From: Ancylobacter vacuolatus
GTDB taxonomy: Bacteria > Pseudomonadota > Alphaproteobacteria > Rhizobiales > Xanthobacteraceae
Length of the DNA: 64,000 nucleotides
NCBI RefSeq assembly: GCF_030813595.1
Contig: NZ_JAUSUH010000003.1
Coordinates: 248,001-312,000, forward strand
Reading direction: 5' to 3'
A model generated the notes under the pieces. It saw only the letters and a program-made list of their open reading frames with translations, made no database searches and was not told where the DNA came from. Both the position numbers and the translations under genes were made by a program. Shown here one piece after another: positions 1-64,000 of the stretch; position 1 is the stretch's first letter; each line of letters begins with the position of its first letter.

Positions 1-980
1 ATCAGTGGGCCGATGTCGTTCTCGCTGTCATCGGCCTGTCCGAATTTGAGCCCCGATACGGCGGAGGCGAGGTCTGCCACCAGCTTTTCATAGACCTTGG
101 CGCCGGCATAGATGCGGCAGGCCGCCGTGCAGTCCTGCCCGGCGTTGTAGTAACCAAACACCTTCACCCCTTCGACCACGGCGTCGATATCGGCATCGTC
201 GAACACGATGACCGGCGCCTTGCCGCCGAGTTCCAGATGGGTGCGCTTCACCGTCTTGGCGGCGGCGGTCAGCACCTTCTTGCCGGTGGCGATGTCGCCG
301 GTGAGCGAGACCATCGCCACCTTGGGATGGTTGATCAGCGCATTGCCGACACTCTCGCCGCGTCCGACGACGACATTGACCACGCCCTCCGGGAAGATGT
401 CGGCGATGATCCGGGCGAGCTTCAGCAGGGTGAGCGGCGTCTGCTCGGAAGGCTTGATCACCACCGTGTTGCCGCCCGCCAGGGCCGGAGCAAGCTTCCA
501 CGCCGCCATCATCAGCGGGTAGTTCCACGGCGCGATCGAGGCGACAACGCCGATCGGGTCGCGCCGGATCATCGAGGTGTGGCCGGCGAGATATTCACCG
601 GCCACCATGCCGTGCTGGGTGCGCGCCGCGCCGGCGAAGAAGCGGAAGCAGTCGACCACGCCGGGAAGCTCGTCGTTCAGCACCGCATGGCGCGGCTTGC
701 CGCAGTTGAGCGCTTCCAGCGTGGCGAAGGATTCTGCCTCGGCCTCAATGCGGTCGGCCAGCTTCAGCAGCATGTAGGAGCGCTCGGCCGGTGTGGTGCG
801 CGACCAGGTGCGGAACGCCTTGTCGGCCGCATTCACGGCGGCGTCGATCTGGTCCGGCGACGCCTCGGGCAGTTCGATCAGCGTCTCCTCGGTCTTCGGG
901 TTCAGCACCGTTTCCGGCGTCTCCGTGCCGGCGACGAAGGTGGAGCCGATCAGCATGTCGGTATCGGACAGGGCAGTCAT
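1..980 (-). CDS. patD: gamma-aminobutyraldehyde dehydrogenase, partial (C-terminus beyond window)
   Basis: NAD-dependent aldehyde dehydrogenase expected to oxidise 4-aminobutanal, from putrescine, to GABA in the cytoplasm. About 326 residues are visible; the rest lies left of the window. The cofactor region reads APWNYPLMMAAWKLAPALAG, the general base is Glu250 in ELGGKAP, and the nucleophile is Cys284 in GQDCTAAC, wording typical of the PatD/YdcW branch. It starts 10 bases after the upstream permease gene and is the last member of a five-gene minus-strand operon with the E. coli ydcSTUVW order. That context supports the substrate. Another omega-amino-aldehyde is possible. Confidence 0.88.
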   Translation of the reverse strand, partial: MTALSDTDMLIGSTFVAGTETPETVLNPKTEETLIELPEASPDQIDAAVNAADKAFRTWSRTTPAERSYMLLKLADRIEAEAESFATLEALNCGKPRHAVLNDELPGVVDCFRFFAGAARTQHGMVAGEYLAGHTSMIRRDPIGVVASIAPWNYPLMMAAWKLAPALAGGNTVVIKPSEQTPLTLLKLARIIADIFPEGVVNVVVGRGESVGNALINHPKVAMVSLTGDIATGKKVLTAAAKTVKRTHLELGGKAPVIVFDDADIDAVVEGVKVFGYYNAGQDCTAACRIYAGAKVYEKLVADLASAVSGLKFGQADDSENDIGPL

Positions 981-990
981 GGGGCGTCTC

Positions 991-1791
991 CTATTTTCCA
1001 GCGCCGGCCACCGCCTCGCCATGGCGGGTGAGGTAATAGGCGGCGAGGATGGGCAGGAAAGTCACAAGGATCACGAGCACGGCGACCACATTGGTGACGG
1101 GCCGCTGCCGCGGGCGGATGAGCTCGGACAGCATCCAAATCGGCAAAGTCGATTGCTGGCCGGCGGTGAAGGTGGTGACGATCACTTCGTCGAAGCTGAG
1201 CGCGAAGGCCAGCATGCCGCCGGCCAGCAGTGCCGTGCCGATGTTGGGCAGCACGACGAGGCGGAAGGTCTGGAAGGCATCGGCGCCCAGATCCATCGAC
1301 GCCTCGATCAGCGAGGGCGAGAGCCGGCGCAGCCGCGCCACCGCATTATTGTAGACGACGACGATGCAGAAGGTGGCGTGGCCGAGCACGATGGTCCAGA
1401 CGGAGAACGGGATCTCCATCAGCCCGAAGGCCTGGCGCAGGGCGATGCCGGTGACGATGCCGGGCAGTGCGATGGGCAGCACGAACAGCAGCGAGATCGG
1501 CTCGCGGCCGAAGAACCGCGCCCGCGCCAGGGCGCCTGCCGCCAGCGTGCCGAGGATCAGCGCCAGCACAGTGGCGATGCTCGCCACCTTCAGCGACAGG
1601 CCCACCGCCGCCCAGATATCGGCCCGCCCCCACACCACGCCGAACCATTTCAGCGTGAAGCCAGGCGGGGGGAAGGCGTAGCTCTTCTCTTCGGTGGTGA
1701 AGCAGTAGAGCAGGATGAACAGCAGCGGGATGTGCAGGAAGGCAAGCCCGCCAATGGCGGCGATCTTGAGCGAGAGCGGGGCGCGGGTCAT
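991..1791 (-). CDS. ydcV: polyamine-type ABC transporter permease (PotC/YdcV family)
   Basis: Inner-membrane permease of 266 residues with about six hydrophobic segments and the EAA-type cytoplasmic loop ([20 protein letters not shown]) that docks on the ATPase. It is the second of two permeases and would form the channel with the product of the preceding gene. The start is the first ATG, 39 bases after that gene. Family and order match the putative putrescine/spermidine importer YdcSTUV. The exact substrate cannot be read from sequence. Confidence 0.88.
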
Positions 1792-1830
1792 GGCAGGGTG
1801 CTCCCATCGAGATTGCCGATACGCCCGACC

Positions 1831-2778
1831 TCACAACGCATCGAACGCCCCCGTGCGCTTGGCGAGGGTGAGGAACACGGCCATGACCAGGATCGGCACC
1901 AGCGAGAAGGCCGCCGCCAGCGGGATGTTCCCGGCCGTACCCTGCAGCGTGTAGACCGCCTGCCCCAGTACCAGCGCCGACGTGCCGATGATCTGCGGCA
2001 CGATGTAGTCGCCCAGCGTCAGCGAGAAGGTGAAGATCGCCCCGGCCACCACGCCCGGCATCGCCAGCGGCAGGATCACCGTGCGGAAGACGAGGCCGGG
2101 CGCCGCGCCGAGATCGCCTGCAGCCTCAATGAGATGCGGCGGCACCCGCTCCAGCGCCGCCTGGACGGGGAGGATCATGAAGGGCAGCCAGAGATAGGTG
2201 AAGGTCAGCACCATGCCGGTGTAGCTCACCGAGAGCGAGGGCCCGCCGACCAGCGGCAGCGCCAGCCAGGCCTCCAGCGCGCCGGCGAGGCCCAGCTTGC
2301 CGGCGAACCAGCCGATGGCGCCCTCCTTGGCCAGCAGCAGCTTCCAGCCATAGACCTTGACCAGATAGCTCGACCACAGCGGCATCATCACGGCGAGATA
2401 GAACGCCGCCTTCACCCTCGGCCCGGCATAGCGGGCGGCATAATAGGCGATCGGGAACGCGATGATCGCGCAAAGCACTGTCACCGCAGCTGAAATACCA
2501 ATGGTGCGCAGCAGGATGTCGAGATTGGCGGGGCGGAAAAGCTCCAGCAGCGTCGCGGTGGTCGGTTCCCGTACGATAGTGCCGGAAAACTCATCTATCG
2601 AAAAAACCGATTGCCCGAGGAAGACGAACAGGCTGCCGAGATAGACCAGCCCCAGCCACAGCAGTGGCGGCAGCAGCAGCAGCAGCGTCAGCAGCCGCGC
2701 CCGGCGCACCAGCATGTCGGAGAGGCGGCGTAGCAGCCCATCGCGCGGGGCCGGCAGATCGAGGCTGGCAAGGCTCAT
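1831..2778 (-). CDS. ydcU: polyamine-type ABC transporter permease (PotB/YdcU family)
   Basis: First permease of the importer, 315 residues, with six or more membrane helices and the EAA loop [20 protein letters not shown]. The N-terminal 35 residues are basic and probably cytoplasmic. Its ATG overlaps the stop of the ATPase gene (ATGA, 2775-2778), so translation is likely coupled. It would pair with the downstream permease. Confidence 0.88.
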
Positions 2779-3815
2779 TGCTCGCCCTCCATCGACCGCA
2801 CCGCATCCCTCGGCACCGCGAGCCGGACGGTGGCACCAACCATCGCGCCCGCCGCGGTGGCGGGGATGGCGGCGGTGAGCGCCAGCCCCTCGCCCGTGAG
2901 CACGCTGACGCGGCGCACCGGGCCCTGATAGGACACGTCAGTGACGCGCGCTTCCACCAGCGCCGCGCCTTCCGGCACCGGGGCGCCAGGCGCGAGCAGC
3001 GCGATCTTCTCCGGCCGCAGGCTGGAGGGGCGCGCCGGCCCGCCCAGCGCCTGCGCCTCACGTGCCTCCAGCACATTGGCCGAGCCGACGAAGCGGGCGA
3101 CGAAGCGTGTGGCCGGCCGCTCATAGACCTCCTCCGGCGGCCCGACCTGCACAATCCGCCCCTCATTGAACACGGCGACGCGGTCGGCCATGGAGAGCGC
3201 CTCGCTCTGGTCGTGGGTGACGAAGACGAAGGTGAGGCCGAGCGCCCGCTGCAACCCCTTCAGTTCGCTCTGCATTTCCTCCCGCAGCTTGAGGTCGAGC
3301 GCGCCCAGCGGCTCGTCGAGCAGCAGCACTTTCGGGCGCACCACCAGCGCGCGGGCCAAGGCGACGCGCTGGCGCTGGCCGCCGGAGAGCTGCGCCGGGC
3401 GGCGGGTTTCCATGCCCGACAGCTTGACCATGGCCAGCGCCTCGCGGGCCATCCGGTCACGATCGGCTCGGCCGATACCGCGCACGCGCAGCCCATAGGC
3501 GACATTGTCGCCGACCGAGAGATGGGGGAACAGCGCGTAGTCCTGGAACACCGTGTTCACCGCCCGGCGATAGGGCGGCAGGCCTTCCACCGTCTCGCCG
3601 AAAATCTCGATATGGCCGGCATCGGGCTGCTCGAAGCCGGCGATCAGGCGCAGGCAGGTGGTCTTGCCCGAGCCGGACGGGCCGAGCATGGCGAAAAACT
3701 CGCCCGGCGCGATGGAGAGATCGACGCCATCCACCGCCCGCACCGCGCCGAAATGCCTGACAACGCTGGCAAATCGAACGGCGGGCAGTGCGATGGGGGC
3801 GGCGTGAGCGTGCAT
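2775..3815 (-). CDS. ydcT: polyamine-type ABC transporter ATP-binding protein (PotA/YdcT family)
   Basis: ATPase subunit of 346 residues that powers the importer. Walker A is GPSGSGKTT near residue 50, the Q-loop lies in [13 protein letters not shown], the ABC signature is [15 protein letters not shown], Walker B is [12 protein letters not shown] and the switch His is in [11 protein letters not shown]-terminal TOBE-like domain (about residues 260-346) is typical of the PotA/MalK class. No good ribosome site precedes the annotated ATG, so a slightly different start is possible. It is separated from the binding-protein gene by 323 bases filled with palindromic repeats. Confidence 0.9.
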
Positions 3816-4138
3816 GAAGAAGATCCAGGGAGGCGGTCAGGAAGACGGCTGGAAACAGGGCACGGCGGGCGTTCTGCCGTGGTCGGGCGTTGATGGCCCC
3901 TCATGGCCGGGGTTGACCCGGCCACCCAGAATGTGACGGCAAGCTGGCGACGGGCCTGGGCCCCCGGGTCACGCCCGGGGATGAGGGGATGGGGCATGCG
4001 GCGCGAAGCGAGCCTCGAAGGATGCCGAGCCGGCGATCTCAATGAACATCCCTCAAAGCCCGGGCTTTCGCCCGGGCACCTCAGGATGACGTTGCGCAAT
4101 AATGACGTCGCGTGACGATGACGGCGTGACGCGGCGCG
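3816..4138. repeat. intergenic palindromic repeats between ydcS and ydcT
   Basis: No gene is seen here. The gap holds three dispersed elements: a GGGTTGACCC-centred palindrome near 3905, a CCCGGGTCACGCCCGGGG arm pair near 3963, and at about 4008-4087 the common element bounded by GCCTCGAAGGATG and CACCTCAGGATGACG. They sit inside an operon and may act as messenger-stabilising or attenuating hairpins between the abundant binding protein and the rest of the transporter. Confidence 0.75.
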
Positions 4139-5308
4139 TTACCGCCCGCCGAGGACGGCGATATAGTCCGACACCCAGCGGTAATAAGGCACGCAGCCTT
4201 CGGCCTGGGTGGCGCATTTGGCGACCGGGGTACGCCAGAAATGGATGCGCTCGAATTCCTCCATGCCATTGGTCTTGCAGCCTTCCGCGCCCAGCAGCTC
4301 ATTGCCCTTGCAGGCGGCGGGGACGGCAGGCACCGAGCCGAACCAGGCGGCGAGATCGCCCTGCACCTTGGGGCTCAGCGAGTGCTCCATCCACATATAG
4401 GCGCAGTTCGGGTGCGCGGCGTCGGCGTGCATCATGGTGGTGTCGGCCCAGCCGGTCGCACCCTCGCTGGGAATGGTCGAGGCGATCGGCTTGTTCTGGC
4501 TTTTCAGCAGGTTGACCTGGAACGGCCAGGAGGAGGAGGCGACGACGCCCTCATTGGTGAAGTCGTCGATCTGGATCATCGCGTCGTGCCAGTAGCGCTG
4601 CACGATCTTGCGCTGCTGGCGCAGCAGATCGAGCGCCGCCTTGTACTGGGCCTCGGTCAGCTCATAGGGGTCCTTGATGCCCAGTTCCGGCTTGTGGGCC
4701 ATCAGATAGAGCGCGGCGTCGGCGATGTAGATCGGCCCGTCAAAGGCCTGGATGCGGCCCTTATTGGACTTGCCGTCCGGCAGGGTCTGCTCCTCGAACA
4801 CCACATTCCAGCTCTTGGGCGCTTCGCCCTTGAACGCTTCCGTGTTGTACATCAACACGTTGGAGCCCCACTGATAGGGCGTGCCGTAATGCACGCCGTT
4901 CACGGCGTGCCAGGGCGCGTCCTGCAGGCGCGGGTCCACAGTGCCCCAGCTCGGGATCAGCTTGGTATTGAGGGGCGCGACCTTCTTACCGGCGATGAGG
5001 CGGAGCGAGGCGTCGCCGGAGGCGGTGACGAGGTCGAAGCCGCCCTCATTCATCAGCGCGACCATCTCATCGGAAGTGCCGGCGGTCTTCACATTGACCT
5101 TGCAGCCGGTCTTGGTCTCGAATTCCGTGACCCAGTCAAAGGCCTTGTCGGTGTCGCCACGCTCGATATAGCCGGCCCAGGCGACGATATCGACCTGACC
5201 CTCGCCCTTGCCGACCGAGGTCATTTCCGCAGCAAAAACAGGATTTAAGGCGAGAGAGGCGCTGGCGGCGAGCGCCGGCAGACGCAGATAATGCGAGAGG
5301 CGCGGCAT
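4139..5308 (-). CDS. ydcS: polyamine-type ABC transporter substrate-binding protein (PotD/YdcS family)
   Basis: Periplasmic binding protein of 389 residues and first gene of the importer operon. The ATG at 5308 is chosen because GAGGGAA lies about 8 bases upstream and the product then opens with a signal peptide (basic MPRLSHYLR, hydrophobic core, cleavage near FAAEM). A longer frame would bury the signal. Family wording includes IVAWAGYIERG and GTPYQWGSNVLMYN. It has several Cys residues near the C-terminus that could form disulfides in the periplasm. Putrescine or spermidine is the inferred ligand from synteny with patD. Confidence 0.88.
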   Translation of the reverse strand: MPRLSHYLRLPALAASASLALNPVFAAEMTSVGKGEGQVDIVAWAGYIERGDTDKAFDWVTEFETKTGCKVNVKTAGTSDEMVALMNEGGFDLVTASGDASLRLIAGKKVAPLNTKLIPSWGTVDPRLQDAPWHAVNGVHYGTPYQWGSNVLMYNTEAFKGEAPKSWNVVFEEQTLPDGKSNKGRIQAFDGPIYIADAALYLMAHKPELGIKDPYELTEAQYKAALDLLRQQRKIVQRYWHDAMIQIDDFTNEGVVASSSWPFQVNLLKSQNKPIASTIPSEGATGWADTTMMHADAAHPNCAYMWMEHSLSPKVQGDLAAWFGSVPAVPAACKGNELLGAEGCKTNGMEEFERIHFWRTPVAKCATQAEGCVPYYRWVSDYIAVLGGR

Positions 5309-5449
5309 GGTCTGTTTCCCTCTGTTCTGCGGGCTATAGCGGCCCTTTGGGATGAGTGTGACGCTGCGTCGGGCCGAGCGCCACCCCAAAGATCAGAAGG
5401 CTGCCATCGGATAAACCGATGAGTAGGGAATGGGCAGATATTGGCCTCG

Positions 5450-5575
5450 TTCCCCTCATGTGAGCCCTCAGGACCGGGCTTGACCCGGCCACCCAGGGGT
5501 TTGACCGGGCCCGCTCGCGGCAAGGATGGGGCCCCGGGTCAAACCCGGGGATGAGGCGTGCTGGGGGATGACGGG
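5450..5575. repeat. dispersed palindromic repeat (CCCGGGTCAAACCCGGGG type)
   Basis: The gap between ydcS and the LysR gene contains GGGCTTGACCCGGCC followed by GGCCCCGGGTCAAACCCGGGGATGAGG. This is the same family seen at 3905, 8840 and 26240. Nothing coding is seen from 5309 to 5590. Confidence 0.7.
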
Positions 5576-5590
5576 CTCCGATAAGGCACC

Positions 5591-6502
5591 CTACCGCCCG
5601 CGCCCGCCATGGCGGGTGGCGGCGATGGAGACGAAGCCGGCGGCGGCTGCCGAGAGCGGCGAGCCGCGCCGCCAGGCGGTCGCCACCTCCACCGCCGGCA
5701 CATGGTCGATCAGCGTGCGCGCCTCGATCTTGTCCCCTTCCAGCGACCAGGGCCGGTAGGTGAGGTCCGGCAGCACCGCCACCCCGGCGCCGGTCGCCAC
5801 CAGCGAGCGCACCGCCTCCACCGAGCGGGTGCGGAACGCCACCGGCGGCCGGATGCCGAGCCGGCGCCAGACGATCTCAGACGCCTCGGCGATTTCATCA
5901 ATGGTGAGAAGCACATGCGGCTCCTCAGCGAGATCGCGCAGGCTGACCCGTTCCTCCACCAGCGCCGGATGGCCGAGCGGCATCCACACGCGATAGGGCG
6001 AGATTTCCACCGCCTGAGTCTGCAGCGCCGCCGAGTGCCGGCCCGGCGGCAGCACCATGACAGCCACATCCAGTTCGCCGCCGACCAGCAGATGTTCGAG
6101 ATAGTCGCCGGCATCCTCCACCGCCTCCACCGCGACGCCGGGAAAGGCGCGGCGGAAGCGGGCGATGAGATCGGAATAGATGTAGCCGGCGACCAGCGGC
6201 GTCACCCCGACGGCGAGGCGCCCGGTGAGCGCCGCCATCTCCGGCCCCGCCAGCGCCCGCCGCGCATCGGCGACATCGCTGAGGATCTTTCGCGCGTGGC
6301 GCAGGAAATGATGGCCCTTGAGGGTGAGATCGACGCCGCGCGCATGGCGCTCCAGCAGCTTGATGCCGAGGTCCAGCTCCAGTTCGCGCAGGGCTTCGGT
6401 CACGGTCGACTGCGAGATCGACAGCGTGTGCGCCGCCGAGGAGACGGAACCGTTCTCCGCCACCGCGACGAGATATTGAAGCTGGCGCAGCGAAAAAGCC
6501 AT
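5591..6502 (-). CDS. LysR-family transcriptional regulator
   Basis: DNA-binding regulator of 303 residues. The N-terminal winged helix-turn-helix (about residues 1-60) has the family pattern LRQLQYLVAVAENGSVSSAA and SQSTVTEALRELE. The rest is a periplasmic-binding-protein-like effector domain (about 90-300). It lies upstream of and collinear with the polyamine transporter operon, so it could control it, but no operator could be assigned. The effector is unknown. Confidence 0.88.
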   Translation of the reverse strand: MAFSLRQLQYLVAVAENGSVSSAAHTLSISQSTVTEALRELELDLGIKLLERHARGVDLTLKGHHFLRHARKILSDVADARRALAGPEMAALTGRLAVGVTPLVAGYIYSDLIARFRRAFPGVAVEAVEDAGDYLEHLLVGGELDVAVMVLPPGRHSAALQTQAVEISPYRVWMPLGHPALVEERVSLRDLAEEPHVLLTIDEIAEASEIVWRRLGIRPPVAFRTRSVEAVRSLVATGAGVAVLPDLTYRPWSLEGDKIEARTLIDHVPAVEVATAWRRGSPLSAAAAGFVSIAATRHGGRGR

Positions 6503-6640
6503 CGGAAGTTCCGGGGGGAGAGGTCCCCGGCGAGTGTAGGCGGCGGATTTAACCCCGGCTAGTCAGGCCGATGAGGTGGACGATCAGGCCGATGAGAGCA
6601 AACAGGCCAGCAACGCCCCCGACCCCTCGCCCGCCGCGCG

Positions 6641-7873
6641 CTATTTCGCCAGCAGGCTCTTCAGCTCGAAGCTCTCATCGCCCGCCTGCGCCGGCGTGAT
6701 CGCGGGCGTGCCCGCCAGCAGGCGGCGGCCGAGCATGTGGTCGGCGGGGCGGTTGACGCTCTCAATCGCGGTGAGCACCCCGTCGCGGAAGCGGAACACC
6801 GAGAAACGGCGCGAGGCGGGGTCGCCGCGCAGCACCGCGCTGTCGGTGGCTGCCGCGAGGCCGACGATCTGCAGCTTGAGGTCGGACTGGTCGCTCCAGA
6901 ACCACGGCACGGCGTCGAAGGGGGCGGGCTTGCCGGTGAGCCGATGGGCGAGGCTGCGGGCCTGGTCGGCGGCGTTCTGCACCGATTCCAGCCGCACATT
7001 CCCGCCGGCGAAGCGGCTGGGATAGGCCACGGCGTCGCCCAGCCCCGATATGGCGGGGTCCATGGTGGCCAGATGCGCGTCGACGACGATGCCGTTCGCC
7101 ACCTCCAGCCCGGCGTCGGCCGCCAGTTCCACATTCGGCACCACGCCGATGCCGACCAGCACGAAATCGGCCGGGTGCACCGTGCCGTCGCCGGTCTCGA
7201 CGCCGGTGACGTGGCCGCCCTCCCCCTTCAGCCCAACCACGCCGGCGCCGAGCACCAGCTTCGTGCCCATGGCGGCATGGGCGTCGGCGAAGAACGCCGA
7301 CATATCAGGCGAGACGGCGCGAGCCAGCACGCGGCCGGCGCCTTCCAGCACGGTCACTTCATGCCCAAGCGCGCGGGCGACGGCGGCGAATTCAAGCCCG
7401 ATGAAGCCGGCGCCGATCACCACCACGCGGCGGGCGACGTCGAGCTTGCCCCTCAAGGCGTCGGCATCGGCCAGCGTGCGCAGATAGAACACGCCGGCAA
7501 GATCATGGCCCGGAACGGGGAGCGGCCGGTTGCGGGCGCCGGTGGCGAGGATGAGATGGGCATAGGGCAGCGCCGCGCCACCCTCCAGCAGCACAAGCTG
7601 GCCGGCGCGGTCGATCGCGGTGGCGCGGGCGTTGACCAGCTCGATGCGGTGGTCGGCATAGAAGGCGCCGGCGCGCAGCTCGATCTGCTCGATGCCGGCC
7701 TCGCTCTTCATATAGGCCTTGGACAAAGGCGGGCGCTGATAGGGCAGGCCCGGCTCGTCGCCGACCAGCACCAGCCGGCCCTCATAGCCGCAATCGCGCA
7801 GCGAGGCGGCGGCCTGAAAACCGCCCTGCCCGGCGCCGAGGATAAGGATGCCCGCCTCGCCTGCCGCACTCAT
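6641..7873 (-). CDS. ferredoxin/rubredoxin reductase-like FAD oxidoreductase
   Basis: Flavoprotein of 410 residues of the putidaredoxin/rhodocoxin reductase (BphA4) class, which passes electrons from NAD(P)H to a small iron-sulfur protein. The FAD motif is ILGAGQGGFQAA (about residues 11-22), the NAD motif is VVIGAGFIGLEFAA (about 147-160), and VLVGIGVVPN and SGLGDAVAY mark the second FAD segment. The ATG at 7873 has AGGAGGGG upstream and overlaps the stop of the acyltransferase gene (ATGA). No ferredoxin or oxygenase gene is adjacent, so the electron acceptor is unknown. Confidence 0.88.
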   Translation of the reverse strand: MSAAGEAGILILGAGQGGFQAAASLRDCGYEGRLVLVGDEPGLPYQRPPLSKAYMKSEAGIEQIELRAGAFYADHRIELVNARATAIDRAGQLVLLEGGAALPYAHLILATGARNRPLPVPGHDLAGVFYLRTLADADALRGKLDVARRVVVIGAGFIGLEFAAVARALGHEVTVLEGAGRVLARAVSPDMSAFFADAHAAMGTKLVLGAGVVGLKGEGGHVTGVETGDGTVHPADFVLVGIGVVPNVELAADAGLEVANGIVVDAHLATMDPAISGLGDAVAYPSRFAGGNVRLESVQNAADQARSLAHRLTGKPAPFDAVPWFWSDQSDLKLQIVGLAAATDSAVLRGDPASRRFSVFRFRDGVLTAIESVNRPADHMLGRRLLAGTPAITPAQAGDESFELKSLLAK

Positions 7874-8592
7874 GCCGTCTTCCCCTCCTGTGCGACCAGC
7901 CGGTCGCGTTCCGCATAGATCGCCTCGCTCAGCCTTGCCATGAACTCGCGGTCCGGCAGGCCGGGCGGAATGGACGGCAGATAGGAGACGGTGATGGTGC
8001 CCGGCCGGATGGCAAAGCTGCGCGCCGGCCAGAACAGGCCGGCATTGTTCACCACAGGCACGACAGGCAGGTCCAGCGCCTTGTAGAGCAGCAGCACGCC
8101 GCGATGGAACTCGGCCCGCTCGTCCACCGCCCGGCGAGTGCCCTCGGGGAAGATCAGCAGGTTGCGCCCGTGTTCGCTGGCCTCGCGCCCCTCGCGGAAC
8201 ATCTTTTTCACCGAGGAGGCGCCGCCGGCGCGGTCGATGGCAATCATTGGCGAGCGCTTGAGGAACCAGCCGAACACCGGGATGCGGTACAGCTCTTCCT
8301 TCAGCACGATGGCGACATCGGGAATCAGCACGGCGGCGGCGATGGTCTCGAAGGCGGATTGGTGATTGCCGACATAGAGCGCCGGCTCGGGCGGGCGGTT
8401 TTCCTCGCCGATGGTGCGGTAGGAAAGCCCGACAAAGCGCAGGATCGCCAGCACCCCGCCGGCCCAGAAGCGCGAGAAGCGGCGGGTGGCGTGCGGCCGG
8501 TCGCGCCAGGCGAAATAGGGAATGGTCGCGGCGAGCAGCACTGTCCACAGGACGAGCAGCACGAGGAAAACGGACGAGCGCAGGCGGGCCAT
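7870..8592 (-). CDS. 1-acylglycerol-3-phosphate acyltransferase (PlsC family)
   Basis: Membrane-anchored acyltransferase of 240 residues, expected to acylate lysophosphatidate in phospholipid synthesis. It has an N-terminal hydrophobic anchor (residues 5-25), the catalytic GNHQSAFE (HX4D variant with E), and the substrate motif FPEGTRRAV. The H-X4-E in place of H-X4-D is a noticeable variant of the usual catalytic pair. The start is the ATG preceding MARLRSSVF. The gene overlaps the next one by four bases. Confidence 0.85.
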   Translation of the reverse strand: MARLRSSVFLVLLVLWTVLLAATIPYFAWRDRPHATRRFSRFWAGGVLAILRFVGLSYRTIGEENRPPEPALYVGNHQSAFETIAAAVLIPDVAIVLKEELYRIPVFGWFLKRSPMIAIDRAGGASSVKKMFREGREASEHGRNLLIFPEGTRRAVDERAEFHRGVLLLYKALDLPVVPVVNNAGLFWPARSFAIRPGTITVSYLPSIPPGLPDREFMARLSEAIYAERDRLVAQEGKTA

Positions 8593-8951
8593 GGGCGGGG
8601 GGTCTCGAACGGGGCTGGAAGGTCTAGCAGATCGGGCCGGCGGACGGGAGGGGGCTGCGGCGGAGGGGCCGCTCGTCATCCCGGCCGGAGCGCAGCGCAG
8701 AGCCGGGATCGTCGTCCGCGTCAGGACGCCATCGGCGCGATCCCGGATCGGTCCTGCGGACCGTCCGGGATGACGGCGTGGGAAGGAGCTCACCCTTCCC
8801 CGGACACGCAATGCGCCGTGCCCACGCCCTCCCCCATGTGCCCCGTCATCCCCGGGCTTGACCCGGGGATCCATGTCTTCGCCCGAGCCTGAGGCACGGC
8901 GTGGATGCCCGGGTCGAGCCCGGGCATGACGGCGATCGGGATTGGCCCGCC
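8593..8951. repeat. intergenic repeats of two families
   Basis: No gene is seen. About 8675-8780 carries the family bounded by CGTCATCCCGGCCGGAGCG and GTCCGGGATGACGG. About 8835-8935 carries CCCGGGCTTGACCCGGGGATCC and its mirror GGATGCCCGGGTCGAGCCCGGGC. Both are inverted repeats ending in GTCATCC/GGATGAC-like sequence. Confidence 0.75.
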
Positions 8952-10688
8952 TCAGCCATTGCCGGCGGGAGGCACCGGCGTTTCCAGCAGGGCGAAGGCG
9001 TTGACGTCGAACATGCCGAAATCGGTGATCTTCAGATGCGGAATGACCGGCAGCGGCAAAAACGCCACCTGCAAAAACGGCTCGGCCAGCACCACGCCCA
9101 GCGCCTTGGCCGCCGCGCGCAGCGGGATCAGTGCGTCGTGCACCTCCTCGAACGGCGTGTCCGCCATCAGCCCGGCGACGGGCAAAGCGAGCTCGGCCGT
9201 CACCTCCCCGCCATCGGCCACCGCGAAACCGCCGCGCAGCGCGATCAGCCGGTTCACCGCCAGCGCCATGTCGGCTTCATTGACGCCGACCACGGTGATG
9301 TTGTGGCTGTCATGGCCGACCGAGGAGGCGATGGCGCCGCGCTTCATGCCGAAGCCATGGACAAAGCCGCGGCCGATATTGCCGTTGCGCCCGTGCCGCT
9401 CGACGACGCAGACCTTCACCGCGTCCTTCTCAAGGTCCACCCGCTTCTCGCCGTCGATCACGGGAAGGTCGAGCCGCACGTCCTCGGTGATGATGCGGCC
9501 GGGCACCACGCCGATGACCCGGGTGGCACTCTCCGTGGCCGGGATGCGGAAATCCTCCGCCGTCACGGGCCGCGCCTTCACCGAATCCATGCCGACCGGG
9601 GCGACATGGCCGCGCGCGGCGAACAGTTCGGGCGTCACCAGCCGGCCGGCTGAGATGACCTGGCGCACCGAGCAGGCTTCCAGACTGTCCACCAGCACGA
9701 TGTCCGCCCGCCTTCCCGGCGCGATCAGGCCGCGATCGGTGAGGCCGAAGGCATTGGCCGCCGACCAGCTCGCCACCCGGTAGACATGGTGCAGCGGCGC
9801 GCCGTGGCGGATGGCCTCGGCGATCATGTAGTCGAGATGGCCTTCCTCGGCGATGTCGAGCGGGTTGCGGTCATCGGTGCAGAAGGCCAGAAACGCTGAC
9901 GTGTCGGCCGAGATCAGCGGGATCAGCGCGTGCAGGTCCTTCGACACCGAGCCCTCGCGGATGAGGACGGACATGCCCTTCATCAGCTTTTCCCGCGCCT
10001 CTTCCAGCGAGGTCGCCTCATGCTCGGTGCGGATGCCGGCGGCGATGTAGCCATTGAGGTCGCGCCCGCGCAGCAGCGGCGCGTGGCCGTCAATATGGCC
10101 GTCGGAGAACAGCGAGAGCTTGGCCAGGCACCCCTCATCGGCGAACAGCACGCCGGGGAAGTTCATGAATTCGGCGAGGCCGATGCCGGATTCGTGGCCG
10201 CGCAGAAGCGCGAGGTCGGGCGCGGCGAGTTCGGCGCCGGCGGTTTCGAAGCTGGTGGCCGGCACGCAGGAGGAGAGCTGCACGCGCAGATCCATGATCG
10301 TGTGCTCGGCGCAGCGCTGGAAATAGGCGATGCCCTCCGCGCCCAGCACATTGGCAATCTCGTGCGGGTCGCAGATCGCCGTGGTGACGCCGTGCGGCAG
10401 CACGCAGCGGTCGAATTCCAGCGGCGTGACCAGCGAGGATTCGACATGCAGATGCGTGTCGATGAAGCCCGGCACGGCGAACAGCCCGGACCCGTCGATC
10501 TCCCGCGCGCCGTCATAGTCGCCATAGGTGCCGACGATGCGCTCCCCCACCATGGCGATGTCGGTGCGGGTGATGGCGCCCGATATGACGTCCAGCAGCT
10601 GGACGCCCTTGATGACGAGGTCCGCCGGCGCGGTGCCCCGGCCGGCCTCGACAAAGCGGGCGATCGCGGCCGGGCTCTGTGTCGCCAT
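8952..10688 (-). CDS. ade: adenine deaminase
   Basis: Amidohydrolase of 578 residues converting adenine to hypoxanthine plus ammonia in purine salvage. It shows the metal-binding THLHVESS motif, [17 protein letters not shown], the AFCTDDRNP segment and the family-specific VGHDSHNI region near the C-terminus. The length matches the Ade family. The start is ATG 10688; the next gene upstream ends two bases away, so the two are probably co-transcribed. It adds to the nitrogen-scavenging flavour of this region. Confidence 0.93.
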
Positions 10689-10690
10689 GG

Positions 10691-11650
<960 letters not shown>

Positions 11651-11772
11651 TCGTCTCTCCTCCGGGGGGCGATTCAAGGGGCGGAAGCGTCAGCCTGAGA
11701 GGCTGCGCCAAGCGGTGCGTCACGGTTGGCGCGCCCGGGCACCCTCCGCCCTGATGCTGCAGTGCGGGATCC

Positions 11773-12558
11773 TCAGAACCCGTCCTCGTCAAGCGAACCG
11801 ACCTCGATCAGTTCCACCTGTTCGCGCTGGCACACATGGCGCAGCTCGGGGGAGGATACGACGTCGGTGACGAAGGTGTCGACCTCCGACATCGAGCCAA
11901 TGCGCACCGGCGCCGTGCGCTCCAGCTTGGAACGGTCGGCGACCAGGATGATCTGGCGGGCATTGTCGATGATGGCGCGGGCGACCTGCACCTCGCGATA
12001 GTCGAAATCGAGCAGCGTGCCGTCCTCCTCGATCGCCGAGGCGCCGATGACGGCGTAGTCGACGCGGAACTGGCGCACGAAATCCACCGCCGCCGAGCCG
12101 ATCACCGCCCCGTCGGCATGGCGCACCGGGCCGCCGGCCATGATCAGTTCGATGCGGGGATGGCGGTAGAGCAGCGTCGCCACGTTGAGGTTGTTGGTGA
12201 TGACCAGCAGATCCTCATGGTCGGACAGGGCGCGGGCGACCTCTTCCGTGGTGGTGCCGATATTGATGAACAGCGAGGCGCGGTTCGGCACCATGCTGGC
12301 GGCGGCCTCGGCGATGGCGCGCTTGGCGCCCTGCGCCATGGCGCGGCGGGCCTCATAGGCGAGGTTCTCGACGCCGGAGGCGACGACGGCGCCGCCATGC
12401 ACGCGCGACATCAGCCGGCGCACGCACAGATCGTTGAGATCCTTGCGGATGGTCTGGGGCGAGACATCGAAACGGCCGGCGAGGTCCTCGACGCTCACAC
12501 GCCCCTGGGCGCGGGCGAGCCCGAGAATGTCCTGCTGGCGTGAGGAGATCGCGTTCAT
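11773..12558 (-). CDS. glpR: DeoR-family repressor, GlpR-like
   Basis: Regulator of 261 residues. The N-terminal HTH includes DLAGRFDVSPQTIRKDLNDL and the DeoR signature runs into RVHGGAV. The sugar-phosphate sensor domain has FINIGTTTEEVARAL and VITNNLNVA, close to E. coli GlpR, the glycerol-3-phosphate repressor. The ATG at 12558 is chosen because the protein then begins like GlpR (MNAISSRQQDIL). No glycerol genes are adjacent, so its targets are probably elsewhere or beyond the AKR/ade pair downstream. Confidence 0.82.
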   Translation of the reverse strand: MNAISSRQQDILGLARAQGRVSVEDLAGRFDVSPQTIRKDLNDLCVRRLMSRVHGGAVVASGVENLAYEARRAMAQGAKRAIAEAAASMVPNRASLFINIGTTTEEVARALSDHEDLLVITNNLNVATLLYRHPRIELIMAGGPVRHADGAVIGSAAVDFVRQFRVDYAVIGASAIEEDGTLLDFDYREVQVARAIIDNARQIILVADRSKLERTAPVRIGSMSEVDTFVTDVVSSPELRHVCQREQVELIEVGSLDEDGF

Positions 12559-12655
12559 GCGGCCAACGGCCTTTCTCCCGGCAATAGGGATCGTCTTCTG
12601 CGGACGATTCGTCGCGCATCCTGCACAAGGATACGGGGCGCGGCAAACGCCGGTT

Positions 12656-13783
12656 TTAGAGGCGCTGCAACATGAGCAGGCTGGCGAGCCCGCCGGCCGC
12701 CGCGATGGCGGAAAGGCCGAGCGCGCCGGTGGCCTCGCCCGCCAATTCGTGGAACTGGCGCACGGCCAGGATGGCGCCGGACGCGCCGATGGGGTGCCCG
12801 CGCGCCAGCGCCCCGCCACCGCGATTGATGCGGGCGGGGTCGAGGCCCGCGCGCCGGGCATTCATCATCGCCTGCCCGGCGGAGGCCTCCATCAGCTCGA
12901 CCACGGCAAGGCGCGCCCAGTCCAGCCCGGCCGCCCGGTCGCGCAAAGCATGGTCGATCGCCCCGGGCGGGTCGTCCGGCGCGGCGGCGAAGGAGCTGAT
13001 CTGAAACACCTCGCACACCGGGTGGCCGGCCTTCAGCCATGCTTCCGCCCATTCCCGCGACGCCACCAGCACCACGGCCGCCGCGTCCGCCTCCACCGCC
13101 ACGCCGGCCGCGTCCAGTTCGCTCTCGCCGTCGCGGTGGAGCACCGGCGCGCGGGCGCACAGGGCCGGGGTGAGGGCGCGGGTGAAGCTGTCAAAGGCGA
13201 GGCCCGCCACCGGCACGATTTCCGATTCCAGCCGCGCCCGCGCCGCCAGCGCCTTGGCGTGGCTCTCAATGGCGAAGGCCGCCTGTTCGCCCCGGCTGAG
13301 GCCGCGCGCCGCCTTGGCCAGAACCGCGATCATCTCCGGGTCGCGCGCCGGCCAGGGGGTGAAGGGCGGGCGGTCGTAAAACACCGGCGCCTCGCCCTTC
13401 ACCCTCGGCCGCACGGCGCGCAAGGGCGAGCGGCTGAAGCTCTCCACCCCGCCGGCGAGCACAAGCTGCGCCGCGCCCGATTCCACCATCCGCGTCGCCA
13501 GCTGAATGGCGTCCAGCCCGGAACAGCATTGCGTGTCCAGCGTCAGCGCCGGAACGGTCGGCGGCAGGTTGGCGGCCAGCGCGGCGAGGCGGGCGACATT
13601 GCCGCCGCCGGAGAGCGCATTGCCGAGGATGACGTGCTCGACCTCATCAGGTGCCACGCCCGCATCATCAAGGCAGGCGCGCAGCACCGGGGCGGCGAGG
13701 TCGTGCGCCTCCACCGCGCGAAAGGCGCCGCCGCGCGGGGCGACCGCCGTGCGGCGGGCGGCAATGACAAACGCCCGGTTCAT
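12656..13783 (-). CDS. thiolase-family acyltransferase linked to biotin uptake genes
   Basis: Thiolase-fold protein of 375 residues. The acyl-accepting Cys is in LDTQCCSGLDAIQLA (about residue 88) and the C-terminal catalytic His is in GGALARGHPIGASGA. The usual second Cys motif (CxGGG) near the end is replaced by IAAAGGLAS, which is odd for a degradative thiolase. The ATG overlaps the ligase stop (ATGA, 13780-13783). The order bioY-ligase-thiolase recalls B. subtilis yhfU-yhfT-yhfS, where the pair is also linked to BioY. The substrate is unknown; a role in handling a pimeloyl or other biotin-related acyl group is only a guess. Confidence 0.85.
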   Translation of the reverse strand: MNRAFVIAARRTAVAPRGGAFRAVEAHDLAAPVLRACLDDAGVAPDEVEHVILGNALSGGGNVARLAALAANLPPTVPALTLDTQCCSGLDAIQLATRMVESGAAQLVLAGGVESFSRSPLRAVRPRVKGEAPVFYDRPPFTPWPARDPEMIAVLAKAARGLSRGEQAAFAIESHAKALAARARLESEIVPVAGLAFDSFTRALTPALCARAPVLHRDGESELDAAGVAVEADAAAVVLVASREWAEAWLKAGHPVCEVFQISSFAAAPDDPPGAIDHALRDRAAGLDWARLAVVELMEASAGQAMMNARRAGLDPARINRGGGALARGHPIGASGAILAVRQFHELAGEATGALGLSAIAAAGGLASLLMLQRL

Positions 13784-15189
13784 CGCGCGAACCTGTCGCG
13801 GGCGATCGCTTCCAGCGCCCGCAGATCCGCCTTGCCGCCCGAGGTGCGCGGCCAGTCCTCCAGGCTGAGGAAGCGGCGCGGGATCTTCGCCGCCGGCAGC
13901 AGCCCCCGGCAGGCGGCGCGCAGGGCCGGCTCGTCCACCGCGCCGCGCAGCACGGCCACAAGCTCGACGCCGCGCAAAAAATCCGGCAGGCCGAAGACGG
14001 CGGCCTCCGCGATGCCGGGCAGGCTGGCGAGCACGGTTTCCACCTCCTCGGGATAGACGTTCAGCCCCGAGGTGACGAGCATGCGCTTCTCGCGCCCATG
14101 CAGATAGAGAAAGCCGGCCTCGTCCAGTCGCCCATGGTCGCCAATGGTGAGGAAGCCGCCCACGCGGCGGGTTTCCGGCGCGTCGCCGCAGGCATAGGCG
14201 TCGAACAGCATCGTGCTCGCCACCCAGATCGCCCCCGCCTCGCCGGCCGGCAGGTCCCGGCCCGCGCCATCGCGGATGCGCAGGGTGACGCCATAAGCGG
14301 GCCGGCCGACCGAGCCGGGCGGGACGTCCTCCCCCGGGCGGGCGATGGTGATGAAGCTGGTTTCCGAGGCGCCGTAGAATTCGGCGATGCCGGCGTTCGG
14401 GAACAGCGCCTGGGTGGCCGCGCGGGTCTCCGCCCGCCATTTGGCGCCTGAAATCATGAGGAGCCGCAGGGTCGGGAAGCTCTCGCCGGCCCCGGCCTCA
14501 ATGAGCATCTGCAGCTGGGTGGGGGTGGCATAGAGCGCGGTGACGCCGTGCCGGGCGATGAGGCGCAGCGCGCGGCGCGGGTGGAACTGGCGCATCATCA
14601 CCGCCCGCGCGCCGATGTGCAGCGCGTGGACGACGCCATAAAGATGCAGCGAGGCCGCCAGCCCGCCGGGCGCCAGCACCACGTCTTGTTCGCCGAGGCC
14701 GAATTCGACCTCGCTGGCGGCGAAGCTGTCGATCCAGGAGCGGTGGCTGCGCCGGTAGCCCTTGGGCAGGCCGGTGGAGCCGGAGGTGAAGCCGACATAG
14801 AACGGCGCGTCCGGCGCGGGCGGCGGCGGGAACGGGGCGGAGGCGGGCGTGGACAAGGCGGGTTCGGGCAGCGTTTCCAGCGTGATCGCCGGGGCGAGCG
14901 CGGCGTCGATGGCGGCGCGGTAGGGCGCGGGCCAGCCGGGATCATAGACGAGCGCCTGCCGGCCGCTGATGGCGCAGGCGAGGAAGGCTTCCACCAGCTC
15001 CGGCCCATTGCCCATGGCGAGCGCCACGCCCTGCCCCGGCGCGGTGTTTTCCGCCAGATGCGCCGCGACGGCACTGACGCGGGCCGCGAGGGCGGCGCGG
15101 CTCACCACCTCCTCGTCGCAGACCAGCGCGGCGCGGGTGGACGCGGCCGCCGCCAAAGCGGGAAGATCGGCGCCGATGGTCGCGGTCAT
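13780..15189 (-). CDS. AMP-forming acyl-CoA synthetase linked to biotin uptake genes
   Basis: Adenylate-forming ligase of 469 residues, short for the family. The P-loop is FTSGSTGLPKGYRR, the adenine motif is EFYGASET, the hinge is GDHGRLDEAGFLYLHGREKRM and the C-terminal Lys is in TSGGKADLR. It lies four bases after bioY and overlaps the thiolase gene, so bioY, ligase and thiolase are one transcription unit. It resembles B. subtilis YhfT by context. Possible substrates are pimelate or another short acid; the sequence does not decide. Confidence 0.86.
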   Translation of the reverse strand: MTATIGADLPALAAAASTRAALVCDEEVVSRAALAARVSAVAAHLAENTAPGQGVALAMGNGPELVEAFLACAISGRQALVYDPGWPAPYRAAIDAALAPAITLETLPEPALSTPASAPFPPPPAPDAPFYVGFTSGSTGLPKGYRRSHRSWIDSFAASEVEFGLGEQDVVLAPGGLAASLHLYGVVHALHIGARAVMMRQFHPRRALRLIARHGVTALYATPTQLQMLIEAGAGESFPTLRLLMISGAKWRAETRAATQALFPNAGIAEFYGASETSFITIARPGEDVPPGSVGRPAYGVTLRIRDGAGRDLPAGEAGAIWVASTMLFDAYACGDAPETRRVGGFLTIGDHGRLDEAGFLYLHGREKRMLVTSGLNVYPEEVETVLASLPGIAEAAVFGLPDFLRGVELVAVLRGAVDEPALRAACRGLLPAAKIPRRFLSLEDWPRTSGGKADLRALEAIARDRFAR

Positions 15190-15193
15190 CGCC

Positions 15194-15751
15194 TCAGGCG
15201 TTGCGCGAGAGCAGCGCTTCCGGCATGCCGCGCGCCACGGTCTGCGCGATCAGCGCCACCAGCACCGCCTTGATGGCGTCGCCGGGAATGAAGATCAGGC
15301 AGGCCTTGGTGGCATCCATCACCGACAGCCCGCCGACCAGCGCCATGCCGGCAATGCCGAAGGCATACATCACCACGACGCCGCCAAACACGGCGGCAAG
15401 GAGCGCGGCCGGGAAGACCGGCGCCTTGCGCAGCGCCTGCATGATCCAGCCGGACACAAAGGCGACCGCGATCCAGCCGAAAAAGAAGCCGACGGAAGGG
15501 GAAAAGAACACGCCGAGCCCGCCGCGCCCGCCGGCCAGCAGCGGCGCGCCGAGCGCGACCACGAACAGCAGCAGCACCATGGCCAGCGCCCCGCGCCAGG
15601 CACCGAGCATCACCCCGGCCAGCATCGCGCCCATGCTCTGGGCGGTGATCGGCACGCCGGCGGCGAAGGGCAGGTCGAAGCGCGGCAGCAGGCCGAGCAC
15701 GGCGAAGATGGCGGCGTAGAGCGCGACCTGAACGAGCGTGCGGTCTTTCAT
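15194..15751 (-). CDS. bioY: biotin ECF transporter S component
   Basis: Integral membrane biotin-binding protein of 185 residues with about six hydrophobic helices. BioY hallmarks are PITAQSMGAMLAGVMLG after the first helix and GDAIKAVLVALIA near the end. The ATG at 15751 overlaps the bioN stop (ATGA, 15748-15751). It takes up biotin with the BioM ATPase and BioN coupling protein. No biotin synthesis gene is in the window. Confidence 0.93.
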   Translation of the reverse strand: MKDRTLVQVALYAAIFAVLGLLPRFDLPFAAGVPITAQSMGAMLAGVMLGAWRGALAMVLLLFVVALGAPLLAGGRGGLGVFFSPSVGFFFGWIAVAFVSGWIMQALRKAPVFPAALLAAVFGGVVVMYAFGIAGMALVGGLSVMDATKACLIFIPGDAIKAVLVALIAQTVARGMPEALLSRNA

Positions 15752-16359
15752 CGGCGGGTTCCTCGCGGCGCGCCGCCACGCGCGGCCAGCGCCTCGGCGG
15801 TGTGGTGGGACAGTCTCAGCGTCTGGATACAGAAAGGCGCGAGCAGGCGCCAGCCGCCGCGCTTGCCGGTGCGGGCGCGCCAGGACTCGTTCAGCGCCTC
15901 CCACAGCGCGAACAGCAGCGGGATCAGCCGGATCATCAGCGCCACGGCAAGCGCCACCGCGCGCGGCGACCCGCCGAACCAGCCGAGCGGGGCGAGCAGC
16001 GGCTCGACCGCGTCCATCATCGCGTCCATGCGGGTGGTCATGGTCACCGCATTGGCCAGCAGCACCATGGCGAGGATGCGGGCCAGCACGACGAGGCCGG
16101 CGGTCACGTCGCCGTTCCACCAATGGAAGGCGAGCAGGATGAGAAAGAGCGGCCAGAGCGGGCGCAGCAGCGCGATCTGCGCCACCGCCGCCCGGCCCAG
16201 CGAGACATAGAGCGCCAGCACCGCAACGAGCAGGCCAGCCATGAGGGGCAGGCTGTCGAGCGGCGCGGCGATGAGGCTGACCAGCGCCAGCGCCAGCAGC
16301 TTCCAGCCGGCGGGCACGCCATGCAGCCAGGTGCGCTGGGCGAGATAGAGCGAGATCAT
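15748..16359 (-). CDS. bioN: biotin ECF transporter T component
   Basis: EcfT-family transmembrane coupling protein of 203 residues linking BioY to the ATPase. Several helices precede a cytoplasmic coupling region with basic NESWRARTGKR and the C-terminal signature AEALAARGGAP, matching the A-R-G motif of the family. It is collinear with bioM (103-base gap) and overlaps bioY. Confidence 0.9.
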   Translation of the reverse strand: MISLYLAQRTWLHGVPAGWKLLALALVSLIAAPLDSLPLMAGLLVAVLALYVSLGRAAVAQIALLRPLWPLFLILLAFHWWNGDVTAGLVVLARILAMVLLANAVTMTTRMDAMMDAVEPLLAPLGWFGGSPRAVALAVALMIRLIPLLFALWEALNESWRARTGKRGGWRLLAPFCIQTLRLSHHTAEALAARGGAPRGTRR

Positions 16360-16462
16360 GTCAGCCCCTCACGCCTCCCGGCCCAGCGCCACGGAAGGCG
16401 GGCGCCCCCTCGTGTCCCGGCCCCGCGCCTCTGGCCCGGGACACGGGGGTGGTGCGGCGCGC

Positions 16463-17197
16463 TCATGCCAGCGCCTCGGCGAAGGCGCGGTAGGCGGGGA
16501 TGATCTCGGCGGGGGGGCCGTCGCCGCGCACCTGCCCCTCATGCAGCCAGATCACCCGGTCGAAGTCGGTGAAGGCGTCGAGCTCATGGGCGACGAGGAT
16601 CACCTGTTGCTCCAGCCCTGCGACCAATGTTTCCAGACGCCGGCGGGTCGGCAAATCGAGGCTGGAAAACGGCTCGTCGAGAATGAGCACCGCGGGCGCC
16701 ATCACCAGCACGGCGATGATGCAGAGGAACTGCTTTTCCCCTTCCGAAAGCGCGTGCACCGGCCGCTCGGCCCAGTGCGCGCGCTCGAAGCGGGCGAGTG
16801 CCGGCACCGCCTCCTTTGCCGCCTGCCGGCGCGGCAGTCCCGCCTGTTCGAGGCTGAAGGCGATCTCCTCCGCCACGGTGGGGAAGATGATCTGATGGTC
16901 GGGGTTCTGGAAGATGAAGCCGACCTTGCGCGGCAGCTCGCCCGCCTGCGTCGCCGCATCGAGGCCATGCACGGTGACGCGGCCCTTCTCAGCGGCCAGC
17001 AGGCCGTTGAGAAGGCGCACCAGCGAACTCTTGCCCGAGCCATTGGTGCCGATCAGCCCGACCCGGCGCTCGGTAATATCAAGCGAGACATTATCCAGCA
17101 CCACCCGGCCGCCGCGCGTGAGGGTGACGTTCTCAAGGCGGATCAGCGGGGCATGCGGCACGGGCGGCGTTCCGGGGCGGAGAAAGGGGCGAGGCAC
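16463..17197 (-). CDS. bioM: biotin ECF transporter ATP-binding component
   Basis: ABC ATPase of up to 244 residues, first gene of the bioMNY-ligase-thiolase unit. Walker A is GTNGSGKSS, the Q-loop is FIFQNPDHQ, the signature is LSEGEKQFLC and Walker B is VLILDEPFSSLD, a pattern typical of EcfA/CbiO. The start is uncertain: a GTG at 17197 and another at 17161 (giving MPHAPLIRL) are both without a clear ribosome site. A 13-base tandem repeat lies just upstream. Confidence 0.9.
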   Translation of the reverse strand: MPRPFLRPGTPPVPHAPLIRLENVTLTRGGRVVLDNVSLDITERRVGLIGTNGSGKSSLVRLLNGLLAAEKGRVTVHGLDAATQAGELPRKVGFIFQNPDHQIIFPTVAEEIAFSLEQAGLPRRQAAKEAVPALARFERAHWAERPVHALSEGEKQFLCIIAVLVMAPAVLILDEPFSSLDLPTRRRLETLVAGLEQQVILVAHELDAFTDFDRVIWLHEGQVRGDGPPAEIIPAYRAFAEALA

Positions 17198-17205
17198 AGG
17201 GCGGT

Positions 17206-17257
17206 GGCGAAGATCGACGGCGAAGATCAGCGGCGAAGATCAGCGGCGAAGATCAGC
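17206..17257 (-). repeat. 13-base tandem repeat, four copies, upstream of bioM
   Basis: Four head-to-tail copies of GGCGAAGATCAGC (the first ends in GAC) occupy the short gap between the TetR gene and bioM, where the bioM promoter or leader must lie. Copy number could change by slippage. No biotin-regulator palindrome was recognised here. Confidence 0.9.
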
Positions 17258-17316
17258 GACTTGCCGCTTATAGCGTCGCGACGGGGCGGCTGTCGAGAGG
17301 GTGCCTCACGCGCGCC

Positions 17317-17922
17317 TCACGCCCCTTCCGCGCGAGTCCCGCCCCGGAGCAGCGCCAGGGCGAATTTGCGCAGGCGCGCGAAGGCCGCCGGCCCGTCGCC
17401 AGCCCGCGCCCGGATCACCGCGCCCTCATAGGTGTCGATGATATGGGCCGCCATCTCCACGGGATCGAGCGCCGGATCGACCTCGCCGGCGTTCTGAGCC
17501 TCGGCTATGAGCGCGGCGAGATCCTGCTCCCAGCTGGCGAAGACCGCCGCCAGCTGGTCGCGCAGCCCGTCATCCAGCGCCGGGGCAGCCTGGGCGAGCA
17601 CGCCATAGAGACAGCCCGCCACATCCGCCTCCGCCATCGAATCACGCTCCACCTGCTCCAGATGCCGCACGATCCGCGTGAGCGGGCTCAGGCTGGCATC
17701 GGCGAACAGCTCCTGCCGCTGCCGGCGATACTGGCCGGCATAAGACGCGAGCACCGCGCCGGCAAAATCCTGCTTGCTGGCGAAGAAATGGTAGAAGGAG
17801 CCCTTGGGCACCGCCACCGACGCCAGAAGCGGGCCGATGCCGGTGCCGTCATAGCCCTGCTCCAGCATCGCCTTTCTGCCGGCAGCGACGATCCTGTCGC
17901 GTGTGGATGGCTTTTCCGTCAT
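17317..17922 (-). CDS. TetR-family regulator
   Basis: Repressor of 201 residues. The N-terminal HTH (about 8-55) carries GPLLASVAVPKGSFYHFFASKQDF, close to the AcuR/NemR branch; the rest is the ligand domain. It is divergent from the EamA transporter gene, and a TAGAC-N5-GTCTA palindrome three bases before its start codon is a likely operator for both genes. The effector is unknown. Confidence 0.9.
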   Translation of the reverse strand: MTEKPSTRDRIVAAGRKAMLEQGYDGTGIGPLLASVAVPKGSFYHFFASKQDFAGAVLASYAGQYRRQRQELFADASLSPLTRIVRHLEQVERDSMAEADVAGCLYGVLAQAAPALDDGLRDQLAAVFASWEQDLAALIAEAQNAGEVDPALDPVEMAAHIIDTYEGAVIRARAGDGPAAFARLRKFALALLRGGTRAEGA

Positions 17923-17924
17923 AC

Positions 17925-17939
17925 TAGACGACCGGTCTA
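17925..17939. promoter_or_regulatory. probable TetR operator
   Basis: TAGACGACCGGTCTA has perfect five-base arms around five bases. It sits between the divergent TetR and EamA genes and resembles known sites of NemR/AcuR-type TetR proteins. Inferred, not tested. Confidence 0.65.
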
Positions 17940-17982
17940 CTGTTCCCTATCATGCGTCGGATCGGAACACACAGAGGCCCTC

Positions 17983-18879
17983 ATGTCCATCACGTCCCGT
18001 GCCTTGCTGACACCCCGCGCGGCCGGCCTTGCCGTGGTGCTGTTCTCCACCCTGCTGTGGAGCCTTGTCGGCCTGTTCGTGCGGATGGCCGATCTCGATG
18101 CGTGGACCATCATCCTCTGGCGCTCGGTGTTCGCGGTGCTGGCGCTCGCGCCGTTCTGGCTGCTGGCCACCGCCGACAAGGCGCAGGCGTTGCGGGCCGG
18201 CGCCTCCCGCGCCAGCCTGTTCGCCATCGGCCTCGCCGTGGTCGGCAACATCTCCTATATCGGCGCGCTGCAGCTGACCTCGGTCGCCACGGTCATGACG
18301 ATCTACGCCACGCTGCCCTTCGTCACCGCCCTGCTCGGCCTGGTAGCGCTGCGCGAGAAGCTGAGCCGGCGCTTCGGCGCGGCGGCGCTGGTGGCGGCGG
18401 TGGGCATCACCATCACCGCCGGCGCCGCGGTGTCGGTCGGCGATAGCGCCGGCATCCTGGTCGCGGCGCTGATGACGCTGAGCTGGGGCGGGCTGCTGGT
18501 GCAGGCCAAGCGCTACCCAAAGATCGACCTGACGCTGATCAGCCTCGTCTCCGCCGTGATCGCGGCCGGGATCGCGCTGCCGCTGGCGTCGCCCGGCCTG
18601 CCCTCGGCCACTGCGCTGTTCGTGTGCGCGCTGCTCGGCGTGCTCACCTCCGGCCTCGCCAATGTGCTGACCCTGATGGGCGGGCGGCAGATACGCTCCG
18701 GCGAGACCGGCCTGCTGCTGCTGCTCGACGTGGCGCTCTCCCCGCTCTGGGTGTGGCTGGCCTATGATGAGCGGGTCGGCCCGCCGGCGCTGTTCGGCGG
18801 CGCGCTGGTGGTGATCGCCGTCGCCGGCTACCTGTTCACCGATGCACGGCGCCGGGCGGTGCCCTGCCCGGCGCCGTGA
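17983..18879 (+). CDS. EamA/DMT-family membrane transporter
   Basis: Predicted exporter or permease of 298 residues with about ten membrane helices in two EamA repeats, the second starting near residue 150 (AGILVAALMTLSWGGLLVQA). The ATG at 17983 follows AGAGG. It is divergent from the TetR gene, which probably controls it. The cargo is unknown; metabolite or drug efflux is usual for such pairs. Confidence 0.88.
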   Translation: MSITSRALLTPRAAGLAVVLFSTLLWSLVGLFVRMADLDAWTIILWRSVFAVLALAPFWLLATADKAQALRAGASRASLFAIGLAVVGNISYIGALQLTSVATVMTIYATLPFVTALLGLVALREKLSRRFGAAALVAAVGITITAGAAVSVGDSAGILVAALMTLSWGGLLVQAKRYPKIDLTLISLVSAVIAAGIALPLASPGLPSATALFVCALLGVLTSGLANVLTLMGGRQIRSGETGLLLLLDVALSPLWVWLAYDERVGPPALFGGALVVIAVAGYLFTDARRRAVPCPAP

Positions 18880-18921
18880 GCGCGAACCGCCGCTCACCTT
18901 TCGTGCCGGCCCTGTCGGGGA

Positions 18922-19389
18922 TCAGGAAGGGGGCGGAAAGCGCAGCCCACCGGCAATGCGGTTCCAGGCATTGATGGTGGCGATGGCGATGGTGAGATGC
19001 ACCACCTCATCAGGCGCGAAAACCTCGCCGAGCCGCGCCACCGCGTCTTCCGGCATCGGGCCGCCCGCCATGCCGGCAAGCTGCTCCGCCCAGGCCAGCG
19101 CCGCCCGCTCGCGGGGCGCGAACAGGCCGGCGTCGCGCCACACCGCCACCAGGTCGATCTTCGCCGCATCGACCCCGAGGCGGCGGGCGAGCGCGATGTG
19201 AAACGCCGTGCAGAAGGCACAACCATTGATCTGCGACACCCGGATCTTGACCAGTTCGACCAGCCCCTTGTCGAGGCCGGCATCCACCGACTGACTCAGC
19301 GCGCGCAACGCGGCGGTGGCGGCCGGGGCGACGGCCTGCAAGCCGGCATAGGAGAACGGCGCCGCCGGGGCGCTTTCAGGGGTCGTCAT
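18922..19389 (-). CDS. AhpD-like carboxymuconolactone decarboxylase family protein
   Basis: Small all-helical protein of 155 residues with the complete AhpD peroxidase-type motif: Glu, eleven residues, Cys, two residues, Cys, three residues, His (VELVKIRVSQINGCAFCTAF, then H). This suggests thiol peroxidase or reductase activity rather than decarboxylation. It is divergent from a MarR gene with a shared palindromic region, a common layout for oxidant-sensing control. Confidence 0.88.
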   Translation of the reverse strand: MTTPESAPAAPFSYAGLQAVAPAATAALRALSQSVDAGLDKGLVELVKIRVSQINGCAFCTAFHIALARRLGVDAAKIDLVAVWRDAGLFAPRERAALAWAEQLAGMAGGPMPEDAVARLGEVFAPDEVVHLTIAIATINAWNRIAGGLRFPPPS

Positions 19390-19415
19390 GGTGGCGTGAA
19401 CCTGCGCGATGAGGC

Positions 19416-19454
19416 ATTATCAGAGTACGAATATGATATCAGGACCCTGATAAT
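19416..19454. promoter_or_regulatory. probable MarR operator region between ahpD-like and marR
   Basis: ATTATCAG (19416-19423) and CTGATAAT (19447-19454) are perfect inverted arms 23 bases apart. Between them lies the 8-base palindrome TGATATCA (19434-19441). The right arm covers the marR start codon, which suggests autorepression. Confidence 0.65.
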
Positions 19455-19917
19455 GTGCAACTCCCCCGACGCCGTATTGCCTGCCCCGGGCGAAGGCAAG
19501 CGCGGCGCCGACGGCCATCTCGGCTATCTGCTGCGCCAGGCGGCGCATGTGCACCGCCAGCGCGTGGAAGCCGTGCTGGGCGATCTCGACCTCACCTCGG
19601 CGCAGTTCTCGGCTCTGGTGATGCTGGAAGCCTACCCCGCCGCGTCCGGGGCGGACCTCGCCCGCCTCGCTCTGCTGACGCCGCAGACGATGAGCACCAT
19701 CATCGCCAATCTGCTCAAGGCCGGGCTGGTGGCCCGTCGCGCTCATGCCGTGCACGGACGCATTCAGCAGATCGACCTGACACAGGATGGCCAGGCCCGG
19801 CTCACCGTGGCCAAGGCGCGGGTCTATGGGCTCGAATCCGGCCTCCTCGCCGGCCTCTCAGCCGATGAGGAGACGATCATTCGCCGCTGGCTGGCCGGCG
19901 TCGCGGCCGGTGCGTAG
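19453..19917 (+). CDS. MarR-family transcriptional regulator
   Basis: Winged-HTH regulator of 154 residues. The DNA-binding core is LARLALLTPQTMSTIIANLLKAGLVARRA followed by the wing HAVHGRIQQIDLT. The only Cys is residue 2, so it is not a typical OhrR. AGGA precedes the ATG at 19453. It is divergent from the AhpD-like gene. Confidence 0.9.
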   Translation: MCNSPDAVLPAPGEGKRGADGHLGYLLRQAAHVHRQRVEAVLGDLDLTSAQFSALVMLEAYPAASGADLARLALLTPQTMSTIIANLLKAGLVARRAHAVHGRIQQIDLTQDGQARLTVAKARVYGLESGLLAGLSADEETIIRRWLAGVAAGA

Positions 19918-19924
19918 ACGTCGC

Positions 19925-20761
19925 TTAAAGCATTTCCAGCGCCCGCCGGCGCGACGGCGGCGGGAAGGCGGCGTCCAGCGCGGCGAGGTCTTCCGCGTCG
20001 AGCGCAATGTCGCTTGCGCCGGCATTCTCGCGCATATGGGCGGCGCGCGAGGCCTTGGGGATGACAATGTTGCCCGGCATGCGCAGCGCCCAGGCGAGCG
20101 CGATCTGATAGGGCCGGGCATTGTGCTTGGCGGCGAGATCGGCCAGCACGCCGGTGCTCTTCAGCCGGCCGCGCTCGATCGGGCTGTAGGCCATCAGCGG
20201 CATTTCATGTTCCTGCAGCCAGGGCAGCAGGTCCCATTCCGGCCCGCGCCGTGTGAGATTGTACAGCACCTGGTTGGTGGCGCAGGCCTCGCCGCCGGGA
20301 GTTTGGAACAGCTCGTTCATGTCGTCGGTGTCGAAATTCGACACGCCCCAGTCGCGGATCTTGCCCTGGGTCTTCAGCTGCTCGAAGCCGATAATGGTTT
20401 CCGCCAGCGGCACGCTGCCGCGCCAGTGCAGCAGATAGAGATCGAGATGGTCGGTCTTCAGCCGCCGGAGACTGCGCTCGCAGGCCGAGACCACGCCGGC
20501 GCGGCTGGCATTGTGCGGGTAGACCTTGGAGACGAGAAAAACCTTGTCGCGCAGCCCGGCCAGCGCCTCGCCGAGAAAGCGCTCGCAGGCGCCCTCGCCA
20601 TACATTTCCGCCGTGTCGACCAGCTTGAGGCCGAGCTCGACGCCGAGGCGCACCGATTCGGTCTCCTCCGCCCGCGCCTCGGGCCGCTCGCCCATCATCC
20701 AGGTGCCGATGCCAAGCGCCGAAACCTTGCTTCCGCCGGGAAGAACCACCTTGCCGCTCAT
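19925..20761 (-). CDS. aldo/keto reductase (YeaE/DkgA-like)
   Basis: NADPH-dependent AKR of 278 residues with Asp and Tyr in VDTAEMYGEG, Lys in LVSKVYP and His in LLHWRG. Two ATG codons are adjacent (20764 and 20761); the second is six bases after GGAGG and is preferred. It converges on the marR gene with only seven bases between stops. The substrate is unknown. Confidence 0.88.
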   Translation of the reverse strand: MSGKVVLPGGSKVSALGIGTWMMGERPEARAEETESVRLGVELGLKLVDTAEMYGEGACERFLGEALAGLRDKVFLVSKVYPHNASRAGVVSACERSLRRLKTDHLDLYLLHWRGSVPLAETIIGFEQLKTQGKIRDWGVSNFDTDDMNELFQTPGGEACATNQVLYNLTRRGPEWDLLPWLQEHEMPLMAYSPIERGRLKSTGVLADLAAKHNARPYQIALAWALRMPGNIVIPKASRAAHMRENAGASDIALDAEDLAALDAAFPPPSRRRALEML

Positions 20762-20888
20762 CATCCGCCTCCGTTGCAACCTCCGCCGGAGTGCCACTCC
20801 CGCGCCGCCGGCGCAAGAGTTGCCGGCGCAGCGGCGCCGCCGCTTCCGTGCTAATGTGGGCCACGACGTCCCCACCGCCCGGAACCCG

Positions 20889-21884
20889 ATGCCGACCACG
20901 CCGAGCCCAGACGCGCGCACGACCGCCGCCCCCTCCCACGCGCCGGAGCCGGCTCTGGCGATCGGCCTGTCGGCGGTGATCGTGGCGGTGACGGGCGACG
21001 ACCCCAAGGTGCTGACGCTCCGCCATGGCGACGGGCGCGATTCGCTGCCCTCCGGCCCGCTGGAGCGCGGCCACCGCACGCTGGAAATGGGCCTGCGCAG
21101 CTGGGTGGAGCGGCAGACGCTGCAGGAGCTGGGCTATGTCGAGCAGCTCTACACGTTCGGCGACCGCGACCGTGGCGAGGACGGCACCCGCGCGCTCTCG
21201 CTGGCCTATCTCGCTTTGGTGCGCGAGGCCCGGCCGGCCGGCGACACCGATGCGGCGTGGCAGAGCTGGTACCGCTATTTTCCCTGGGAGGACTGGCGCG
21301 GCGGGCGGCCCGCCGTGCTCGACACGCTGGAACACGGCCTGCGCGCCTGGGCGGCGGGCGCGGCGCAGGGACGGCTGAGCGAGCGGCGCGCCGAGCGCAT
21401 CGCGCTGGGCTTCGGCGGCGCCGGCGGCCATGAGGCGGGCTGGAACGAGGAGCGGGTGCTGGAGCGCTACGAACTACTCTATGAGGCCGGCCTCGTGGGC
21501 GAGGCGCTGCGCGAGCGGGGCTCCGACCGCGTCGCCGCCGTCCCCTCCGGCACTGAAATGCGCGAGGATCACCGCCGCATGCTGGCGCTCGCCATCGCCC
21601 GGCTGCGCGGCAAGATCAAATACCGCCCCGTGGTGTTCGAGCTGATGCCGCCGAGCTTCTCGCTCGGCCAGCTGCAGCAGGCGGTGGAGGCGCTGTCCGG
21701 CTCGCGGCTGCACAAGCAGAATTTCCGCCGGCTGGTGGAGCAGCAGCGCCTTGTGGAAGAGACCGGCGAGACGACGAGCGAGACCGGCGGGCGCCCCGCG
21801 AGGCTGGTGCGCTTCCGCCGCGAGGTGCTGCTGGAGCGCCCGGCGCCGGGGGTGCGGTTGCCCGGCGGCTTCGGGCGGCGGTGA
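20889..21884 (+). CDS. nrtR: NrtR-type NUDIX-related regulator of NAD metabolism
   Basis: Protein of 331 residues with a degenerate NUDIX domain (about 20-150) followed by a winged HTH (about 230-320), where FELMPPSFSLGQLQQAVEAL and NFRRLVEQQRLVEET are typical of NrtR. The NUDIX catalytic box is degraded (LQELGYVEQL in place of REXXEE), as in regulatory members. It lies 0.6 kb from nadABC, whose promoter carries paired palindromes, so it is the likely repressor. Similar alphaproteobacterial proteins have been called NadQ; I am not certain which name applies. Confidence 0.82.
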   Translation: MPTTPSPDARTTAAPSHAPEPALAIGLSAVIVAVTGDDPKVLTLRHGDGRDSLPSGPLERGHRTLEMGLRSWVERQTLQELGYVEQLYTFGDRDRGEDGTRALSLAYLALVREARPAGDTDAAWQSWYRYFPWEDWRGGRPAVLDTLEHGLRAWAAGAAQGRLSERRAERIALGFGGAGGHEAGWNEERVLERYELLYEAGLVGEALRERGSDRVAAVPSGTEMREDHRRMLALAIARLRGKIKYRPVVFELMPPSFSLGQLQQAVEALSGSRLHKQNFRRLVEQQRLVEETGETTSETGGRPARLVRFRREVLLERPAPGVRLPGGFGRR

Positions 21885-21887
21885 GGG

Positions 21888-22316
21888 TCACTCCCGCCCG
21901 TCGATCCATTTCGACATCACCACGCGCGGGGCGACCTCGAAGCCGAGCTTTTCGTAGAAGGCGACGACCGCCGTGTTGGTCTCGCGCACCAGAAGCTGCA
22001 CCTTCGGCACATCACGCACCTTCAGCCACGCCTCAGCCGCGCTCACAATCTCCGCGCCGACGCCCTGGCGCTGGAGCAGCGGATCGACGGCGACATAGTA
22101 AATCCAGCCCCGGTGCCCGTCATGGCCGACCATGGCTGAGGCGCAGACGCGGCCGCCTTCAAGGCGTGCCACCAGCACGTCCGAATTGGCGCCACCGCGC
22201 GCGAAGCGGAAATCCGCCGCCGGGTCATTATAGGGAACCGTGAGCCCGCAGGCCTGCCAGAGAGCGACCACCGCGCCTTCATCGGCCAGGCGGGCGGAGT
22301 CGATTTCGAGCGTCAT
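21888..22316 (-). CDS. GNAT-family N-acetyltransferase (YpeA-like)
   Basis: Acetyltransferase of 142 residues. The acetyl-CoA loop is VAVDPLLQRQGVGAEIV and the C-terminal part is NTAVVAFYEKLGFEVAPRVVMSKW, as in YpeA. The substrate is unknown. It is divergent from nadA, and its start lies about 60 bases from the first nad operator, so it might share NAD-linked control. Its stop is four bases from the nrtR stop. Confidence 0.87.
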   Translation of the reverse strand: MTLEIDSARLADEGAVVALWQACGLTVPYNDPAADFRFARGGANSDVLVARLEGGRVCASAMVGHDGHRGWIYYVAVDPLLQRQGVGAEIVSAAEAWLKVRDVPKVQLLVRETNTAVVAFYEKLGFEVAPRVVMSKWIDGRE

Positions 22317-22366
22317 GCGTTACCTCACCGATCCAAATCCCATATCGCCCGATTTGTGACGAAGTG

Positions 22367-22398
22367 TTGACAGCGACTTATACTCAGTCCTAGCATAA
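22367..22398 (+). promoter_or_regulatory. nadA promoter with embedded operator 1
   Basis: TTGACA (22367-22372) is followed after 18 bases by TAGCAT (22391-22396). The 21-base imperfect palindrome at 22378-22398 (TTATACTCA on the left, CTAGCATAA on the right) spans the spacer and the -10 box, so a bound repressor would block polymerase. Confidence 0.72.
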
Positions 22399-22442
22399 CG
22401 ACGATCCGCCGGGCCCTGCTGCCCGGTCTTCTTTGGCCTGAG

Positions 22443-22463
22443 TTATACTCAAAACGAGCATAA
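22443..22463 (+). promoter_or_regulatory. nad operator 2
   Basis: Second copy of the same 21-base palindrome, with arms TTATACTC and GAGCATAA around five bases, 65 bases downstream of operator 1 and ending two bases before the nadA ribosome site. Two sites about six helical turns apart suggest cooperative binding. Confidence 0.72.
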
Positions 22464-22474
22464 TGGAGGACGCG

Positions 22475-23548
22475 ATGCTGGACTTCGACGTCGCTGCCCA
22501 TGCCGACCGTGCGCTTGCCGACCGCCCCGAGGCGTTTGTCCCGCGCCTGCCCGACGAGCGGCCTGCCGCGCCGGCGCTGCCGCATCTCTATGCGCGGGTG
22601 GCCAAGCACATCACCCCGGCGGAATGGCCGCTGATCGCCCGCGAGGTCGAGGCGATCGAGCGGCTGAAGCGCGAGCGCAACGCCGTCGTGCTCGGCCACA
22701 ACTACCAGGCGCCTGAAATCTTCAACACGGTGGCCGACATTGTCGGGGATTCGCTCGCCCTCGCCCGCGAGGCGGTGACGGTGGATGCCGATGTCATCGT
22801 CATGGCCGGCGTGCATTTCATGGCCGAGACCGCCAAGCTGCTGAACCCGTCCAAGACCGTGCTGATGCCCGACATGGGCGCGGGCTGTTCGCTGGCCGAC
22901 AGCATCACCGCCGCCGATATCCGCCTGCTGAAAGAACGCTATCCCGGCGTGCCCGTCGTCACCTATGTCAACACCTCGGCCGAGGTGAAGGCCGAGAGCG
23001 ATTATTGCTGCACGTCCGGCAACGCGGTGAAGGTGGTGCGGGCGGTGGCGAAGGAATGGGGCGTCAGCCGCATCCTGATGCTGCCCGACGAGTTCCTCGC
23101 GCAGAATGTGCAGAAGCTGGTGCCCGAGCTGGAGCTGATCGCCTGGAAGGGCCATTGCGAGGTGCATGAGCGCTTCACCCCGCAGGATATTCGCGATCTG
23201 CGCGAGAACCACCCCGGCGTTGTGGTGCTGGCGCATCCCGAATGCCCGCCCGAGGTGGTGGCGGAGGCCGATTATGCCGGCTCCACCGCCGGCATGGCCG
23301 ATTATGTGCGCGACGAGAAGCCGGCGCGGGTGGTGCTGATCACCGAATGCTCGATGGCCGACAATGTGGCGGTGAACCATCCCGACATCGAGTTCGTGCG
23401 CCCGTGCAATCTCTGCCCGCATATGCGCCGCATCACGCTGCCGAACATCCGCCGGGCGCTGGAGACGATGACGACGCAGGTCGAGATCGACCCGACCATC
23501 GCCGGCCGAGCCCGCCTCGCCGTCGAGCGCATGCTGGCGATCAGCTGA
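22475..23548 (+). CDS. nadA: quinolinate synthase A
   Basis: Iron-sulfur enzyme of 357 residues condensing iminoaspartate with dihydroxyacetone phosphate to quinolinate. Candidate 4Fe-4S ligands are Cys138 (GAGCSLAD), Cys257 (HPECPP) and Cys311/Cys314 (RPCNLCPHM). The ATG at 22475 is chosen because GGAGGA lies four bases upstream; an ATG at 22463 falls inside operator 2. It is the first gene of nadABC. Confidence 0.94.
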   Translation: MLDFDVAAHADRALADRPEAFVPRLPDERPAAPALPHLYARVAKHITPAEWPLIAREVEAIERLKRERNAVVLGHNYQAPEIFNTVADIVGDSLALAREAVTVDADVIVMAGVHFMAETAKLLNPSKTVLMPDMGAGCSLADSITAADIRLLKERYPGVPVVTYVNTSAEVKAESDYCCTSGNAVKVVRAVAKEWGVSRILMLPDEFLAQNVQKLVPELELIAWKGHCEVHERFTPQDIRDLRENHPGVVVLAHPECPPEVVAEADYAGSTAGMADYVRDEKPARVVLITECSMADNVAVNHPDIEFVRPCNLCPHMRRITLPNIRRALETMTTQVEIDPTIAGRARLAVERMLAIS

Positions 23549-23584
23549 ACGCACTTCGCTGAACGCTTCTCGCCCGCTGAACGC
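23544..23584 (+). repeat. three copies of GCTGAACGC in the nadA-nadB gap
   Basis: GCTGAACGC occurs at 23544, 23558 and 23576, each followed by a C/T-rich tail. The first copy contains the nadA stop codon, so the 55-base gap probably grew by local duplication of the gene end. Confidence 0.8.
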
Positions 23585-23603
23585 ATCTCGGAAGGGTCCG
23601 CCT

Positions 23604-25148
23604 GTGAGCCATTCGCGTGAGAACATCGTCGTGGTCGGCGGCGGGGTGGCCGGTCTTGCCACCGCGCTGCGGCTGGCGCCGCTCCCCGTCACGCTGGTCG
23701 TCGCCTCACCGCTTGGGGCGGAGGCCGCCACCGGCTGGGCGCAGGGCGGCATCGCCGCCGCGCTCGGCGCCGATGACCGGCCGGATCTGCACGCCATCGA
23801 CACGCTGGCCGCCGGGGCGGGCCTGTCCGAGCCGCTGGTGGCGCGCCGCGTGGCGGCCGCTGGGCCGGGCGCCATCGACTGGCTGGTCGGGCTCGGCACC
23901 CCGTTCGACCGCAACCCCAATGGCAGCCTCGCTCTGGGGCTGGAGGCCGCGCATGCGCGCCGGCGCATCGTCCATGCCGAAGGCGACGGTACCGGCCGCG
24001 TGGTGCTGGAGACGCTGACCCGCGCCGCCCGCGCCTGCCCGTCAATCACCGTGATGGAGGGCTGGCGGGCGGGCGAACTGCTCACCGACGCCCATGGCCG
24101 CATCGCCGGCATCGCCGCCCGCGACCGCGAGGGCCGCACGCTCACCCTCGCCGCGCGCGCGGTGGTGCTCGCCACCGGCGGGCTCGGCGGGCTCTATGGC
24201 GCCACCACAAACCCGCTCGGCGCGGTCGGCTCCGGCCTCGCTTTGGCGGCGCGGGTGGGGGCGGTGCTGCGCGACATGGAGTTCGTGCAGTTCCACCCCA
24301 CCGCCATGGCGGTGGGCGGAGCCCCCGAACGGGCCGCCTCGGGCGGGCCTGCGCCAATGCCGCTCGCCACCGAGGCGCTGCGCGGGGAAGGCGCCCGGCT
24401 GTTCAACAGTCGCGGCGAGCGCTTCATGGCCGAGGTGCCGGGGCAGGAACTCGCCCCGCGCGACGTGGTGGCCCGCGCGATCTTCGCCCAGATCGCCGCC
24501 GGCGAGAGCGTGGTGCTGGACGCCCGGATGAAGGACATCGAGACGCGCTTTCCCGGCGTGGTCGCGCTGTGCCGCGCCCACGGGCTGGACCCGGCGCGGG
24601 CGCCGATCCCGGTGCGGCCGGCGGCGCATTATCATATGGGCGGGATATGGGTGGATGGCGCCGGGCGGAGCAGCGTGCCGGGCCTGTGGGCCTGCGGCGA
24701 GGTCGCCTCCACCGGGCTGCACGGCGCCAACCGGCTCGCCAGCAATTCGCTGCTGGAGGCGCTGGCCTATGCGCACTGGATCGCGCAGGACATTGCCGGC
24801 GAGGACGCCGCGCCCGGACTGGCGCGCGCGCCCTCAGTGCCCCGCCCGCGCTCCCCGGCCCGGGCCGAGATCCGCGCGCTGATGGACCGGCAGGTGGGCG
24901 TGGTGCGCGACGCCGAGGGGCTGGAGGCCGCCGCCGCCCGGCTCGGCACCCTCGCCGATCGCGACGGCTGCGACCTCTCGCTGGTGGCGCTGGCGATCAC
25001 CGAGGCGGCGCTGCGGCGCTGTGAGAGCCGCGGCGGCCATTTCCGCGCCGACCACCCCGCCCCGGCGGCGCTGGCCCACCATTCCGAGACGCGATTCGAC
25101 GAGACGCCGGGCGTCGCGCCCTCGATCGAGGCGCGGCAGGTGGCGTGA
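23604..25148 (+). CDS. nadB: L-aspartate oxidase
   Basis: FAD enzyme of 514 residues that makes iminoaspartate for NadA. The FAD motif is VVVGGGVAGLATAL; succinate dehydrogenase-like signatures TGWAQGGIAAAL, FVQFHPTAM, HYHMGGIWVD and GLHGANRLASNSLLEALAYA are all present. A GTG at 23604 is the best start, with GGAAGGG upstream. It lies in the nad operon between nadA and nadC. Confidence 0.94.
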   Translation: MSHSRENIVVVGGGVAGLATALRLAPLPVTLVVASPLGAEAATGWAQGGIAAALGADDRPDLHAIDTLAAGAGLSEPLVARRVAAAGPGAIDWLVGLGTPFDRNPNGSLALGLEAAHARRRIVHAEGDGTGRVVLETLTRAARACPSITVMEGWRAGELLTDAHGRIAGIAARDREGRTLTLAARAVVLATGGLGGLYGATTNPLGAVGSGLALAARVGAVLRDMEFVQFHPTAMAVGGAPERAASGGPAPMPLATEALRGEGARLFNSRGERFMAEVPGQELAPRDVVARAIFAQIAAGESVVLDARMKDIETRFPGVVALCRAHGLDPARAPIPVRPAAHYHMGGIWVDGAGRSSVPGLWACGEVASTGLHGANRLASNSLLEALAYAHWIAQDIAGEDAAPGLARAPSVPRPRSPARAEIRALMDRQVGVVRDAEGLEAAAARLGTLADRDGCDLSLVALAITEAALRRCESRGGHFRADHPAPAALAHHSETRFDETPGVAPSIEARQVA

Positions 25149-25174
25149 GGACAGCCCGCTTCGCCTCCTCGCCC

Positions 25175-25320
25175 GAACCACGTCATCCTGAGGCGCCCGG
25201 CAACGCCGGACTTTGACGGATGGCCAGCCTGGATCACCATCCTTCGAGGCTCGCGGAGCCTGTCTTCGGGCTTGCCGGAGGCAAGACCCGGGGGCTCGCA
25301 CCTCAAGATGATGTCGCCCT
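25175..25320. repeat. dispersed palindromic repeat inside the nad operon
   Basis: CGTCATCCTGAGGCGCCCGG opens the element and CACCTCAAGATGATG closes it, with CATCCTTCGAGGCTCGCGGAG inside (each end also seen at 45790, 60360 and 4008). It fills the nadB-nadC gap. Confidence 0.75.
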
Positions 25321-25338
25321 CAAGTGGATGAGTTGACC

Positions 25339-26196
25339 ATGACCCTCCCCCCCCTCCCCCGCCTGATGGTCGAGCCGATCGTGCGCGCCGCTCTGCTGGA
25401 AGATCTCGGCCGCGCCGGCGACGTGACGACGGACGCCTGCATTCCCGCGCAGGCGCGGTTTCAGGCGGTGATCGCCTCGCGCCAGCACGGGGTGATCGCC
25501 GGCATCGACGCGGCGGTGATCGCCTTCGACCTGATCGACCCTTCGCTGAAGGTGAGCGTCGAGCGCGGCGACGGCACGGAAGTGGCGCCCGGCGACGTGG
25601 TGCTGCGGCTCGACGGTTCCGCCCGGTCCATCCTCACCGCCGAGCGGGTGGCGCTGAACATCGCCTGCCGCATGTCCGGCATCGCCACCGCCACCGCCGG
25701 ATTGGTCGCCATCGCCCGCGAGCACGGCAAGGCGCAGATCGTCTGCACCCGCAAGACCACGCCCGGCCTGCGGGCGCTGGAAAAGCACGCGGTGCGGGCG
25801 GGCGGCGGCTCCAACCACCGCTTCGGGCTCGATGACGCGGTGCTGATCAAGGACAACCACATCGCCGTGGCCGGCGGCGTGGTGCCGGCGATCCGGGCGG
25901 CGAAGGCCCATGCCGGGCACATGGTGAAGATCGAGGTCGAGGTCGACACGCTGGCCCAGCTCGACGCCGCCATGGCCGAGGGGGTGGACGCGGTGCTGCT
26001 CGACAATATGACGCCCGTCCTGCTGGCCGACGCGGTGGCGCTGGTGGCCGGCCGGGCGCTCACCGAGGCCTCGGGCCGGGTCTCGCGCGAGACGGTGGGC
26101 GCCATCGCCGCGAGCGGGGTGGATTTGATCTCGGTCGGCTGGATTACCCATTCCGCCCCGATTCTCGATCTCGGGCTCGACGCGGCGGAGGTGTGA
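25339..26196 (+). CDS. nadC: nicotinate-nucleotide pyrophosphorylase (carboxylating)
   Basis: Quinolinate phosphoribosyltransferase of 285 residues, the third step of de novo NAD synthesis. Family motifs are LLEDLGRAGDVTTDACIP, RKTTPGLRALEKHAVRAGGG, HRFGLDDAVLIKDNH and EVEVDTLAQ. The ATG at 25339 is preferred; an in-frame GTG at 25324 is possible and no strong ribosome site decides. It is probably translated from the nadAB messenger despite the 190-base repeat-filled gap. Confidence 0.93.
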   Translation: MTLPPLPRLMVEPIVRAALLEDLGRAGDVTTDACIPAQARFQAVIASRQHGVIAGIDAAVIAFDLIDPSLKVSVERGDGTEVAPGDVVLRLDGSARSILTAERVALNIACRMSGIATATAGLVAIAREHGKAQIVCTRKTTPGLRALEKHAVRAGGGSNHRFGLDDAVLIKDNHIAVAGGVVPAIRAAKAHAGHMVKIEVEVDTLAQLDAAMAEGVDAVLLDNMTPVLLADAVALVAGRALTEASGRVSRETVGAIAASGVDLISVGWITHSAPILDLGLDAAEV

Positions 26197-26538
26197 GAAG
26201 GGATTTGACGGGGGGTGCGGAGACGGTGCGCTCCCCCTCCTGGCCGGGCTCGACCCGGCCATCCAGCCTTCGGCCGAGGCCCGAGCGGAAGCGCTGGGTC
26301 CCCGGATCAAGTCCAGGGACGGGGATGAGGGGCGACAGCAGTGTCAGCCCCCCTCATGTCCTAGCCGAGCAGCAGGTGGGGCCCGGAGCGCCTTCCGCCG
26401 GCGCTGTAGGGGTCCGGGACACGCCCCCTTAGCCGCCCTCCTCCCCTCCCAAGGTCGCAGGCTCAACTCGGCGCGAGCGGGGGTGCCTGCCCTTGAATGA
26501 GGCATGCATTTGTGCGATGCATATAGCTGTCTGCTAGT
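26197..26538. repeat. intergenic repeat, otherwise empty
   Basis: About 26235-26330 holds GGCCGGGCTCGACCCGGCC and CCCCGGATCAAGTCCAGGGACGGGG, matching the elements near 3905 and 5460. From about 26340 to 26538 nothing coding is seen; the promoter of the riboswitch leader should lie near its right end. Confidence 0.65.
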
Positions 26539-26775
26539 GATCATGCGGGAGAGATCGACAGTCCCTCCCGGACAATTGTCGGCGCCGACGGAGCAACCCC
26601 CCAGGAAACTCTCAGGCACCACGGACCGCATGATCAGGACAATCTGGAGAGAGGCGTCGCGCCGGGTTTTCCCGGGGTAGGACGCCCACCGAAGGGGAAG
26701 CCCGGGATGGTTTGACGGCGCCGCCGTCTGTCTCGGGGCGAGCTCTCAGGTACCGCGACAGATGGGGACAGCCGG
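26539..26775 (+). ncRNA. tandem glycine riboswitch
   Basis: Two glycine aptamers stand in series before dadA. Aptamer 1 is closed by P1 arms GATCATGCGG (26539-26548) and CCGCATGATC (26626-26635) and contains GGGAGAGAT, GCCGACGGAGCAACCCC and AAACTCTCAGGCACC. Aptamer 2 is closed by ATCTG (26642-26646) and CAGAT (26759-26763) and contains GGAGAGAGGCG, CGCCCACCGAAGGGG and CTCTCAGGTACCG. These are the conserved glycine-riboswitch cores. The dadA start follows 60-70 bases later, so control by glycine, probably switching the gene on, is expected. Confidence 0.93.
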
Positions 26776-26835
26776 CTGACGCCAAGCGGGGCACCGCGCG
26801 TCGGGCCATGTCGTCCTCAAGCGCGGGAGCCTCCC

Positions 26836-28131
26836 ATGCGCCACATCGCCGTTATCGGTGCCGGTATCACCGGCGTCACCACCGCCTATGCCCTCCACCA
26901 GAAGGGCTATGACGTCACCGTCATCGACCGCCAGCGCTATTCGGCGATGGAGACCTCCTTCGCCAATGGCGGGCAGCTCTCCGCCTCCAATGCCGAAGTG
27001 TGGAATTCCTGGGCCACCGTGCTCAAGGGCATCAAGTGGATGTTCACGCCGGACGCGCCGCTGCTGATGAACCCCATGCCCTCCTGGCACAAATATTCCT
27101 GGATGGCCGAGTTCCTCGCCAATATCCCGAACTACGAGGCCAACACGGTCGAGACCACGCGCCTCGCCCTTCAGGCCCGCAACCACATGTTCGACATCGC
27201 CAAGCGCGAGGGCATCGACTTCAACCACGAGACGCGTGGCATCCTGCACATCTACCGCGACAAGGAAGCCCAGGATAACGCCCGCAAGGTCTCCGCGCTC
27301 TATGCCAAGGGCGGGCTGGAGCGGCGCGAGGTGACGGGCGAGGAAATCCGCGCGCTGGAGCCGACGCTGAAGGGCCATTTCTATGGCGGCTTCTTCACCC
27401 CCTCCGATTCCACCGGCGACATCCACAAATTCACCTATGGGCTGGCGGAAGTGTGCCGGCGCAACGGCGTGCGCTTCATCAGCGAGGCCAGCGTCGAGCG
27501 CGTGACCCACACCGGCACCGGCGCCGGCGGCACCGGGGTGGACGTGACCTTCTCGGTCGCCCCCGATGCCGAGGACGCGCTGCCCCGCCGCGAGACGCTG
27601 TCCTTCGACGGCGCGGTGGTGTGCGCCGGCATCGGCTCGCGCGCCATTGCCGCCGGGCTCGGCGACCGGGTGAACATCTATCCCGTCAAGGGCTATTCGA
27701 TCACGGTGATGCTGGAGGACGAGGAAAGCCAGGCGTCGGCGCCGTGGGTGAGCCTCTTGGACGACAAGACCAAGATCGTCACCTCGCGCCTCGGCAAGGA
27801 CCGCTTCCGCGTCGCCGGCACCGCCGAGTTCAACGGCGAGAATCGCGACATCCGCGCCGACCGCATCCGGCCGCTGGTCGACTGGACCCGCCGGCTGTTC
27901 CCCGGCGTCAACACCGCGCGCGTGGTGCCGTGGGCCGGGCTGCGGCCGATGATGCCCGACATGATGCCGCGCGTCGCCGCCGGCAAGAAGCCGGGCGTGT
28001 TCTACAACACCGGCCACGGGCATCTGGGCTGGACGCTGTCCTGCGCCACCGCCGAGATCATCGCCGCCAAGGTGGCGGACGCGATGCCGGTGGAAGCGCC
28101 CGCCCCGCTCCTGCGCCTCGCGGCCGAGTGA
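26836..28131 (+). CDS. dadA: D-amino acid dehydrogenase family FAD oxidoreductase, under glycine riboswitch
   Basis: Flavoenzyme of 431 residues of the DadA/glycine oxidase family, deaminating D-amino acids or glycine to keto acids and ammonia. The FAD motif is VIGAGITGVTTAYAL; the family pattern YSAMETSFANGGQLSAS and the C-terminal FYNTGHGHLGWTLSCATAE follow. The upstream glycine riboswitch suggests that glycine is the real substrate or inducer. It is a single-gene unit ended by a strong terminator-like structure. Confidence 0.9.
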   Translation: MRHIAVIGAGITGVTTAYALHQKGYDVTVIDRQRYSAMETSFANGGQLSASNAEVWNSWATVLKGIKWMFTPDAPLLMNPMPSWHKYSWMAEFLANIPNYEANTVETTRLALQARNHMFDIAKREGIDFNHETRGILHIYRDKEAQDNARKVSALYAKGGLERREVTGEEIRALEPTLKGHFYGGFFTPSDSTGDIHKFTYGLAEVCRRNGVRFISEASVERVTHTGTGAGGTGVDVTFSVAPDAEDALPRRETLSFDGAVVCAGIGSRAIAAGLGDRVNIYPVKGYSITVMLEDEESQASAPWVSLLDDKTKIVTSRLGKDRFRVAGTAEFNGENRDIRADRIRPLVDWTRRLFPGVNTARVVPWAGLRPMMPDMMPRVAAGKKPGVFYNTGHGHLGWTLSCATAEIIAAKVADAMPVEAPAPLLRLAAE

Positions 28132-28274
28132 ACCTCCCGCCGCGTGGGGCAACGCTGCCGCGCGGCCTCAAGACCGATCCCGCCGCCGGCGCGGCGGGGT
28201 GCCTGCACCACCCGTTTTCCGAACCCCCGCCCCGGCCGGCGTTTCCGCTCCAAGTATAGGGTATGGGGTCTTCC

Positions 28275-28334
28275 GGGAGCCGACCCTTCCGGCTCCCGCC
28301 CCGCCTCCGGACGAACGCCGGGGGCGGGTTTTTT
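28275..28334 (+). terminator. double hairpin with T-run after dadA
   Basis: GGGAGCCG/CGGCTCCC form a perfect 8-base stem (28275-28297). CCCGCCCC (28295-28302) can instead pair with GGGGCGGG (28321-28328), followed by TTTTTT (28329-28334). The two stems share three bases, so they are mutually exclusive. It acts at least as the dadA terminator; a small RNA ending here is also conceivable. Confidence 0.75.
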
Positions 28335-28386
28335 ATGCGGGGGGAAGCCAACCACCTATGCCGGCTGGCGCGATCCAATCCCGGCC

Positions 28387-30381
<1,995 letters not shown>

Positions 30382-30584
30382 CTAGAGCCCCTCCCGCGCC
30401 CCAGCCGCTGACGTTGCGGCATCAGGGCGAAGCCGATGAGCCTCCCATTTAAGCAAATGACGGGCCCGCGCGCATGTCGGGCCCGGCCCGCATGGGGAAA
30501 ACTCGGGCCGTCGCGGCCTACGGGCCCCGGCCGATGCTGGCCTTTGCGCCACCCGAACCGCTCGATACTGACCCCAGCCCGCCC

Positions 30585-30640
30585 ATGTCCCGGACGCCTG
30601 AGCGTCAGCGGAAGGCGCGCCGGGACCCAGGCGGCGGGAC
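30585..30640. repeat. dispersed repeat (CATGTCCCGGACGCC type)
   Basis: CATGTCCCGGACGCCTGAGC and GGCGCGCCGGGACC form an inverted pair of the family also found near 32025, 35100 and 44770. The rest of 30382-30646 shows nothing coding. Confidence 0.65.
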
Positions 30641-30646
30641 GGCGGC

Positions 30647-31525
30647 TCAGAACACCAGCGAGCGGTGAAGATGCATGCCGGCCCAAGCGCCATCGGCGAT
30701 GGCGAGGGTGAGCGAGTGCGGCACGCGCGCGGCATCGCCGCAGGCGAAGGCGCCGGGAATGCTGGTTTCCTTCGCCTCACTCGTGCCGATCTGGGTGCCG
30801 AAGGGCGTCTCTTCCAGCGCGCAGCCAAGCCCCTCGGCCAGCTTTGAGGACGGCCGGTTGCGCGGGGCAGTGAACAGGCCGGCGAAGGCGAGCCGGCGGC
30901 CATCGGCCAGCACAACGTCCGCATGCCCCTCCAGCCGCGCCAGCGGCGTTTCCTCCAGCGCGATGGCTTCCTGCGCGAGGGTGGCCCGGGTCGCCTCATC
31001 CGGGGTGAAGCTGGCATTGGTGAACAGGGTGACCTTGCCCCATTCCTTCACCATCCGCGCCTGATGCACCGACATCGGCCCGGTGGCGAGAACGCCAATG
31101 GCCCCGCGATCAAGCTCGTAGCCGTCGCAATAGGGGCAGTGGAACACGCTGCGCCCCCAGCGCTCGGCCAGACCTTCGATGGCGGGAAGCTCGTCGCTGA
31201 CGCCAAGCGCGAACAGCAGGCGCCGGCCGCGATGAACGGCGCCGGAGGCGGTGCTGACGGTGAAAGCATCCTTCGCGCCGGCCGCGCTTTGCGCCTCGCC
31301 GTCGATCCATTCCAGCGTCGGATAGGCCTCGAGCTGGCGGCGCGCGGTGCGGGCGAGTTCGGCCGGGTCGACCCCGTCCTGCCCGAGCAGCCCGTGCGAG
31401 GCGTGGGAGAAGCGGTTGCGGCGCAGGCCGGCATCGATGACCAGCACCCGGCGCCGGGCGCGCAGAAGCTGGAGCGCGGCGGCCATGCCGGCATAGGCGC
31501 CGCCGACGACGATGACATCATGCAT
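30647..31525 (-). CDS. thioredoxin reductase-like FAD oxidoreductase
   Basis: Flavoprotein of 292 residues with the TrxB fold: FAD motif VVGGAYAGMAAALQLL, redox pair in FHCPYCDGYE (CxxC) and the second FAD motif GAFACGDAARVPH. The ATG at 31525 follows GGGAG and begins one base after the Rrf2 stop codon region, so the two genes form an operon. Its electron acceptor is unknown; no thioredoxin gene is near. Confidence 0.88.
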   Translation of the reverse strand: MHDVIVVGGAYAGMAAALQLLRARRRVLVIDAGLRRNRFSHASHGLLGQDGVDPAELARTARRQLEAYPTLEWIDGEAQSAAGAKDAFTVSTASGAVHRGRRLLFALGVSDELPAIEGLAERWGRSVFHCPYCDGYELDRGAIGVLATGPMSVHQARMVKEWGKVTLFTNASFTPDEATRATLAQEAIALEETPLARLEGHADVVLADGRRLAFAGLFTAPRNRPSSKLAEGLGCALEETPFGTQIGTSEAKETSIPGAFACGDAARVPHSLTLAIADGAWAGMHLHRSLVF

Positions 31526-31526
31526 A

Positions 31527-31970
31527 TCAGGTGCTCCCTTCGCGACGCCCGGCATGGCGACGGCTGAAATCGGCGGCGAGGTCCGCCAGGGTGATCTGGC
31601 CGAGACGGGTGAGCAGCAGCGCCTCGGCTTCAGTGAAGGCGTCGTCCAGCGCGGCATTGACCGCCTGCTCGACGAGGCAGCCCGGCATGTCCTGCCGGTT
31701 GCCGATGGCGAAGATGGCGGGCTCGCCCAGCGTTTCGTGCAGCTGGCGCAGCGTCACCGTGCCGAGATCGGCGCTGATCCGCCAGCCGCCCTGCGGCCCC
31801 CGCGCCGAGCGCACCAGCCCGGCTTCGCGCAGCAGCCCCATGGTGCGGCGAACCACCACCGGATGGGTGTGCATGCAGGCGGCGAGTTCTTCGGAGGTCA
31901 TCGGCCCCTCGCGCTCCGCCATGTGCACGAGGGCGTGCAGGACCGAGGAGAGGCGGCTGTCGCGTTTCAT
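31527..31970 (-). CDS. Rrf2-family regulator without Fe-S cysteines
   Basis: Regulator of 147 residues. The HTH includes MTSEELAACMHTHPVVVRRTMGLLREAGLV and the wing SARGPQGGWRI. It has only two isolated Cys residues (AACMH and PGCLV), so the three-Cys iron-sulfur site of IscR/NsrR is absent, as in YwnA/CymR-type members. It is upstream of and coupled to the flavoprotein gene, with a palindrome just ahead of its start codon. Confidence 0.88.
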   Translation of the reverse strand: MKRDSRLSSVLHALVHMAEREGPMTSEELAACMHTHPVVVRRTMGLLREAGLVRSARGPQGGWRISADLGTVTLRQLHETLGEPAIFAIGNRQDMPGCLVEQAVNAALDDAFTEAEALLLTRLGQITLADLAADFSRRHAGRREGST

Positions 31971-31975
31971 GTAAC

Positions 31976-31990
31976 TTCGTTTATTACGAA
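31976..31990. promoter_or_regulatory. probable Rrf2 operator
   Basis: TTCGTTTATTACGAA is a perfect 5-5-5 inverted repeat lying 6 bases upstream of the Rrf2 gene start, positioned for autoregulation of the regulator-flavoprotein operon. Confidence 0.6.
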
Positions 31991-32273
31991 TTAGGAGAGG
32001 CCGCAAGTGCGGGGGCGACATTCGCCCATGTCCCGGACGCCGGCAGCGCCAGAGGAAGGCGCGCCGGGACATGGGTGCGTCTTGATTCTGACCTCTGTTC
32101 CCCGGACAAGCCGCGCTCGCGCGGCGCCGATCCGGGGCCAAGGGGGACCGGGCGCGCGGGCGCCGCTGAGGGATTGCCGAAGGGTTTTGCGCTGGGTCCC
32201 TGCGCGCTCGTCCGGGGAACGGGGCGGGCGGCTGGCCCGGGGATGAGGGGGGCGATCTGCGGCGGGGGCGCCG
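31991..32273. repeat. dispersed repeats upstream of the Rrf2 gene
   Basis: CATGTCCCGGACGCC near 32027, GTTCCCCGGACAAGCCGCGC near 32096 and its mirror CGTCCGGGGAACGGGGCGGG near 32210 belong to the family also at 35125 and 44600. No gene is seen. Confidence 0.65.
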
Positions 32274-34733
32274 CTACAGCTTCACCGACCGCAGCCGCAG
32301 CGCGTTGCTGATGACGCTGACCGAGGACAGCGCCATGGCGAGCGCCGCCACCATCGGTGAGAGCAGCAGGCCGAAGACGGGGTAGAGCACGCCCGCCGCG
32401 ATCGGCACGCCGGCGCCATTGTAGAGGAAGGCGAAGAACAGGTTCTGCCGGATGTTGCGCATGGTTGCCTGCGACAAATGCCGGGCGGTGACGATGCCGG
32501 AGAGATCGCCATGCAGCAGCGTCACCCCGGCGCTCTCAATGGCGACATCGGTGCCCGAGCCCATGGCGATGCCGACATCGGCCACAGCGAGAGCCGGCGC
32601 GTCGTTCACCCCGTCGCCGGCCATGGCGACGATGCGCCCTTGCGCCTTCAGCCGCTCCACCACCGCCGCCTTGTCCTCCGGCGCCACCTCGGCCTCGACC
32701 TCGGTGATGCCGAGCCGGCGGGCTACCGCCTGCGCCGTCACCGCGTTGTCGCCGGTGAGCATGACAACGCGGATGCCCTCCTTCGCCAGCGCGGCGAGCG
32801 CGGCCGGCGTCGTCGCCTTCACCGGATCGGCTATGGCCAGCGCGGCGGCGAGCTTGCCATTGATGGCGAGCAGCACCACGCTGGCGCCCTCGCGGCGCAG
32901 CGCGTCCGCGCGCGACTGGAGCGGCGCGGGGTCGATGCCGAGTTCGGAGAGAAACGCCGCGCTGCCGATGACGACGCGCTTGCCCTCAATGAGCCCATAG
33001 GCGCCCTTGCCGGCCGGTGAATCAAAGCCGCGCACCTTGGGGATGTCGAGCCCGCGCCCCTCTGCCGCCGTGAGGATCGCATGGGCGAGCGGATGCTCGG
33101 AGGGGCGCTCGACGGCGGCGGCCAGGCGCAGCGCCTCGTCCTCCGTGAACCCCTCCATGGTCACGATGGCCGTGACGGAGGGGCGCCCTTCCGTGAGCGT
33201 GCCCGTCTTGTCGACCACCAGCGTGTCGACCTTTTCCATCCGCTCCAGCACCTCGGCGTTTTTCACCAAGAGGCCCATCTGCGCCCCGCGCCCGACCCCG
33301 ACCATGATCGACATCGGCGTGGCGAGGCCCAGCGCGCAGGGGCAGGCGATGATCAGCACCGCCACGGCGGCGATCAGCGCATGGGCGAGGCGCGGCTCCG
33401 GCCCCACCATCGCCCAGGCGGCAAAGGCGAGCACCGCGCAGGCCACCACCAGCGGCACGAACCAGCCGGCGATGCGATCGGCCAGCCGCTGGATCGGGGC
33501 GCGCGAGCGCTGCGCCTGCGCCACCATCTGCACGATGCGGGCGAGCAGCGTGTCGCGGCCGACCTTGGCCGCCGTGATGACCAGCCCGCCGGAACGGTTG
33601 AGCGTGCCGCCGATCACCGCGTCGCCCTCCCCCTTGCTGACCGGCATGGATTCGCCCGTGACCAGCGATTCATCGAGCGCCGAGCGGCCCTCAAGCACTG
33701 TGCCGTCGACCGGCACCTTCTCGCCCGGGCGCACGCGCAGATGATCGCCCACGACGATATCGGCCAGCGGCACCTCCGCCTCGCTGCCATCGGCACTGAG
33801 GCGGCGGGCGGTCTTCGGCGCGAGATCGAGCAGCGCGCGGATGGCGCCGGAGGTCTGCTCGCGGGCGCGCAGCTCCAGCACCTGGCCGAGCAGCACCAGC
33901 ACGGTGATGACGGCCGCCGATTCGAAATAGACCGCCACCGCCCCATCCGCGCCGCGGAAGGCGGGCGGGAACAGGCCGGGCGCCAGCACGGCGATGAGGC
34001 TGTAGAGATAGGCGACGCCGGTGCCGAGCGCGATCAGCGTGAACATGTTGAGGTTGCGCGTCGCCACCGACTGCGCGCCGCGCACGAAGAACGGCCATCC
34101 CGCCCAGAGCACGACCGGCGTCGCCAGCGCCAGCTGGATCCAGGCCGAGGTGACGGGCGGCACCAGGTGATGCAGCGCCGGCACCAGATGCGCGCCCATC
34201 TCCAGCGCGAACACCGGCACGGTGAGGGCAAGGCCGATCCAGAACCTCCGGGTCATGTCGAGGAGTTCGTGGTTCGGGCCGTCGTCGAGGCTGACCAGCA
34301 TCGGCTCCAGCGCCATGCCGCAGATCGGGCAGCTGCCGGGGCCGACCTGCACGATCTCCGGGTGCATCGGGCAGGTATATTCCGTGCCCTCCGGCACCGG
34401 CTCGGCCGGGGCCTTGTCGCCGAGGTATTTTTCCGGGTTGGCGATGAACTTGGTGCGGCAGCCCGGCGCGCAGAAATAATAGGTGACGCCGTTGTGCTCG
34501 GCCTTCAGCGTCGCGGTGTGCGGGTCGACATCCATGCCGCAGACCGGGTCCTTGGCCATGTGCGCGGCGGGCGCGGTGTGGGCGTGCGCGTGCGGATGTC
34601 CGGGATCGTGCGGATGGGCGGGCGCGGGGGCGGCGTCATGATGCGCACCGCCGCAGCAGGAGGCAGCCTTGCCGGGCGCCGGCGCCGCGTGCGCGTGCCC
34701 CGCGTGATCGTGGCCGTGATCCTGATCCGACAT
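32274..34733 (-). CDS. copA: copper-exporting P1B-type ATPase
   Basis: P-type ATPase of 819 residues exporting Cu(I) across the inner membrane. Residues 1-60 are His-rich with a CC pair. A YHS domain (about 62-108, PVCGMDV and YYFCAPGC) and a heavy-metal-binding domain (about 118-145, CPMHPEI and CPICGMAL) replace the usual CxxC domains. Then come the membrane region, the actuator TGES, the CPC metal site, DKTGT with the phosphorylated Asp, and [15 protein letters not shown] precedes the ATG. It is divergent from csoR with a CsoR-type palindrome beside its start. Confidence 0.95.
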
Positions 34734-34745
34734 AGCGTCCCTCCC

Positions 34746-34762
34746 ATACCCCTACGAGGTAT
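34746..34762. promoter_or_regulatory. CsoR-type operator proximal to copA
   Basis: ATACCCCTACGAGGTAT, an ATACC/GGTAT inverted repeat of the CsoR type, 13 bases upstream of the copA start codon. Confidence 0.72.
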
Positions 34763-34776
34763 CTGACACTTGCGAT

Positions 34777-34797
34777 ATATACCCCATGCGGGTATAT
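34777..34797. promoter_or_regulatory. CsoR-type operator proximal to csoR
   Basis: Perfect arms ATATACCC and GGGTATAT around CATGC. It covers the first possible csoR ATG (34796), which favours the ATG at 34805 as the true start and suggests autoregulation. Confidence 0.75.
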
Positions 34798-34804
34798 GAC
34801 AAGG

Positions 34805-35077
34805 ATGCAGCACGACACACGCATCGCCTGTCAGAGACGCCTGAGCCGCATTGAGGGCCAGGTGCGCGGCCTCTCCCGCATGGTCGAGGAGGATCGCTAC
34901 TGCATCGACATCGTCACCCAGGTGGCGGCGGTGCGGGCGGCGCTGAAGAAGGTGGAGGAAGAGGTGCTGCGCGACCACCTCGGCCATTGCGTCGCCCACG
35001 CAATGGCGTCCGGCGACGCCGACGACCAGCGCGCCAAGGTGGCCGAGCTGATCGAGGTGCTCGGCAAGCTCAGGTGA
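34805..35077 (+). CDS. csoR: CsoR-type copper-sensing repressor
   Basis: All-helical repressor of 90 residues. The Cu(I) ligands Cys33 (DRYCIDI), His58 and Cys62 (RDHLGHC) form the C-H-C set of copper sensors rather than the nickel pattern of RcnR. It should release DNA on binding Cu(I) and derepress copA. An in-frame ATG at 34796 would add three residues; neither has a good ribosome site. Confidence 0.9.
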   Translation: MQHDTRIACQRRLSRIEGQVRGLSRMVEEDRYCIDIVTQVAAVRAALKKVEEEVLRDHLGHCVAHAMASGDADDQRAKVAELIEVLGKLR

Positions 35078-35099
35078 GGGGGCGGCGTCCGCTCGCGCC

Positions 35100-35280
35100 G
35101 CAGGCGTCCGGGACACCGGGCCCGTTCCCCGGACAAGCCGCGCCAATCCGGGGCCCAGGGGGACCGGGAGGGCGCTACCCCTCCCCGCTGCAGCGAAGAA
35201 TTGTCCAAGAGTTTTCCGCTGGGTCCCGGCTCCACGCTCCGGCTCCGGCTCCGCTTGGCCGGGACACGGACTTCGCACGT
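35100..35280. repeat. dispersed repeats between csoR and matB
   Basis: GTCCGGGACACCGGG, GTTCCCCGGACAAGCCGCGC and GAGTTTTCCGCTGGGTCCCG recur at 32090 and 44600-44780. No gene is seen between the two convergent genes. Confidence 0.7.
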
Positions 35281-35294
35281 GACCCGGTCACCCC

Positions 35295-36809
35295 CTACCC
35301 CCCGTAAAGCCCCTGATACTGCTCGCGCAGCAGGTTCTTCTGCACCTTGCCCATGGTGTTGCGGGGGAGGTCGTCGAGGAAGATGACGCGCTTGGGGGAT
35401 TTGTAGCGGGCCAGCCGCCCTTCCAGCGCTTCCAGCACCGCCTGTTCGTCCAGCGCCGCGTCGGGACGGGCGACGACCACCGCCGTCACCCCCTCGCCGA
35501 AATCGGGATGCGGGAGACCGATCACCGCGCTCTCGATAACGCCGGGCAGCGCGTCGATCTCGGTCTCGATTTCCTTGGGGTAGACATTGTAGCCGCCCGT
35601 GATCACCAGATCCTTGCCGCGCCCGACGATCTCGACATAGCCCGCCGGCCCGACGCGGCCGAGATCACCGGTGACGAACCAGCCGTCATGAAACTCGGCT
35701 GCCGTCTTTTCCGGCATCCGCCAATAGCCCTTGAAGACGTTCGGTCCGCGCAGCTCGATCATGCCGATCTCGTCAGTGCCGAGCACCTCCCCACTCTCCG
35801 GGGAAACGATGCGCAGCTCCACCCCCGGCAGCGGAAAGCCCACCGTGCCGGCGATGCGCTCGTCCGCATAGGGGTTGGAGGTGTTCATGCCGGTTTCGGT
35901 CATGCCGTAGCGCTCGAGGATGGCGTGGCCGGTGCGGGCGCGCCAGTCGCGGTGCGTTTCGGCCAGCAGCGGCGCCGAGCCGGAGATGAACAGCCGCATG
36001 CCGGCCGTGGCCTCCCGGGTGAGGCCGGGCGCTTTCAGCAGTCTGGTATAGAAGGTCGGCACCCCCATCAGCACGCTGGCCCGGCCCATGAGGGAGAGGA
36101 TCCGCTCCGGGTCGAACTTCGGCAGGAAGATCATCGACGCGCCGGCCGCCAGGACCACGTTGATGGCGACGAACAGGCCGTGGGTGTGGAAGATCGGCAG
36201 CGCGTGGATCAGCACGTCATCGGCGGTGAAGCGCCAGGTCTCCACCAGCGCCTGCGCGTTGGAGGCGAGGTTGGCGTGGGTGAGCATCGCTCCCTTGGAG
36301 CGGCCGGTCGTGCCCGAGGTGTAGAGCAGCGCGGCGAGGTCGTCCGGCCCGCGCGGCACGTTCGCGAAGCTGGTGCGGCAGGCATCCGCCGCCGCGCGCA
36401 GCGTGCCCTGCCCGGCCGCGTCGAGGGTGACGATCTGCGCCACGCCCTTCGCGCGGGCGATGGGGGAAAGTGTCGCCTCAGTGGCTGGATCGCAGACGAA
36501 GATCGCCGGTTCGGCGTCACCGAGGAAATACTCCACCTCCGGCGGGGTGTAGGCGGTGTTCAGCGGCAGGAACACGCCGCCGGCGCGGACGGTGCCGAGA
36601 TAGGCGAACACCGCCTCCAGGCTCTTTTCCACCTGCACCGCCACCCGGTCGCCGGGCTTCAGCCCCAGCGCCACCAGCGCATTGGCGACTTGCGCGGTTC
36701 GCCGCTCAAACTCGGCATAGGTGAGCGCCACACCGTCCGCCGTCTCGGCGAAGCGGCGGGCGGGGTGGGTGGCGCCGGCCGGCAGCGCGTCGATCAGGTG
36801 ATTGGGCAT
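35295..36809 (-). CDS. matB: malonyl-CoA synthetase
   Basis: AMP-forming ligase of 504 residues. It follows the rhizobial MatB pattern: MPNHLIDAL start, PGDRVAVQVEKS, FLPLNTAYTPPEVEYFLGDA, P-loop LYTSGTTGRSKGAML, ERYGMTETGM, and C-terminal Lys in RNTMGKVQKNLL. It makes malonyl-CoA from malonate, ATP and CoA in the cytoplasm. No matA or matC homologue is adjacent; it sits 10 bases after the GH5 gene, which may be chance. Confidence 0.88.
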   Translation of the reverse strand: MPNHLIDALPAGATHPARRFAETADGVALTYAEFERRTAQVANALVALGLKPGDRVAVQVEKSLEAVFAYLGTVRAGGVFLPLNTAYTPPEVEYFLGDAEPAIFVCDPATEATLSPIARAKGVAQIVTLDAAGQGTLRAAADACRTSFANVPRGPDDLAALLYTSGTTGRSKGAMLTHANLASNAQALVETWRFTADDVLIHALPIFHTHGLFVAINVVLAAGASMIFLPKFDPERILSLMGRASVLMGVPTFYTRLLKAPGLTREATAGMRLFISGSAPLLAETHRDWRARTGHAILERYGMTETGMNTSNPYADERIAGTVGFPLPGVELRIVSPESGEVLGTDEIGMIELRGPNVFKGYWRMPEKTAAEFHDGWFVTGDLGRVGPAGYVEIVGRGKDLVITGGYNVYPKEIETEIDALPGVIESAVIGLPHPDFGEGVTAVVVARPDAALDEQAVLEALEGRLARYKSPKRVIFLDDLPRNTMGKVQKNLLREQYQGLYGG

Positions 36810-36819
36810 GGGGCGCCCG

Positions 36820-38205
36820 TCACGGGCACGAAATTGTCGGCGCGGCCATGCCGGCGCCGGGCGTCGCCGCCGCGAGCGTGGCGGGCGGGACCTGCGCCGC
36901 CGCGCCCGTTTCGGCAGCGGCCCCGCGCGGGCACGTTGCCGTCAGGCCGAGCGAGGCGACATAGGAGGCACGGATGGTGGTGTTGGCGAAGCGCGCGTTT
37001 TCGATATAGGCCCGCAGCGTTGCCGCCACCGCCTCGCGCGAGGGCTTTTCCATGCTCTCCCACTGGCTCTTCGGCACGCTGCCGAACAGGGCGATGGCGT
37101 CCCATCCCTCCGGCTTGTTGATCGAGGAGACGGTGGAGGGGGTGTCGAGGTTCTTGTAGGTCCAAAAGCTCCAGCCGAGGCCGAAGCGCTCGTTCAGGGT
37201 GCGGAACTTCTGGTTCCAGTCGTCGTTCAGCTCGCCGGTCTCGCCGATGAAGATCGGCACCTGCCAGCGATTGCCGAAATTGACGTATTTCTGGATCGAG
37301 CTGCGCTGCGGGCCGGCCCAGAACATGTGGTAGGTGTAGCCGAGATTAGCGGCGAAGGGCGGGCCGAACACGTCGAAATTGGTGCTCCACTGCGCGCCCG
37401 CCAGCATGATCGGGTGGTTGGGGTCGACGTCGCGGATCGCCTCCACCAGCTCGCGATAGAACGGCTCCAGCCGCGAATTCAGGAAATCGGTGTCGTGATA
37501 GGGGGTGATCGGCTCGTTGAGCAGATCGTATCCCAGCACCGCCGTCTCGTCCTTGTAGCGCTCGGCGATGGCGCGCCACATGGTGAGCGTGCGGCGCCGG
37601 TATTCCGGGACATAGAAGGTGAGCGGGTAGCCCACCCCATCATCATGGTTCACCCCGGTCTGCCCGCCGGGGGCGGCGTGGATGTCGAGGATGAGCTTGA
37701 TGTTATGCGCCTTCGCCCAGCCGACCAGCCGGTCGATGCGGGCCCAGCCCTCGCCGTTCGGGTCCACCTGGTCGGGATTGGCGCGGTCGAGGAAGAACTT
37801 CCAGTGCAGCGGCACCCGGATGGTGGTGAAGCCGGAGGCGGCGAGGAAGGCGACGTCGTCCTCCTGGATATAGGCCTCGCGGAAATCGCTCCAGAAGCGC
37901 GCCGCCTCCTCCGGGCCGGCGAGATACTCGATCACGTCCTCGATATCCTGCGGCGAACGCTGGACCGTGAACTTGAACATATAGCCTTCCGGTAGCAGCC
38001 AGTTGCCGAAGCTCATGCCCTTGATGTGAAAGGTCGATCCGTCCGGATTGACGAAGCGCGTGCCTTCCGCCCGCACAAAGCCGGGCACCGGCGTGGCGGG
38101 CGCGACCACGGGCGGCGCCGGCGCAGCCGGGGGCTCGGTCAGCGCGAGCGCCGGCGCGGCGGCGAGGAGAAGGGCGGTGGCGAGGGGAAGAGCGCAGCGG
38201 ATCAT
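36820..38205 (-). CDS. exported glycoside hydrolase family 5 (endoglucanase-like)
   Basis: GH5 (beta/alpha)8 enzyme of 461 residues. The ATG at 38205 gives a Sec signal peptide (MIRCALPLATALLLAAAPALA) and a Pro/Ala-rich linker. The acid/base is Glu231 in LLNEPI and the nucleophile Glu322 in FIGETGE. It probably cleaves a beta-1,4- or beta-1,3-glucan in the periplasm or outside. A longer frame to 38241 would place basic residues before the signal. A GH1 beta-glucosidase lies 2.8 kb away. Confidence 0.88.
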   Translation of the reverse strand: MIRCALPLATALLLAAAPALALTEPPAAPAPPVVAPATPVPGFVRAEGTRFVNPDGSTFHIKGMSFGNWLLPEGYMFKFTVQRSPQDIEDVIEYLAGPEEAARFWSDFREAYIQEDDVAFLAASGFTTIRVPLHWKFFLDRANPDQVDPNGEGWARIDRLVGWAKAHNIKLILDIHAAPGGQTGVNHDDGVGYPLTFYVPEYRRRTLTMWRAIAERYKDETAVLGYDLLNEPITPYHDTDFLNSRLEPFYRELVEAIRDVDPNHPIMLAGAQWSTNFDVFGPPFAANLGYTYHMFWAGPQRSSIQKYVNFGNRWQVPIFIGETGELNDDWNQKFRTLNERFGLGWSFWTYKNLDTPSTVSSINKPEGWDAIALFGSVPKSQWESMEKPSREAVAATLRAYIENARFANTTIRASYVASLGLTATCPRGAAAETGAAAQVPPATLAAATPGAGMAAPTISCP

Positions 38206-38353
38206 GGACGGCAACCTAGTAAAGGCCGCGCGCGGCGGCAAGGACGCGCGGACACGCGCGGCGGGCCGCCCCGGCCGATTTTTACGCGCCGTTGCGCCCG
38301 ATCAAGCGCCGCGCGCCCGCAGGGCCTAGGGTGCCGGCGGGAGGATTGTTGTG

Positions 38354-39445
38354 ATGAACAGGCGGCACATGCTCATCGCCGGGGCTGGCGGCGCGGCGGC
38401 AGCCGCCACCGGCGGGTGGCTGGGATGGCGCGGGGCGGTCGGCAGCGCCAGCGCCTATGAACGCTACAGCGCGGAGCTGCGGGCGCCGCTGCCGGCGGAC
38501 CCGCAGGTTCTCGACCTCATCCGCACCGCCACCCTCGCCGCCAGCGGCCACAACACCCAGCCCTGGCGCTTCCGGCTAGGGCCGGGCACGATCGACCTGC
38601 TGCCCGACCTCACCCGGGCGACGCCGGTGGTCGATCCCGACGACCACCATTTGTTCGTCAGCCTGGGCTGCGCCGCCGAGACGCTGGCGATCGCCGGGGC
38701 CGCCACCGGCCGGCCGGGCGACTTCAGCACCGCGCCGGAGGGCGGCCTGCGCTACAGTTTCGCCCCCGCGCCGCCGCGACCCGACCCGCTCTTTCCCGCC
38801 ATCGCCCGGCGCCAGAGCACGCGCGCGCTCTATGACGGGCGCCCGGTCCCGAATGAGGCGCTGGCGCGCCTGCAACAAGCGGGCGAGCGCGAGGGCGTGC
38901 GCTGCGTGCTGATCACCGAGCGCGCCCGCCTCGACCAGCTGCGCGACCTGACGCTTGCGGGCAACGAGGCGCAAATGCGCGACCCGGCCTTTATCGCCGA
39001 ATTGAAGCACTGGCTGCGCTTCAACCCGGCCAGCGCGATGCGCCAGGGCGACGGGCTCTATGCGGCGGCGAGCGGCAGCCCGACGCTGCCGGACTGGCTC
39101 GGGCCGCGCGCCTTCGACCTGTTCGTCACCGCCGCGTCCGAGAACGACAAATATGCCCGGCAGATCGATTCCTCGCCCGGCGTCGCGGTGTTTTTCGGCG
39201 CGCAGGCCGACCGCGCCCATTGGATCGAGGTCGGCCGCGCCTGCCACCGCTTCGCCCTCGCCGCCACCGCGCTGGGGCTGAAACTGGCCTGCATCAACCA
39301 GGCGGTGGAGGTGGCGCGGCTGCGCCCGGAACTCGCCGCGCTCGCCGGCGAGAACGGGCTGCGGCCGGACATGGTGATGCGCTTCGGCTATGGGCCGACG
39401 CTGCCCCTCTCGCCCCGCCGCCCGGTGGCTGAGGTGCTGGCGTGA
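38354..39445 (+). CDS. nitroreductase-like protein with Tat-type signal (Acg family)
   Basis: Protein of 363 residues whose two nitroreductase-like halves suggest the Acg type of fold; it probably binds FMN. The N-terminus MNRRHMLIAGAGGAAAAATG resembles a twin-arginine signal (only a pair RR before a hydrophobic stretch), so it may be periplasmic. SGHNTQPWRF is the usual flavin-binding opening. GGGAGG precedes GTG 38351 and ATG 38354; the ATG is chosen. The substrate is unknown. Confidence 0.82.
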   Translation: MNRRHMLIAGAGGAAAAATGGWLGWRGAVGSASAYERYSAELRAPLPADPQVLDLIRTATLAASGHNTQPWRFRLGPGTIDLLPDLTRATPVVDPDDHHLFVSLGCAAETLAIAGAATGRPGDFSTAPEGGLRYSFAPAPPRPDPLFPAIARRQSTRALYDGRPVPNEALARLQQAGEREGVRCVLITERARLDQLRDLTLAGNEAQMRDPAFIAELKHWLRFNPASAMRQGDGLYAAASGSPTLPDWLGPRAFDLFVTAASENDKYARQIDSSPGVAVFFGAQADRAHWIEVGRACHRFALAATALGLKLACINQAVEVARLRPELAALAGENGLRPDMVMRFGYGPTLPLSPRRPVAEVLA

Positions 39446-39612
39446 GGCGCGCCGCGCCGGGGGAGAGCGGGACGCGGGCGGGGGTAACGGGTGCAGCTTC
39501 GTCACGTCGCGACGATCATCCTTCTCGCCACGGTGACAGCGCACGCCGGGCGGGCTAAGCGTGAGGCCCGCCTCTGCCGCCGCTTTCCCCTCGGTCCCGT
39601 GTTCCCCGCCCC

Positions 39613-40950
39613 ATGTCCTATCTCATCTACGCCGCCATCCTTGTCGCCGTCGTCGCTCTGTTCGCGCTGATCACCGCGCGCGGGCGGGTGCATCCGTTCA
39701 TCGCGCTGGTGCTGGCGGCGTTCGCCTTCAATTATGGCGTCGGCTGGTCGCTGAGCTTCGTCGTGAAGTCCTTCGGCACCGGCTTCGGCCAGACGCTGGC
39801 GGCGCTCGGCGTCGTGGTGGTGACGGGGGCGCTGCTGGCGGAAATCGCCGACAGCACCGGCGCCACGGCACGGCTGCAGCAGATGGCGCGCGGCTGGCGC
39901 ACCCGCTCCGGCCCGCTCGCCGTGCTCGGGCTGATCGGCGGCATGTGCTCGACCCCGGCGGCGGCGTTCGCGCTGCTGAACCCGCTGCGGCGCGGCATTG
40001 GCGGCGACAGCCCGCGCTCGGCGCTCACCCTCGGCCTCGCGCTCTCGGCCGGCCATGGCCTGCTGATCCCCGCCCCCACCGTGCTGGCGAGCCTCACCAT
40101 TCTGCGCGCCGACTGGGGGCTGGCGGTGGCGATCGGCCTGCCTTTGGCGCTGATCGCCGGCGCGTTCGGGGCGCTGTTCGCAAAGGGCTGCGCCAGCGGC
40201 GCGCCGAACCCGCTCGACACATCCGCCGGCATGGCAGGCACCTCGCTGCACGCGCCCCGGCGCGGGGCGCTGGCGCTGCTCATTGTCAGCCTGGTGCTGG
40301 TGGCGCTGCTGATCGTGCAGGCGCTGGGCGACATCGCCTCCGAGCCGTTCGGCGGCGGCAATGACCGGCATTTCATCCTGGCGCTGGGCAATCCGGTGCT
40401 GCTGCTGGTGGTGGGCGTCGGCCTGCTGCTGCTGCTGAGCTGGAGCTGGGAGAAGGGCGGCCTGAGCGAAGCCGGCTGGGCCGGGCGGGCGCTGACCAAG
40501 GTGGCGCCGCTGCTGCTGATCCTCGGCGCCGCCGGCGGCCTCGCCAAGGTGGCGCAGGATGTCGGCATGGCTGATATGACGGCGGAATATCTCATTCCCC
40601 TCGCCCCCACCTCCGGCGCACTGGTGCTGGTGCTGCCCTTCGCCCTCGCCGCCGTGATCAAGACGCTGCAGGGCTCCTCGCTGGTCGCCGCCATCACGGC
40701 CGCCGGCATGATGATGGAACTCGCCGCCCCGCTGGGGCTCGGCGATCCCTCGGGGCGCGTTCTTGCCGCGCTGGCGGTGAGCGCCGGCGCCATGACCGTG
40801 CCGCAGATCAATGACGGACTGTTCTGGCTGGTGACGCGGGCGGGCCGATTCACCCCGCCGGCGGCGCTGGCGCGGCTCTCGGGTGGCGTGCTGCTGCAAA
40901 GCGGGGTGATCCTCGCCGGCCTCATCGCCCTGCGCGCCGCCACCGCCTGA
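39613..40950 (+). CDS. GntP-family permease
   Basis: Membrane carrier of 445 residues with about 12-14 helices. The family segments GGMCSTPAAAFALLNPL, SAGHGLLIPAPTVLA and KTLQGSSLVAAITAAGMM match gluconate/hydroxy-acid permeases. The start is ATG 39613. It is followed 29 bases later by a GH1 enzyme, so the pair may be co-expressed. The substrate could be gluconate, glycerate or another sugar acid. Confidence 0.88.
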   Translation: MSYLIYAAILVAVVALFALITARGRVHPFIALVLAAFAFNYGVGWSLSFVVKSFGTGFGQTLAALGVVVVTGALLAEIADSTGATARLQQMARGWRTRSGPLAVLGLIGGMCSTPAAAFALLNPLRRGIGGDSPRSALTLGLALSAGHGLLIPAPTVLASLTILRADWGLAVAIGLPLALIAGAFGALFAKGCASGAPNPLDTSAGMAGTSLHAPRRGALALLIVSLVLVALLIVQALGDIASEPFGGGNDRHFILALGNPVLLLVVGVGLLLLLSWSWEKGGLSEAGWAGRALTKVAPLLLILGAAGGLAKVAQDVGMADMTAEYLIPLAPTSGALVLVLPFALAAVIKTLQGSSLVAAITAAGMMMELAAPLGLGDPSGRVLAALAVSAGAMTVPQINDGLFWLVTRAGRFTPPAALARLSGGVLLQSGVILAGLIALRAATA

Positions 40951-40979
40951 GGAATGGCCCCTTTCGAGGACCCGCTTCG

Positions 40980-42443
40980 ATGCTGCGACGCCGTGACCTG
41001 CTGCTCTCCGCCCTTGCCGCCGCCGGCCTACCCGCTCTGCCCCTGACCGCCCGCGCGCAAGCCGCCGCCGCACTGCCTGCCGCCGCGCCTCTGCTGCCGG
41101 CCGGCACGCCGCGCCTGCCGGCGGATTTCGTCTGGGGCGCTTCCACCTCGGCCTATCAGATCGAGGGCGCGGTGGCGGAGGGCGGGCGCAAGCCCTCGAT
41201 CTGGGACGTGTTTTCGCACACGCCCGGCCGCATCGCCGACGGCACCAATGGCGACGTCGCCTGCGACCACTATCACCGCTACCCCGACGACGTGGCGCTG
41301 ATGGCCGATCTCGGCTTCAAGGCCTACCGCTTCTCCCTCGCCTGGCCCCGGGTGATGCCCGACGGCACCGGCCCGGTGAACGCGGCGGGGCTCGATTTCT
41401 ACGACCGGCTGGTCGACACGCTGCTGGCGCGCGGCATCCAGCCCATGGCCTGCCTCTACCATTGGGACCTGCCACAGGCGCTGCAGGAACGCGGCGGCTG
41501 GCACAATCGCGACATCGCCCACTGGTTCGCCGACTATGCCCGCGCCGCCGTCCAGCGGCTCGGCGACCGGGTGAAGCCGTGGGCGATGCTGAACGAGCCC
41601 TCGGTGCACGCCATTTTCGGCCATGGCTTCGGCAATCACGCGCCGGGCCTGACCGGCTGGGACAGCTATGTGAAGGCGCAGCACCACCTCAACCTCGCGC
41701 AGGGCACCGGCATCGCCGCCGTGAAGGGGCTGCATCCGGGGCTGAAGCTCGGCACCGTGCTGTCGCTGCAGCCGATCTTCCCCGCCTCGCAGGACCCGGC
41801 CGACATCGCTGCCGCCGCCCGCTTCGATGCCTGCTGGAACACGATCAATCTCGACCCGCTGTTCCATGGCCGCTACCCCGAACTGTTTGCGGAGGCTTTC
41901 GCGCCGCTGGTCCAGCCGGGCGACCTGGAGACGATCCGCGCGCCGATCGACTTCCTCGGGGTGAATTATTACGGGCCGTCCTACATCAAGCACGAGCCCA
42001 ACGCCTTCCTCGCCCAGGCGAGTTGGGGCGCCCTGCCCCCGGACACGCCGACGACGCTGCTCGGTTGGCCGATCAGCGCCCAGGGCATGGTCGACGTGCT
42101 CGCCCGGCTGCGCGACGCCTATGGCAACCCGCCGGTCTTCATCACCGAAAACGGCGCCTGCTATGAAGACCCCGCCCCGGTGGATGGCGTGGTGCAGGAC
42201 CCCGCGCGGACGGAGTACATCCGCGCCCATCTGGTGGCGGCGGGCCAGGCGATCGAACAGGGCTGCGCGCTGAAGGGCTATTACGTCTGGTCGCTGCTCG
42301 ACAATTTCGAATGGGCGGAAGGCGAGCGCCGGCGCTTCGGCGTGGTGCGGGTGGATTTCGCCAACCAGCAGCGCACGCCGAAGCAATCGGCGCTGTATCT
42401 TTCCGGCCTGATGAAGGCACAGGGAGGGGTCGCCGCGCCCTGA
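40980..42443 (+). CDS. exported GH1 beta-glucosidase
   Basis: Glycoside hydrolase family 1 enzyme of 487 residues. A Tat-like signal (RRRDLLLSALAAAGLPALPL, cleavage near ARAQA) precedes the catalytic domain, which opens with DFVWGASTSAYQIEGAV. The acid/base is Glu206 in LNEPSV and the nucleophile Glu390 in ITENGA; WSLLDNFEW completes the signature. It should release glucose from beta-glucosides in the periplasm. Export of a GH1 enzyme is less usual than cytoplasmic location. Confidence 0.92.
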   Translation: MLRRRDLLLSALAAAGLPALPLTARAQAAAALPAAAPLLPAGTPRLPADFVWGASTSAYQIEGAVAEGGRKPSIWDVFSHTPGRIADGTNGDVACDHYHRYPDDVALMADLGFKAYRFSLAWPRVMPDGTGPVNAAGLDFYDRLVDTLLARGIQPMACLYHWDLPQALQERGGWHNRDIAHWFADYARAAVQRLGDRVKPWAMLNEPSVHAIFGHGFGNHAPGLTGWDSYVKAQHHLNLAQGTGIAAVKGLHPGLKLGTVLSLQPIFPASQDPADIAAAARFDACWNTINLDPLFHGRYPELFAEAFAPLVQPGDLETIRAPIDFLGVNYYGPSYIKHEPNAFLAQASWGALPPDTPTTLLGWPISAQGMVDVLARLRDAYGNPPVFITENGACYEDPAPVDGVVQDPARTEYIRAHLVAAGQAIEQGCALKGYYVWSLLDNFEWAEGERRRFGVVRVDFANQQRTPKQSALYLSGLMKAQGGVAAP

Positions 42444-42448
42444 GGTAC

Positions 42449-42487
42449 CCTGTTAACAGGCCGACATGCGCCCGACACATATGTCGG
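42449..42487. other. two palindromes between GH1 and ACP genes
   Basis: CCTGTTAACAGG (42449-42460) is a perfect 12-base palindrome. CCGACA-CATA-TGTCGG (42472-42487) is an inverted repeat with a four-base loop. There is no T-run, so they look more like operator sites for the ACP-ketosynthase operon than a terminator. Confidence 0.55.
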
Positions 42488-42575
42488 TCATTTGACGGCA
42501 GGTGCCCCAGGGCCCCTTCTATGTGCTACCTAACGCTACCGGCTCACGGGCCGAGACACGAGACAGAGCAGCAGC

Positions 42576-42845
42576 ATGCAGACAGACGATCCCGCCGTCG
42601 CCGAAATCGTCGACTTCATCTCCGGCGAAGTCGGGGTCGACAAGAGCCTCCTGACCCCGGAGACGCCGGTGGCGGAACTGGGTATCTCCTCGCTCGACCT
42701 GATCGAGACCATCTTCAAGCTGGAGAGCCGTTTCGGCATCGAGATTCCCAATGACGGCCCGCTCAACGGCAATGACGTGACCGTGGGCACGCTGGTCGAC
42801 CATGTCGCCGAGCTGCTGGCGGCGCAGAAGGGCAAGACCGCCTGA
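42576..42845 (+). CDS. stand-alone acyl carrier protein (NodF-like)
   Basis: ACP of 89 residues. The phosphopantetheine site is Ser39 in GISSLDLIE, where Ser replaces the Asp of the usual DSL. Acidic helices II and III follow (TIFKLESRFGIEIP). Its stop overlaps the ketosynthase start (TGATG at 42843-42847), so the two are coupled and probably work together on a special fatty acid, as NodF does with NodE. It is not the housekeeping AcpP. Confidence 0.88.
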   Translation: MQTDDPAVAEIVDFISGEVGVDKSLLTPETPVAELGISSLDLIETIFKLESRFGIEIPNDGPLNGNDVTVGTLVDHVAELLAAQKGKTA

Positions 42846-44059
42846 TGAAGTCTCGCGTCGCCATCACCGGGCTGGGCTCGCTCTCGGCGCTGGGCAATGA
42901 CGTGTCCGCCCATCTCGAAGGCCTGCGCGCCGGCACGGTGGGCATTGGCGAGACGCGCGGCGTCGACGTCTCCTCGATGAAGACCAAGATTTCCGCCGAG
43001 GTGCGCGGCTTCGTGCCGGAAGAGCATTTCGAGCCGCGCCAGCTCGGCCTCATCGACCGCACCTCGCAATTCGCCGTGGTCGTCGCCCGGCAGGCGCTGG
43101 CGGATGCCGGACCGGTGCTGGAAGGCGTGGCGCGCCATCGCGTCGGCGCCATCTTCGCCGCTTCCGTCGGTTTCCACGCCGTCGATGACAGCTACCGCAA
43201 GCTCTATGCCGAAGGCGCGGCGCGGCCGCACCCCTTCACCGTGCCGCGCGCCATGCCGAGCGGCCAGGTGAGCCATGTGACGATGGATCTCGGCATTCAC
43301 GGCCCGGCCTTTTCCATCGCCTCGGCCTGCTCGTCCGCCGCCCATTCCATCGGCACCGCCTTCCACATGGTGCGTTCCGGCATGCTGGATGTCGCCGTGT
43401 CCGGCGGGGCGGAATCGCAGCTCACCTATGGCATGCTGAAGAGCTGGGAGGCGCTGCGCGTGCTGTCCCCGGATGGCTGCCGCCCGTTCTCCAAGGACCG
43501 CGCCGGCCTCGTCATCGGCGAGGGCGCCGGCGCCGTGGTGCTGGAGAACATGGACCGCGCCCTGGCGCGCGGCGCCACCATCCATGCCGAGCTGGTCGGC
43601 TTCGGCATGAGCGCCGACGGCATGGACATCACCGCCCCCGACATGGCGAGCGCGGCCGCCTCGATGCGCTTCGCGCTGGAGGATGCCGGGCTGGCGCCGG
43701 AGGCGATCGACTATGTCAGCGCCCACGGCACCGCCACGGTGCTGAACGACAAGACCGAGGCCGGCGCGCTGCGGCTGGTGTTCGGCGATCACCTCGCCCG
43801 GCTGCCGGTGTCGTCATCGAAATCGCAGTACGGCCACACCATGAACGCCTCCGGCGCGCTGGACTGCGTGACCACCGTGCTCGCCTTGCGCGAAGGCTTC
43901 CTGCCGCCGACCATGGGCTTTCGCGAGGCCGACCCGGACTGCGATCTCGACTGCGTGCCGAACGGCGCGCGGGTGGCGGCGATCGAGCACGCGATCTCCT
44001 CATCCTTCGCCTTTGGCGGGCTGAACGCGGTGCTGGCGCTGAAGCGGTTCGGGGGCTGA
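42845..44059 (+). CDS. beta-ketoacyl-ACP synthase (FabF/NodE-like)
   Basis: Condensing enzyme of 404 residues with the full triad: Cys162 (SACSSAAH), His294 (SAHGTATVLND) and His331 (KSQYGHTMNASG), plus Lys326. It elongates an acyl chain on the partner ACP encoded just upstream. Length and the ACP-KS pairing resemble NodFE, but no nod genes are present. A specialised lipid or an acylated product is likely; the product is unknown. Confidence 0.9.
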   Translation: MKSRVAITGLGSLSALGNDVSAHLEGLRAGTVGIGETRGVDVSSMKTKISAEVRGFVPEEHFEPRQLGLIDRTSQFAVVVARQALADAGPVLEGVARHRVGAIFAASVGFHAVDDSYRKLYAEGAARPHPFTVPRAMPSGQVSHVTMDLGIHGPAFSIASACSSAAHSIGTAFHMVRSGMLDVAVSGGAESQLTYGMLKSWEALRVLSPDGCRPFSKDRAGLVIGEGAGAVVLENMDRALARGATIHAELVGFGMSADGMDITAPDMASAAASMRFALEDAGLAPEAIDYVSAHGTATVLNDKTEAGALRLVFGDHLARLPVSSSKSQYGHTMNASGALDCVTTVLALREGFLPPTMGFREADPDCDLDCVPNGARVAAIEHAISSSFAFGGLNAVLALKRFGG

Positions 44060-44160
44060 GCGGGCGGCCCCTGGCCTCGGCCCCTCTCGCGTTGAGGTGT
44101 CTTCCGTCGGGCGGTGCCGGGCGATCCGGTCCCGAGCGCCGGCGGCATTGGTGTCACGGA

Positions 44161-44391
44161 TTATGGCGAAGGCGCCGGCCCTGCGGGTGGAGCGACCGGC
44201 CGCGCGCCCGAGGCGGGCACGTCGCGCGCGCGTGTGGCCGCATCCGTTCCGACGGGGGGCTGCACCTTCGGTTTAACGCGCATCTGCAGGGAAGGGTCGA
44301 TGACTTTCGATCCGATATTCTCCTCCGCCATGGCGACCCCGGCCATCAGGATGGCGCCCGTCAGGGCAAGGGCGCTACCAAAGATCTTCAT
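44161..44391 (-). CDS. small exported protein of unknown function
   Basis: A 76-residue product with a clear Sec signal peptide (MKIFGSALALTGAILMAGVA, cleavage near AMAEE) and a mature part of about 54 residues, rich in Pro and Ala at the end (GARPVAPPAGPAPSP). AAAGGA lies eight bases before the ATG. It converges on the ketosynthase gene. Not recognised; it could be a small periplasmic protein. Confidence 0.65.
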   Translation of the reverse strand: MKIFGSALALTGAILMAGVAMAEENIGSKVIDPSLQMRVKPKVQPPVGTDAATRARDVPASGARPVAPPAGPAPSP

Positions 44392-44795
44392 CGCGATCGT
44401 CCTTTGCGCCGCAAGGGCGAGCCAAGGAGTTCGGCGTCAGCGAGCCGCTAGGGACGGTACACCCTTTCCAAAGGTAAATCACGACCTTTGCCGTTCCGGC
44501 CCCGATTGCGGCGGACCGCGCACCAGGGCGCGGTGGCGGCGCTGGCGGGCTCAACGCCGCGCGGGCGCTGAAGCGGTTCGGGGGTGAGCGGGCGGCCGTT
44601 CCCCGGACCAGCCGCGCCGCTCCATCGTCAGAGGCGTTCCCCGGACCAGCCGCGCCCCGCGCGGCGCCGATCCGGGGCCCAGGGGACCGGGCGGGCGTTC
44701 TTTTTGCCGGCGCCGAAGAAGTTTGTGCGGAAGAGTTTTCCGCTGGGTCCCGGCTCGCCTTCCGCTGACGCTCAGGCGTCCGGGACACGTCGCCC
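44392..44795. repeat. dispersed repeats, no gene
   Basis: GTTCCCCGGACCAGCCGCGC occurs twice (near 44601 and 44635), followed by CGCCGATCCGGGGCCCAGG, GAGTTTTCCGCTGGGTCCCG and GACGCTCAGGCGTCCGGGAC. The stretch from 44392 to about 44580 shows nothing recognisable apart from a short echo of the ketosynthase gene end (GAAGCGGTTCGGGGG at about 44570). Confidence 0.7.
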
Positions 44796-45767
44796 TCACC
44801 CCTCCACCGCGAATTCCCCCGCCAGCTTCTCGCCCACCAGCGCCGCCACCGCGCCGCGCTGGGCGACGAGCCGCTCCCGGCAGAAGGCGGCGGTCTCGCG
44901 TGGCAGGCGCCCCAATTCCTGCCGGCGGGCGATCAGAGTGAGATGCCGGGTCAGCCCCGGCCCGGGCAACGCGTGGCAGGCGAGGCCATCGAGCGGCAGG
45001 CCGGCCTCCAACAGGCAGAGCGGGGTGGTGACGGCGAAGCCCGCCCCCTCGACCACAGCGGCGGTGACGCCATAGGGTGTGTCGAATTCCAGCGGGCGCG
45101 GCAGATCGAGCCGCAACCGACGCAGATGCCGCTCCACCTCCATGCCGGTCTTGGAACGGGCGGAAAAGCGCACCAGCGGCACGGTGGCGGCCAGCATCTC
45201 CAGCTCCGCCGCGTTGGCGGGAGCGGGAAGCGCCGCCGGCAGCAGCAGCAGATAGGGCTCGGTGAGCAGCGGCCAGCGCTCCAGCCCCTCGATCTCATCG
45301 AGATCGTCGGCGCCGACCAGAAGGTCGAGCTGGCGGGTCAGCAGCGCCCCGGCATGGGAGGCGGTGAGGCCCGACAAAAGCGACACCTGCTCCGCCTTTT
45401 CCCCCAGCGCCCGGGCGAGCGGCGCCATCAGCACCCGCGAGAGCGAATCCACCAGCCCCGCGCGCAGCAGCGGCAGGCGGGCATGCTCGGCCTCGCGCAG
45501 CAGCGGCGCGATCTGGCGCGCTTCCGACAGCAGCGCGCTCGCCCGCTGGCGCAGCGCGCCGCCGGCGGCGGTGAGGCCGAGCGGGCGGGCGCTGCGGTCG
45601 AACAGGCCGATGCCGATGCGGCGCTCAAGGTCCGCCACCGCCTGCGAGATCGCCGGCTGGGTCAGCCCAAGCCGGCGCGCCGCCTGCGCCATGGTGCCGG
45701 CGTCGCAGACGGCGAGGAAGATTTCCAGTGCGCGCAGGTCGAAGGGCAGCGTGTCGGCGGGGGGCAT
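44796..45767 (-). CDS. LysR-family regulator divergent from mgdA
   Basis: Regulator of 323 residues. The winged HTH (about 8-68) reads LRALEIFLAVCDAGTMAQAA and TQPAISQAVADLERRIG; the effector-binding domain follows. It is divergent from the N-methylglutamate dehydrogenase genes, and an LysR-type T-N11-A palindrome lies in the gap, so it is a candidate regulator of that operon. The effector is unknown. Confidence 0.88.
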   Translation of the reverse strand: MPPADTLPFDLRALEIFLAVCDAGTMAQAARRLGLTQPAISQAVADLERRIGIGLFDRSARPLGLTAAGGALRQRASALLSEARQIAPLLREAEHARLPLLRAGLVDSLSRVLMAPLARALGEKAEQVSLLSGLTASHAGALLTRQLDLLVGADDLDEIEGLERWPLLTEPYLLLLPAALPAPANAAELEMLAATVPLVRFSARSKTGMEVERHLRRLRLDLPRPLEFDTPYGVTAAVVEGAGFAVTTPLCLLEAGLPLDGLACHALPGPGLTRHLTLIARRQELGRLPRETAAFCRERLVAQRGAVAALVGEKLAGEFAVEG

Positions 45768-45789
45768 GGGGCGGTCTTTCGTGTCGCGC

Positions 45790-45900
45790 CGTCATCCTGA
45801 GGTGCCCGGCGCGAGCCGGGCGTAGAGGGATATCGGGGTGCGCGGAAAGCCCATCCTTCGAGGCTCGTTTCACTCGCACCTCAGGATGACGGTGTCCTCT
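45790..45900. repeat. dispersed palindromic repeat
   Basis: CGTCATCCTGAGGTGCCCGG on the left and CACCTCAGGATGACG on the right enclose CATCCTTCGAGGCTCG. Same family as at 4008, 25175 and 60360. It lies between the LysR gene and the mgdA promoter. Confidence 0.78.
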
Positions 45901-45910
45901 TGGGCTCGTC

Positions 45911-45927
45911 TATAACCAAAACTTATA
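45911..45927. promoter_or_regulatory. possible LysR-type binding site upstream of mgdA
   Basis: TATAACCAAAACTTATA has perfect TATAA/TTATA arms and fits the T-N11-A rule, in an AT-rich island 72 bases before the mgdA start. Inferred only. Confidence 0.5.
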
Positions 45928-45998
45928 TTATCACCAGATCGAGGTTGATCTATAGGTTTTCGCCGTGTCTGGCACCGATCGTCCCCGAGCGAGCCCTC

Positions 45999-47249
45999 AT
46001 GCGCTATTCCTTTCTCAGCCTCCTTGCCAACGGGCTTTCCGGGCAGTCCCGCTGGACCCCGGCCTGGCGCGACGCGGCGCCGAAGCCCGCTTATGACGTG
46101 ATCATCGTCGGTGGTGGCGGGCATGGGCTGGCGACCGCCTATTACCTCGCCAAGGTGCACGGCATCCGCAATGTCGCGGTGCTGGAAAAGGGCGTCATCG
46201 GCTCCGGCAATGCCGGGCGCAATACCACCATCATCCGCTCCAACTATCTCCTGCCGGGCAATGAGCCGTTCTACGAATGGTCGATGAAGCTGTGGGAGGG
46301 GCTGGAGCAGGAGCTGAACTACAACGCGATGGTGAGCCAGCGCGGCATTCTCAACCTGTTCCATTCCGACGCCCAGCGCGACGCCTATGCACGGCGCGGC
46401 AACGCGATGCGGCTCGCCGGCGTCGATTCGCAGCTGCTGGACAAGGCGCGCGTCAAGGCGATGTACCCGTTCCTCGATTTCGACAATGCGCGCTTCCCCA
46501 TCCAGGGCGGGCTGCTGCAGGCCCGCGCCGGCACCGCCCGCCACGACGCCGTCGTGTGGGGCTATGCCCGCGCCGCCGACCGGCTCGGCGTCGATATCGT
46601 GCAGAATTGCGAGGTGACCGGGTTCATCCGCGAGGGCGACGCCATTGTCGGGGTGGAGACCACGCGCGGCGCGGTGCGGGCGGGCAAGGTCGCGGTGGCG
46701 GTCGCGGGCTCTTCCTCGCGCGTCGCCGGCATGGCCGGGCTGCGGCTGCCGATCGAGAGCCATGTGCTGCAGGCCTTCGTCTCCGAGGGGCTGAAGCCTG
46801 TCGTCGACGGCGTCATCACCTTCGGCGCCGGGCATTTCTACATCTCGCAATCCGACAAGGGCGGGCTGGTGTTTGGCGGCGACATCGACGGCTATAATTC
46901 CTACGCCCAGCGCGGCAATCTCCCCGTGATCGAGGATGTGTGCGAGGGCGGCATGGCCCTGATGCCGCGCATCGGAAGGCTGCGGCTGCTGCGGCACTGG
47001 GGCGGCATCATGGACATGTCGATGGACGGCTCGCCGATCATCGACCGCACGCCGGTGCCGGGGCTCTTCCTCAATGCCGGCTGGTGCTATGGCGGCTTCA
47101 AGGCGACGCCGGCCTCGGGCTGGTGCTTCGCCCATCTGCTGGCGAAGGGCGAGCCGCACGAAACCGCCGGCGCCTTCCGGCTCGACCGCTTCCGCACCGG
47201 CCATCTCATCGACGAGAAGGGAGTCGGCGCCCAACCGAACCTGCATTGA
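45999..47249 (+). CDS. mgdA: N-methylglutamate dehydrogenase subunit A (sarcosine oxidase beta-like)
   Basis: FAD subunit of 416 residues, the usual SoxB/MgdA length, with GGGGHG at 38-43 and the RNTTIIRSNY segment, whose neighbourhood carries the covalent-flavin site in SoxB. It oxidises the N-methyl group of N-methylglutamate (or sarcosine). The ATG at 45999 is chosen because the product then begins MRYSFLSLL like SoxB. The presence of mgsABC and gmaS in the same locus favours the N-methylglutamate role. Confidence 0.87.
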   Translation: MRYSFLSLLANGLSGQSRWTPAWRDAAPKPAYDVIIVGGGGHGLATAYYLAKVHGIRNVAVLEKGVIGSGNAGRNTTIIRSNYLLPGNEPFYEWSMKLWEGLEQELNYNAMVSQRGILNLFHSDAQRDAYARRGNAMRLAGVDSQLLDKARVKAMYPFLDFDNARFPIQGGLLQARAGTARHDAVVWGYARAADRLGVDIVQNCEVTGFIREGDAIVGVETTRGAVRAGKVAVAVAGSSSRVAGMAGLRLPIESHVLQAFVSEGLKPVVDGVITFGAGHFYISQSDKGGLVFGGDIDGYNSYAQRGNLPVIEDVCEGGMALMPRIGRLRLLRHWGGIMDMSMDGSPIIDRTPVPGLFLNAGWCYGGFKATPASGWCFAHLLAKGEPHETAGAFRLDRFRTGHLIDEKGVGAQPNLH

Positions 47250-47264
47250 TGACCGCCATTAGCG

Positions 47265-47375
47265 CCCTCCCCCTCACCCCATCCCTCTCCCCCACGGGGA
47301 GAGGGAGCCGGCCGCCCTTCACCTCTCCCCGTGGGGGAGAGGTCGGATCGCCCCGCGATCCGGGTGAGGGGCTTC
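47265..47375. repeat. inverted repeat between mgdA and mgdB
   Basis: CTCTCCCCCACGGGGAGAGG and CCTCTCCCCGTGGGGGAGAG stand 20 bases apart, flanked by CCTCACCC and GGGTGAGGGG. A large hairpin inside the operon; it may adjust subunit ratios or messenger stability. Confidence 0.8.
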
Positions 47376-47394
47376 CTCCCAAAGGTGCCGCCTG

Positions 47395-47667
47395 ATGCGT
47401 ATCCCCTGCCCCTATTGCGGCGAACGCGACGCCCATGAATTCGCCTATCTCGGCGACGCCACCCTGACGCGCCCCGACCCGGCGGCGGCGGAGGCGGAAC
47501 AGGCGTTCCACGATTATGTCTATCTGCGCGACAACCCGGCCGGGGCGCATGAGGAGTGGTGGTACCACGCCAATGGCTGCCGGCAGTGGCTGCGCGTCGC
47601 GCGCGACACCCGCACCCATGCCATCTCAGGCGCCGTTGCCGCGCGTGTTGCGGGAGAGCCGGCATGA
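47395..47667 (+). CDS. mgdB: N-methylglutamate dehydrogenase subunit B (sarcosine oxidase delta-like)
   Basis: Small zinc subunit of 90 residues. The likely ligands are Cys5, Cys8, His58 and Cys62 (CPYC and YHANGC), the pattern of SoxD. Its stop overlaps the mgdC start (ATGA, 47664-47667). Confidence 0.9.
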   Translation: MRIPCPYCGERDAHEFAYLGDATLTRPDPAAAEAEQAFHDYVYLRDNPAGAHEEWWYHANGCRQWLRVARDTRTHAISGAVAARVAGEPA

Positions 47668-50636
47668 GTACGTCCAACCGCAACCGTCTCACTGCCGGCG
47701 GCCTGATCGACCGGGCCCGCCCGCTCGGCTTCAGCTTCGACGGCACGCGCTACCGCGGCTATGAAGGCGACACGCTGGCCTCGGCGCTGCTGGCCAATGG
47801 CGTGCGGCTGGTCGGGCGCTCGTTCAAATATCACCGCCCGCGCGGCATCTTTTCCGCCGGGGCGGAGGAGCCGAACGCGCTGGTGGAGCTGCGCTCCGGC
47901 GCGCGGCGCGAGCCCAACAGCCGCGCCACCGTCACCGAACTCTATGACGGGCTGGAGGCCGCCAGCCAGAACCGTTGGCCCTCGCTCGCCGTCGATGCGC
48001 TGAGCCTCAACCGCTTCCTCCAGCCGTTTCTCGGCGCCGGCTTCTACTACAAGACCTTCATGTGGCCCGCCGCCTTCTGGGAGAAGCTGTATGAGCCGAT
48101 CATCCGCCGCGCCGCCGGGCTCGGCCGGGCGGCGGAGGAGGCGGATCCCGATCATTACGAGAAGGCCACCGCCTTCTGCGATGTGCTCGTCATCGGCGCC
48201 GGCCCGGCCGGGCTGATGGCGGCGCTGGCGGCCGGGCGCGCGGGGGCGCGGGTGATCCTCGCCGATGAGGACTTCCTGCCCGGCGGCGGGCTCAATGCCG
48301 AGGCCGGCGATGTCGGCCGCAAGCCCGCACCGGCCTTCGCCGCCGAAATGGTGGCGGAACTCATGAGCCTGCCCACTGTGCGGGTGATGACCCGCACCAG
48401 CGTGTTCGGCGTCTATGACAGCGGCACCTATGGCGCGCTGGAGCGGGTGAGCGACCACCTCCCCGAGCCCGCCCCGTTCCAGCCGCGCCAGCGCCTGTGG
48501 CGCATCATCGCGCGGCGCGCCGTGCTGGCGGCAGGCGCCACCGAGCGGCCGATCGTGTTCGGCGGCAATGACCGGCCGGGCGTGATGCTGGCCGGGGCGG
48601 TCGGCACCTATGTGCAGCGCCACGCCGTGCTGCCGGGGCAAAAGATCGCGCTGTTCGCCAATAATGACGGCGCGTGGCGGGAGATGCTGGCGGCACATGC
48701 CGCCGGGGCGCCTGTTGAGACCATTATCGACGTGCGCACCGAGGTGGCGGCAGACCTCACCCAGGCGGCGCGGGCCGAGGGCATCCGCGTGCTGACCGGC
48801 GCACAGGTGATCGCCACCGCAGGCAAGACGCTCACCGGGCTCACCGTCGCCACCGCGTCGGGCACCGAGCGCATCGCCGCCGACACGCTCGCCGTCTCCG
48901 GCGGCTGGTCGCCTTCGGTGCACCTCACCTGCCACCATGGCGGCAAGCCGCGCTGGGAAGAGGCGATCGCCGCCTTCGTGCCGGGCACGTGCCCGCCGGG
49001 GCTGAGCGTGGCCGGGGCGGCCAAGGGCGTGTTCGGCCTCGGCGCGTGCCTGAAGGACGGCGCGGCCATAGGCGCGGAAGCCGCGCAGGCGCTCGGCTTC
49101 ACCGTGCCCGCCCTCGACGTGCCTGATGTGGCGGACGCCCCCTTCGCTCTCACCCCGTTCTGGCATGTGGAAGGCTCGAAGGGCGCGGCCTTTGTCGATT
49201 TGCAGAACGACGTCACCGCCAAGGATGTCGGCATCGCCCATAAGGAGGGCTTCCGCTCGGTCGAACTGCTCAAGCGCTACACCACGCTCGGGATGGCGAC
49301 CGACCAGGGGCGCACCTCCAACGTCACCGGCCTCGCTATCATGGCGAGCCTCACCGGCGCCTCGATCCCCGAGACCGGCACCACCATCTTCCGCCCGCCC
49401 TATACGCCCGTCTCCATGGGCGCGCTGGCCGGGCACCATCGGGGCAAGGATTTCCGCCCGGTGCGCCTTACCCCGACGCATGAATGGGCGCGCGCGCAGG
49501 GCGCGGTGTTCATCGAGACCGGGGCGTGGCTGCGGGCGCAGTATTTTCCGCGCAACGGCGAAAAAGACTGGCTGGAGACGGTGTCGCGCGAGGTGACCTC
49601 GGTGCGCGCCGGCGTCGGGCTGATCGACGTCTCGACCTTCGGCAAGATCGACCTTCAGGGCCGCGATGTCGGCGCCTTCCTCGACCGCGTCTACATTAAC
49701 GGCTTCGCGGCGCTCGCGGTGGGCAAGGCGCGCTATGGCGTCATGCTGCGCGAGGACGGCATGGTGATGGATGACGGCACCACCGCCCGGCTGGCGCCCG
49801 AGCATTATGTGATGACCACCACCACGGCCAATGCGGCCAAGGTCTATCAGCATCTGGAATTCTGCCTGCAGGTGCTGTGGCCGGAGCTCGACGTGGCGCT
49901 GTCCTCGGTCTCCGAGCAATGGGCGCAGATCGCCCTTGCCGGCCCGCGCGCCCGCGACGTTCTCGCCCGGGTGGCCGATGGCGATGTCTCGAACGCGGCG
50001 CTGCCCTTCATGGGCGCCATCGAAGGCACGGTCATGGGCGGGGTGAAGGCGCGGCTGTTCCGCCTCTCCTTCTCCGGCGAGCTGGGCTATGAGATCGCCG
50101 TGCCCGCCCGCTTTGGCGCGGCGCTGGCGCAAGCGCTGATGCAGGCGGGTGAAGAGTTCGGCATCACGCCCTATGGCATCGAGGCGCTGGGGGTGATGCG
50201 GATCGAGAAGGGCCATGTCTCCGGCAACGAATTGTCCGGCCAGACCACGGCCGGCGATCTCGGCTTCGGCCGCATGGCCTCGACCAAGAAGGACTATATC
50301 GGCCGCACGCTCGCGGCGCGACCGGGCCTCACCGATCCCGACCGGCCGGCCTTTGTCGGCTTCAGGCCGGTGGACCCCTCGCGCCGGCTGCGGGCGGGCG
50401 CGCATTTCCTCCCCCTCGGCGCGGCGCCCACGATGGCGAACGATCAGGGCTACATGACCTCGGTCGCCTATTCCCCGCATCTGGGCCACTGGATCGGCCT
50501 TGGCCTGATCACACGCGGGCCGGAGCGCCTGGGCGAGCGGGTGCGCGCCTATGACCCGGTGCGCGGCGAGGAAATCGAGGTAGAAATCTGCGCGCCCGGC
50601 TTCATCGATCCGGAAGGAGTGCGCCTTCGTGGCTGA
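47664..50636 (+). CDS. mgdC: N-methylglutamate dehydrogenase subunit C (sarcosine oxidase alpha-like)
   Basis: Large subunit of 990 residues. The N-terminal domain (about 1-110, GYEGDTLASALLANGV) is the ferredoxin-like part. A Rossmann dinucleotide domain has GAGPAG at 178-183. The C-terminal third (about 600-990) is GcvT-like and binds tetrahydrofolate, turning the released methyl group into 5,10-methylene-THF. The ATG overlaps the mgdB stop. The next gene starts eight bases before its end. Confidence 0.92.
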   Translation: MSTSNRNRLTAGGLIDRARPLGFSFDGTRYRGYEGDTLASALLANGVRLVGRSFKYHRPRGIFSAGAEEPNALVELRSGARREPNSRATVTELYDGLEAASQNRWPSLAVDALSLNRFLQPFLGAGFYYKTFMWPAAFWEKLYEPIIRRAAGLGRAAEEADPDHYEKATAFCDVLVIGAGPAGLMAALAAGRAGARVILADEDFLPGGGLNAEAGDVGRKPAPAFAAEMVAELMSLPTVRVMTRTSVFGVYDSGTYGALERVSDHLPEPAPFQPRQRLWRIIARRAVLAAGATERPIVFGGNDRPGVMLAGAVGTYVQRHAVLPGQKIALFANNDGAWREMLAAHAAGAPVETIIDVRTEVAADLTQAARAEGIRVLTGAQVIATAGKTLTGLTVATASGTERIAADTLAVSGGWSPSVHLTCHHGGKPRWEEAIAAFVPGTCPPGLSVAGAAKGVFGLGACLKDGAAIGAEAAQALGFTVPALDVPDVADAPFALTPFWHVEGSKGAAFVDLQNDVTAKDVGIAHKEGFRSVELLKRYTTLGMATDQGRTSNVTGLAIMASLTGASIPETGTTIFRPPYTPVSMGALAGHHRGKDFRPVRLTPTHEWARAQGAVFIETGAWLRAQYFPRNGEKDWLETVSREVTSVRAGVGLIDVSTFGKIDLQGRDVGAFLDRVYINGFAALAVGKARYGVMLREDGMVMDDGTTARLAPEHYVMTTTTANAAKVYQHLEFCLQVLWPELDVALSSVSEQWAQIALAGPRARDVLARVADGDVSNAALPFMGAIEGTVMGGVKARLFRLSFSGELGYEIAVPARFGAALAQALMQAGEEFGITPYGIEALGVMRIEKGHVSGNELSGQTTAGDLGFGRMASTKKDYIGRTLAARPGLTDPDRPAFVGFRPVDPSRRLRAGAHFLPLGAAPTMANDQGYMTSVAYSPHLGHWIGLGLITRGPERLGERVRAYDPVRGEEIEVEICAPGFIDPEGVRLRG

Positions 50637-51252
50637 CCATTCGTCTCACGATCCCCTCGCGGGCATCCCGTTCGACCGTGTGCCCCCTTCCGGTGCCTAT
50701 GGCGCGGGCGGGGCGGCGGGCGTCACCGTCGCCACCACGGACACGCCGTTCATCGCGCTGGTCGTCGCCCGCAACGGCTTTGCCGCCAGTGTGGCGGGCC
50801 GGCTCGGCCGCGCCTTCGGGGTGGAAGTGGCCGACCAGGCCCGCGCGGCGATCGGCGCCGCCTCCACCGTGGTCGGCACCGGGCCGGGGCGCTTCCTCGT
50901 GCTGTCGAAGACCGAGCCGGACCTTGCCGGCACGCTGCGCGCGCTGCTGGGGGTTGAGGCGGCGATCACCGAACAGGACGACGCCTATGTCACCTTCGAC
51001 CTCGCGGGCGACAAGGTGCCCGATCTCATCGCCAAGGGCGCGCTGATCGACCTCGATCCGCGCGTGTTTCTGCCCGGCCACGCCGCCACCACCGTGATCG
51101 CCCATATCGGCGTGACCCTGTGGCGGGTGCATGAGAGCGGCTGGCGCCTGCTCGTGGCGCGCAGCCTGGAGGCGAGCTTCACGCGTTTCCTCGTCGCCAG
51201 CGGCGCCGAGTTTGGCCTGCGTCTGGAGAACGGGACAGCGGGACGAGGTTGA
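50629..51252 (+). CDS. mgdD: N-methylglutamate dehydrogenase subunit D (sarcosine oxidase gamma-like)
   Basis: Subunit of 207 residues related to SoxG and to the GcvT fold (GFAASVAGRLGRAFGVEV, VFLPGHAATTVIAHIGVTLWR). The GTG at 50629 is in an eight-base overlap with mgdC. It completes the four-subunit enzyme. Confidence 0.88.
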   Translation: MADHSSHDPLAGIPFDRVPPSGAYGAGGAAGVTVATTDTPFIALVVARNGFAASVAGRLGRAFGVEVADQARAAIGAASTVVGTGPGRFLVLSKTEPDLAGTLRALLGVEAAITEQDDAYVTFDLAGDKVPDLIAKGALIDLDPRVFLPGHAATTVIAHIGVTLWRVHESGWRLLVARSLEASFTRFLVASGAEFGLRLENGTAGRG

Positions 51253-51345
51253 CGGCGGCGCGCCGCGCGCTTTCCCCGTCACCCCTTCTCCCCTAGAACG
51301 GCCCGGCGCCTTTGCGGCGCACCGGCGTTTCGACGAGACAGACTC

Positions 51346-52215
51346 ATGACCGACAGCACCGAACCCTGCATCCTCACCCTCTCCTGCCCCGACCGGCCGG
51401 GCATCGTCGCCGCCGTCGCGACCTTCCTGTTCGAGCATGGCGGCAACATTCTGGAGGCGCAGCAATTCGACGCCACCGAGAGCGGCCGCTTCTTCATGCG
51501 GGTGATGTTCGACCGCGCCGCCGGCTCCGGCCCGCTGGAGGCGCTGAAGGCGGATTTCGAGGCCGTCGCGGAAAAGTTCGCGCTCGACTGGCGCCTGCGC
51601 CCGCGCAGCCAGAAGCGGCGGGTGATGTTGCTGGTGTCGAAATTCGACCATTGCCTCGCCGATCTGCTCTATCGCTGGCGGATCGGCGAGATTCCGATGG
51701 AGATCGTCGCCATCGCCGCCAATTACCCGCGCGAGACCTACGCCCATCTCGACCTTGCCGGCCTGCCCTTCCACTATCTGCCGATCACCAAGGCGACCAA
51801 GATGGAACAGGAGGCCCAGCTGTGGGAGCTGTTCCAGTCGAGCGGCGCCGAAGTGGCGGTGCTGGCGCGCTACATGCAGGTGCTCTCGGACGGGCTGTCG
51901 GCCAAGCTCTCGGGGCGCTGCATCAACATCCACCATTCCTTCCTGCCCGGCTTCAAGGGCGCCAAGCCCTATCACCAGGCGCATGAGCGCGGGGTGAAGC
52001 TGATCGGCGCCACCGCGCATTACGTCACCTCCGACCTCGACGAGGGCCCGATCATCGAGCAGGATGTCGAGCGCATCAGCCATCAGGACACCGCCGAGGA
52101 CCTGGTGCGCAAGGGCCGCGACATCGAGCGCCGGGTGCTCGCCCGGGCGCTGGCCTGGCACCTCGACGACCGGGTGCTGTTGAACGGCCACCGCACCGTG
52201 GTATTCCGCGACTGA
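51346..52215 (+). CDS. purU: formyltetrahydrofolate deformylase
   Basis: Enzyme of 289 residues releasing formate from 10-formyl-THF. An N-terminal ACT domain (about 5-85, [16 protein letters not shown]) precedes the formyltransferase domain with the catalytic Asn/His/Asp set in [12 protein letters not shown] and [13 protein letters not shown]. In line after mgdD, it recycles THF and makes formate for oxidation elsewhere; it is not needed for purine synthesis here. Confidence 0.93.
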
Positions 52216-52227
52216 GAACGGCGCGTG

Positions 52228-52325
52228 CGTCGAGACGCGGGGCGCTGCCCCGCTGCTCAGCATGACGAAGGCGCGCAGCGCGCCGTCGCCTCAGAATGAC
52301 GGCTTGCCGGGCCTCGAAGGACGCA
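52228..52325. repeat. dispersed repeat between purU and folD
   Basis: GCTCAGCATGACGAAGGCGC, the hairpin GGCGCGCAGCGCGCC and GGGCCTCGAAGGACG are variants of the CTCAGGATGACG family. Another repeat within the C1 operon. Confidence 0.7.
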
Positions 52326-52362
52326 GGACAAAGCCGTAAAGCGATCCGCGCTGGAGGAAAAC

Positions 52363-53232
52363 ATGGTCGAAACCCGCCTGATCGACGGCAAGGCGTTTGC
52401 CGAGACGATGCGCGCCCGCCTCAAGGATGACGTGGCCGCCTTTGTCGCCGAGACCGGCGTGACGCCGGGCCTCGCCGTGGTGCTGGTGGGCGAGGATCCC
52501 GCCAGCGCGGTCTATGTCCGCAACAAGGGCAAGCAGACGCTGGAGGCCGGTATGGCCTCGATCGAGCACAAACTGCCGGCCGACACCGCGCAGGATGACG
52601 TGCTGGCGCTGGTGCGGGCGCTGAACGCCGACGACGCCGTGCACGGCATTCTCGTGCAGCTGCCTTTGCCCGCGCATATCGACGCGCAGGCGGTGCTCGC
52701 CACCATCGACCCGGCCAAGGATGTCGACGGCTTCCATGTGGTGAATGCCGGCCGGCTCGCCGTGGGGCTGGAGGCGCTGGTGCCCTGCACCCCGCTCGGC
52801 TGCGTGATGCTGCTCAAAGACACGCTCGGCTCGCTAGCCGGGCTGGAGGCGGTGGTGGTCGGGCGCTCCAACATCGTCGGCAAGCCGCTCGCCCAGCTGC
52901 TGCTGCGCGAGGACTGCACCGTCACCATCGCCCATTCGCGCACCCGCGACCTGCCGGGCGTGTGCCGGCGCGCCGACATTCTCATCGGCGCGGTGGGCCG
53001 GCCGGAGATGATCCGCGGCGACTGGATCAAGCCGGGCGCCACGGTGATCGATGTCGGCATCAACCGGGTGGCGGGCGCGGACGGCAAGGGCCGGCTGGTC
53101 GGCGATGTGGCGTTCGCCGAGGCGAAGGGCATTGCCGGGGCGATCACCCCGGTGCCCGGCGGCGTCGGCCCGATGACCATCGCCTGCCTGCTGGCCAACA
53201 CGCTCACCGCCGCGCGGCGGCAGGTGGGGTGA
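52363..53232 (+). CDS. folD: methylene-THF dehydrogenase/cyclohydrolase
   Basis: Bifunctional enzyme of 289 residues oxidising 5,10-methylene-THF to 10-formyl-THF with NADP. The active site is VYVRNKGKQ with Tyr and Lys; dinucleotide motifs are [17 protein letters not shown] and [22 protein letters not shown] lies before the ATG at 52363. With mgdABCD and purU it makes a complete route from the methyl group to formate. Confidence 0.94.
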
Positions 53233-53259
53233 TGCGGGCCCCCGCGCCGGCGGCCGCGT

Positions 53260-54795
53260 TCAGACCGCCTGCGGGAAGCTGAACAGGTTGCCGGGGTCGA
53301 TTTGCGCCTTGATTTCGGCCAGCCGGACGGAATTGGCGCCGTAATAGCGGGCGCGCCAATCGACGAGCGAGGTGTCGGGGAAGTTGATGAAGGCGCCGTG
53401 CCCGCCGGCATGGCCGACCGTGTGATATAGCTCGTCCTGCCATTTCTTGGCGGCGCGCACGATCTCCGGGCGCACGGTGTCGTCCTCGCTCCAGCTCACC
53501 CCGGCCACGGCCAGCCACCGGCTGCCGCGATGGACGAAGGCGCTCGCCGCCGGCGCGATCTCATTGATCCGCCCGCCGGTCTGGAAGAAGAACAGGTCGC
53601 CATGCGCGCCCGTGCCGGGCCAGCGCACCAGATGGTGGAAGGCCTTCTCCAGGAACGCCTCGGAGGGCGCGGTGTCGAGAAAGGCGGAGCGCTCGCGGTA
53701 CCAGGCCGGTGCGCCGGGCTCCATCAGGAATTCCTGCGCCTCCCAATAGGGCAGTTCGCGGATGTCGGTCCTTTCAGGCGCGGCGACGGCCATGACCGGC
53801 TGCAGCAGCTTTTCAAAGGCCTGCCGGTCGCCGGCGAACTGGCCGAGCAGCGTCACTCCCACCTGCCGCCCGCCCGCGTGGAGGGTGGGCGTCACCCCCG
53901 CGAGACTGATGCGCGTGCCGAGCGTGACCGGCGCGCCATCGAGCGTGGCGAACAGGGCCCGGGCCACCGCCAGCGTCTTCTGCCGCCAGACGATGCGGAA
54001 GGCGGTCAATTGGCTGTCGGCCGGCACGGTCTCGAAGGTGAAGGAAGTGCTCACCCCGAAATTGCCACCGCCTCCGCCCCGGGTCGCCCAGAACAGGTCC
54101 GGCTCCTCGGTGGCGGAGAGGGTGCGCACCCGGCCGTCGGCAGTGACGATCTCGGAGGCGACGAGCATGTCGGAGGCGACGCCGAGCCGGCGCATGTTGA
54201 AGCCGATGCCGCCGCCGAGCACGAAGCCGGCGACGCCGACCGTGGGGCAGCGGCCATGGGTCATCATCCGCCCGGCCTGGCGCAGCGCATCATAGATCGG
54301 CTGGTTGATCGCGCCGGCGCCGACCTTGGCCCGCCCGGTGGCGGGGTCATAGGTGATGGCGTTCATCGCCGACATGTCGATCAGCAGGCCATGGGTGGTG
54401 GAGAAGCCGGCATAGGAGTGCCCGCCGCCGCGCACGGCGAAGGGCACTTCATAGTCCTGGCACCAGCTCAGCACATGGCCGATCATCTCAGGCGTGCGGC
54501 AGCGCACGATGGCTTCCGGCCGGACATGGCGGAAGCGCAGATTGTTCGGCAGCGCCTCGGAAAGGAAGCCGGCATCGGAGGGGCGCAGCACCGCGCCATC
54601 GGTGAGGCGGGCCAGCGCCTGCCAGCGATCGACCGGCGGGCTCGGCGGCGGGACTGGGGCAGGCTGGGTTGATGCCGGGGTAGATGCCTGGGTAGATGCC
54701 TCCTGCGCCCGCAACGGCGCGAAGCCGGCCAGCGCGGCGCTGGCCGCCGTGCCCATGATCAGGCTCCGGCGGCTTAGGCGTGCCGTCGACGTCAT
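53260..54795 (-). CDS. Tat-exported BBE-type FAD-linked oxidase
   Basis: Oxidase of 511 residues of the berberine-bridge/gluco-oligosaccharide oxidase family. A Tat signal (RLSRRSLIMGTAASAALAG) and a Ser/Thr/Pro linker (35-55) precede the FAD domain. His in GGGHSYAG and Cys in GRCPTVGVAG are the pair that bind FAD covalently in this family. The C-terminal BBE motif is YYGANSVRLAEIKAQIDPGN. GGAGGGG precedes the ATG at 54795. The substrate is unknown; an exported carbohydrate oxidase is plausible. Confidence 0.88.
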   Translation of the reverse strand: MTSTARLSRRSLIMGTAASAALAGFAPLRAQEASTQASTPASTQPAPVPPPSPPVDRWQALARLTDGAVLRPSDAGFLSEALPNNLRFRHVRPEAIVRCRTPEMIGHVLSWCQDYEVPFAVRGGGHSYAGFSTTHGLLIDMSAMNAITYDPATGRAKVGAGAINQPIYDALRQAGRMMTHGRCPTVGVAGFVLGGGIGFNMRRLGVASDMLVASEIVTADGRVRTLSATEEPDLFWATRGGGGGNFGVSTSFTFETVPADSQLTAFRIVWRQKTLAVARALFATLDGAPVTLGTRISLAGVTPTLHAGGRQVGVTLLGQFAGDRQAFEKLLQPVMAVAAPERTDIRELPYWEAQEFLMEPGAPAWYRERSAFLDTAPSEAFLEKAFHHLVRWPGTGAHGDLFFFQTGGRINEIAPAASAFVHRGSRWLAVAGVSWSEDDTVRPEIVRAAKKWQDELYHTVGHAGGHGAFINFPDTSLVDWRARYYGANSVRLAEIKAQIDPGNLFSFPQAV

Positions 54796-54992
54796 TCGGG
54801 TCCCCTCCCCTCGTTCCCGCACCCCGCGCCCCCCACAGGCCCGCGCCCGGGGAGCGGCGATGGCGCCCGCTTTTGCAATGCCTCCCATATCGGCGCGCGG
54901 TTGTGAAGCACCGTCGATCGCAATCGCTAAAATTGTAGTATACAATCCTGGATTGCGGATATCGGGCGCGCCTCCGAGCCGGGCGGCCGGCC

Positions 54993-56387
54993 TCACACCC
55001 GGGTCATGCGGTTCCAGGCATCGAGGCCGGCGATCTTGTAGGCTTCGGCGAGGGTGGGATAATTGAACGTGTTCTCGATGAAATAGTCGATCGTGCCCTT
55101 GAGGTTCAGCACCGCCTGGCCGATGTGGATCAGCTCGGTCGCGCCCTCGCCGACGATGTGCACGCCCAGCAGCCGGCGGGTCTTCACCGAGAAGATCATC
55201 TTCATCATCCCGCTGTTCAGCCCCATGATGTGGCCGCGCGAGGTCTCGCGGAAGCGGGCGATGCCGCATTCATAGGGAATCTCGCGCTTGCGCACCTCTT
55301 CCTCGCTCATGCCCACCGTGGACATCTCCGGCACGGAATAGATGCCATAGGGGAAGAATTCCGGCGGGGGCGGCGGCTCCAGCCCGAAGGCGTGGCAGGC
55401 GGCGACGCGGCCCTGCTCCATCGAGGTGGAGGCAAGGCTGGGAAAGCCGATGACGTCGCCCGCTGCATAAATGTGCGGCACGGCGGTCTGCAGCGTCTTC
55501 GGCTCGACGCCGATGCGGCCGCGATGATCGACGGCGAGGCCGGCGGCTTCCAGGTTCAGCCGGTCGGTGGCGCCGACGCGGCCGGCGGCGAAGAGCAGCA
55601 TGTCGGCATGCACGGTACGCCCGTCCGCCAGCTTGCACACCGGCCGCTCGCGCGCGTCCAGCGTGATCGAGGTGACGGCGGCGCCGAAGCGCAGCGCGAC
55701 ATTGCGATCACGCAGCTCATGGACGAATTCCTCGATCAGCTCCTTGTCGATGAAGTCGAGAAAGGTGGAGCGCGGCTCGATCAGCGTGACCGACACATCA
55801 AGCGCGCTGAAGATCGAGGCATATTCGACGCCGATGACGCCGGCGCCGATGACCGCGAGGCTGCGCGGCAGCCGGGGCAGGTCGACGATTTCGTCGCTGT
55901 CGAACACGCTCATGCCGTTGAAGGGCACATAATCGGGCCGGAACGGGCGGGTGCCCACCGCGATCAGCACATGGGCGGCCGTGACCTTGTCGACCTCGCC
56001 GCCCTCGGCGGTGATCTCGATGGTGTGCGCATCGAGAAAGCGGGCCTCGCCGCGCGCGGTCTTCACCGCATTGCGGGCGAACTGGTGTTCAAGCACCTCG
56101 ACTTCGTGGTCGAGCGTCTTGTGCAGCCGCGCCATCAGGTCGGCGGCGCCGATATCCTGCTTGACCCGGTAGGAGCGGCCATAAAAGCCGCGCTCGCGCC
56201 AGCCGGAGAGGTTGAGCACCGTCTCGCGCAGGGTTTTCGAGGGGATGGTGCCGGTGTGGACCGAGACGCCGCCGACGCGGCGGCCCTTCTCCACCACCAG
56301 CACCGACTTGCCGATCTTGGCGGACTGGACGGCGGCACGGCGGCCGGAGGGGCCGCTGCCGATGACAATCATGTCGAAATCGTACAT
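54993..56387 (-). CDS. sthA: soluble pyridine nucleotide transhydrogenase
   Basis: FAD enzyme of 464 residues (E. coli SthA has 466) that equalises NADPH and NADH. The FAD motif is IVIGSGPSGRRAAVQSA; in the VGGVSVHTGTIPSKTLRE segment no redox Cys pair is present, which separates it from lipoamide dehydrogenase. The NAD motif is AVIGAGVIGVEYAS. It could turn NADPH from FolD into NADH; that link is inferred from its place between folD and mgsA. It is divergent from the XRE-cupin gene. Confidence 0.9.
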   Translation of the reverse strand: MYDFDMIVIGSGPSGRRAAVQSAKIGKSVLVVEKGRRVGGVSVHTGTIPSKTLRETVLNLSGWRERGFYGRSYRVKQDIGAADLMARLHKTLDHEVEVLEHQFARNAVKTARGEARFLDAHTIEITAEGGEVDKVTAAHVLIAVGTRPFRPDYVPFNGMSVFDSDEIVDLPRLPRSLAVIGAGVIGVEYASIFSALDVSVTLIEPRSTFLDFIDKELIEEFVHELRDRNVALRFGAAVTSITLDARERPVCKLADGRTVHADMLLFAAGRVGATDRLNLEAAGLAVDHRGRIGVEPKTLQTAVPHIYAAGDVIGFPSLASTSMEQGRVAACHAFGLEPPPPPEFFPYGIYSVPEMSTVGMSEEEVRKREIPYECGIARFRETSRGHIMGLNSGMMKMIFSVKTRRLLGVHIVGEGATELIHIGQAVLNLKGTIDYFIENTFNYPTLAEAYKIAGLDAWNRMTRV

Positions 56388-56568
56388 GGAAGCGCGGGAC
56401 CATTCTGCTGGCGGCAGGACATTACCGCCTATCGATGCACGATGAATGCCAAGCCTCCATGACGGAGGCACAGGCGTGCAGGGTCGATCCTGCCGGCGCG
56501 GGCTGGCTCGGGGCTTGCTTTCGCCGGCGGAACGGGTCCCATCGCCGGGGCGAGCGGAGGGAACGGAC

Positions 56569-57237
56569 GTGGTGAATGGCGGGCGGCGCAAGCCGGGCGG
56601 GGCGGCGGAGGAGCCGGCCGAGGACCTGACCACCGGCTCGGGCGCGCCACTGGTGCGCGAGCGCACGCTGGAACAGGCGCTGGGCCAGCATGTGCGGGCG
56701 ATACGGCACGATCTCGACCTCACCGTCTCCGATCTCGCCAGCGCCGCCGGAATATCGGTGGGCATGCTCTCGAAGATCGAGAACGGGCTGATCTCGCCCT
56801 CCCTCGGCACGCTGCAGGCGATTGCCGGCGTGCTCAACGTGCCGATCTCCACCCTGTTCACCACCTTCGAGGAAAAGCGCGACTGCTCCTATGTCCCCGC
56901 TGGCGGCGGGGTGCGGATCGAGCGGCGCGGCACCAAGGTCGGGCACCTTTATGAGCTGCTCGGCCATGCGGTCGGCGGCGAGGTGGCGGTCGAGCCCTAT
57001 CTGATCACGCTGAGCGAGGAAGCCGTGCCCTATACCGGCTTCCGCCATGCCGGGGTGGAGTTCATCCACATGCTCTCCGGCGAGGTGAACTACCGCCATG
57101 GCGAGCGCACCTATCACCTCAAGCCCGGCGATTCGCTGCTGTTCGACAGCGCCGCCACCCATGGGCCGGAGGAACTGCTGGTGCGGCCGATGCGCTATCT
57201 CTCGATCATCATCTATCCCCGCGAGAGCGACCGCTGA
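56569..57237 (+). CDS. XRE-cupin regulator upstream of mgsABC
   Basis: Regulator of about 222 residues. The HTH (about 40-95) reads LDLTVSDLASAAGISVGMLS and the C-terminal cupin (about 120-215) has HAGVEFIHMLSGEVNYR and LKPGDSLLFDSAATHG. A GTG at 56569 lies eight bases after GGAGG; the next codon is also GTG. Upstream in-frame starts have no ribosome site. It precedes mgsA by 141 bases and probably controls the methylamine genes; the cupin may sense a small amine or amino acid. Confidence 0.85.
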   Translation: MVNGGRRKPGGAAEEPAEDLTTGSGAPLVRERTLEQALGQHVRAIRHDLDLTVSDLASAAGISVGMLSKIENGLISPSLGTLQAIAGVLNVPISTLFTTFEEKRDCSYVPAGGGVRIERRGTKVGHLYELLGHAVGGEVAVEPYLITLSEEAVPYTGFRHAGVEFIHMLSGEVNYRHGERTYHLKPGDSLLFDSAATHGPEELLVRPMRYLSIIIYPRESDR

Positions 57238-57259
57238 GCGTCTCCCGGTAAAAGCGCCT

Positions 57260-57276
57260 TTTTCTTCTCAAGAAAA
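57260..57276. promoter_or_regulatory. 17-base palindrome upstream of mgsA
   Basis: TTTTCTTCTCAAGAAAA has perfect seven-base arms around CTC, 49 bases upstream of the sigma-54-like promoter. It could be the XRE-cupin operator, an activator site, or the end hairpin of the XRE gene. Confidence 0.55.
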
Positions 57277-57324
57277 TATTATTCCCGGATTATTGACGCC
57301 CGCGCGGGGCGCTCCTAAAAGATT

Positions 57325-57339
57325 GGGCAAGGCCTTTGC
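57325..57339 (+). promoter_or_regulatory. probable sigma-54 promoter of mgsABC
   Basis: GGGCAAGGCCTTTGC matches TGGCACGNNNNTTGC at all but two fixed positions, with GG and GC exactly ten bases apart. It ends 39 bases before the mgsA ATG. Nitrogen-type (RpoN) control fits an ammonium-releasing amine pathway. Confidence 0.62.
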
Positions 57340-57378
57340 GCCGTCTGTCCCCTCTTTTGCCTGCAGGAGTATTCCGCC

Positions 57379-58260
57379 ATGTGCGGCATTGTCGGCCTGT
57401 TCCTGAAGCAGCCGAAGCTGGAGCCGGAACTCGGCGCCCTGCTTTCGCAGATGCTCGACATCATGTGCGATCGCGGGCCGGATTCGGCCGGCTTCGCCGT
57501 CTATGGTGCCGGCACCCCCGGCTTCGTGAAGCTCACCCTTCGCGGCCCGGCCGGCACCGATTTCGCCGCGCTGGGGGACAAGATCGGCCATCCCGTCATC
57601 GCCCGCGACACCCATGGCGTGATGAGCGTGCCGGTGGCCGAGGAAACCACGGTCCGCGCCGCGCTCGCCCGCCTCGCCCCTGAGGTGCGCGTGGTCGGCG
57701 CCGGCACCCGCATGGAGCTCTACAAGGAGGTCGGCCTGCCGGCCGATGTCGCCAAGCGCTTCGAGCTGGAGACGATGAGCGGCACCCACGCCATCGGCCA
57801 CACCCGCATGGCGACCGAGAGCGCCGTGACCACGGCGGGCGCCCACCCCTTCTCCACCGGGCCGGACCAGTGCCTGGTGCATAATGGCTCGCTGTCCAAC
57901 CATGCCGGCGTGCGCCGCCTGCTCGCCCGCGAGGGGCTGGAGGTGACGACCGAGAACGACAGCGAGGTGGCCGCCGCCTACCTCACCTACCGCATGCGCG
58001 GCGGCGACAGCCTGGGCGAGGCGCTGGAGCATTCGCTGGGCGACCTCGACGGCTTCTACACCTTCGTCGTCGGCACCGAGAGCGGCTTCGGCGTGCTGCG
58101 CGACCCCATCGCCTGCAAGCCGGCCGTCATGGCCGAAACCTACGATTACGTCGCCTTCGCCTCCGAATACCGCGCGCTCGCCGGCCTGCCGGGCATCGAG
58201 ACGGCGCGGGTGTTCGAGCCGGAGCCGGCCAAGGTTTATTTCTGGGATCGTGCCGCATGA
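57379..58260 (+). CDS. mgsA: N-methylglutamate synthase subunit A (GlxB-like amidotransferase)
   Basis: Class II amidotransferase subunit of 293 residues. Cys2 (MCGIVGLF) is the nucleophile after Met removal; RGPDSAGFAVYG and HTRMATESAVTTAGAHPF are the other glutaminase motifs. In N-methylglutamate synthase it acts on gamma-glutamylmethylamide to release methylamine. AGGAG precedes the ATG. The stop overlaps the mgsB start (ATGA). Confidence 0.88.
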   Translation: MCGIVGLFLKQPKLEPELGALLSQMLDIMCDRGPDSAGFAVYGAGTPGFVKLTLRGPAGTDFAALGDKIGHPVIARDTHGVMSVPVAEETTVRAALARLAPEVRVVGAGTRMELYKEVGLPADVAKRFELETMSGTHAIGHTRMATESAVTTAGAHPFSTGPDQCLVHNGSLSNHAGVRRLLAREGLEVTTENDSEVAAAYLTYRMRGGDSLGEALEHSLGDLDGFYTFVVGTESGFGVLRDPIACKPAVMAETYDYVAFASEYRALAGLPGIETARVFEPEPAKVYFWDRAA

Positions 58261-58982
58261 ACCTCTCGCTGAAGCCTGAAGCTGCCGAGGGTGAAACCCT
58301 CGTCGACCTCGCCACCACCCCGCTGCGCGCGCTGAACGGCGCGCTGCACAAGCTGGCGGCCGACACCAACCAGACGCTGTGGACGGTCGCCAACCCGGCC
58401 GGTCGCCACGCCATCGCCGCCGGGCTGGACGCGCCGATCACCGTCGAGATCGACGGGCCGGTCGGCTATTACTGCGCCGGCATGAACAAGCAGGCGCGCG
58501 TCATCGTCCATGGCAATGCCGGCGTCGGCGTCGCCGAGAACATGATGAGCGGCTTTGTCCATGTGAAGGGCGACGCCAGCCAGGCCGCCGGCGCCACCGC
58601 CCATGGCGGGCTGCTCATCATCGACGGCAACGCCTCGGCCCGCTGCGGCATCTCGATGAAGGGCATCGACATCGTGGTGAAGGGCTCGATCGGCCATATG
58701 AGCGCCTTCATGGCGCAGGCCGGCACCCTCACCGTGCTGGGCGATGCCGGCGAGGCGCTGGGCGACAGCCTGTATGAGGCGAGGCTGTTCGTGCGCGGCT
58801 CGGTCGCCAGCCTAGGGGCCGACTGCATCGAGAAGGAGATGCGCGAAGAGCACAAAGCGCTGCTCGCGTCCAAGCTGGAAGCGGCCGGCCTGCTCGGCGA
58901 GGTCGATATCTCCGAGTTCCGCCGTTACGGCTCGGCCCGCACGCTCTATCATTTCCACGTCGACAACGTGTCGAGCTATTGA
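58257..58982 (+). CDS. mgsB: N-methylglutamate synthase subunit B (GlxC-like, GltB C-terminal domain)
   Basis: Subunit of 241 residues corresponding to the beta-helix domain of glutamate synthase. Gly-rich repeats such as VIVHGNAGVGVAENMMSG and KGDASQAAGATAHGG are evident. A structural subunit between the amidotransferase and FMN parts. It overlaps mgsA by four bases. Confidence 0.88.
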   Translation: MNLSLKPEAAEGETLVDLATTPLRALNGALHKLAADTNQTLWTVANPAGRHAIAAGLDAPITVEIDGPVGYYCAGMNKQARVIVHGNAGVGVAENMMSGFVHVKGDASQAAGATAHGGLLIIDGNASARCGISMKGIDIVVKGSIGHMSAFMAQAGTLTVLGDAGEALGDSLYEARLFVRGSVASLGADCIEKEMREEHKALLASKLEAAGLLGEVDISEFRRYGSARTLYHFHVDNVSSY

Positions 58983-58989
58983 GGGCGCG

Positions 58990-60327
58990 ATGACCGACCA
59001 CAGCAATACTCCGCGCACGACGCCCCGCGCGTCCGCCACCTTCGACGATTACACGCTCTCGGAAATCCGCCGCGCGGCGGCCACCGGCATCTATGACATT
59101 CGCGGCGGCGGGGCGAAGCGGAAGGTGCCGCATTTCGACGACCTGCTGTTCCTCGGCGCCTCGATGTCGCGCTACCCGCTGGAAGGCTACCGCGAGAAGT
59201 GCTCGACCGAGGTCGTGCTCGGCACCCGCTTCGCCAAGAAGCCGATCCAGCTGAAGATTCCGATCACCATTGCCGGCATGAGCTTCGGCTCGCTTTCGGC
59301 CAACGCCAAGGAAGCGCTGGGGCGCGGCGCCTCCGCCATGGGCACCTCCACCACCACGGGCGATGGCGGCATGACCAATGAGGAGCGCGGGCACTCGACC
59401 CAGCTCGTCTACCAGTATCTGCCCTCCCGCTATGGCATGAACCCGGACGACCTGAAGCGCGCCGATGCCATCGAGGTGGTGGTCGGCCAGGGCGCCAAGC
59501 CCGGCGGCGGCGGCATGCTGCTCGGCCAGAAGATCACCGAGCGCGTCGCCGGCATGCGGACGCTCCCCGTCGGTATCGACCAGCGCTCCGCCTGCCGGCA
59601 CCCGGACTGGACCGGGCCGGACGACCTCGAGATCAAGATCGAGGAACTGCGCGAGATCACCGATTGGGAAAAGCCGATCTATGTGAAGGTCGGCGCCGCC
59701 CGTCCCTATTACGACACGGCGCTGGCCGTGAAGTCCGGCGCCGATGTGGTTGTCGTCGACGGCATGCAGGGCGGCACCGCCGCGACGCAGGAGATCTTCA
59801 TCGAGCATGTCGGCATCCCGACGCTCGCCGCCGTGCGGCAGGCGGTGAAGGCGCTGCAGGACCTCGGCATGCACCGCAAAGTGCAGCTGATCGTCTCCGG
59901 CGGCATTCGCAACGGGGCGGACGTCGCCAAGGCGCTGGCGCTCGGCGCCGATGCGGTGGCGATCGGCACCGCCGCGCTGGTGGCGCTGGGTGACAACGAC
60001 CCGCATTATGCCGCCGAATATGAAGCGCTCGGCACCCGCGCCGGCGCCTATGACGACTGGCACGAGGGCCGCGACCCCGCCGGCATCACCACGCAGGACC
60101 CCGAGCTGATGAAGCGGCTCGACCCGATCGCCGCCGGGCGCCGGCTCGCCAATTATCTCGCCGTGCTGACGCTGGAGTGCCAGACCATCGCGCGGGCCTG
60201 CGGCAAGAGCCATGTGCACAATCTGGAGCCGGAGGACCTTGTCGCCCTGACCATCGAGGCCGCCGCCATGGCCAATGTGCCCCTCGCCGGCACCGACTGG
60301 ATTCCGGGGCGGAACGGCGGGTTCTGA
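58990..60327 (+). CDS. mgsC: N-methylglutamate synthase subunit C (GlxD-like, FMN glutamate synthase domain)
   Basis: FMN barrel subunit of 445 residues corresponding to the central domain of glutamate synthase. GMSFGSLSANAKEALGRGA, GQGAKPGGGGML, VDGMQGGTAATQE and VSGGIRNGADVAKALALGAD are the FMN and substrate motifs. At the position of the usual CPVGVATQ-type iron-sulfur segment it has GRDPAGITTQ, so the GltB three-Cys cluster motif is absent. It joins methylamine with the glutamate skeleton to make N-methylglutamate. Confidence 0.88.
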   Translation: MTDHSNTPRTTPRASATFDDYTLSEIRRAAATGIYDIRGGGAKRKVPHFDDLLFLGASMSRYPLEGYREKCSTEVVLGTRFAKKPIQLKIPITIAGMSFGSLSANAKEALGRGASAMGTSTTTGDGGMTNEERGHSTQLVYQYLPSRYGMNPDDLKRADAIEVVVGQGAKPGGGGMLLGQKITERVAGMRTLPVGIDQRSACRHPDWTGPDDLEIKIEELREITDWEKPIYVKVGAARPYYDTALAVKSGADVVVVDGMQGGTAATQEIFIEHVGIPTLAAVRQAVKALQDLGMHRKVQLIVSGGIRNGADVAKALALGADAVAIGTAALVALGDNDPHYAAEYEALGTRAGAYDDWHEGRDPAGITTQDPELMKRLDPIAAGRRLANYLAVLTLECQTIARACGKSHVHNLEPEDLVALTIEAAAMANVPLAGTDWIPGRNGGF

Positions 60328-60354
60328 GCGGCGGCGCACCGGGAAGGAGGCCCA

Positions 60355-60470
60355 CGGTTTCAGCATCCTTCGAGGCCCGGCCGCTGGCCGGGCACCTCAG
60401 GATGACGTGGGCCTTCCAAGCGACGTCATCCTGAGGTGCCGCCGCAGGCGGCCTCGAAGGATGCCCCAGC
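60355..60470. repeat. back-to-back dispersed repeats between mgsC and gmaS
   Basis: CATCCTTCGAGGCCCGGCCG through CACCTCAGGATGACG, then in the other orientation CGTCATCCTGAGGTGCCGCC through GCCTCGAAGGATG. Two full copies of the commonest repeat family in opposite directions, able to form a long hairpin. Confidence 0.82.
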
Positions 60471-60564
60471 AGAAGGGCCGACCGGCGCCGCCGGAATCAC
60501 GGCCTCGGAAATGCATCACCAACGAGCCCCAACGGGCCGGGGAACAGCGAAACCGGATTGCACC

Positions 60565-61869
60565 ATGGCCAATGATCTCGCTCACGCCGCCAAAGAACTC
60601 GGCATCAAATATTTCCTGATCTCCTATGTCGACCTGTTCGGCGCGCTGCGGGCCAAGCTGGCCCCGGCCTCCGCCATCTCAGGCATGCAGCGCTCCGGCG
60701 CGGGCTTCGCCGGCTTCGCCACCTGGCTCGACATGAGCCCGGCCGATGCCGACCTGTTCGCCGTGCCTGATGCCTCCAGCCTGATCCAGCTGCCGTGGAA
60801 GCCGGAAGTCGGCTGGCTCGCCTCCGACCTGGTGATGAACAACGAATTGGTGGCGCAGGCGCCGCGCAATGTGCTCAAGGCCACCATGCAGGGCGCCGGG
60901 AGCCTCGGCTACCAGATGAAGACCGGGGTGGAATGCGAGTTCTTCCTCACCAATGCCGACGGCACCAAGATCTCGGATACCGCCGACAACGCCACCAAGC
61001 CCTGCTACGACCAGTCCGCCCTGATGCGCCGCTATGAGGTCATCAAGGAAATCTGCGACTGCATGCTGACCCTCGGCTGGGGCCCGTACCAGAACGACCA
61101 TGAGGACGCCAACGGCCAGTTCGAGATGAACTGGGATTTCGCCGACGCGCTTGTTACCGCCGACCGGCACGTGTTCTTCAAGTTCATGGCCCGTTCCATC
61201 GCCGAAAAGCACGGGCTGCGCGCCACCTTCATGCCCAAGCCCTTCATCGACCTCACCGGCTCGGGCTGCCACATGCACACCTCGCTGTGGGGGCCGGACG
61301 GCGCCAATCTGTTCGAGGACGAGGAGGGCGAGCTGGGGCTTTCCGCGCTCGGCTACAATTTCATCGGCGGGCTGATCCATTCGGCCGACGCGCTGTGCGC
61401 CTTCACCAACCCGACGGTGAATTCCTACAAGCGCATCAACGCCCCGCGCACCGTCTCCGGCGCCACCTGGGCGCCGAACACCGTCACCTATACCGGCAAT
61501 AACCGCACCCACATGATCCGCATCCCCGATGCGGGCCGGCTGGAGCTGCGCCTGCCGGACGGCGCCGCCAACCCCTATCTCGCCCCCGCCGCCATGCTGG
61601 CCGCCGGGCTCGACGGCATCCAGAACCAGCGCGACCCAGGCAAGCGGCTCGACATCAACATGTACACGGATGGCCACAAGGTGAAGGGCGCCAAAAAGCT
61701 GCCGCTGAACCTGCTCGACGCCATCCGCGCGCTGGAGAAGTCCAACGTGCTGCGCAGCGCGCTCGGCGCGCCGCTGGTGGAGGGCTACACCAAGCTGAAG
61801 CACGAGGAATGGAACGCCTATTCCCGCCACCTGACCCAGTGGGAGCGCGACAACACGCTGGATATCTGA
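60565..61869 (+). CDS. gmaS: gamma-glutamylmethylamide synthetase (GlnT/type III GS-like)
   Basis: Glutamine synthetase-fold enzyme of 434 residues ligating methylamine to glutamate with ATP. Core motifs are TGVECEFFL, NDHEDANGQFEMNWDFAD, LTGSGCHMHTSLW, THMIRIPDAGRLELRLPDGA and NPYLAPAAMLAAG. The ATG at 60565 gives the usual length (MANDLAHAAKELGIKYFL). As first enzyme of the N-methylglutamate pathway it belongs with mgsABC directly upstream; a GlnT-type glutamine synthetase is the alternative. Confidence 0.88.
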   Translation: MANDLAHAAKELGIKYFLISYVDLFGALRAKLAPASAISGMQRSGAGFAGFATWLDMSPADADLFAVPDASSLIQLPWKPEVGWLASDLVMNNELVAQAPRNVLKATMQGAGSLGYQMKTGVECEFFLTNADGTKISDTADNATKPCYDQSALMRRYEVIKEICDCMLTLGWGPYQNDHEDANGQFEMNWDFADALVTADRHVFFKFMARSIAEKHGLRATFMPKPFIDLTGSGCHMHTSLWGPDGANLFEDEEGELGLSALGYNFIGGLIHSADALCAFTNPTVNSYKRINAPRTVSGATWAPNTVTYTGNNRTHMIRIPDAGRLELRLPDGAANPYLAPAAMLAAGLDGIQNQRDPGKRLDINMYTDGHKVKGAKKLPLNLLDAIRALEKSNVLRSALGAPLVEGYTKLKHEEWNAYSRHLTQWERDNTLDI

Positions 61870-61879
61870 AGTCGGCTGC

Positions 61880-62065
61880 GTGCTTCGAGGCCGCCCGGCG
61901 GGCGGCACCTCAGCATGACGAAGGTCCTTCCATCTTCCTCGATACACCGTCATGCCCGGCCTTGTGCCGGGCATCCACGTCTTTGGACGTCGCGCAAGCA
62001 GTGGATGGCCGGGCCAAACCCGGCGATAAACGCTCACCGCACCGCGCAGCCCTCTCATGCCCTTG
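61880..62065. repeat. dispersed repeats downstream of gmaS
   Basis: GTGCTTCGAGGCCGCCCGGC to CACCTCAGCATGACGAAG, then CGTCATGCCCGGCCTTGTGC and GGCATCCACGTCTTTGGACG. The second element recurs at 63420-63495, nearly identical over about 35 bases. Confidence 0.78.
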
Positions 62066-62102
62066 CCGGGAACGGCACCACAACGCGCCGTTCGGTATCC
62101 GC

Positions 62103-62133
62103 TTGACGCGGCGTCCGGGCGATAGAATATAGA
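62103..62133 (+). promoter_or_regulatory. possible promoter of small peptide gene 1
   Basis: TTGACG (62103) and TATAGA (62128) are 19 bases apart. TTGACG followed 36-37 bases later by TACC is conserved before all three peptide genes. Confidence 0.45.
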
Positions 62134-62163
62134 ATCGAGTACCCTTGGCGCGGAACGAGCTCG

Positions 62164-62325
62164 ATGACCCTTCCTCCGAATCAGCAATCCGCCCTCGTCC
62201 GGGGCCCGGACCTGCGCGACACGAACAAGCCCGCATGGCGCGCGCCGGTCTGCCGGCCGGTGCCGCTGCCGGCGTCGACGCTTCTTGATTCGAACTTCAG
62301 CACTGATGGTTTTATTGGTTCCTGA
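62164..62325 (+). CDS. small peptide gene 1, RiPP-precursor-like (53 residues)
   Basis: First of three paralogous genes, each of 53 codons plus stop. The product has a polar N-terminal half and the motif KPAWRAPVCRPVPLPAST, then a C-terminal 14 residues (LLDSNFSTDGFIGS). The W-x-x-P and a Thr eleven residues after the Pro resemble the leader of lasso-peptide precursors. If the core starts two residues after Thr39, the conserved Asp48 is core position 8, the ring-closing place. No maturation gene is in the window. Function is unproven; the coding claim rests on conservation of length and protein pattern among the copies. Confidence 0.68.
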   Translation: MTLPPNQQSALVRGPDLRDTNKPAWRAPVCRPVPLPASTLLDSNFSTDGFIGS

Positions 62326-62416
62326 TCCCTCACGGGCCGAGCCGCAGCACACAGCGGTGCCGTACCTGCGCCAGTGACGGCCGAGAATGGCCGCTCCTGG
62401 CCGCGCTGTGTACCGG

Positions 62417-62452
62417 CTTGACGCGCGTCAAGGTTGATTGACTGCCAATCAA
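62417..62452 (+). promoter_or_regulatory. palindromes in the upstream region of small peptide gene 2
   Basis: CTTGACGCGCGTCAAG (62417-62432) is a perfect 16-base palindrome containing the TTGACG box. TTGATTG-ACTGC-CAATCAA (62434-62452) follows at once. Both are well placed for regulator binding over the promoter. Confidence 0.55.
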
Positions 62453-62478
62453 GTTACCTCGGGCGAGGAGGAAGCTTG

Positions 62479-62640
62479 ATGACCCTTTATCCGAACCAAC
62501 GTCCTACCCTCGTTCCAGACCGGAATAGGCGCGACGCACAGAAGCCCGCGTGGCGCAAACCGGTCTGCCGGCTGGTGCCGCTGCCGGCGTCGACGCAGTT
62601 CGATTTGGACTCCAACGGCGATAGTATGCTCCAGTCCTAA
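62479..62640 (+). CDS. small peptide gene 2, RiPP-precursor-like (53 residues)
   Basis: Second paralogue, with the strongest start signal of the three (GAGGAGGAAG before the ATG). The motif is KPAWRKPVCRLVPLPAST and the tail QFDLDSNGDSMLQS. It shares with copies 1 and 3 the residues MT, P5, RD18-19, KPAWR22-26, PV28-29, R31, V33, LP35-36, T39, D48 and final S53. An in-frame longer reading from 62434 runs through the palindromic promoter and is unlikely. Confidence 0.72.
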   Translation: MTLYPNQRPTLVPDRNRRDAQKPAWRKPVCRLVPLPASTQFDLDSNGDSMLQS

Positions 62641-63021
62641 TTCACTACAGGACGACCCGCGCGGCCGAGCCGCTCCGGCGCAAGCGGCGTTTCACGCGGC
62701 CGGTCGCCCCTTCCCCGTTTCGCCACCTACCCGGTGGGAGCGCGACAACAGGCGGGATAGCTGAGGCGGGTCTGCCCCCTCGCCGGCGTCATCGCGGAAC
62801 GGTCGCGAGGCCGTATCCGGGATCGCATCCAGCTCTATCCTGCACGCGATCCCGGCGCTGCGGCTTCGCCTCCGGCCGGGATGACGACGCAAACAGGACC
62901 TCTCCCCGCCGGCGCGTTCACTCCCGCACTGCGAACGGCTACAGGCGACCGTTCGGTAGCGGGTTGACGGGCCGGTCGCCGACGGCGACAAGAGTGGGAT
63001 ACCTTCCTTACGGACGAACAC
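62641..63021. other. gap with duplicated gene ends and repeats, upstream of peptide gene 3
   Basis: Besides the gmaS-end fragment (62720-62775), about 62785-62890 has a CGTCATC...GGGATGACGACG repeat. About 62925-62955 (CACTCCCGCACTGCGAACGG) resembles the 3' end of the ScfR-type gene at 63530. TTGACG at 62964 is the promoter-like box of gene 3. Confidence 0.65.
62720..62775 (+). pseudogene. duplicated fragment of the gmaS 3' end
   Basis: CGCCACCT-ACCC-GTGGGAGC and GCGACAACA-GGATA-CTGA match the last 45-50 bases of gmaS (61827-61875) at roughly 85 percent by eye, with a one-base deletion that breaks the frame. It marks an old segmental duplication carrying a small peptide gene. Confidence 0.8.
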
Positions 63022-63183
63022 ATGACGACATCCCCGACGCCGCCCGCCGCCGCTCGCGTCGACCGGAACAAGCGCGACATGCCGAAGCCCGCCTGGCGCA
63101 CGCCCGTCCTTCGGCAGGTGCAGCTGCCACTGGCGACGCTGGAGAACCCGAACAACAGCGGTGATGCGGCTGAGCTTTCCTGA
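63022..63183 (+). CDS. small peptide gene 3, RiPP-precursor-like (53 residues)
   Basis: Third paralogue, again exactly 53 residues. The motif is KPAWRTPVLRQVQLPLAT and the tail LENPNNSGDAAELS. Cys30 of copies 1 and 2 is Leu here. The N-terminal third is the most diverged (SPTPPAAARVDRNKRD), while the leader motif and Asp48 stay, which argues for selection on the protein. The ribosome site is weak (ACGGACG). Confidence 0.66.
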   Translation: MTTSPTPPAAARVDRNKRDMPKPAWRTPVLRQVQLPLATLENPNNSGDAAELS

Positions 63184-63525
63184 CCGGATAGGACAGGCGG
63201 CGCCGATCACCGGATATCGGCCCAGTGAATCGTCGCTGCGCGCTCCCTTCAGCTCGACCGGCGGGGCGGCTGTGCCGCGCTGACGCGAAGAGCGGACCGC
63301 CCCTGCGTGCGCCATTCCGCGCTCCAGGTGTCGCGTCCCGGTTGTGCGCCATCCCTTTTGGGAGCGCGACGAAGGGTGGGAGTGCTTGGGGAGGGACGCC
63401 TCTCCCCCAAAGCGACGCCATGCCCGGCCTTGTGTCGGCCATCCACGTCTTTGGATCTCACCGAAATCGTGGAGGACCGGGCCAGGCCCGGCCATGACGT
63501 GGCCGGCGCTTCAATCGTGTCTCCC
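63184..63525. other. gap after peptide gene 3
   Basis: No gene is recognised. TTTTGGGAGCGCGACGAAGG near 63356 is a faint echo of the gmaS end (GTGGGAGCGCGACAACA). ATGCCCGGCCTTGTGTCGGC near 63420 with CATCCACGTCTTTGGATCTC repeats the element found after gmaS at 61950. Confidence 0.6.
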
Positions 63526-64000
63526 TCACTCCCGCACCGCGAACGGCACCACGTCGCGGCGGTCGGGATCGAGCACGATTTCGCGGTCGAGCGGGGGGAA
63601 GGCGCGTTCCGGGCAGGCGGTGCGCGGGCAGATGCGGCAATTGACGCCGAGCGGCGCCACGGCGGCCGATTTCAGGTCCAGCCCATCGGCGTGGACGAGT
63701 TCTCCGGCATAGGAAATCTCGCAGCCAATGCCGAGCGCGAAGCGGCGCTCGCGCGCGCCATGGCGCAGCGCCGGCTTTGACGTGCCGCGCGCCAGGCAGA
63801 GATAGCGCACCCCGTCCGGCATCTCGCCCAGTTGCACCAGCGTGCGAGCCGGCTGCTCGAACGCCTCGTGCACATTCCACACCGGGCAGGCGCCGCCATA
63901 GCGGGCGAACTGGAAGCGGGTGGCGCTGTGGCGCTTGATGACGTTTCCGGCGCGGTCGACTTTCAGGAAATAGAACGGCACGCCCTTCTCCCCCGGCCGC
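63526..64000 (-). CDS. ScfR-type (XRE/ImmA-DUF2083) regulator, partial (N-terminus beyond window)
   Basis: The C-terminal 157 residues or so of a short-chain fatty acyl-responsive regulator of the RamB/PrpR/ScfR family; the frame stays open to the right edge. Family hallmarks are the Cys-rich NCRICPRTACPERAFPP, FARYGGACPVWNVHEAF and RTLVQLGEMPDG. Relatives control acetate, propionate or glyoxylate metabolism. The HTH domain lies outside the window. Its 3' end has been copied next to the small peptide genes. Confidence 0.85.
   Translation of the reverse strand, partial: RPGEKGVPFYFLKVDRAGNVIKRHSATRFQFARYGGACPVWNVHEAFEQPARTLVQLGEMPDGVRYLCLARGTSKPALRHGARERRFALGIGCEISYAGELVHADGLDLKSAAVAPLGVNCRICPRTACPERAFPPLDREIVLDPDRRDVVPFAVRE

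Follow-up and report, generated by a model that had tools for sequence, protein, structure and literature searches.

Tandem 53-residue peptides of Ancylobacter vacuolatus as probable unclustered precursors of a kinase-type lasso-peptide system

Results and Discussion

We describe three tandem genes in a 64,000-nucleotide stretch of Ancylobacter vacuolatus DNA (the window: positions 248001-312000 of contig C3 of genome G000, 5.02 Mb) which, with a probability that we put at roughly 0.7, encode unclustered precursors of a kinase-type (paeninodin-like) lasso-peptide system. In the proposed pathway, the leader would be bound via KPAWRxP by a type II B1 protein (RRE) whose gene is on another contig, and Ser53 at the C-terminus would be phosphorylated by an HPr-kinase-like enzyme. 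Cleavage by a B2 leader peptidase would fall behind residue 40, two residues from Thr39, and an asparagine-synthetase-like cyclase (C) would link the newly exposed N-terminus, residue 41, to Asp48, for a ring of 8 residues and a tail of 5. Excerpts of the paeninodin literature describe a B1 that binds the leader and hands it to B2 (PMC5067487) and a kinase that phosphorylates the C-terminal serine of the precursor, apparently ahead of B2 and C (PMC9266682). No precursor of the window array adjoins enzyme genes, which counts against our reading. The precursors and their distant enzymes suggest a shared, dispersed assembly line, in which unclustered precursors would be matured partly in trans.

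Precursor array and relatives

The three open reading frames comprise 53 codons each and align without gaps, with 19 invariant columns including KPAWR, P28, V29, L35-P36, T39, D48 and S53 (Table 1). Open reading frame calls and the ungapped alignment thus confirm the three tandem 53-residue paralogs with 19 identical positions that a preliminary description of this DNA had claimed. The genes are not chance frames, because full-length, in-frame relatives exist, four in Ancylobacter rudongensis (G017) and one in a genome of another genus (G124). The antisense frame is likewise open across the three copies, but its starts and lengths differ. A TTGA[C/T] block aligns upstream of all seven array copies of G000 and G017; a promoter and terminator scan of the array returned no site, the TTGACG blocks being without a full sigma-70 match. 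Pfam and NCBIfam searches assigned the three peptides to no family, and an Rfam search of window positions 56000-64000 gave two matches far under gathering scores, neither at the peptides.

Table 1. Features of the precursor array and its borders in window coordinates.
Feature	Position	Strand	Remarks
Precursor gene 1	62164..62325	+	Leader residues 1-40; predicted core LDSNFSTDGFIGS (residues 41-53)
Precursor gene 2	62479..62640	+	Predicted core FDLDSNGDSMLQS; 89% identity to G017 copy 1
Precursor gene 3	63022..63183	+	Predicted core ENPNNSGDAAELS
Gene 1 W25-R-A-P28 codons, presumed RRE-binding motif	62236..62247	+	Residues 25-28 same in genes 2 and 3
Gene 1 Thr39 codon, -2 to predicted core	62278..62280	+	Thr at W+14 in 19/19 type II-like precursors
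Gene 1 Asp48 codon, predicted ring-closing residue (core 8)	62305..62307	+	Acid at W+23 in 18/19
Gene 1 Ser53 codon, predicted kinase target	62320..62322	+	C-terminal Ser in 30/30 intact precursors
TTGACG block, promoter-like (-35) candidate	62103..62108	+	61 nt 5' of gene 1 ATG
TTGACG-type block	62418..62423	+	61 nt 5' of gene 2
TTGACG-type block	62964..62969	+	58 nt 5' of gene 3
Glutamine-synthetase-like gene just 5' of array	60436..61869	+	Context, outside proposed pathway
XRE-type regulator (named by eye), right array border, cut by window end	63526..64000	-	Context

The glutamine-synthetase-like gene upstream of the array is presumably of the gmaS type. It ends a run of genes at window positions 47556-61869 that reaches up to the array; these are sarcosine-oxidase-, purU-, folD-, glutamate-synthase- and gmaS-like, and we take them to be a methylamine pathway of the N-methylglutamate type. 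The spacing between the gmaS-like and XRE-type genes is about 1.66 kb in the window versus about 165 bases in the close relative G019. Similar stretches, atgcccggccttgtg..catccacgtctttgga, flank the array at window positions 61945-62035 and 63420-63500 and look by eye like an intergenic repeat.

A peptide search combined with inspection of 1.5-kb gmaS flanks in all 30 genus genomes found the array at the gmaS site in two of them, G000 and A. rudongensis, which carries four copies at the same gmaS-side site (NZ_FMTP01000002); gmaS itself was found in all 30. The sole further clear copy among 391 family genomes is that of G124, also just after gmaS, with a predicted core, GQFTQNTDGTFGS, that has Gly1 and Asp8. 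Across 397 order-level genomes, a model of the peptides matched their own genome alone at E 1e-4, and a contig scan gave matches in A. rudongensis plus a 14-residue match in Mycolicibacterium. A weak peptide match in G028 is, by its coordinates, a cluster-borne precursor. Both G000 and G017 also carry a shorter, isolated relative away from gmaS, near a gene that we take to be rpsD-like. Between G017 copies 2 and 3 lies a gene of 204 residues with a P-loop-like start (L187 3555-4169). It matches no Pfam family, and window positions 61801-64000 contain no convincing trace of it.

The isolated G000/G017 pair differs by 8 synonymous and 4 non-synonymous changes (dN/dS 0.13). Pooled pN/pS of six array copies (15 pairs, G017 copy 4 excluded) was 0.75 for residues 1-21, 0.54 for K22-x40 and 1.11 for the core, figures that are rough for genes this small; a slowly changing K22-x40 and a fast core are as would be expected of a leader and its core. 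Counting against the precursor reading, dN/dS relative to the nearest G017 copies was 0.93 for gene 1 and 1.17 for gene 3. Homologs with the same protein pattern, whose absence would have spoken against the preliminary description, do occur, with intact frames, in G017 and G124.

Shared precursor grammar

The lasso-like register of the array recurs in precursors that lie next to lasso enzymes. WxxP is present in all seven array copies, which were found without it as a search key, and in all 30 intact precursors, for the cluster-borne ones of which it was the search key. The type II-like set numbers 19 precursors, of which 9 come from clusters and 10 are dispersed; Thr stands at W+14 in every one and an acid at W+23, core position 8, in all except the precursor of the C17 cluster. 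The seven array copies without exception keep 53 residues, WxxP, Thr at W+14, the acid at W+23 and the final Ser. In type I precursors the acid is at W+22 (9/9), with Ala nine residues earlier in the place of Thr (9/9), and two precursors of a third kind have Thr nine residues ahead of the acid. The final Ser is found in all 30 intact precursors, and in 22 of 22 when the eight chosen using that residue as a filter are set aside. Residue shuffling of 18 cores produced a column with 17 acids in none of 20,000 rounds, a control that ignores relatedness among cores that include several close pairs. Three of the four best non-training matches of the peptide model in the 30 genomes (E up to 0.00101) are cluster-borne lasso precursors, and the model carried no information on cluster positions. 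These shared positions in enzyme-adjacent precursors support the preliminary suggestion of RiPP precursors in a lasso register (W-x-x-P, Thr at -2, Asp8). The fourth match (G002:C8:34687, E 0.001), with no lasso gene recognized nearby, was taken as chance.

Cluster-borne precursors were selected as small open reading frames with [WYF]xxP near C. Directly 5' of C, one of one to four candidates was picked by eye; elsewhere in the clusters a final Ser and a Thr or Ser after the Pro were also required, and eight of the final set entered in this way. An unfiltered rescan of eight gaps added one type II precursor (L130 8667-8771) and the type I precursor of G019, together with L134 10611-10847, a decayed copy in which WxxP and Thr persist but the acid and the final Ser are missing. 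Other open reading frames in these gaps were antisense or had poor coding scores. A second FxxP near its end caused the L131 precursor to drop out of the rescan.

The first core residue is unusual. None of the three window cores begins with a residue customary at this position (Gly, Ala, Ser, Cys); they start with Leu, Phe and Glu, and the first residues of the 19 type II-like cores together comprise L, F, E, I, V, Q, G, A and S. The objection raised in the preliminary description, that core residue 1 would not be Gly, is weakened, not removed, because citrulassin N is reported to have a Leu1-Asp8 ring (PMC12971885) and Asn is the first core residue described for metanodin, in a paper that gives the usual choices as Gly, Cys, Ser and Ala (PMC12670498). 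Phe, Glu, Ile, Val and Gln are without precedent at this position in the literature excerpts. Position -2 also deviates in nature, Ile being documented there in an extract of PMC10368454. The array cores represent a natural test of how far the rule for core residue 1 stretches.

Enzyme clusters

The statement in the preliminary description that the window holds no lasso enzyme held up, since a tblastn search with 15 reference enzymes at E 1e-3 gave zero matches. Precursor, B and C genes are not side by side here; the B1-C clusters and kinase genes of G000 sit on other contigs. RRE, cyclase and leader-peptidase genes are nevertheless present in all three genomes with gmaS-side peptides (G000, G017, G124); a lack of RRE or cyclase genes in them would have told against the reading given in that description. 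The RRE family PF05402 matched in all 30 genus genomes, where one copy is presumably PqqD, and 16 of them have more than one PqqD-family match, including all 13 genomes with B2. An extra RRE is not always paired with B2, the exceptions being G020, G024 and G027 (in the last, the domain is in a 721-residue frame). G020, which has no PF13471 match, carries an RRE and HPr-like kinase pair (L217 7866-9383) with no recognized B2 or C.

By reading the surroundings of the enzymes, three kinds of cyclase cluster were told apart. Type I clusters (content determined by Pfam for the G017 set and by BLAST or by eye for the others) comprise B1, an HPr-like kinase, a sulfotransferase and C, with tail-collar-like proteins alongside, and occur in G000, G002, G005, G013, G017, G019, G028 and G008; in the type I cluster of G014, no C was recognized and the sulfotransferase is in two pieces. 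Type II clusters contain B1 and a C that is 54-55% identical to the C of G000 contig C17, with a kinase present save in G000 C2. They were found in G000 (C2 and C17), G017, G028 and G124, the last 92-97% identical to C17 at the protein level. The third kind occurs in G017 and G028 (L131, L135). The presence of a type II cluster in G028 without any dispersed array counts against our preferred explanation. A plasmid search with the C17 cluster returned 936 records with pieces of it, none covering 80%; among the matches listed, most were transposase pieces.

The NCBIfam lasso cyclase model NF033535 was the best match of both C proteins scanned (E 6e-69 and 3e-93), and the lasso PqqD model NF033536 that of both B1 proteins scanned (E 1e-14 and 1e-19), with scores that fall under the curated cut-offs of these models and to that extent count against the assignment. 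Of 15 C proteins, 14 contain SGG/SAG-x-DS and one reads TGGLDS. All 15 cluster kinases have the His, GxxGxGKS and DD residues that an excerpt of PMC10368454 lists for lasso kinases, and nine have the stricter [GS]DD. Two or three tail-collar-like proteins stand in a row beside the type I C in L128, L132, L133, L140, L143 and L145 (Pfam on one), and DUF6916-like proteins recur near sulfotransferase-bearing lasso clusters of other genera.

A stand-alone leader peptidase

The lasso B2 family PF13471 was detected in 13 of the 30 genus genomes and 51 of the 391 family genomes, including all three with gmaS-side peptides. In a sub-clade of eight genomes (G000, G002, G005, G013, G014, G017, G019 and G028), a complete C occurs in 13 clusters, 7 of type I, 4 of type II and 2 of the third kind; 12 of these have no visible B2, and in the one on C17 the B2 appears to be split. 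Each of the eight genomes has one stand-alone B2, flanked by a GntR gene and an ABC-2 permease; the 20-kb stretch around it contains no recognized B1 or C. In G000 it lies on the same contig as the array, about 113 kb off. Because the cyclase clusters of the sub-clade are without an intact B2 and one stand-alone B2 lies elsewhere, this gene content suggests that B2 probably acts in trans. The stand-alone gene is the only PF13471 match in six of the eight genomes, G000 and G013 having an additional B2 in an RRE-B2-kinase-nucleotidyltransferase cluster without a recognized C. G000 thus has two more B2 genes, a split one and one belonging to a C-less cluster, and action in trans is therefore not forced there. 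In G017, three cyclases (L130, L131, L132) and 11 precursors, 6 of them cluster-borne and 5 dispersed, share the genome with a single B2.

The stand-alone B2 of G000 scores 95 bits against the NCBIfam lasso B2 model NF033537 (cut-off 33), and CLEQG and AH(L/A)W align in nine of nine B2 proteins, the eight stand-alone ones and that of G008. Purifying selection is indicated by a median dN/dS of 0.30 (range 0.17-0.61, 28 pairs) among the stand-alone genes. As the eight sub-clade genomes are the eight closest to G000 by gmaS (G000 included), the stand-alone B2 is best counted as one inherited state and not as eight independent events. G008 is a counter-case, with a type I cluster that has its own, sole B2, 56% identical to the stand-alone one. 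The title of a paper on pseudomycoidin states that it forms without leader and leader peptidase, and a cluster might therefore do without B2.

Outside the sub-clade, 40 B2 stretches were compared, with counts that are rough because recognition was by BLAST against few references (in several, B2 was detected by Pfam and missed by the BLAST references): 21 have B1 and a clear C, 3 are C-less RRE-B2-kinase stretches and 4 lie at a contig end. The remaining 12, from other genera, have no recognized B1, 8 of them with a weak asparagine-synthetase-like neighbor and 4 with nothing, and argue against the stand-alone B2 being unique. B2-family matches without recognized B1 or C in other genera include L149 9699-10229 (G079), L162, L167 and L172. 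A B2 that looks split by the same frameshift occurs in two genera (G000:C17, L079 4286-4713; G124:C150, L147 9330-9680); either the cluster was transferred recently, its B2 being broken by then, or the frameshift is programmed. G124 has a second, intact B2 on another contig.

We hold only tentatively, at a little under even odds, the fuller picture in which one exporter-side B2 would serve several B2-less B1-kinase-cyclase clusters and scattered orphan precursors, with a cyclase that takes almost any core residue 1 and products that are 13-residue phosphorylated rings.

Alternative explanations

The peptides could be processed by RRE, B2 and kinase without cyclization, or closed to a ring without threading, giving linear or simple-ring phosphopeptides, a reading that we consider unlikely. 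Thirteen core residues, five of them in the tail, make a very short peptide for a threaded lasso, and such short cores would suit an unthreaded product. G000 C7 and its relatives, RRE-B2-kinase-nucleotidyltransferase clusters with no C recognized, also fit this reading, as do the linear polyphosphorylated peptides (LPP) of Bacillota, whose precursors combine Y/WxxP, RRE and kinase with no cyclase, often in genomes with paeninodin-type clusters (PMC13381572, in excerpt). A linear product would not need the acid at core position 8, yet this is the most constant core residue (18/19), and cluster-borne precursors of the same register adjoin C genes.

We judge it quite improbable that the array is a relict, made of duplicates from a decaying lasso system that has lost processing. 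Signs of decay are there: a gmaS-site array in just two of 30 genus genomes, the core pN/pS of 1.11, the B2 of the C17 cluster apparently frameshift-split in G000 and G124, a solitary RRE in G013, a cyclase fragment beside the RRE of G005 and a decayed precursor in G028. Set against them are the length and four residue features kept by all seven copies, purifying selection on the isolated pair and the conserved upstream TTGA[C/T] block. A regulatory or PQQ-related role for these small peptides, in connection with the adjoining C1/methylamine genes and outside lasso biosynthesis, is a highly improbable explanation. The gmaS-side position in two genera and the PqqD-family match in every genus genome would agree with it, and PQQ precursor leaders also carry an RRE motif (PMC13381572, in excerpt). 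All 30 genus genomes have gmaS, whereas two have the peptides, one relative lies away from gmaS, and the register agrees with that of cluster-borne lasso-type precursors. The PqqA motif, Glu-x-x-x-Tyr, is absent from the array sequences.

Comparison with known systems

The lasso-type system favored here is known in kind; its arrangement is new and its first core residues are unusual. Excerpts on paeninodin-type systems, the proteobacterial A-B1-B2-C-K-D organization and SyanA/SyanK of Sphingobium describe the same split B1/B2, HPr-like kinase with His/GKS/DD, [Y/W]xxP leader, Thr(-2), core-8 acid and C-terminal Ser as phosphate acceptor (PMC9266682, PMC5067487, PMC10368454). Unlike in those systems, the precursors here are far from the enzymes, B2 is stand-alone, core residue 1 is very variable, type I clusters include a sulfotransferase, and the genes recognized in the clusters include no D transporter. 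Citrulassins resemble our case in their Leu1-Asp8 ring, predicted here, and in having a modifying enzyme, PAD, whose gene lies away from the cluster (PMC12971885, in part). The unclustered enzyme of citrulassins is, however, a tailoring one; in our case the leader peptidase would take this place, and the precursors lie outside clusters as well. Leader proteases encoded elsewhere in the genome are described for lanthipeptides, a different RiPP class (extract of PMC8960859). The LPP of Bacillota share RRE, kinase and the Y/WxxP leader with our peptides, but the excerpt of PMC13381572 has them use an SpI-like peptidase for leader removal and no cyclase. In excerpts of the open-licence PMC literature there is no report of a stand-alone lasso B2 common to several clusters or of dispersed lasso precursor arrays.

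Lasso mining usually seeks precursor, B and C genes side by side. With precursors, peptidase and cyclases scattered, cluster-based mining could therefore call such clusters incomplete and miss the arrays. The dispersed layout may also prove useful as a natural test of whether one B2 works with several different RREs. Clusters of RRE, B2, kinase and nucleotidyltransferase with no cyclase recognized were found in L078 (8611-12269), L089, L088 and L178-L180, and could possibly yield linear phosphopeptides using B2. L078 and L089 contain short Pro-rich precursor candidates (KKPYVPPM..), and L088 contains three RKxYxxPxFVK candidates.
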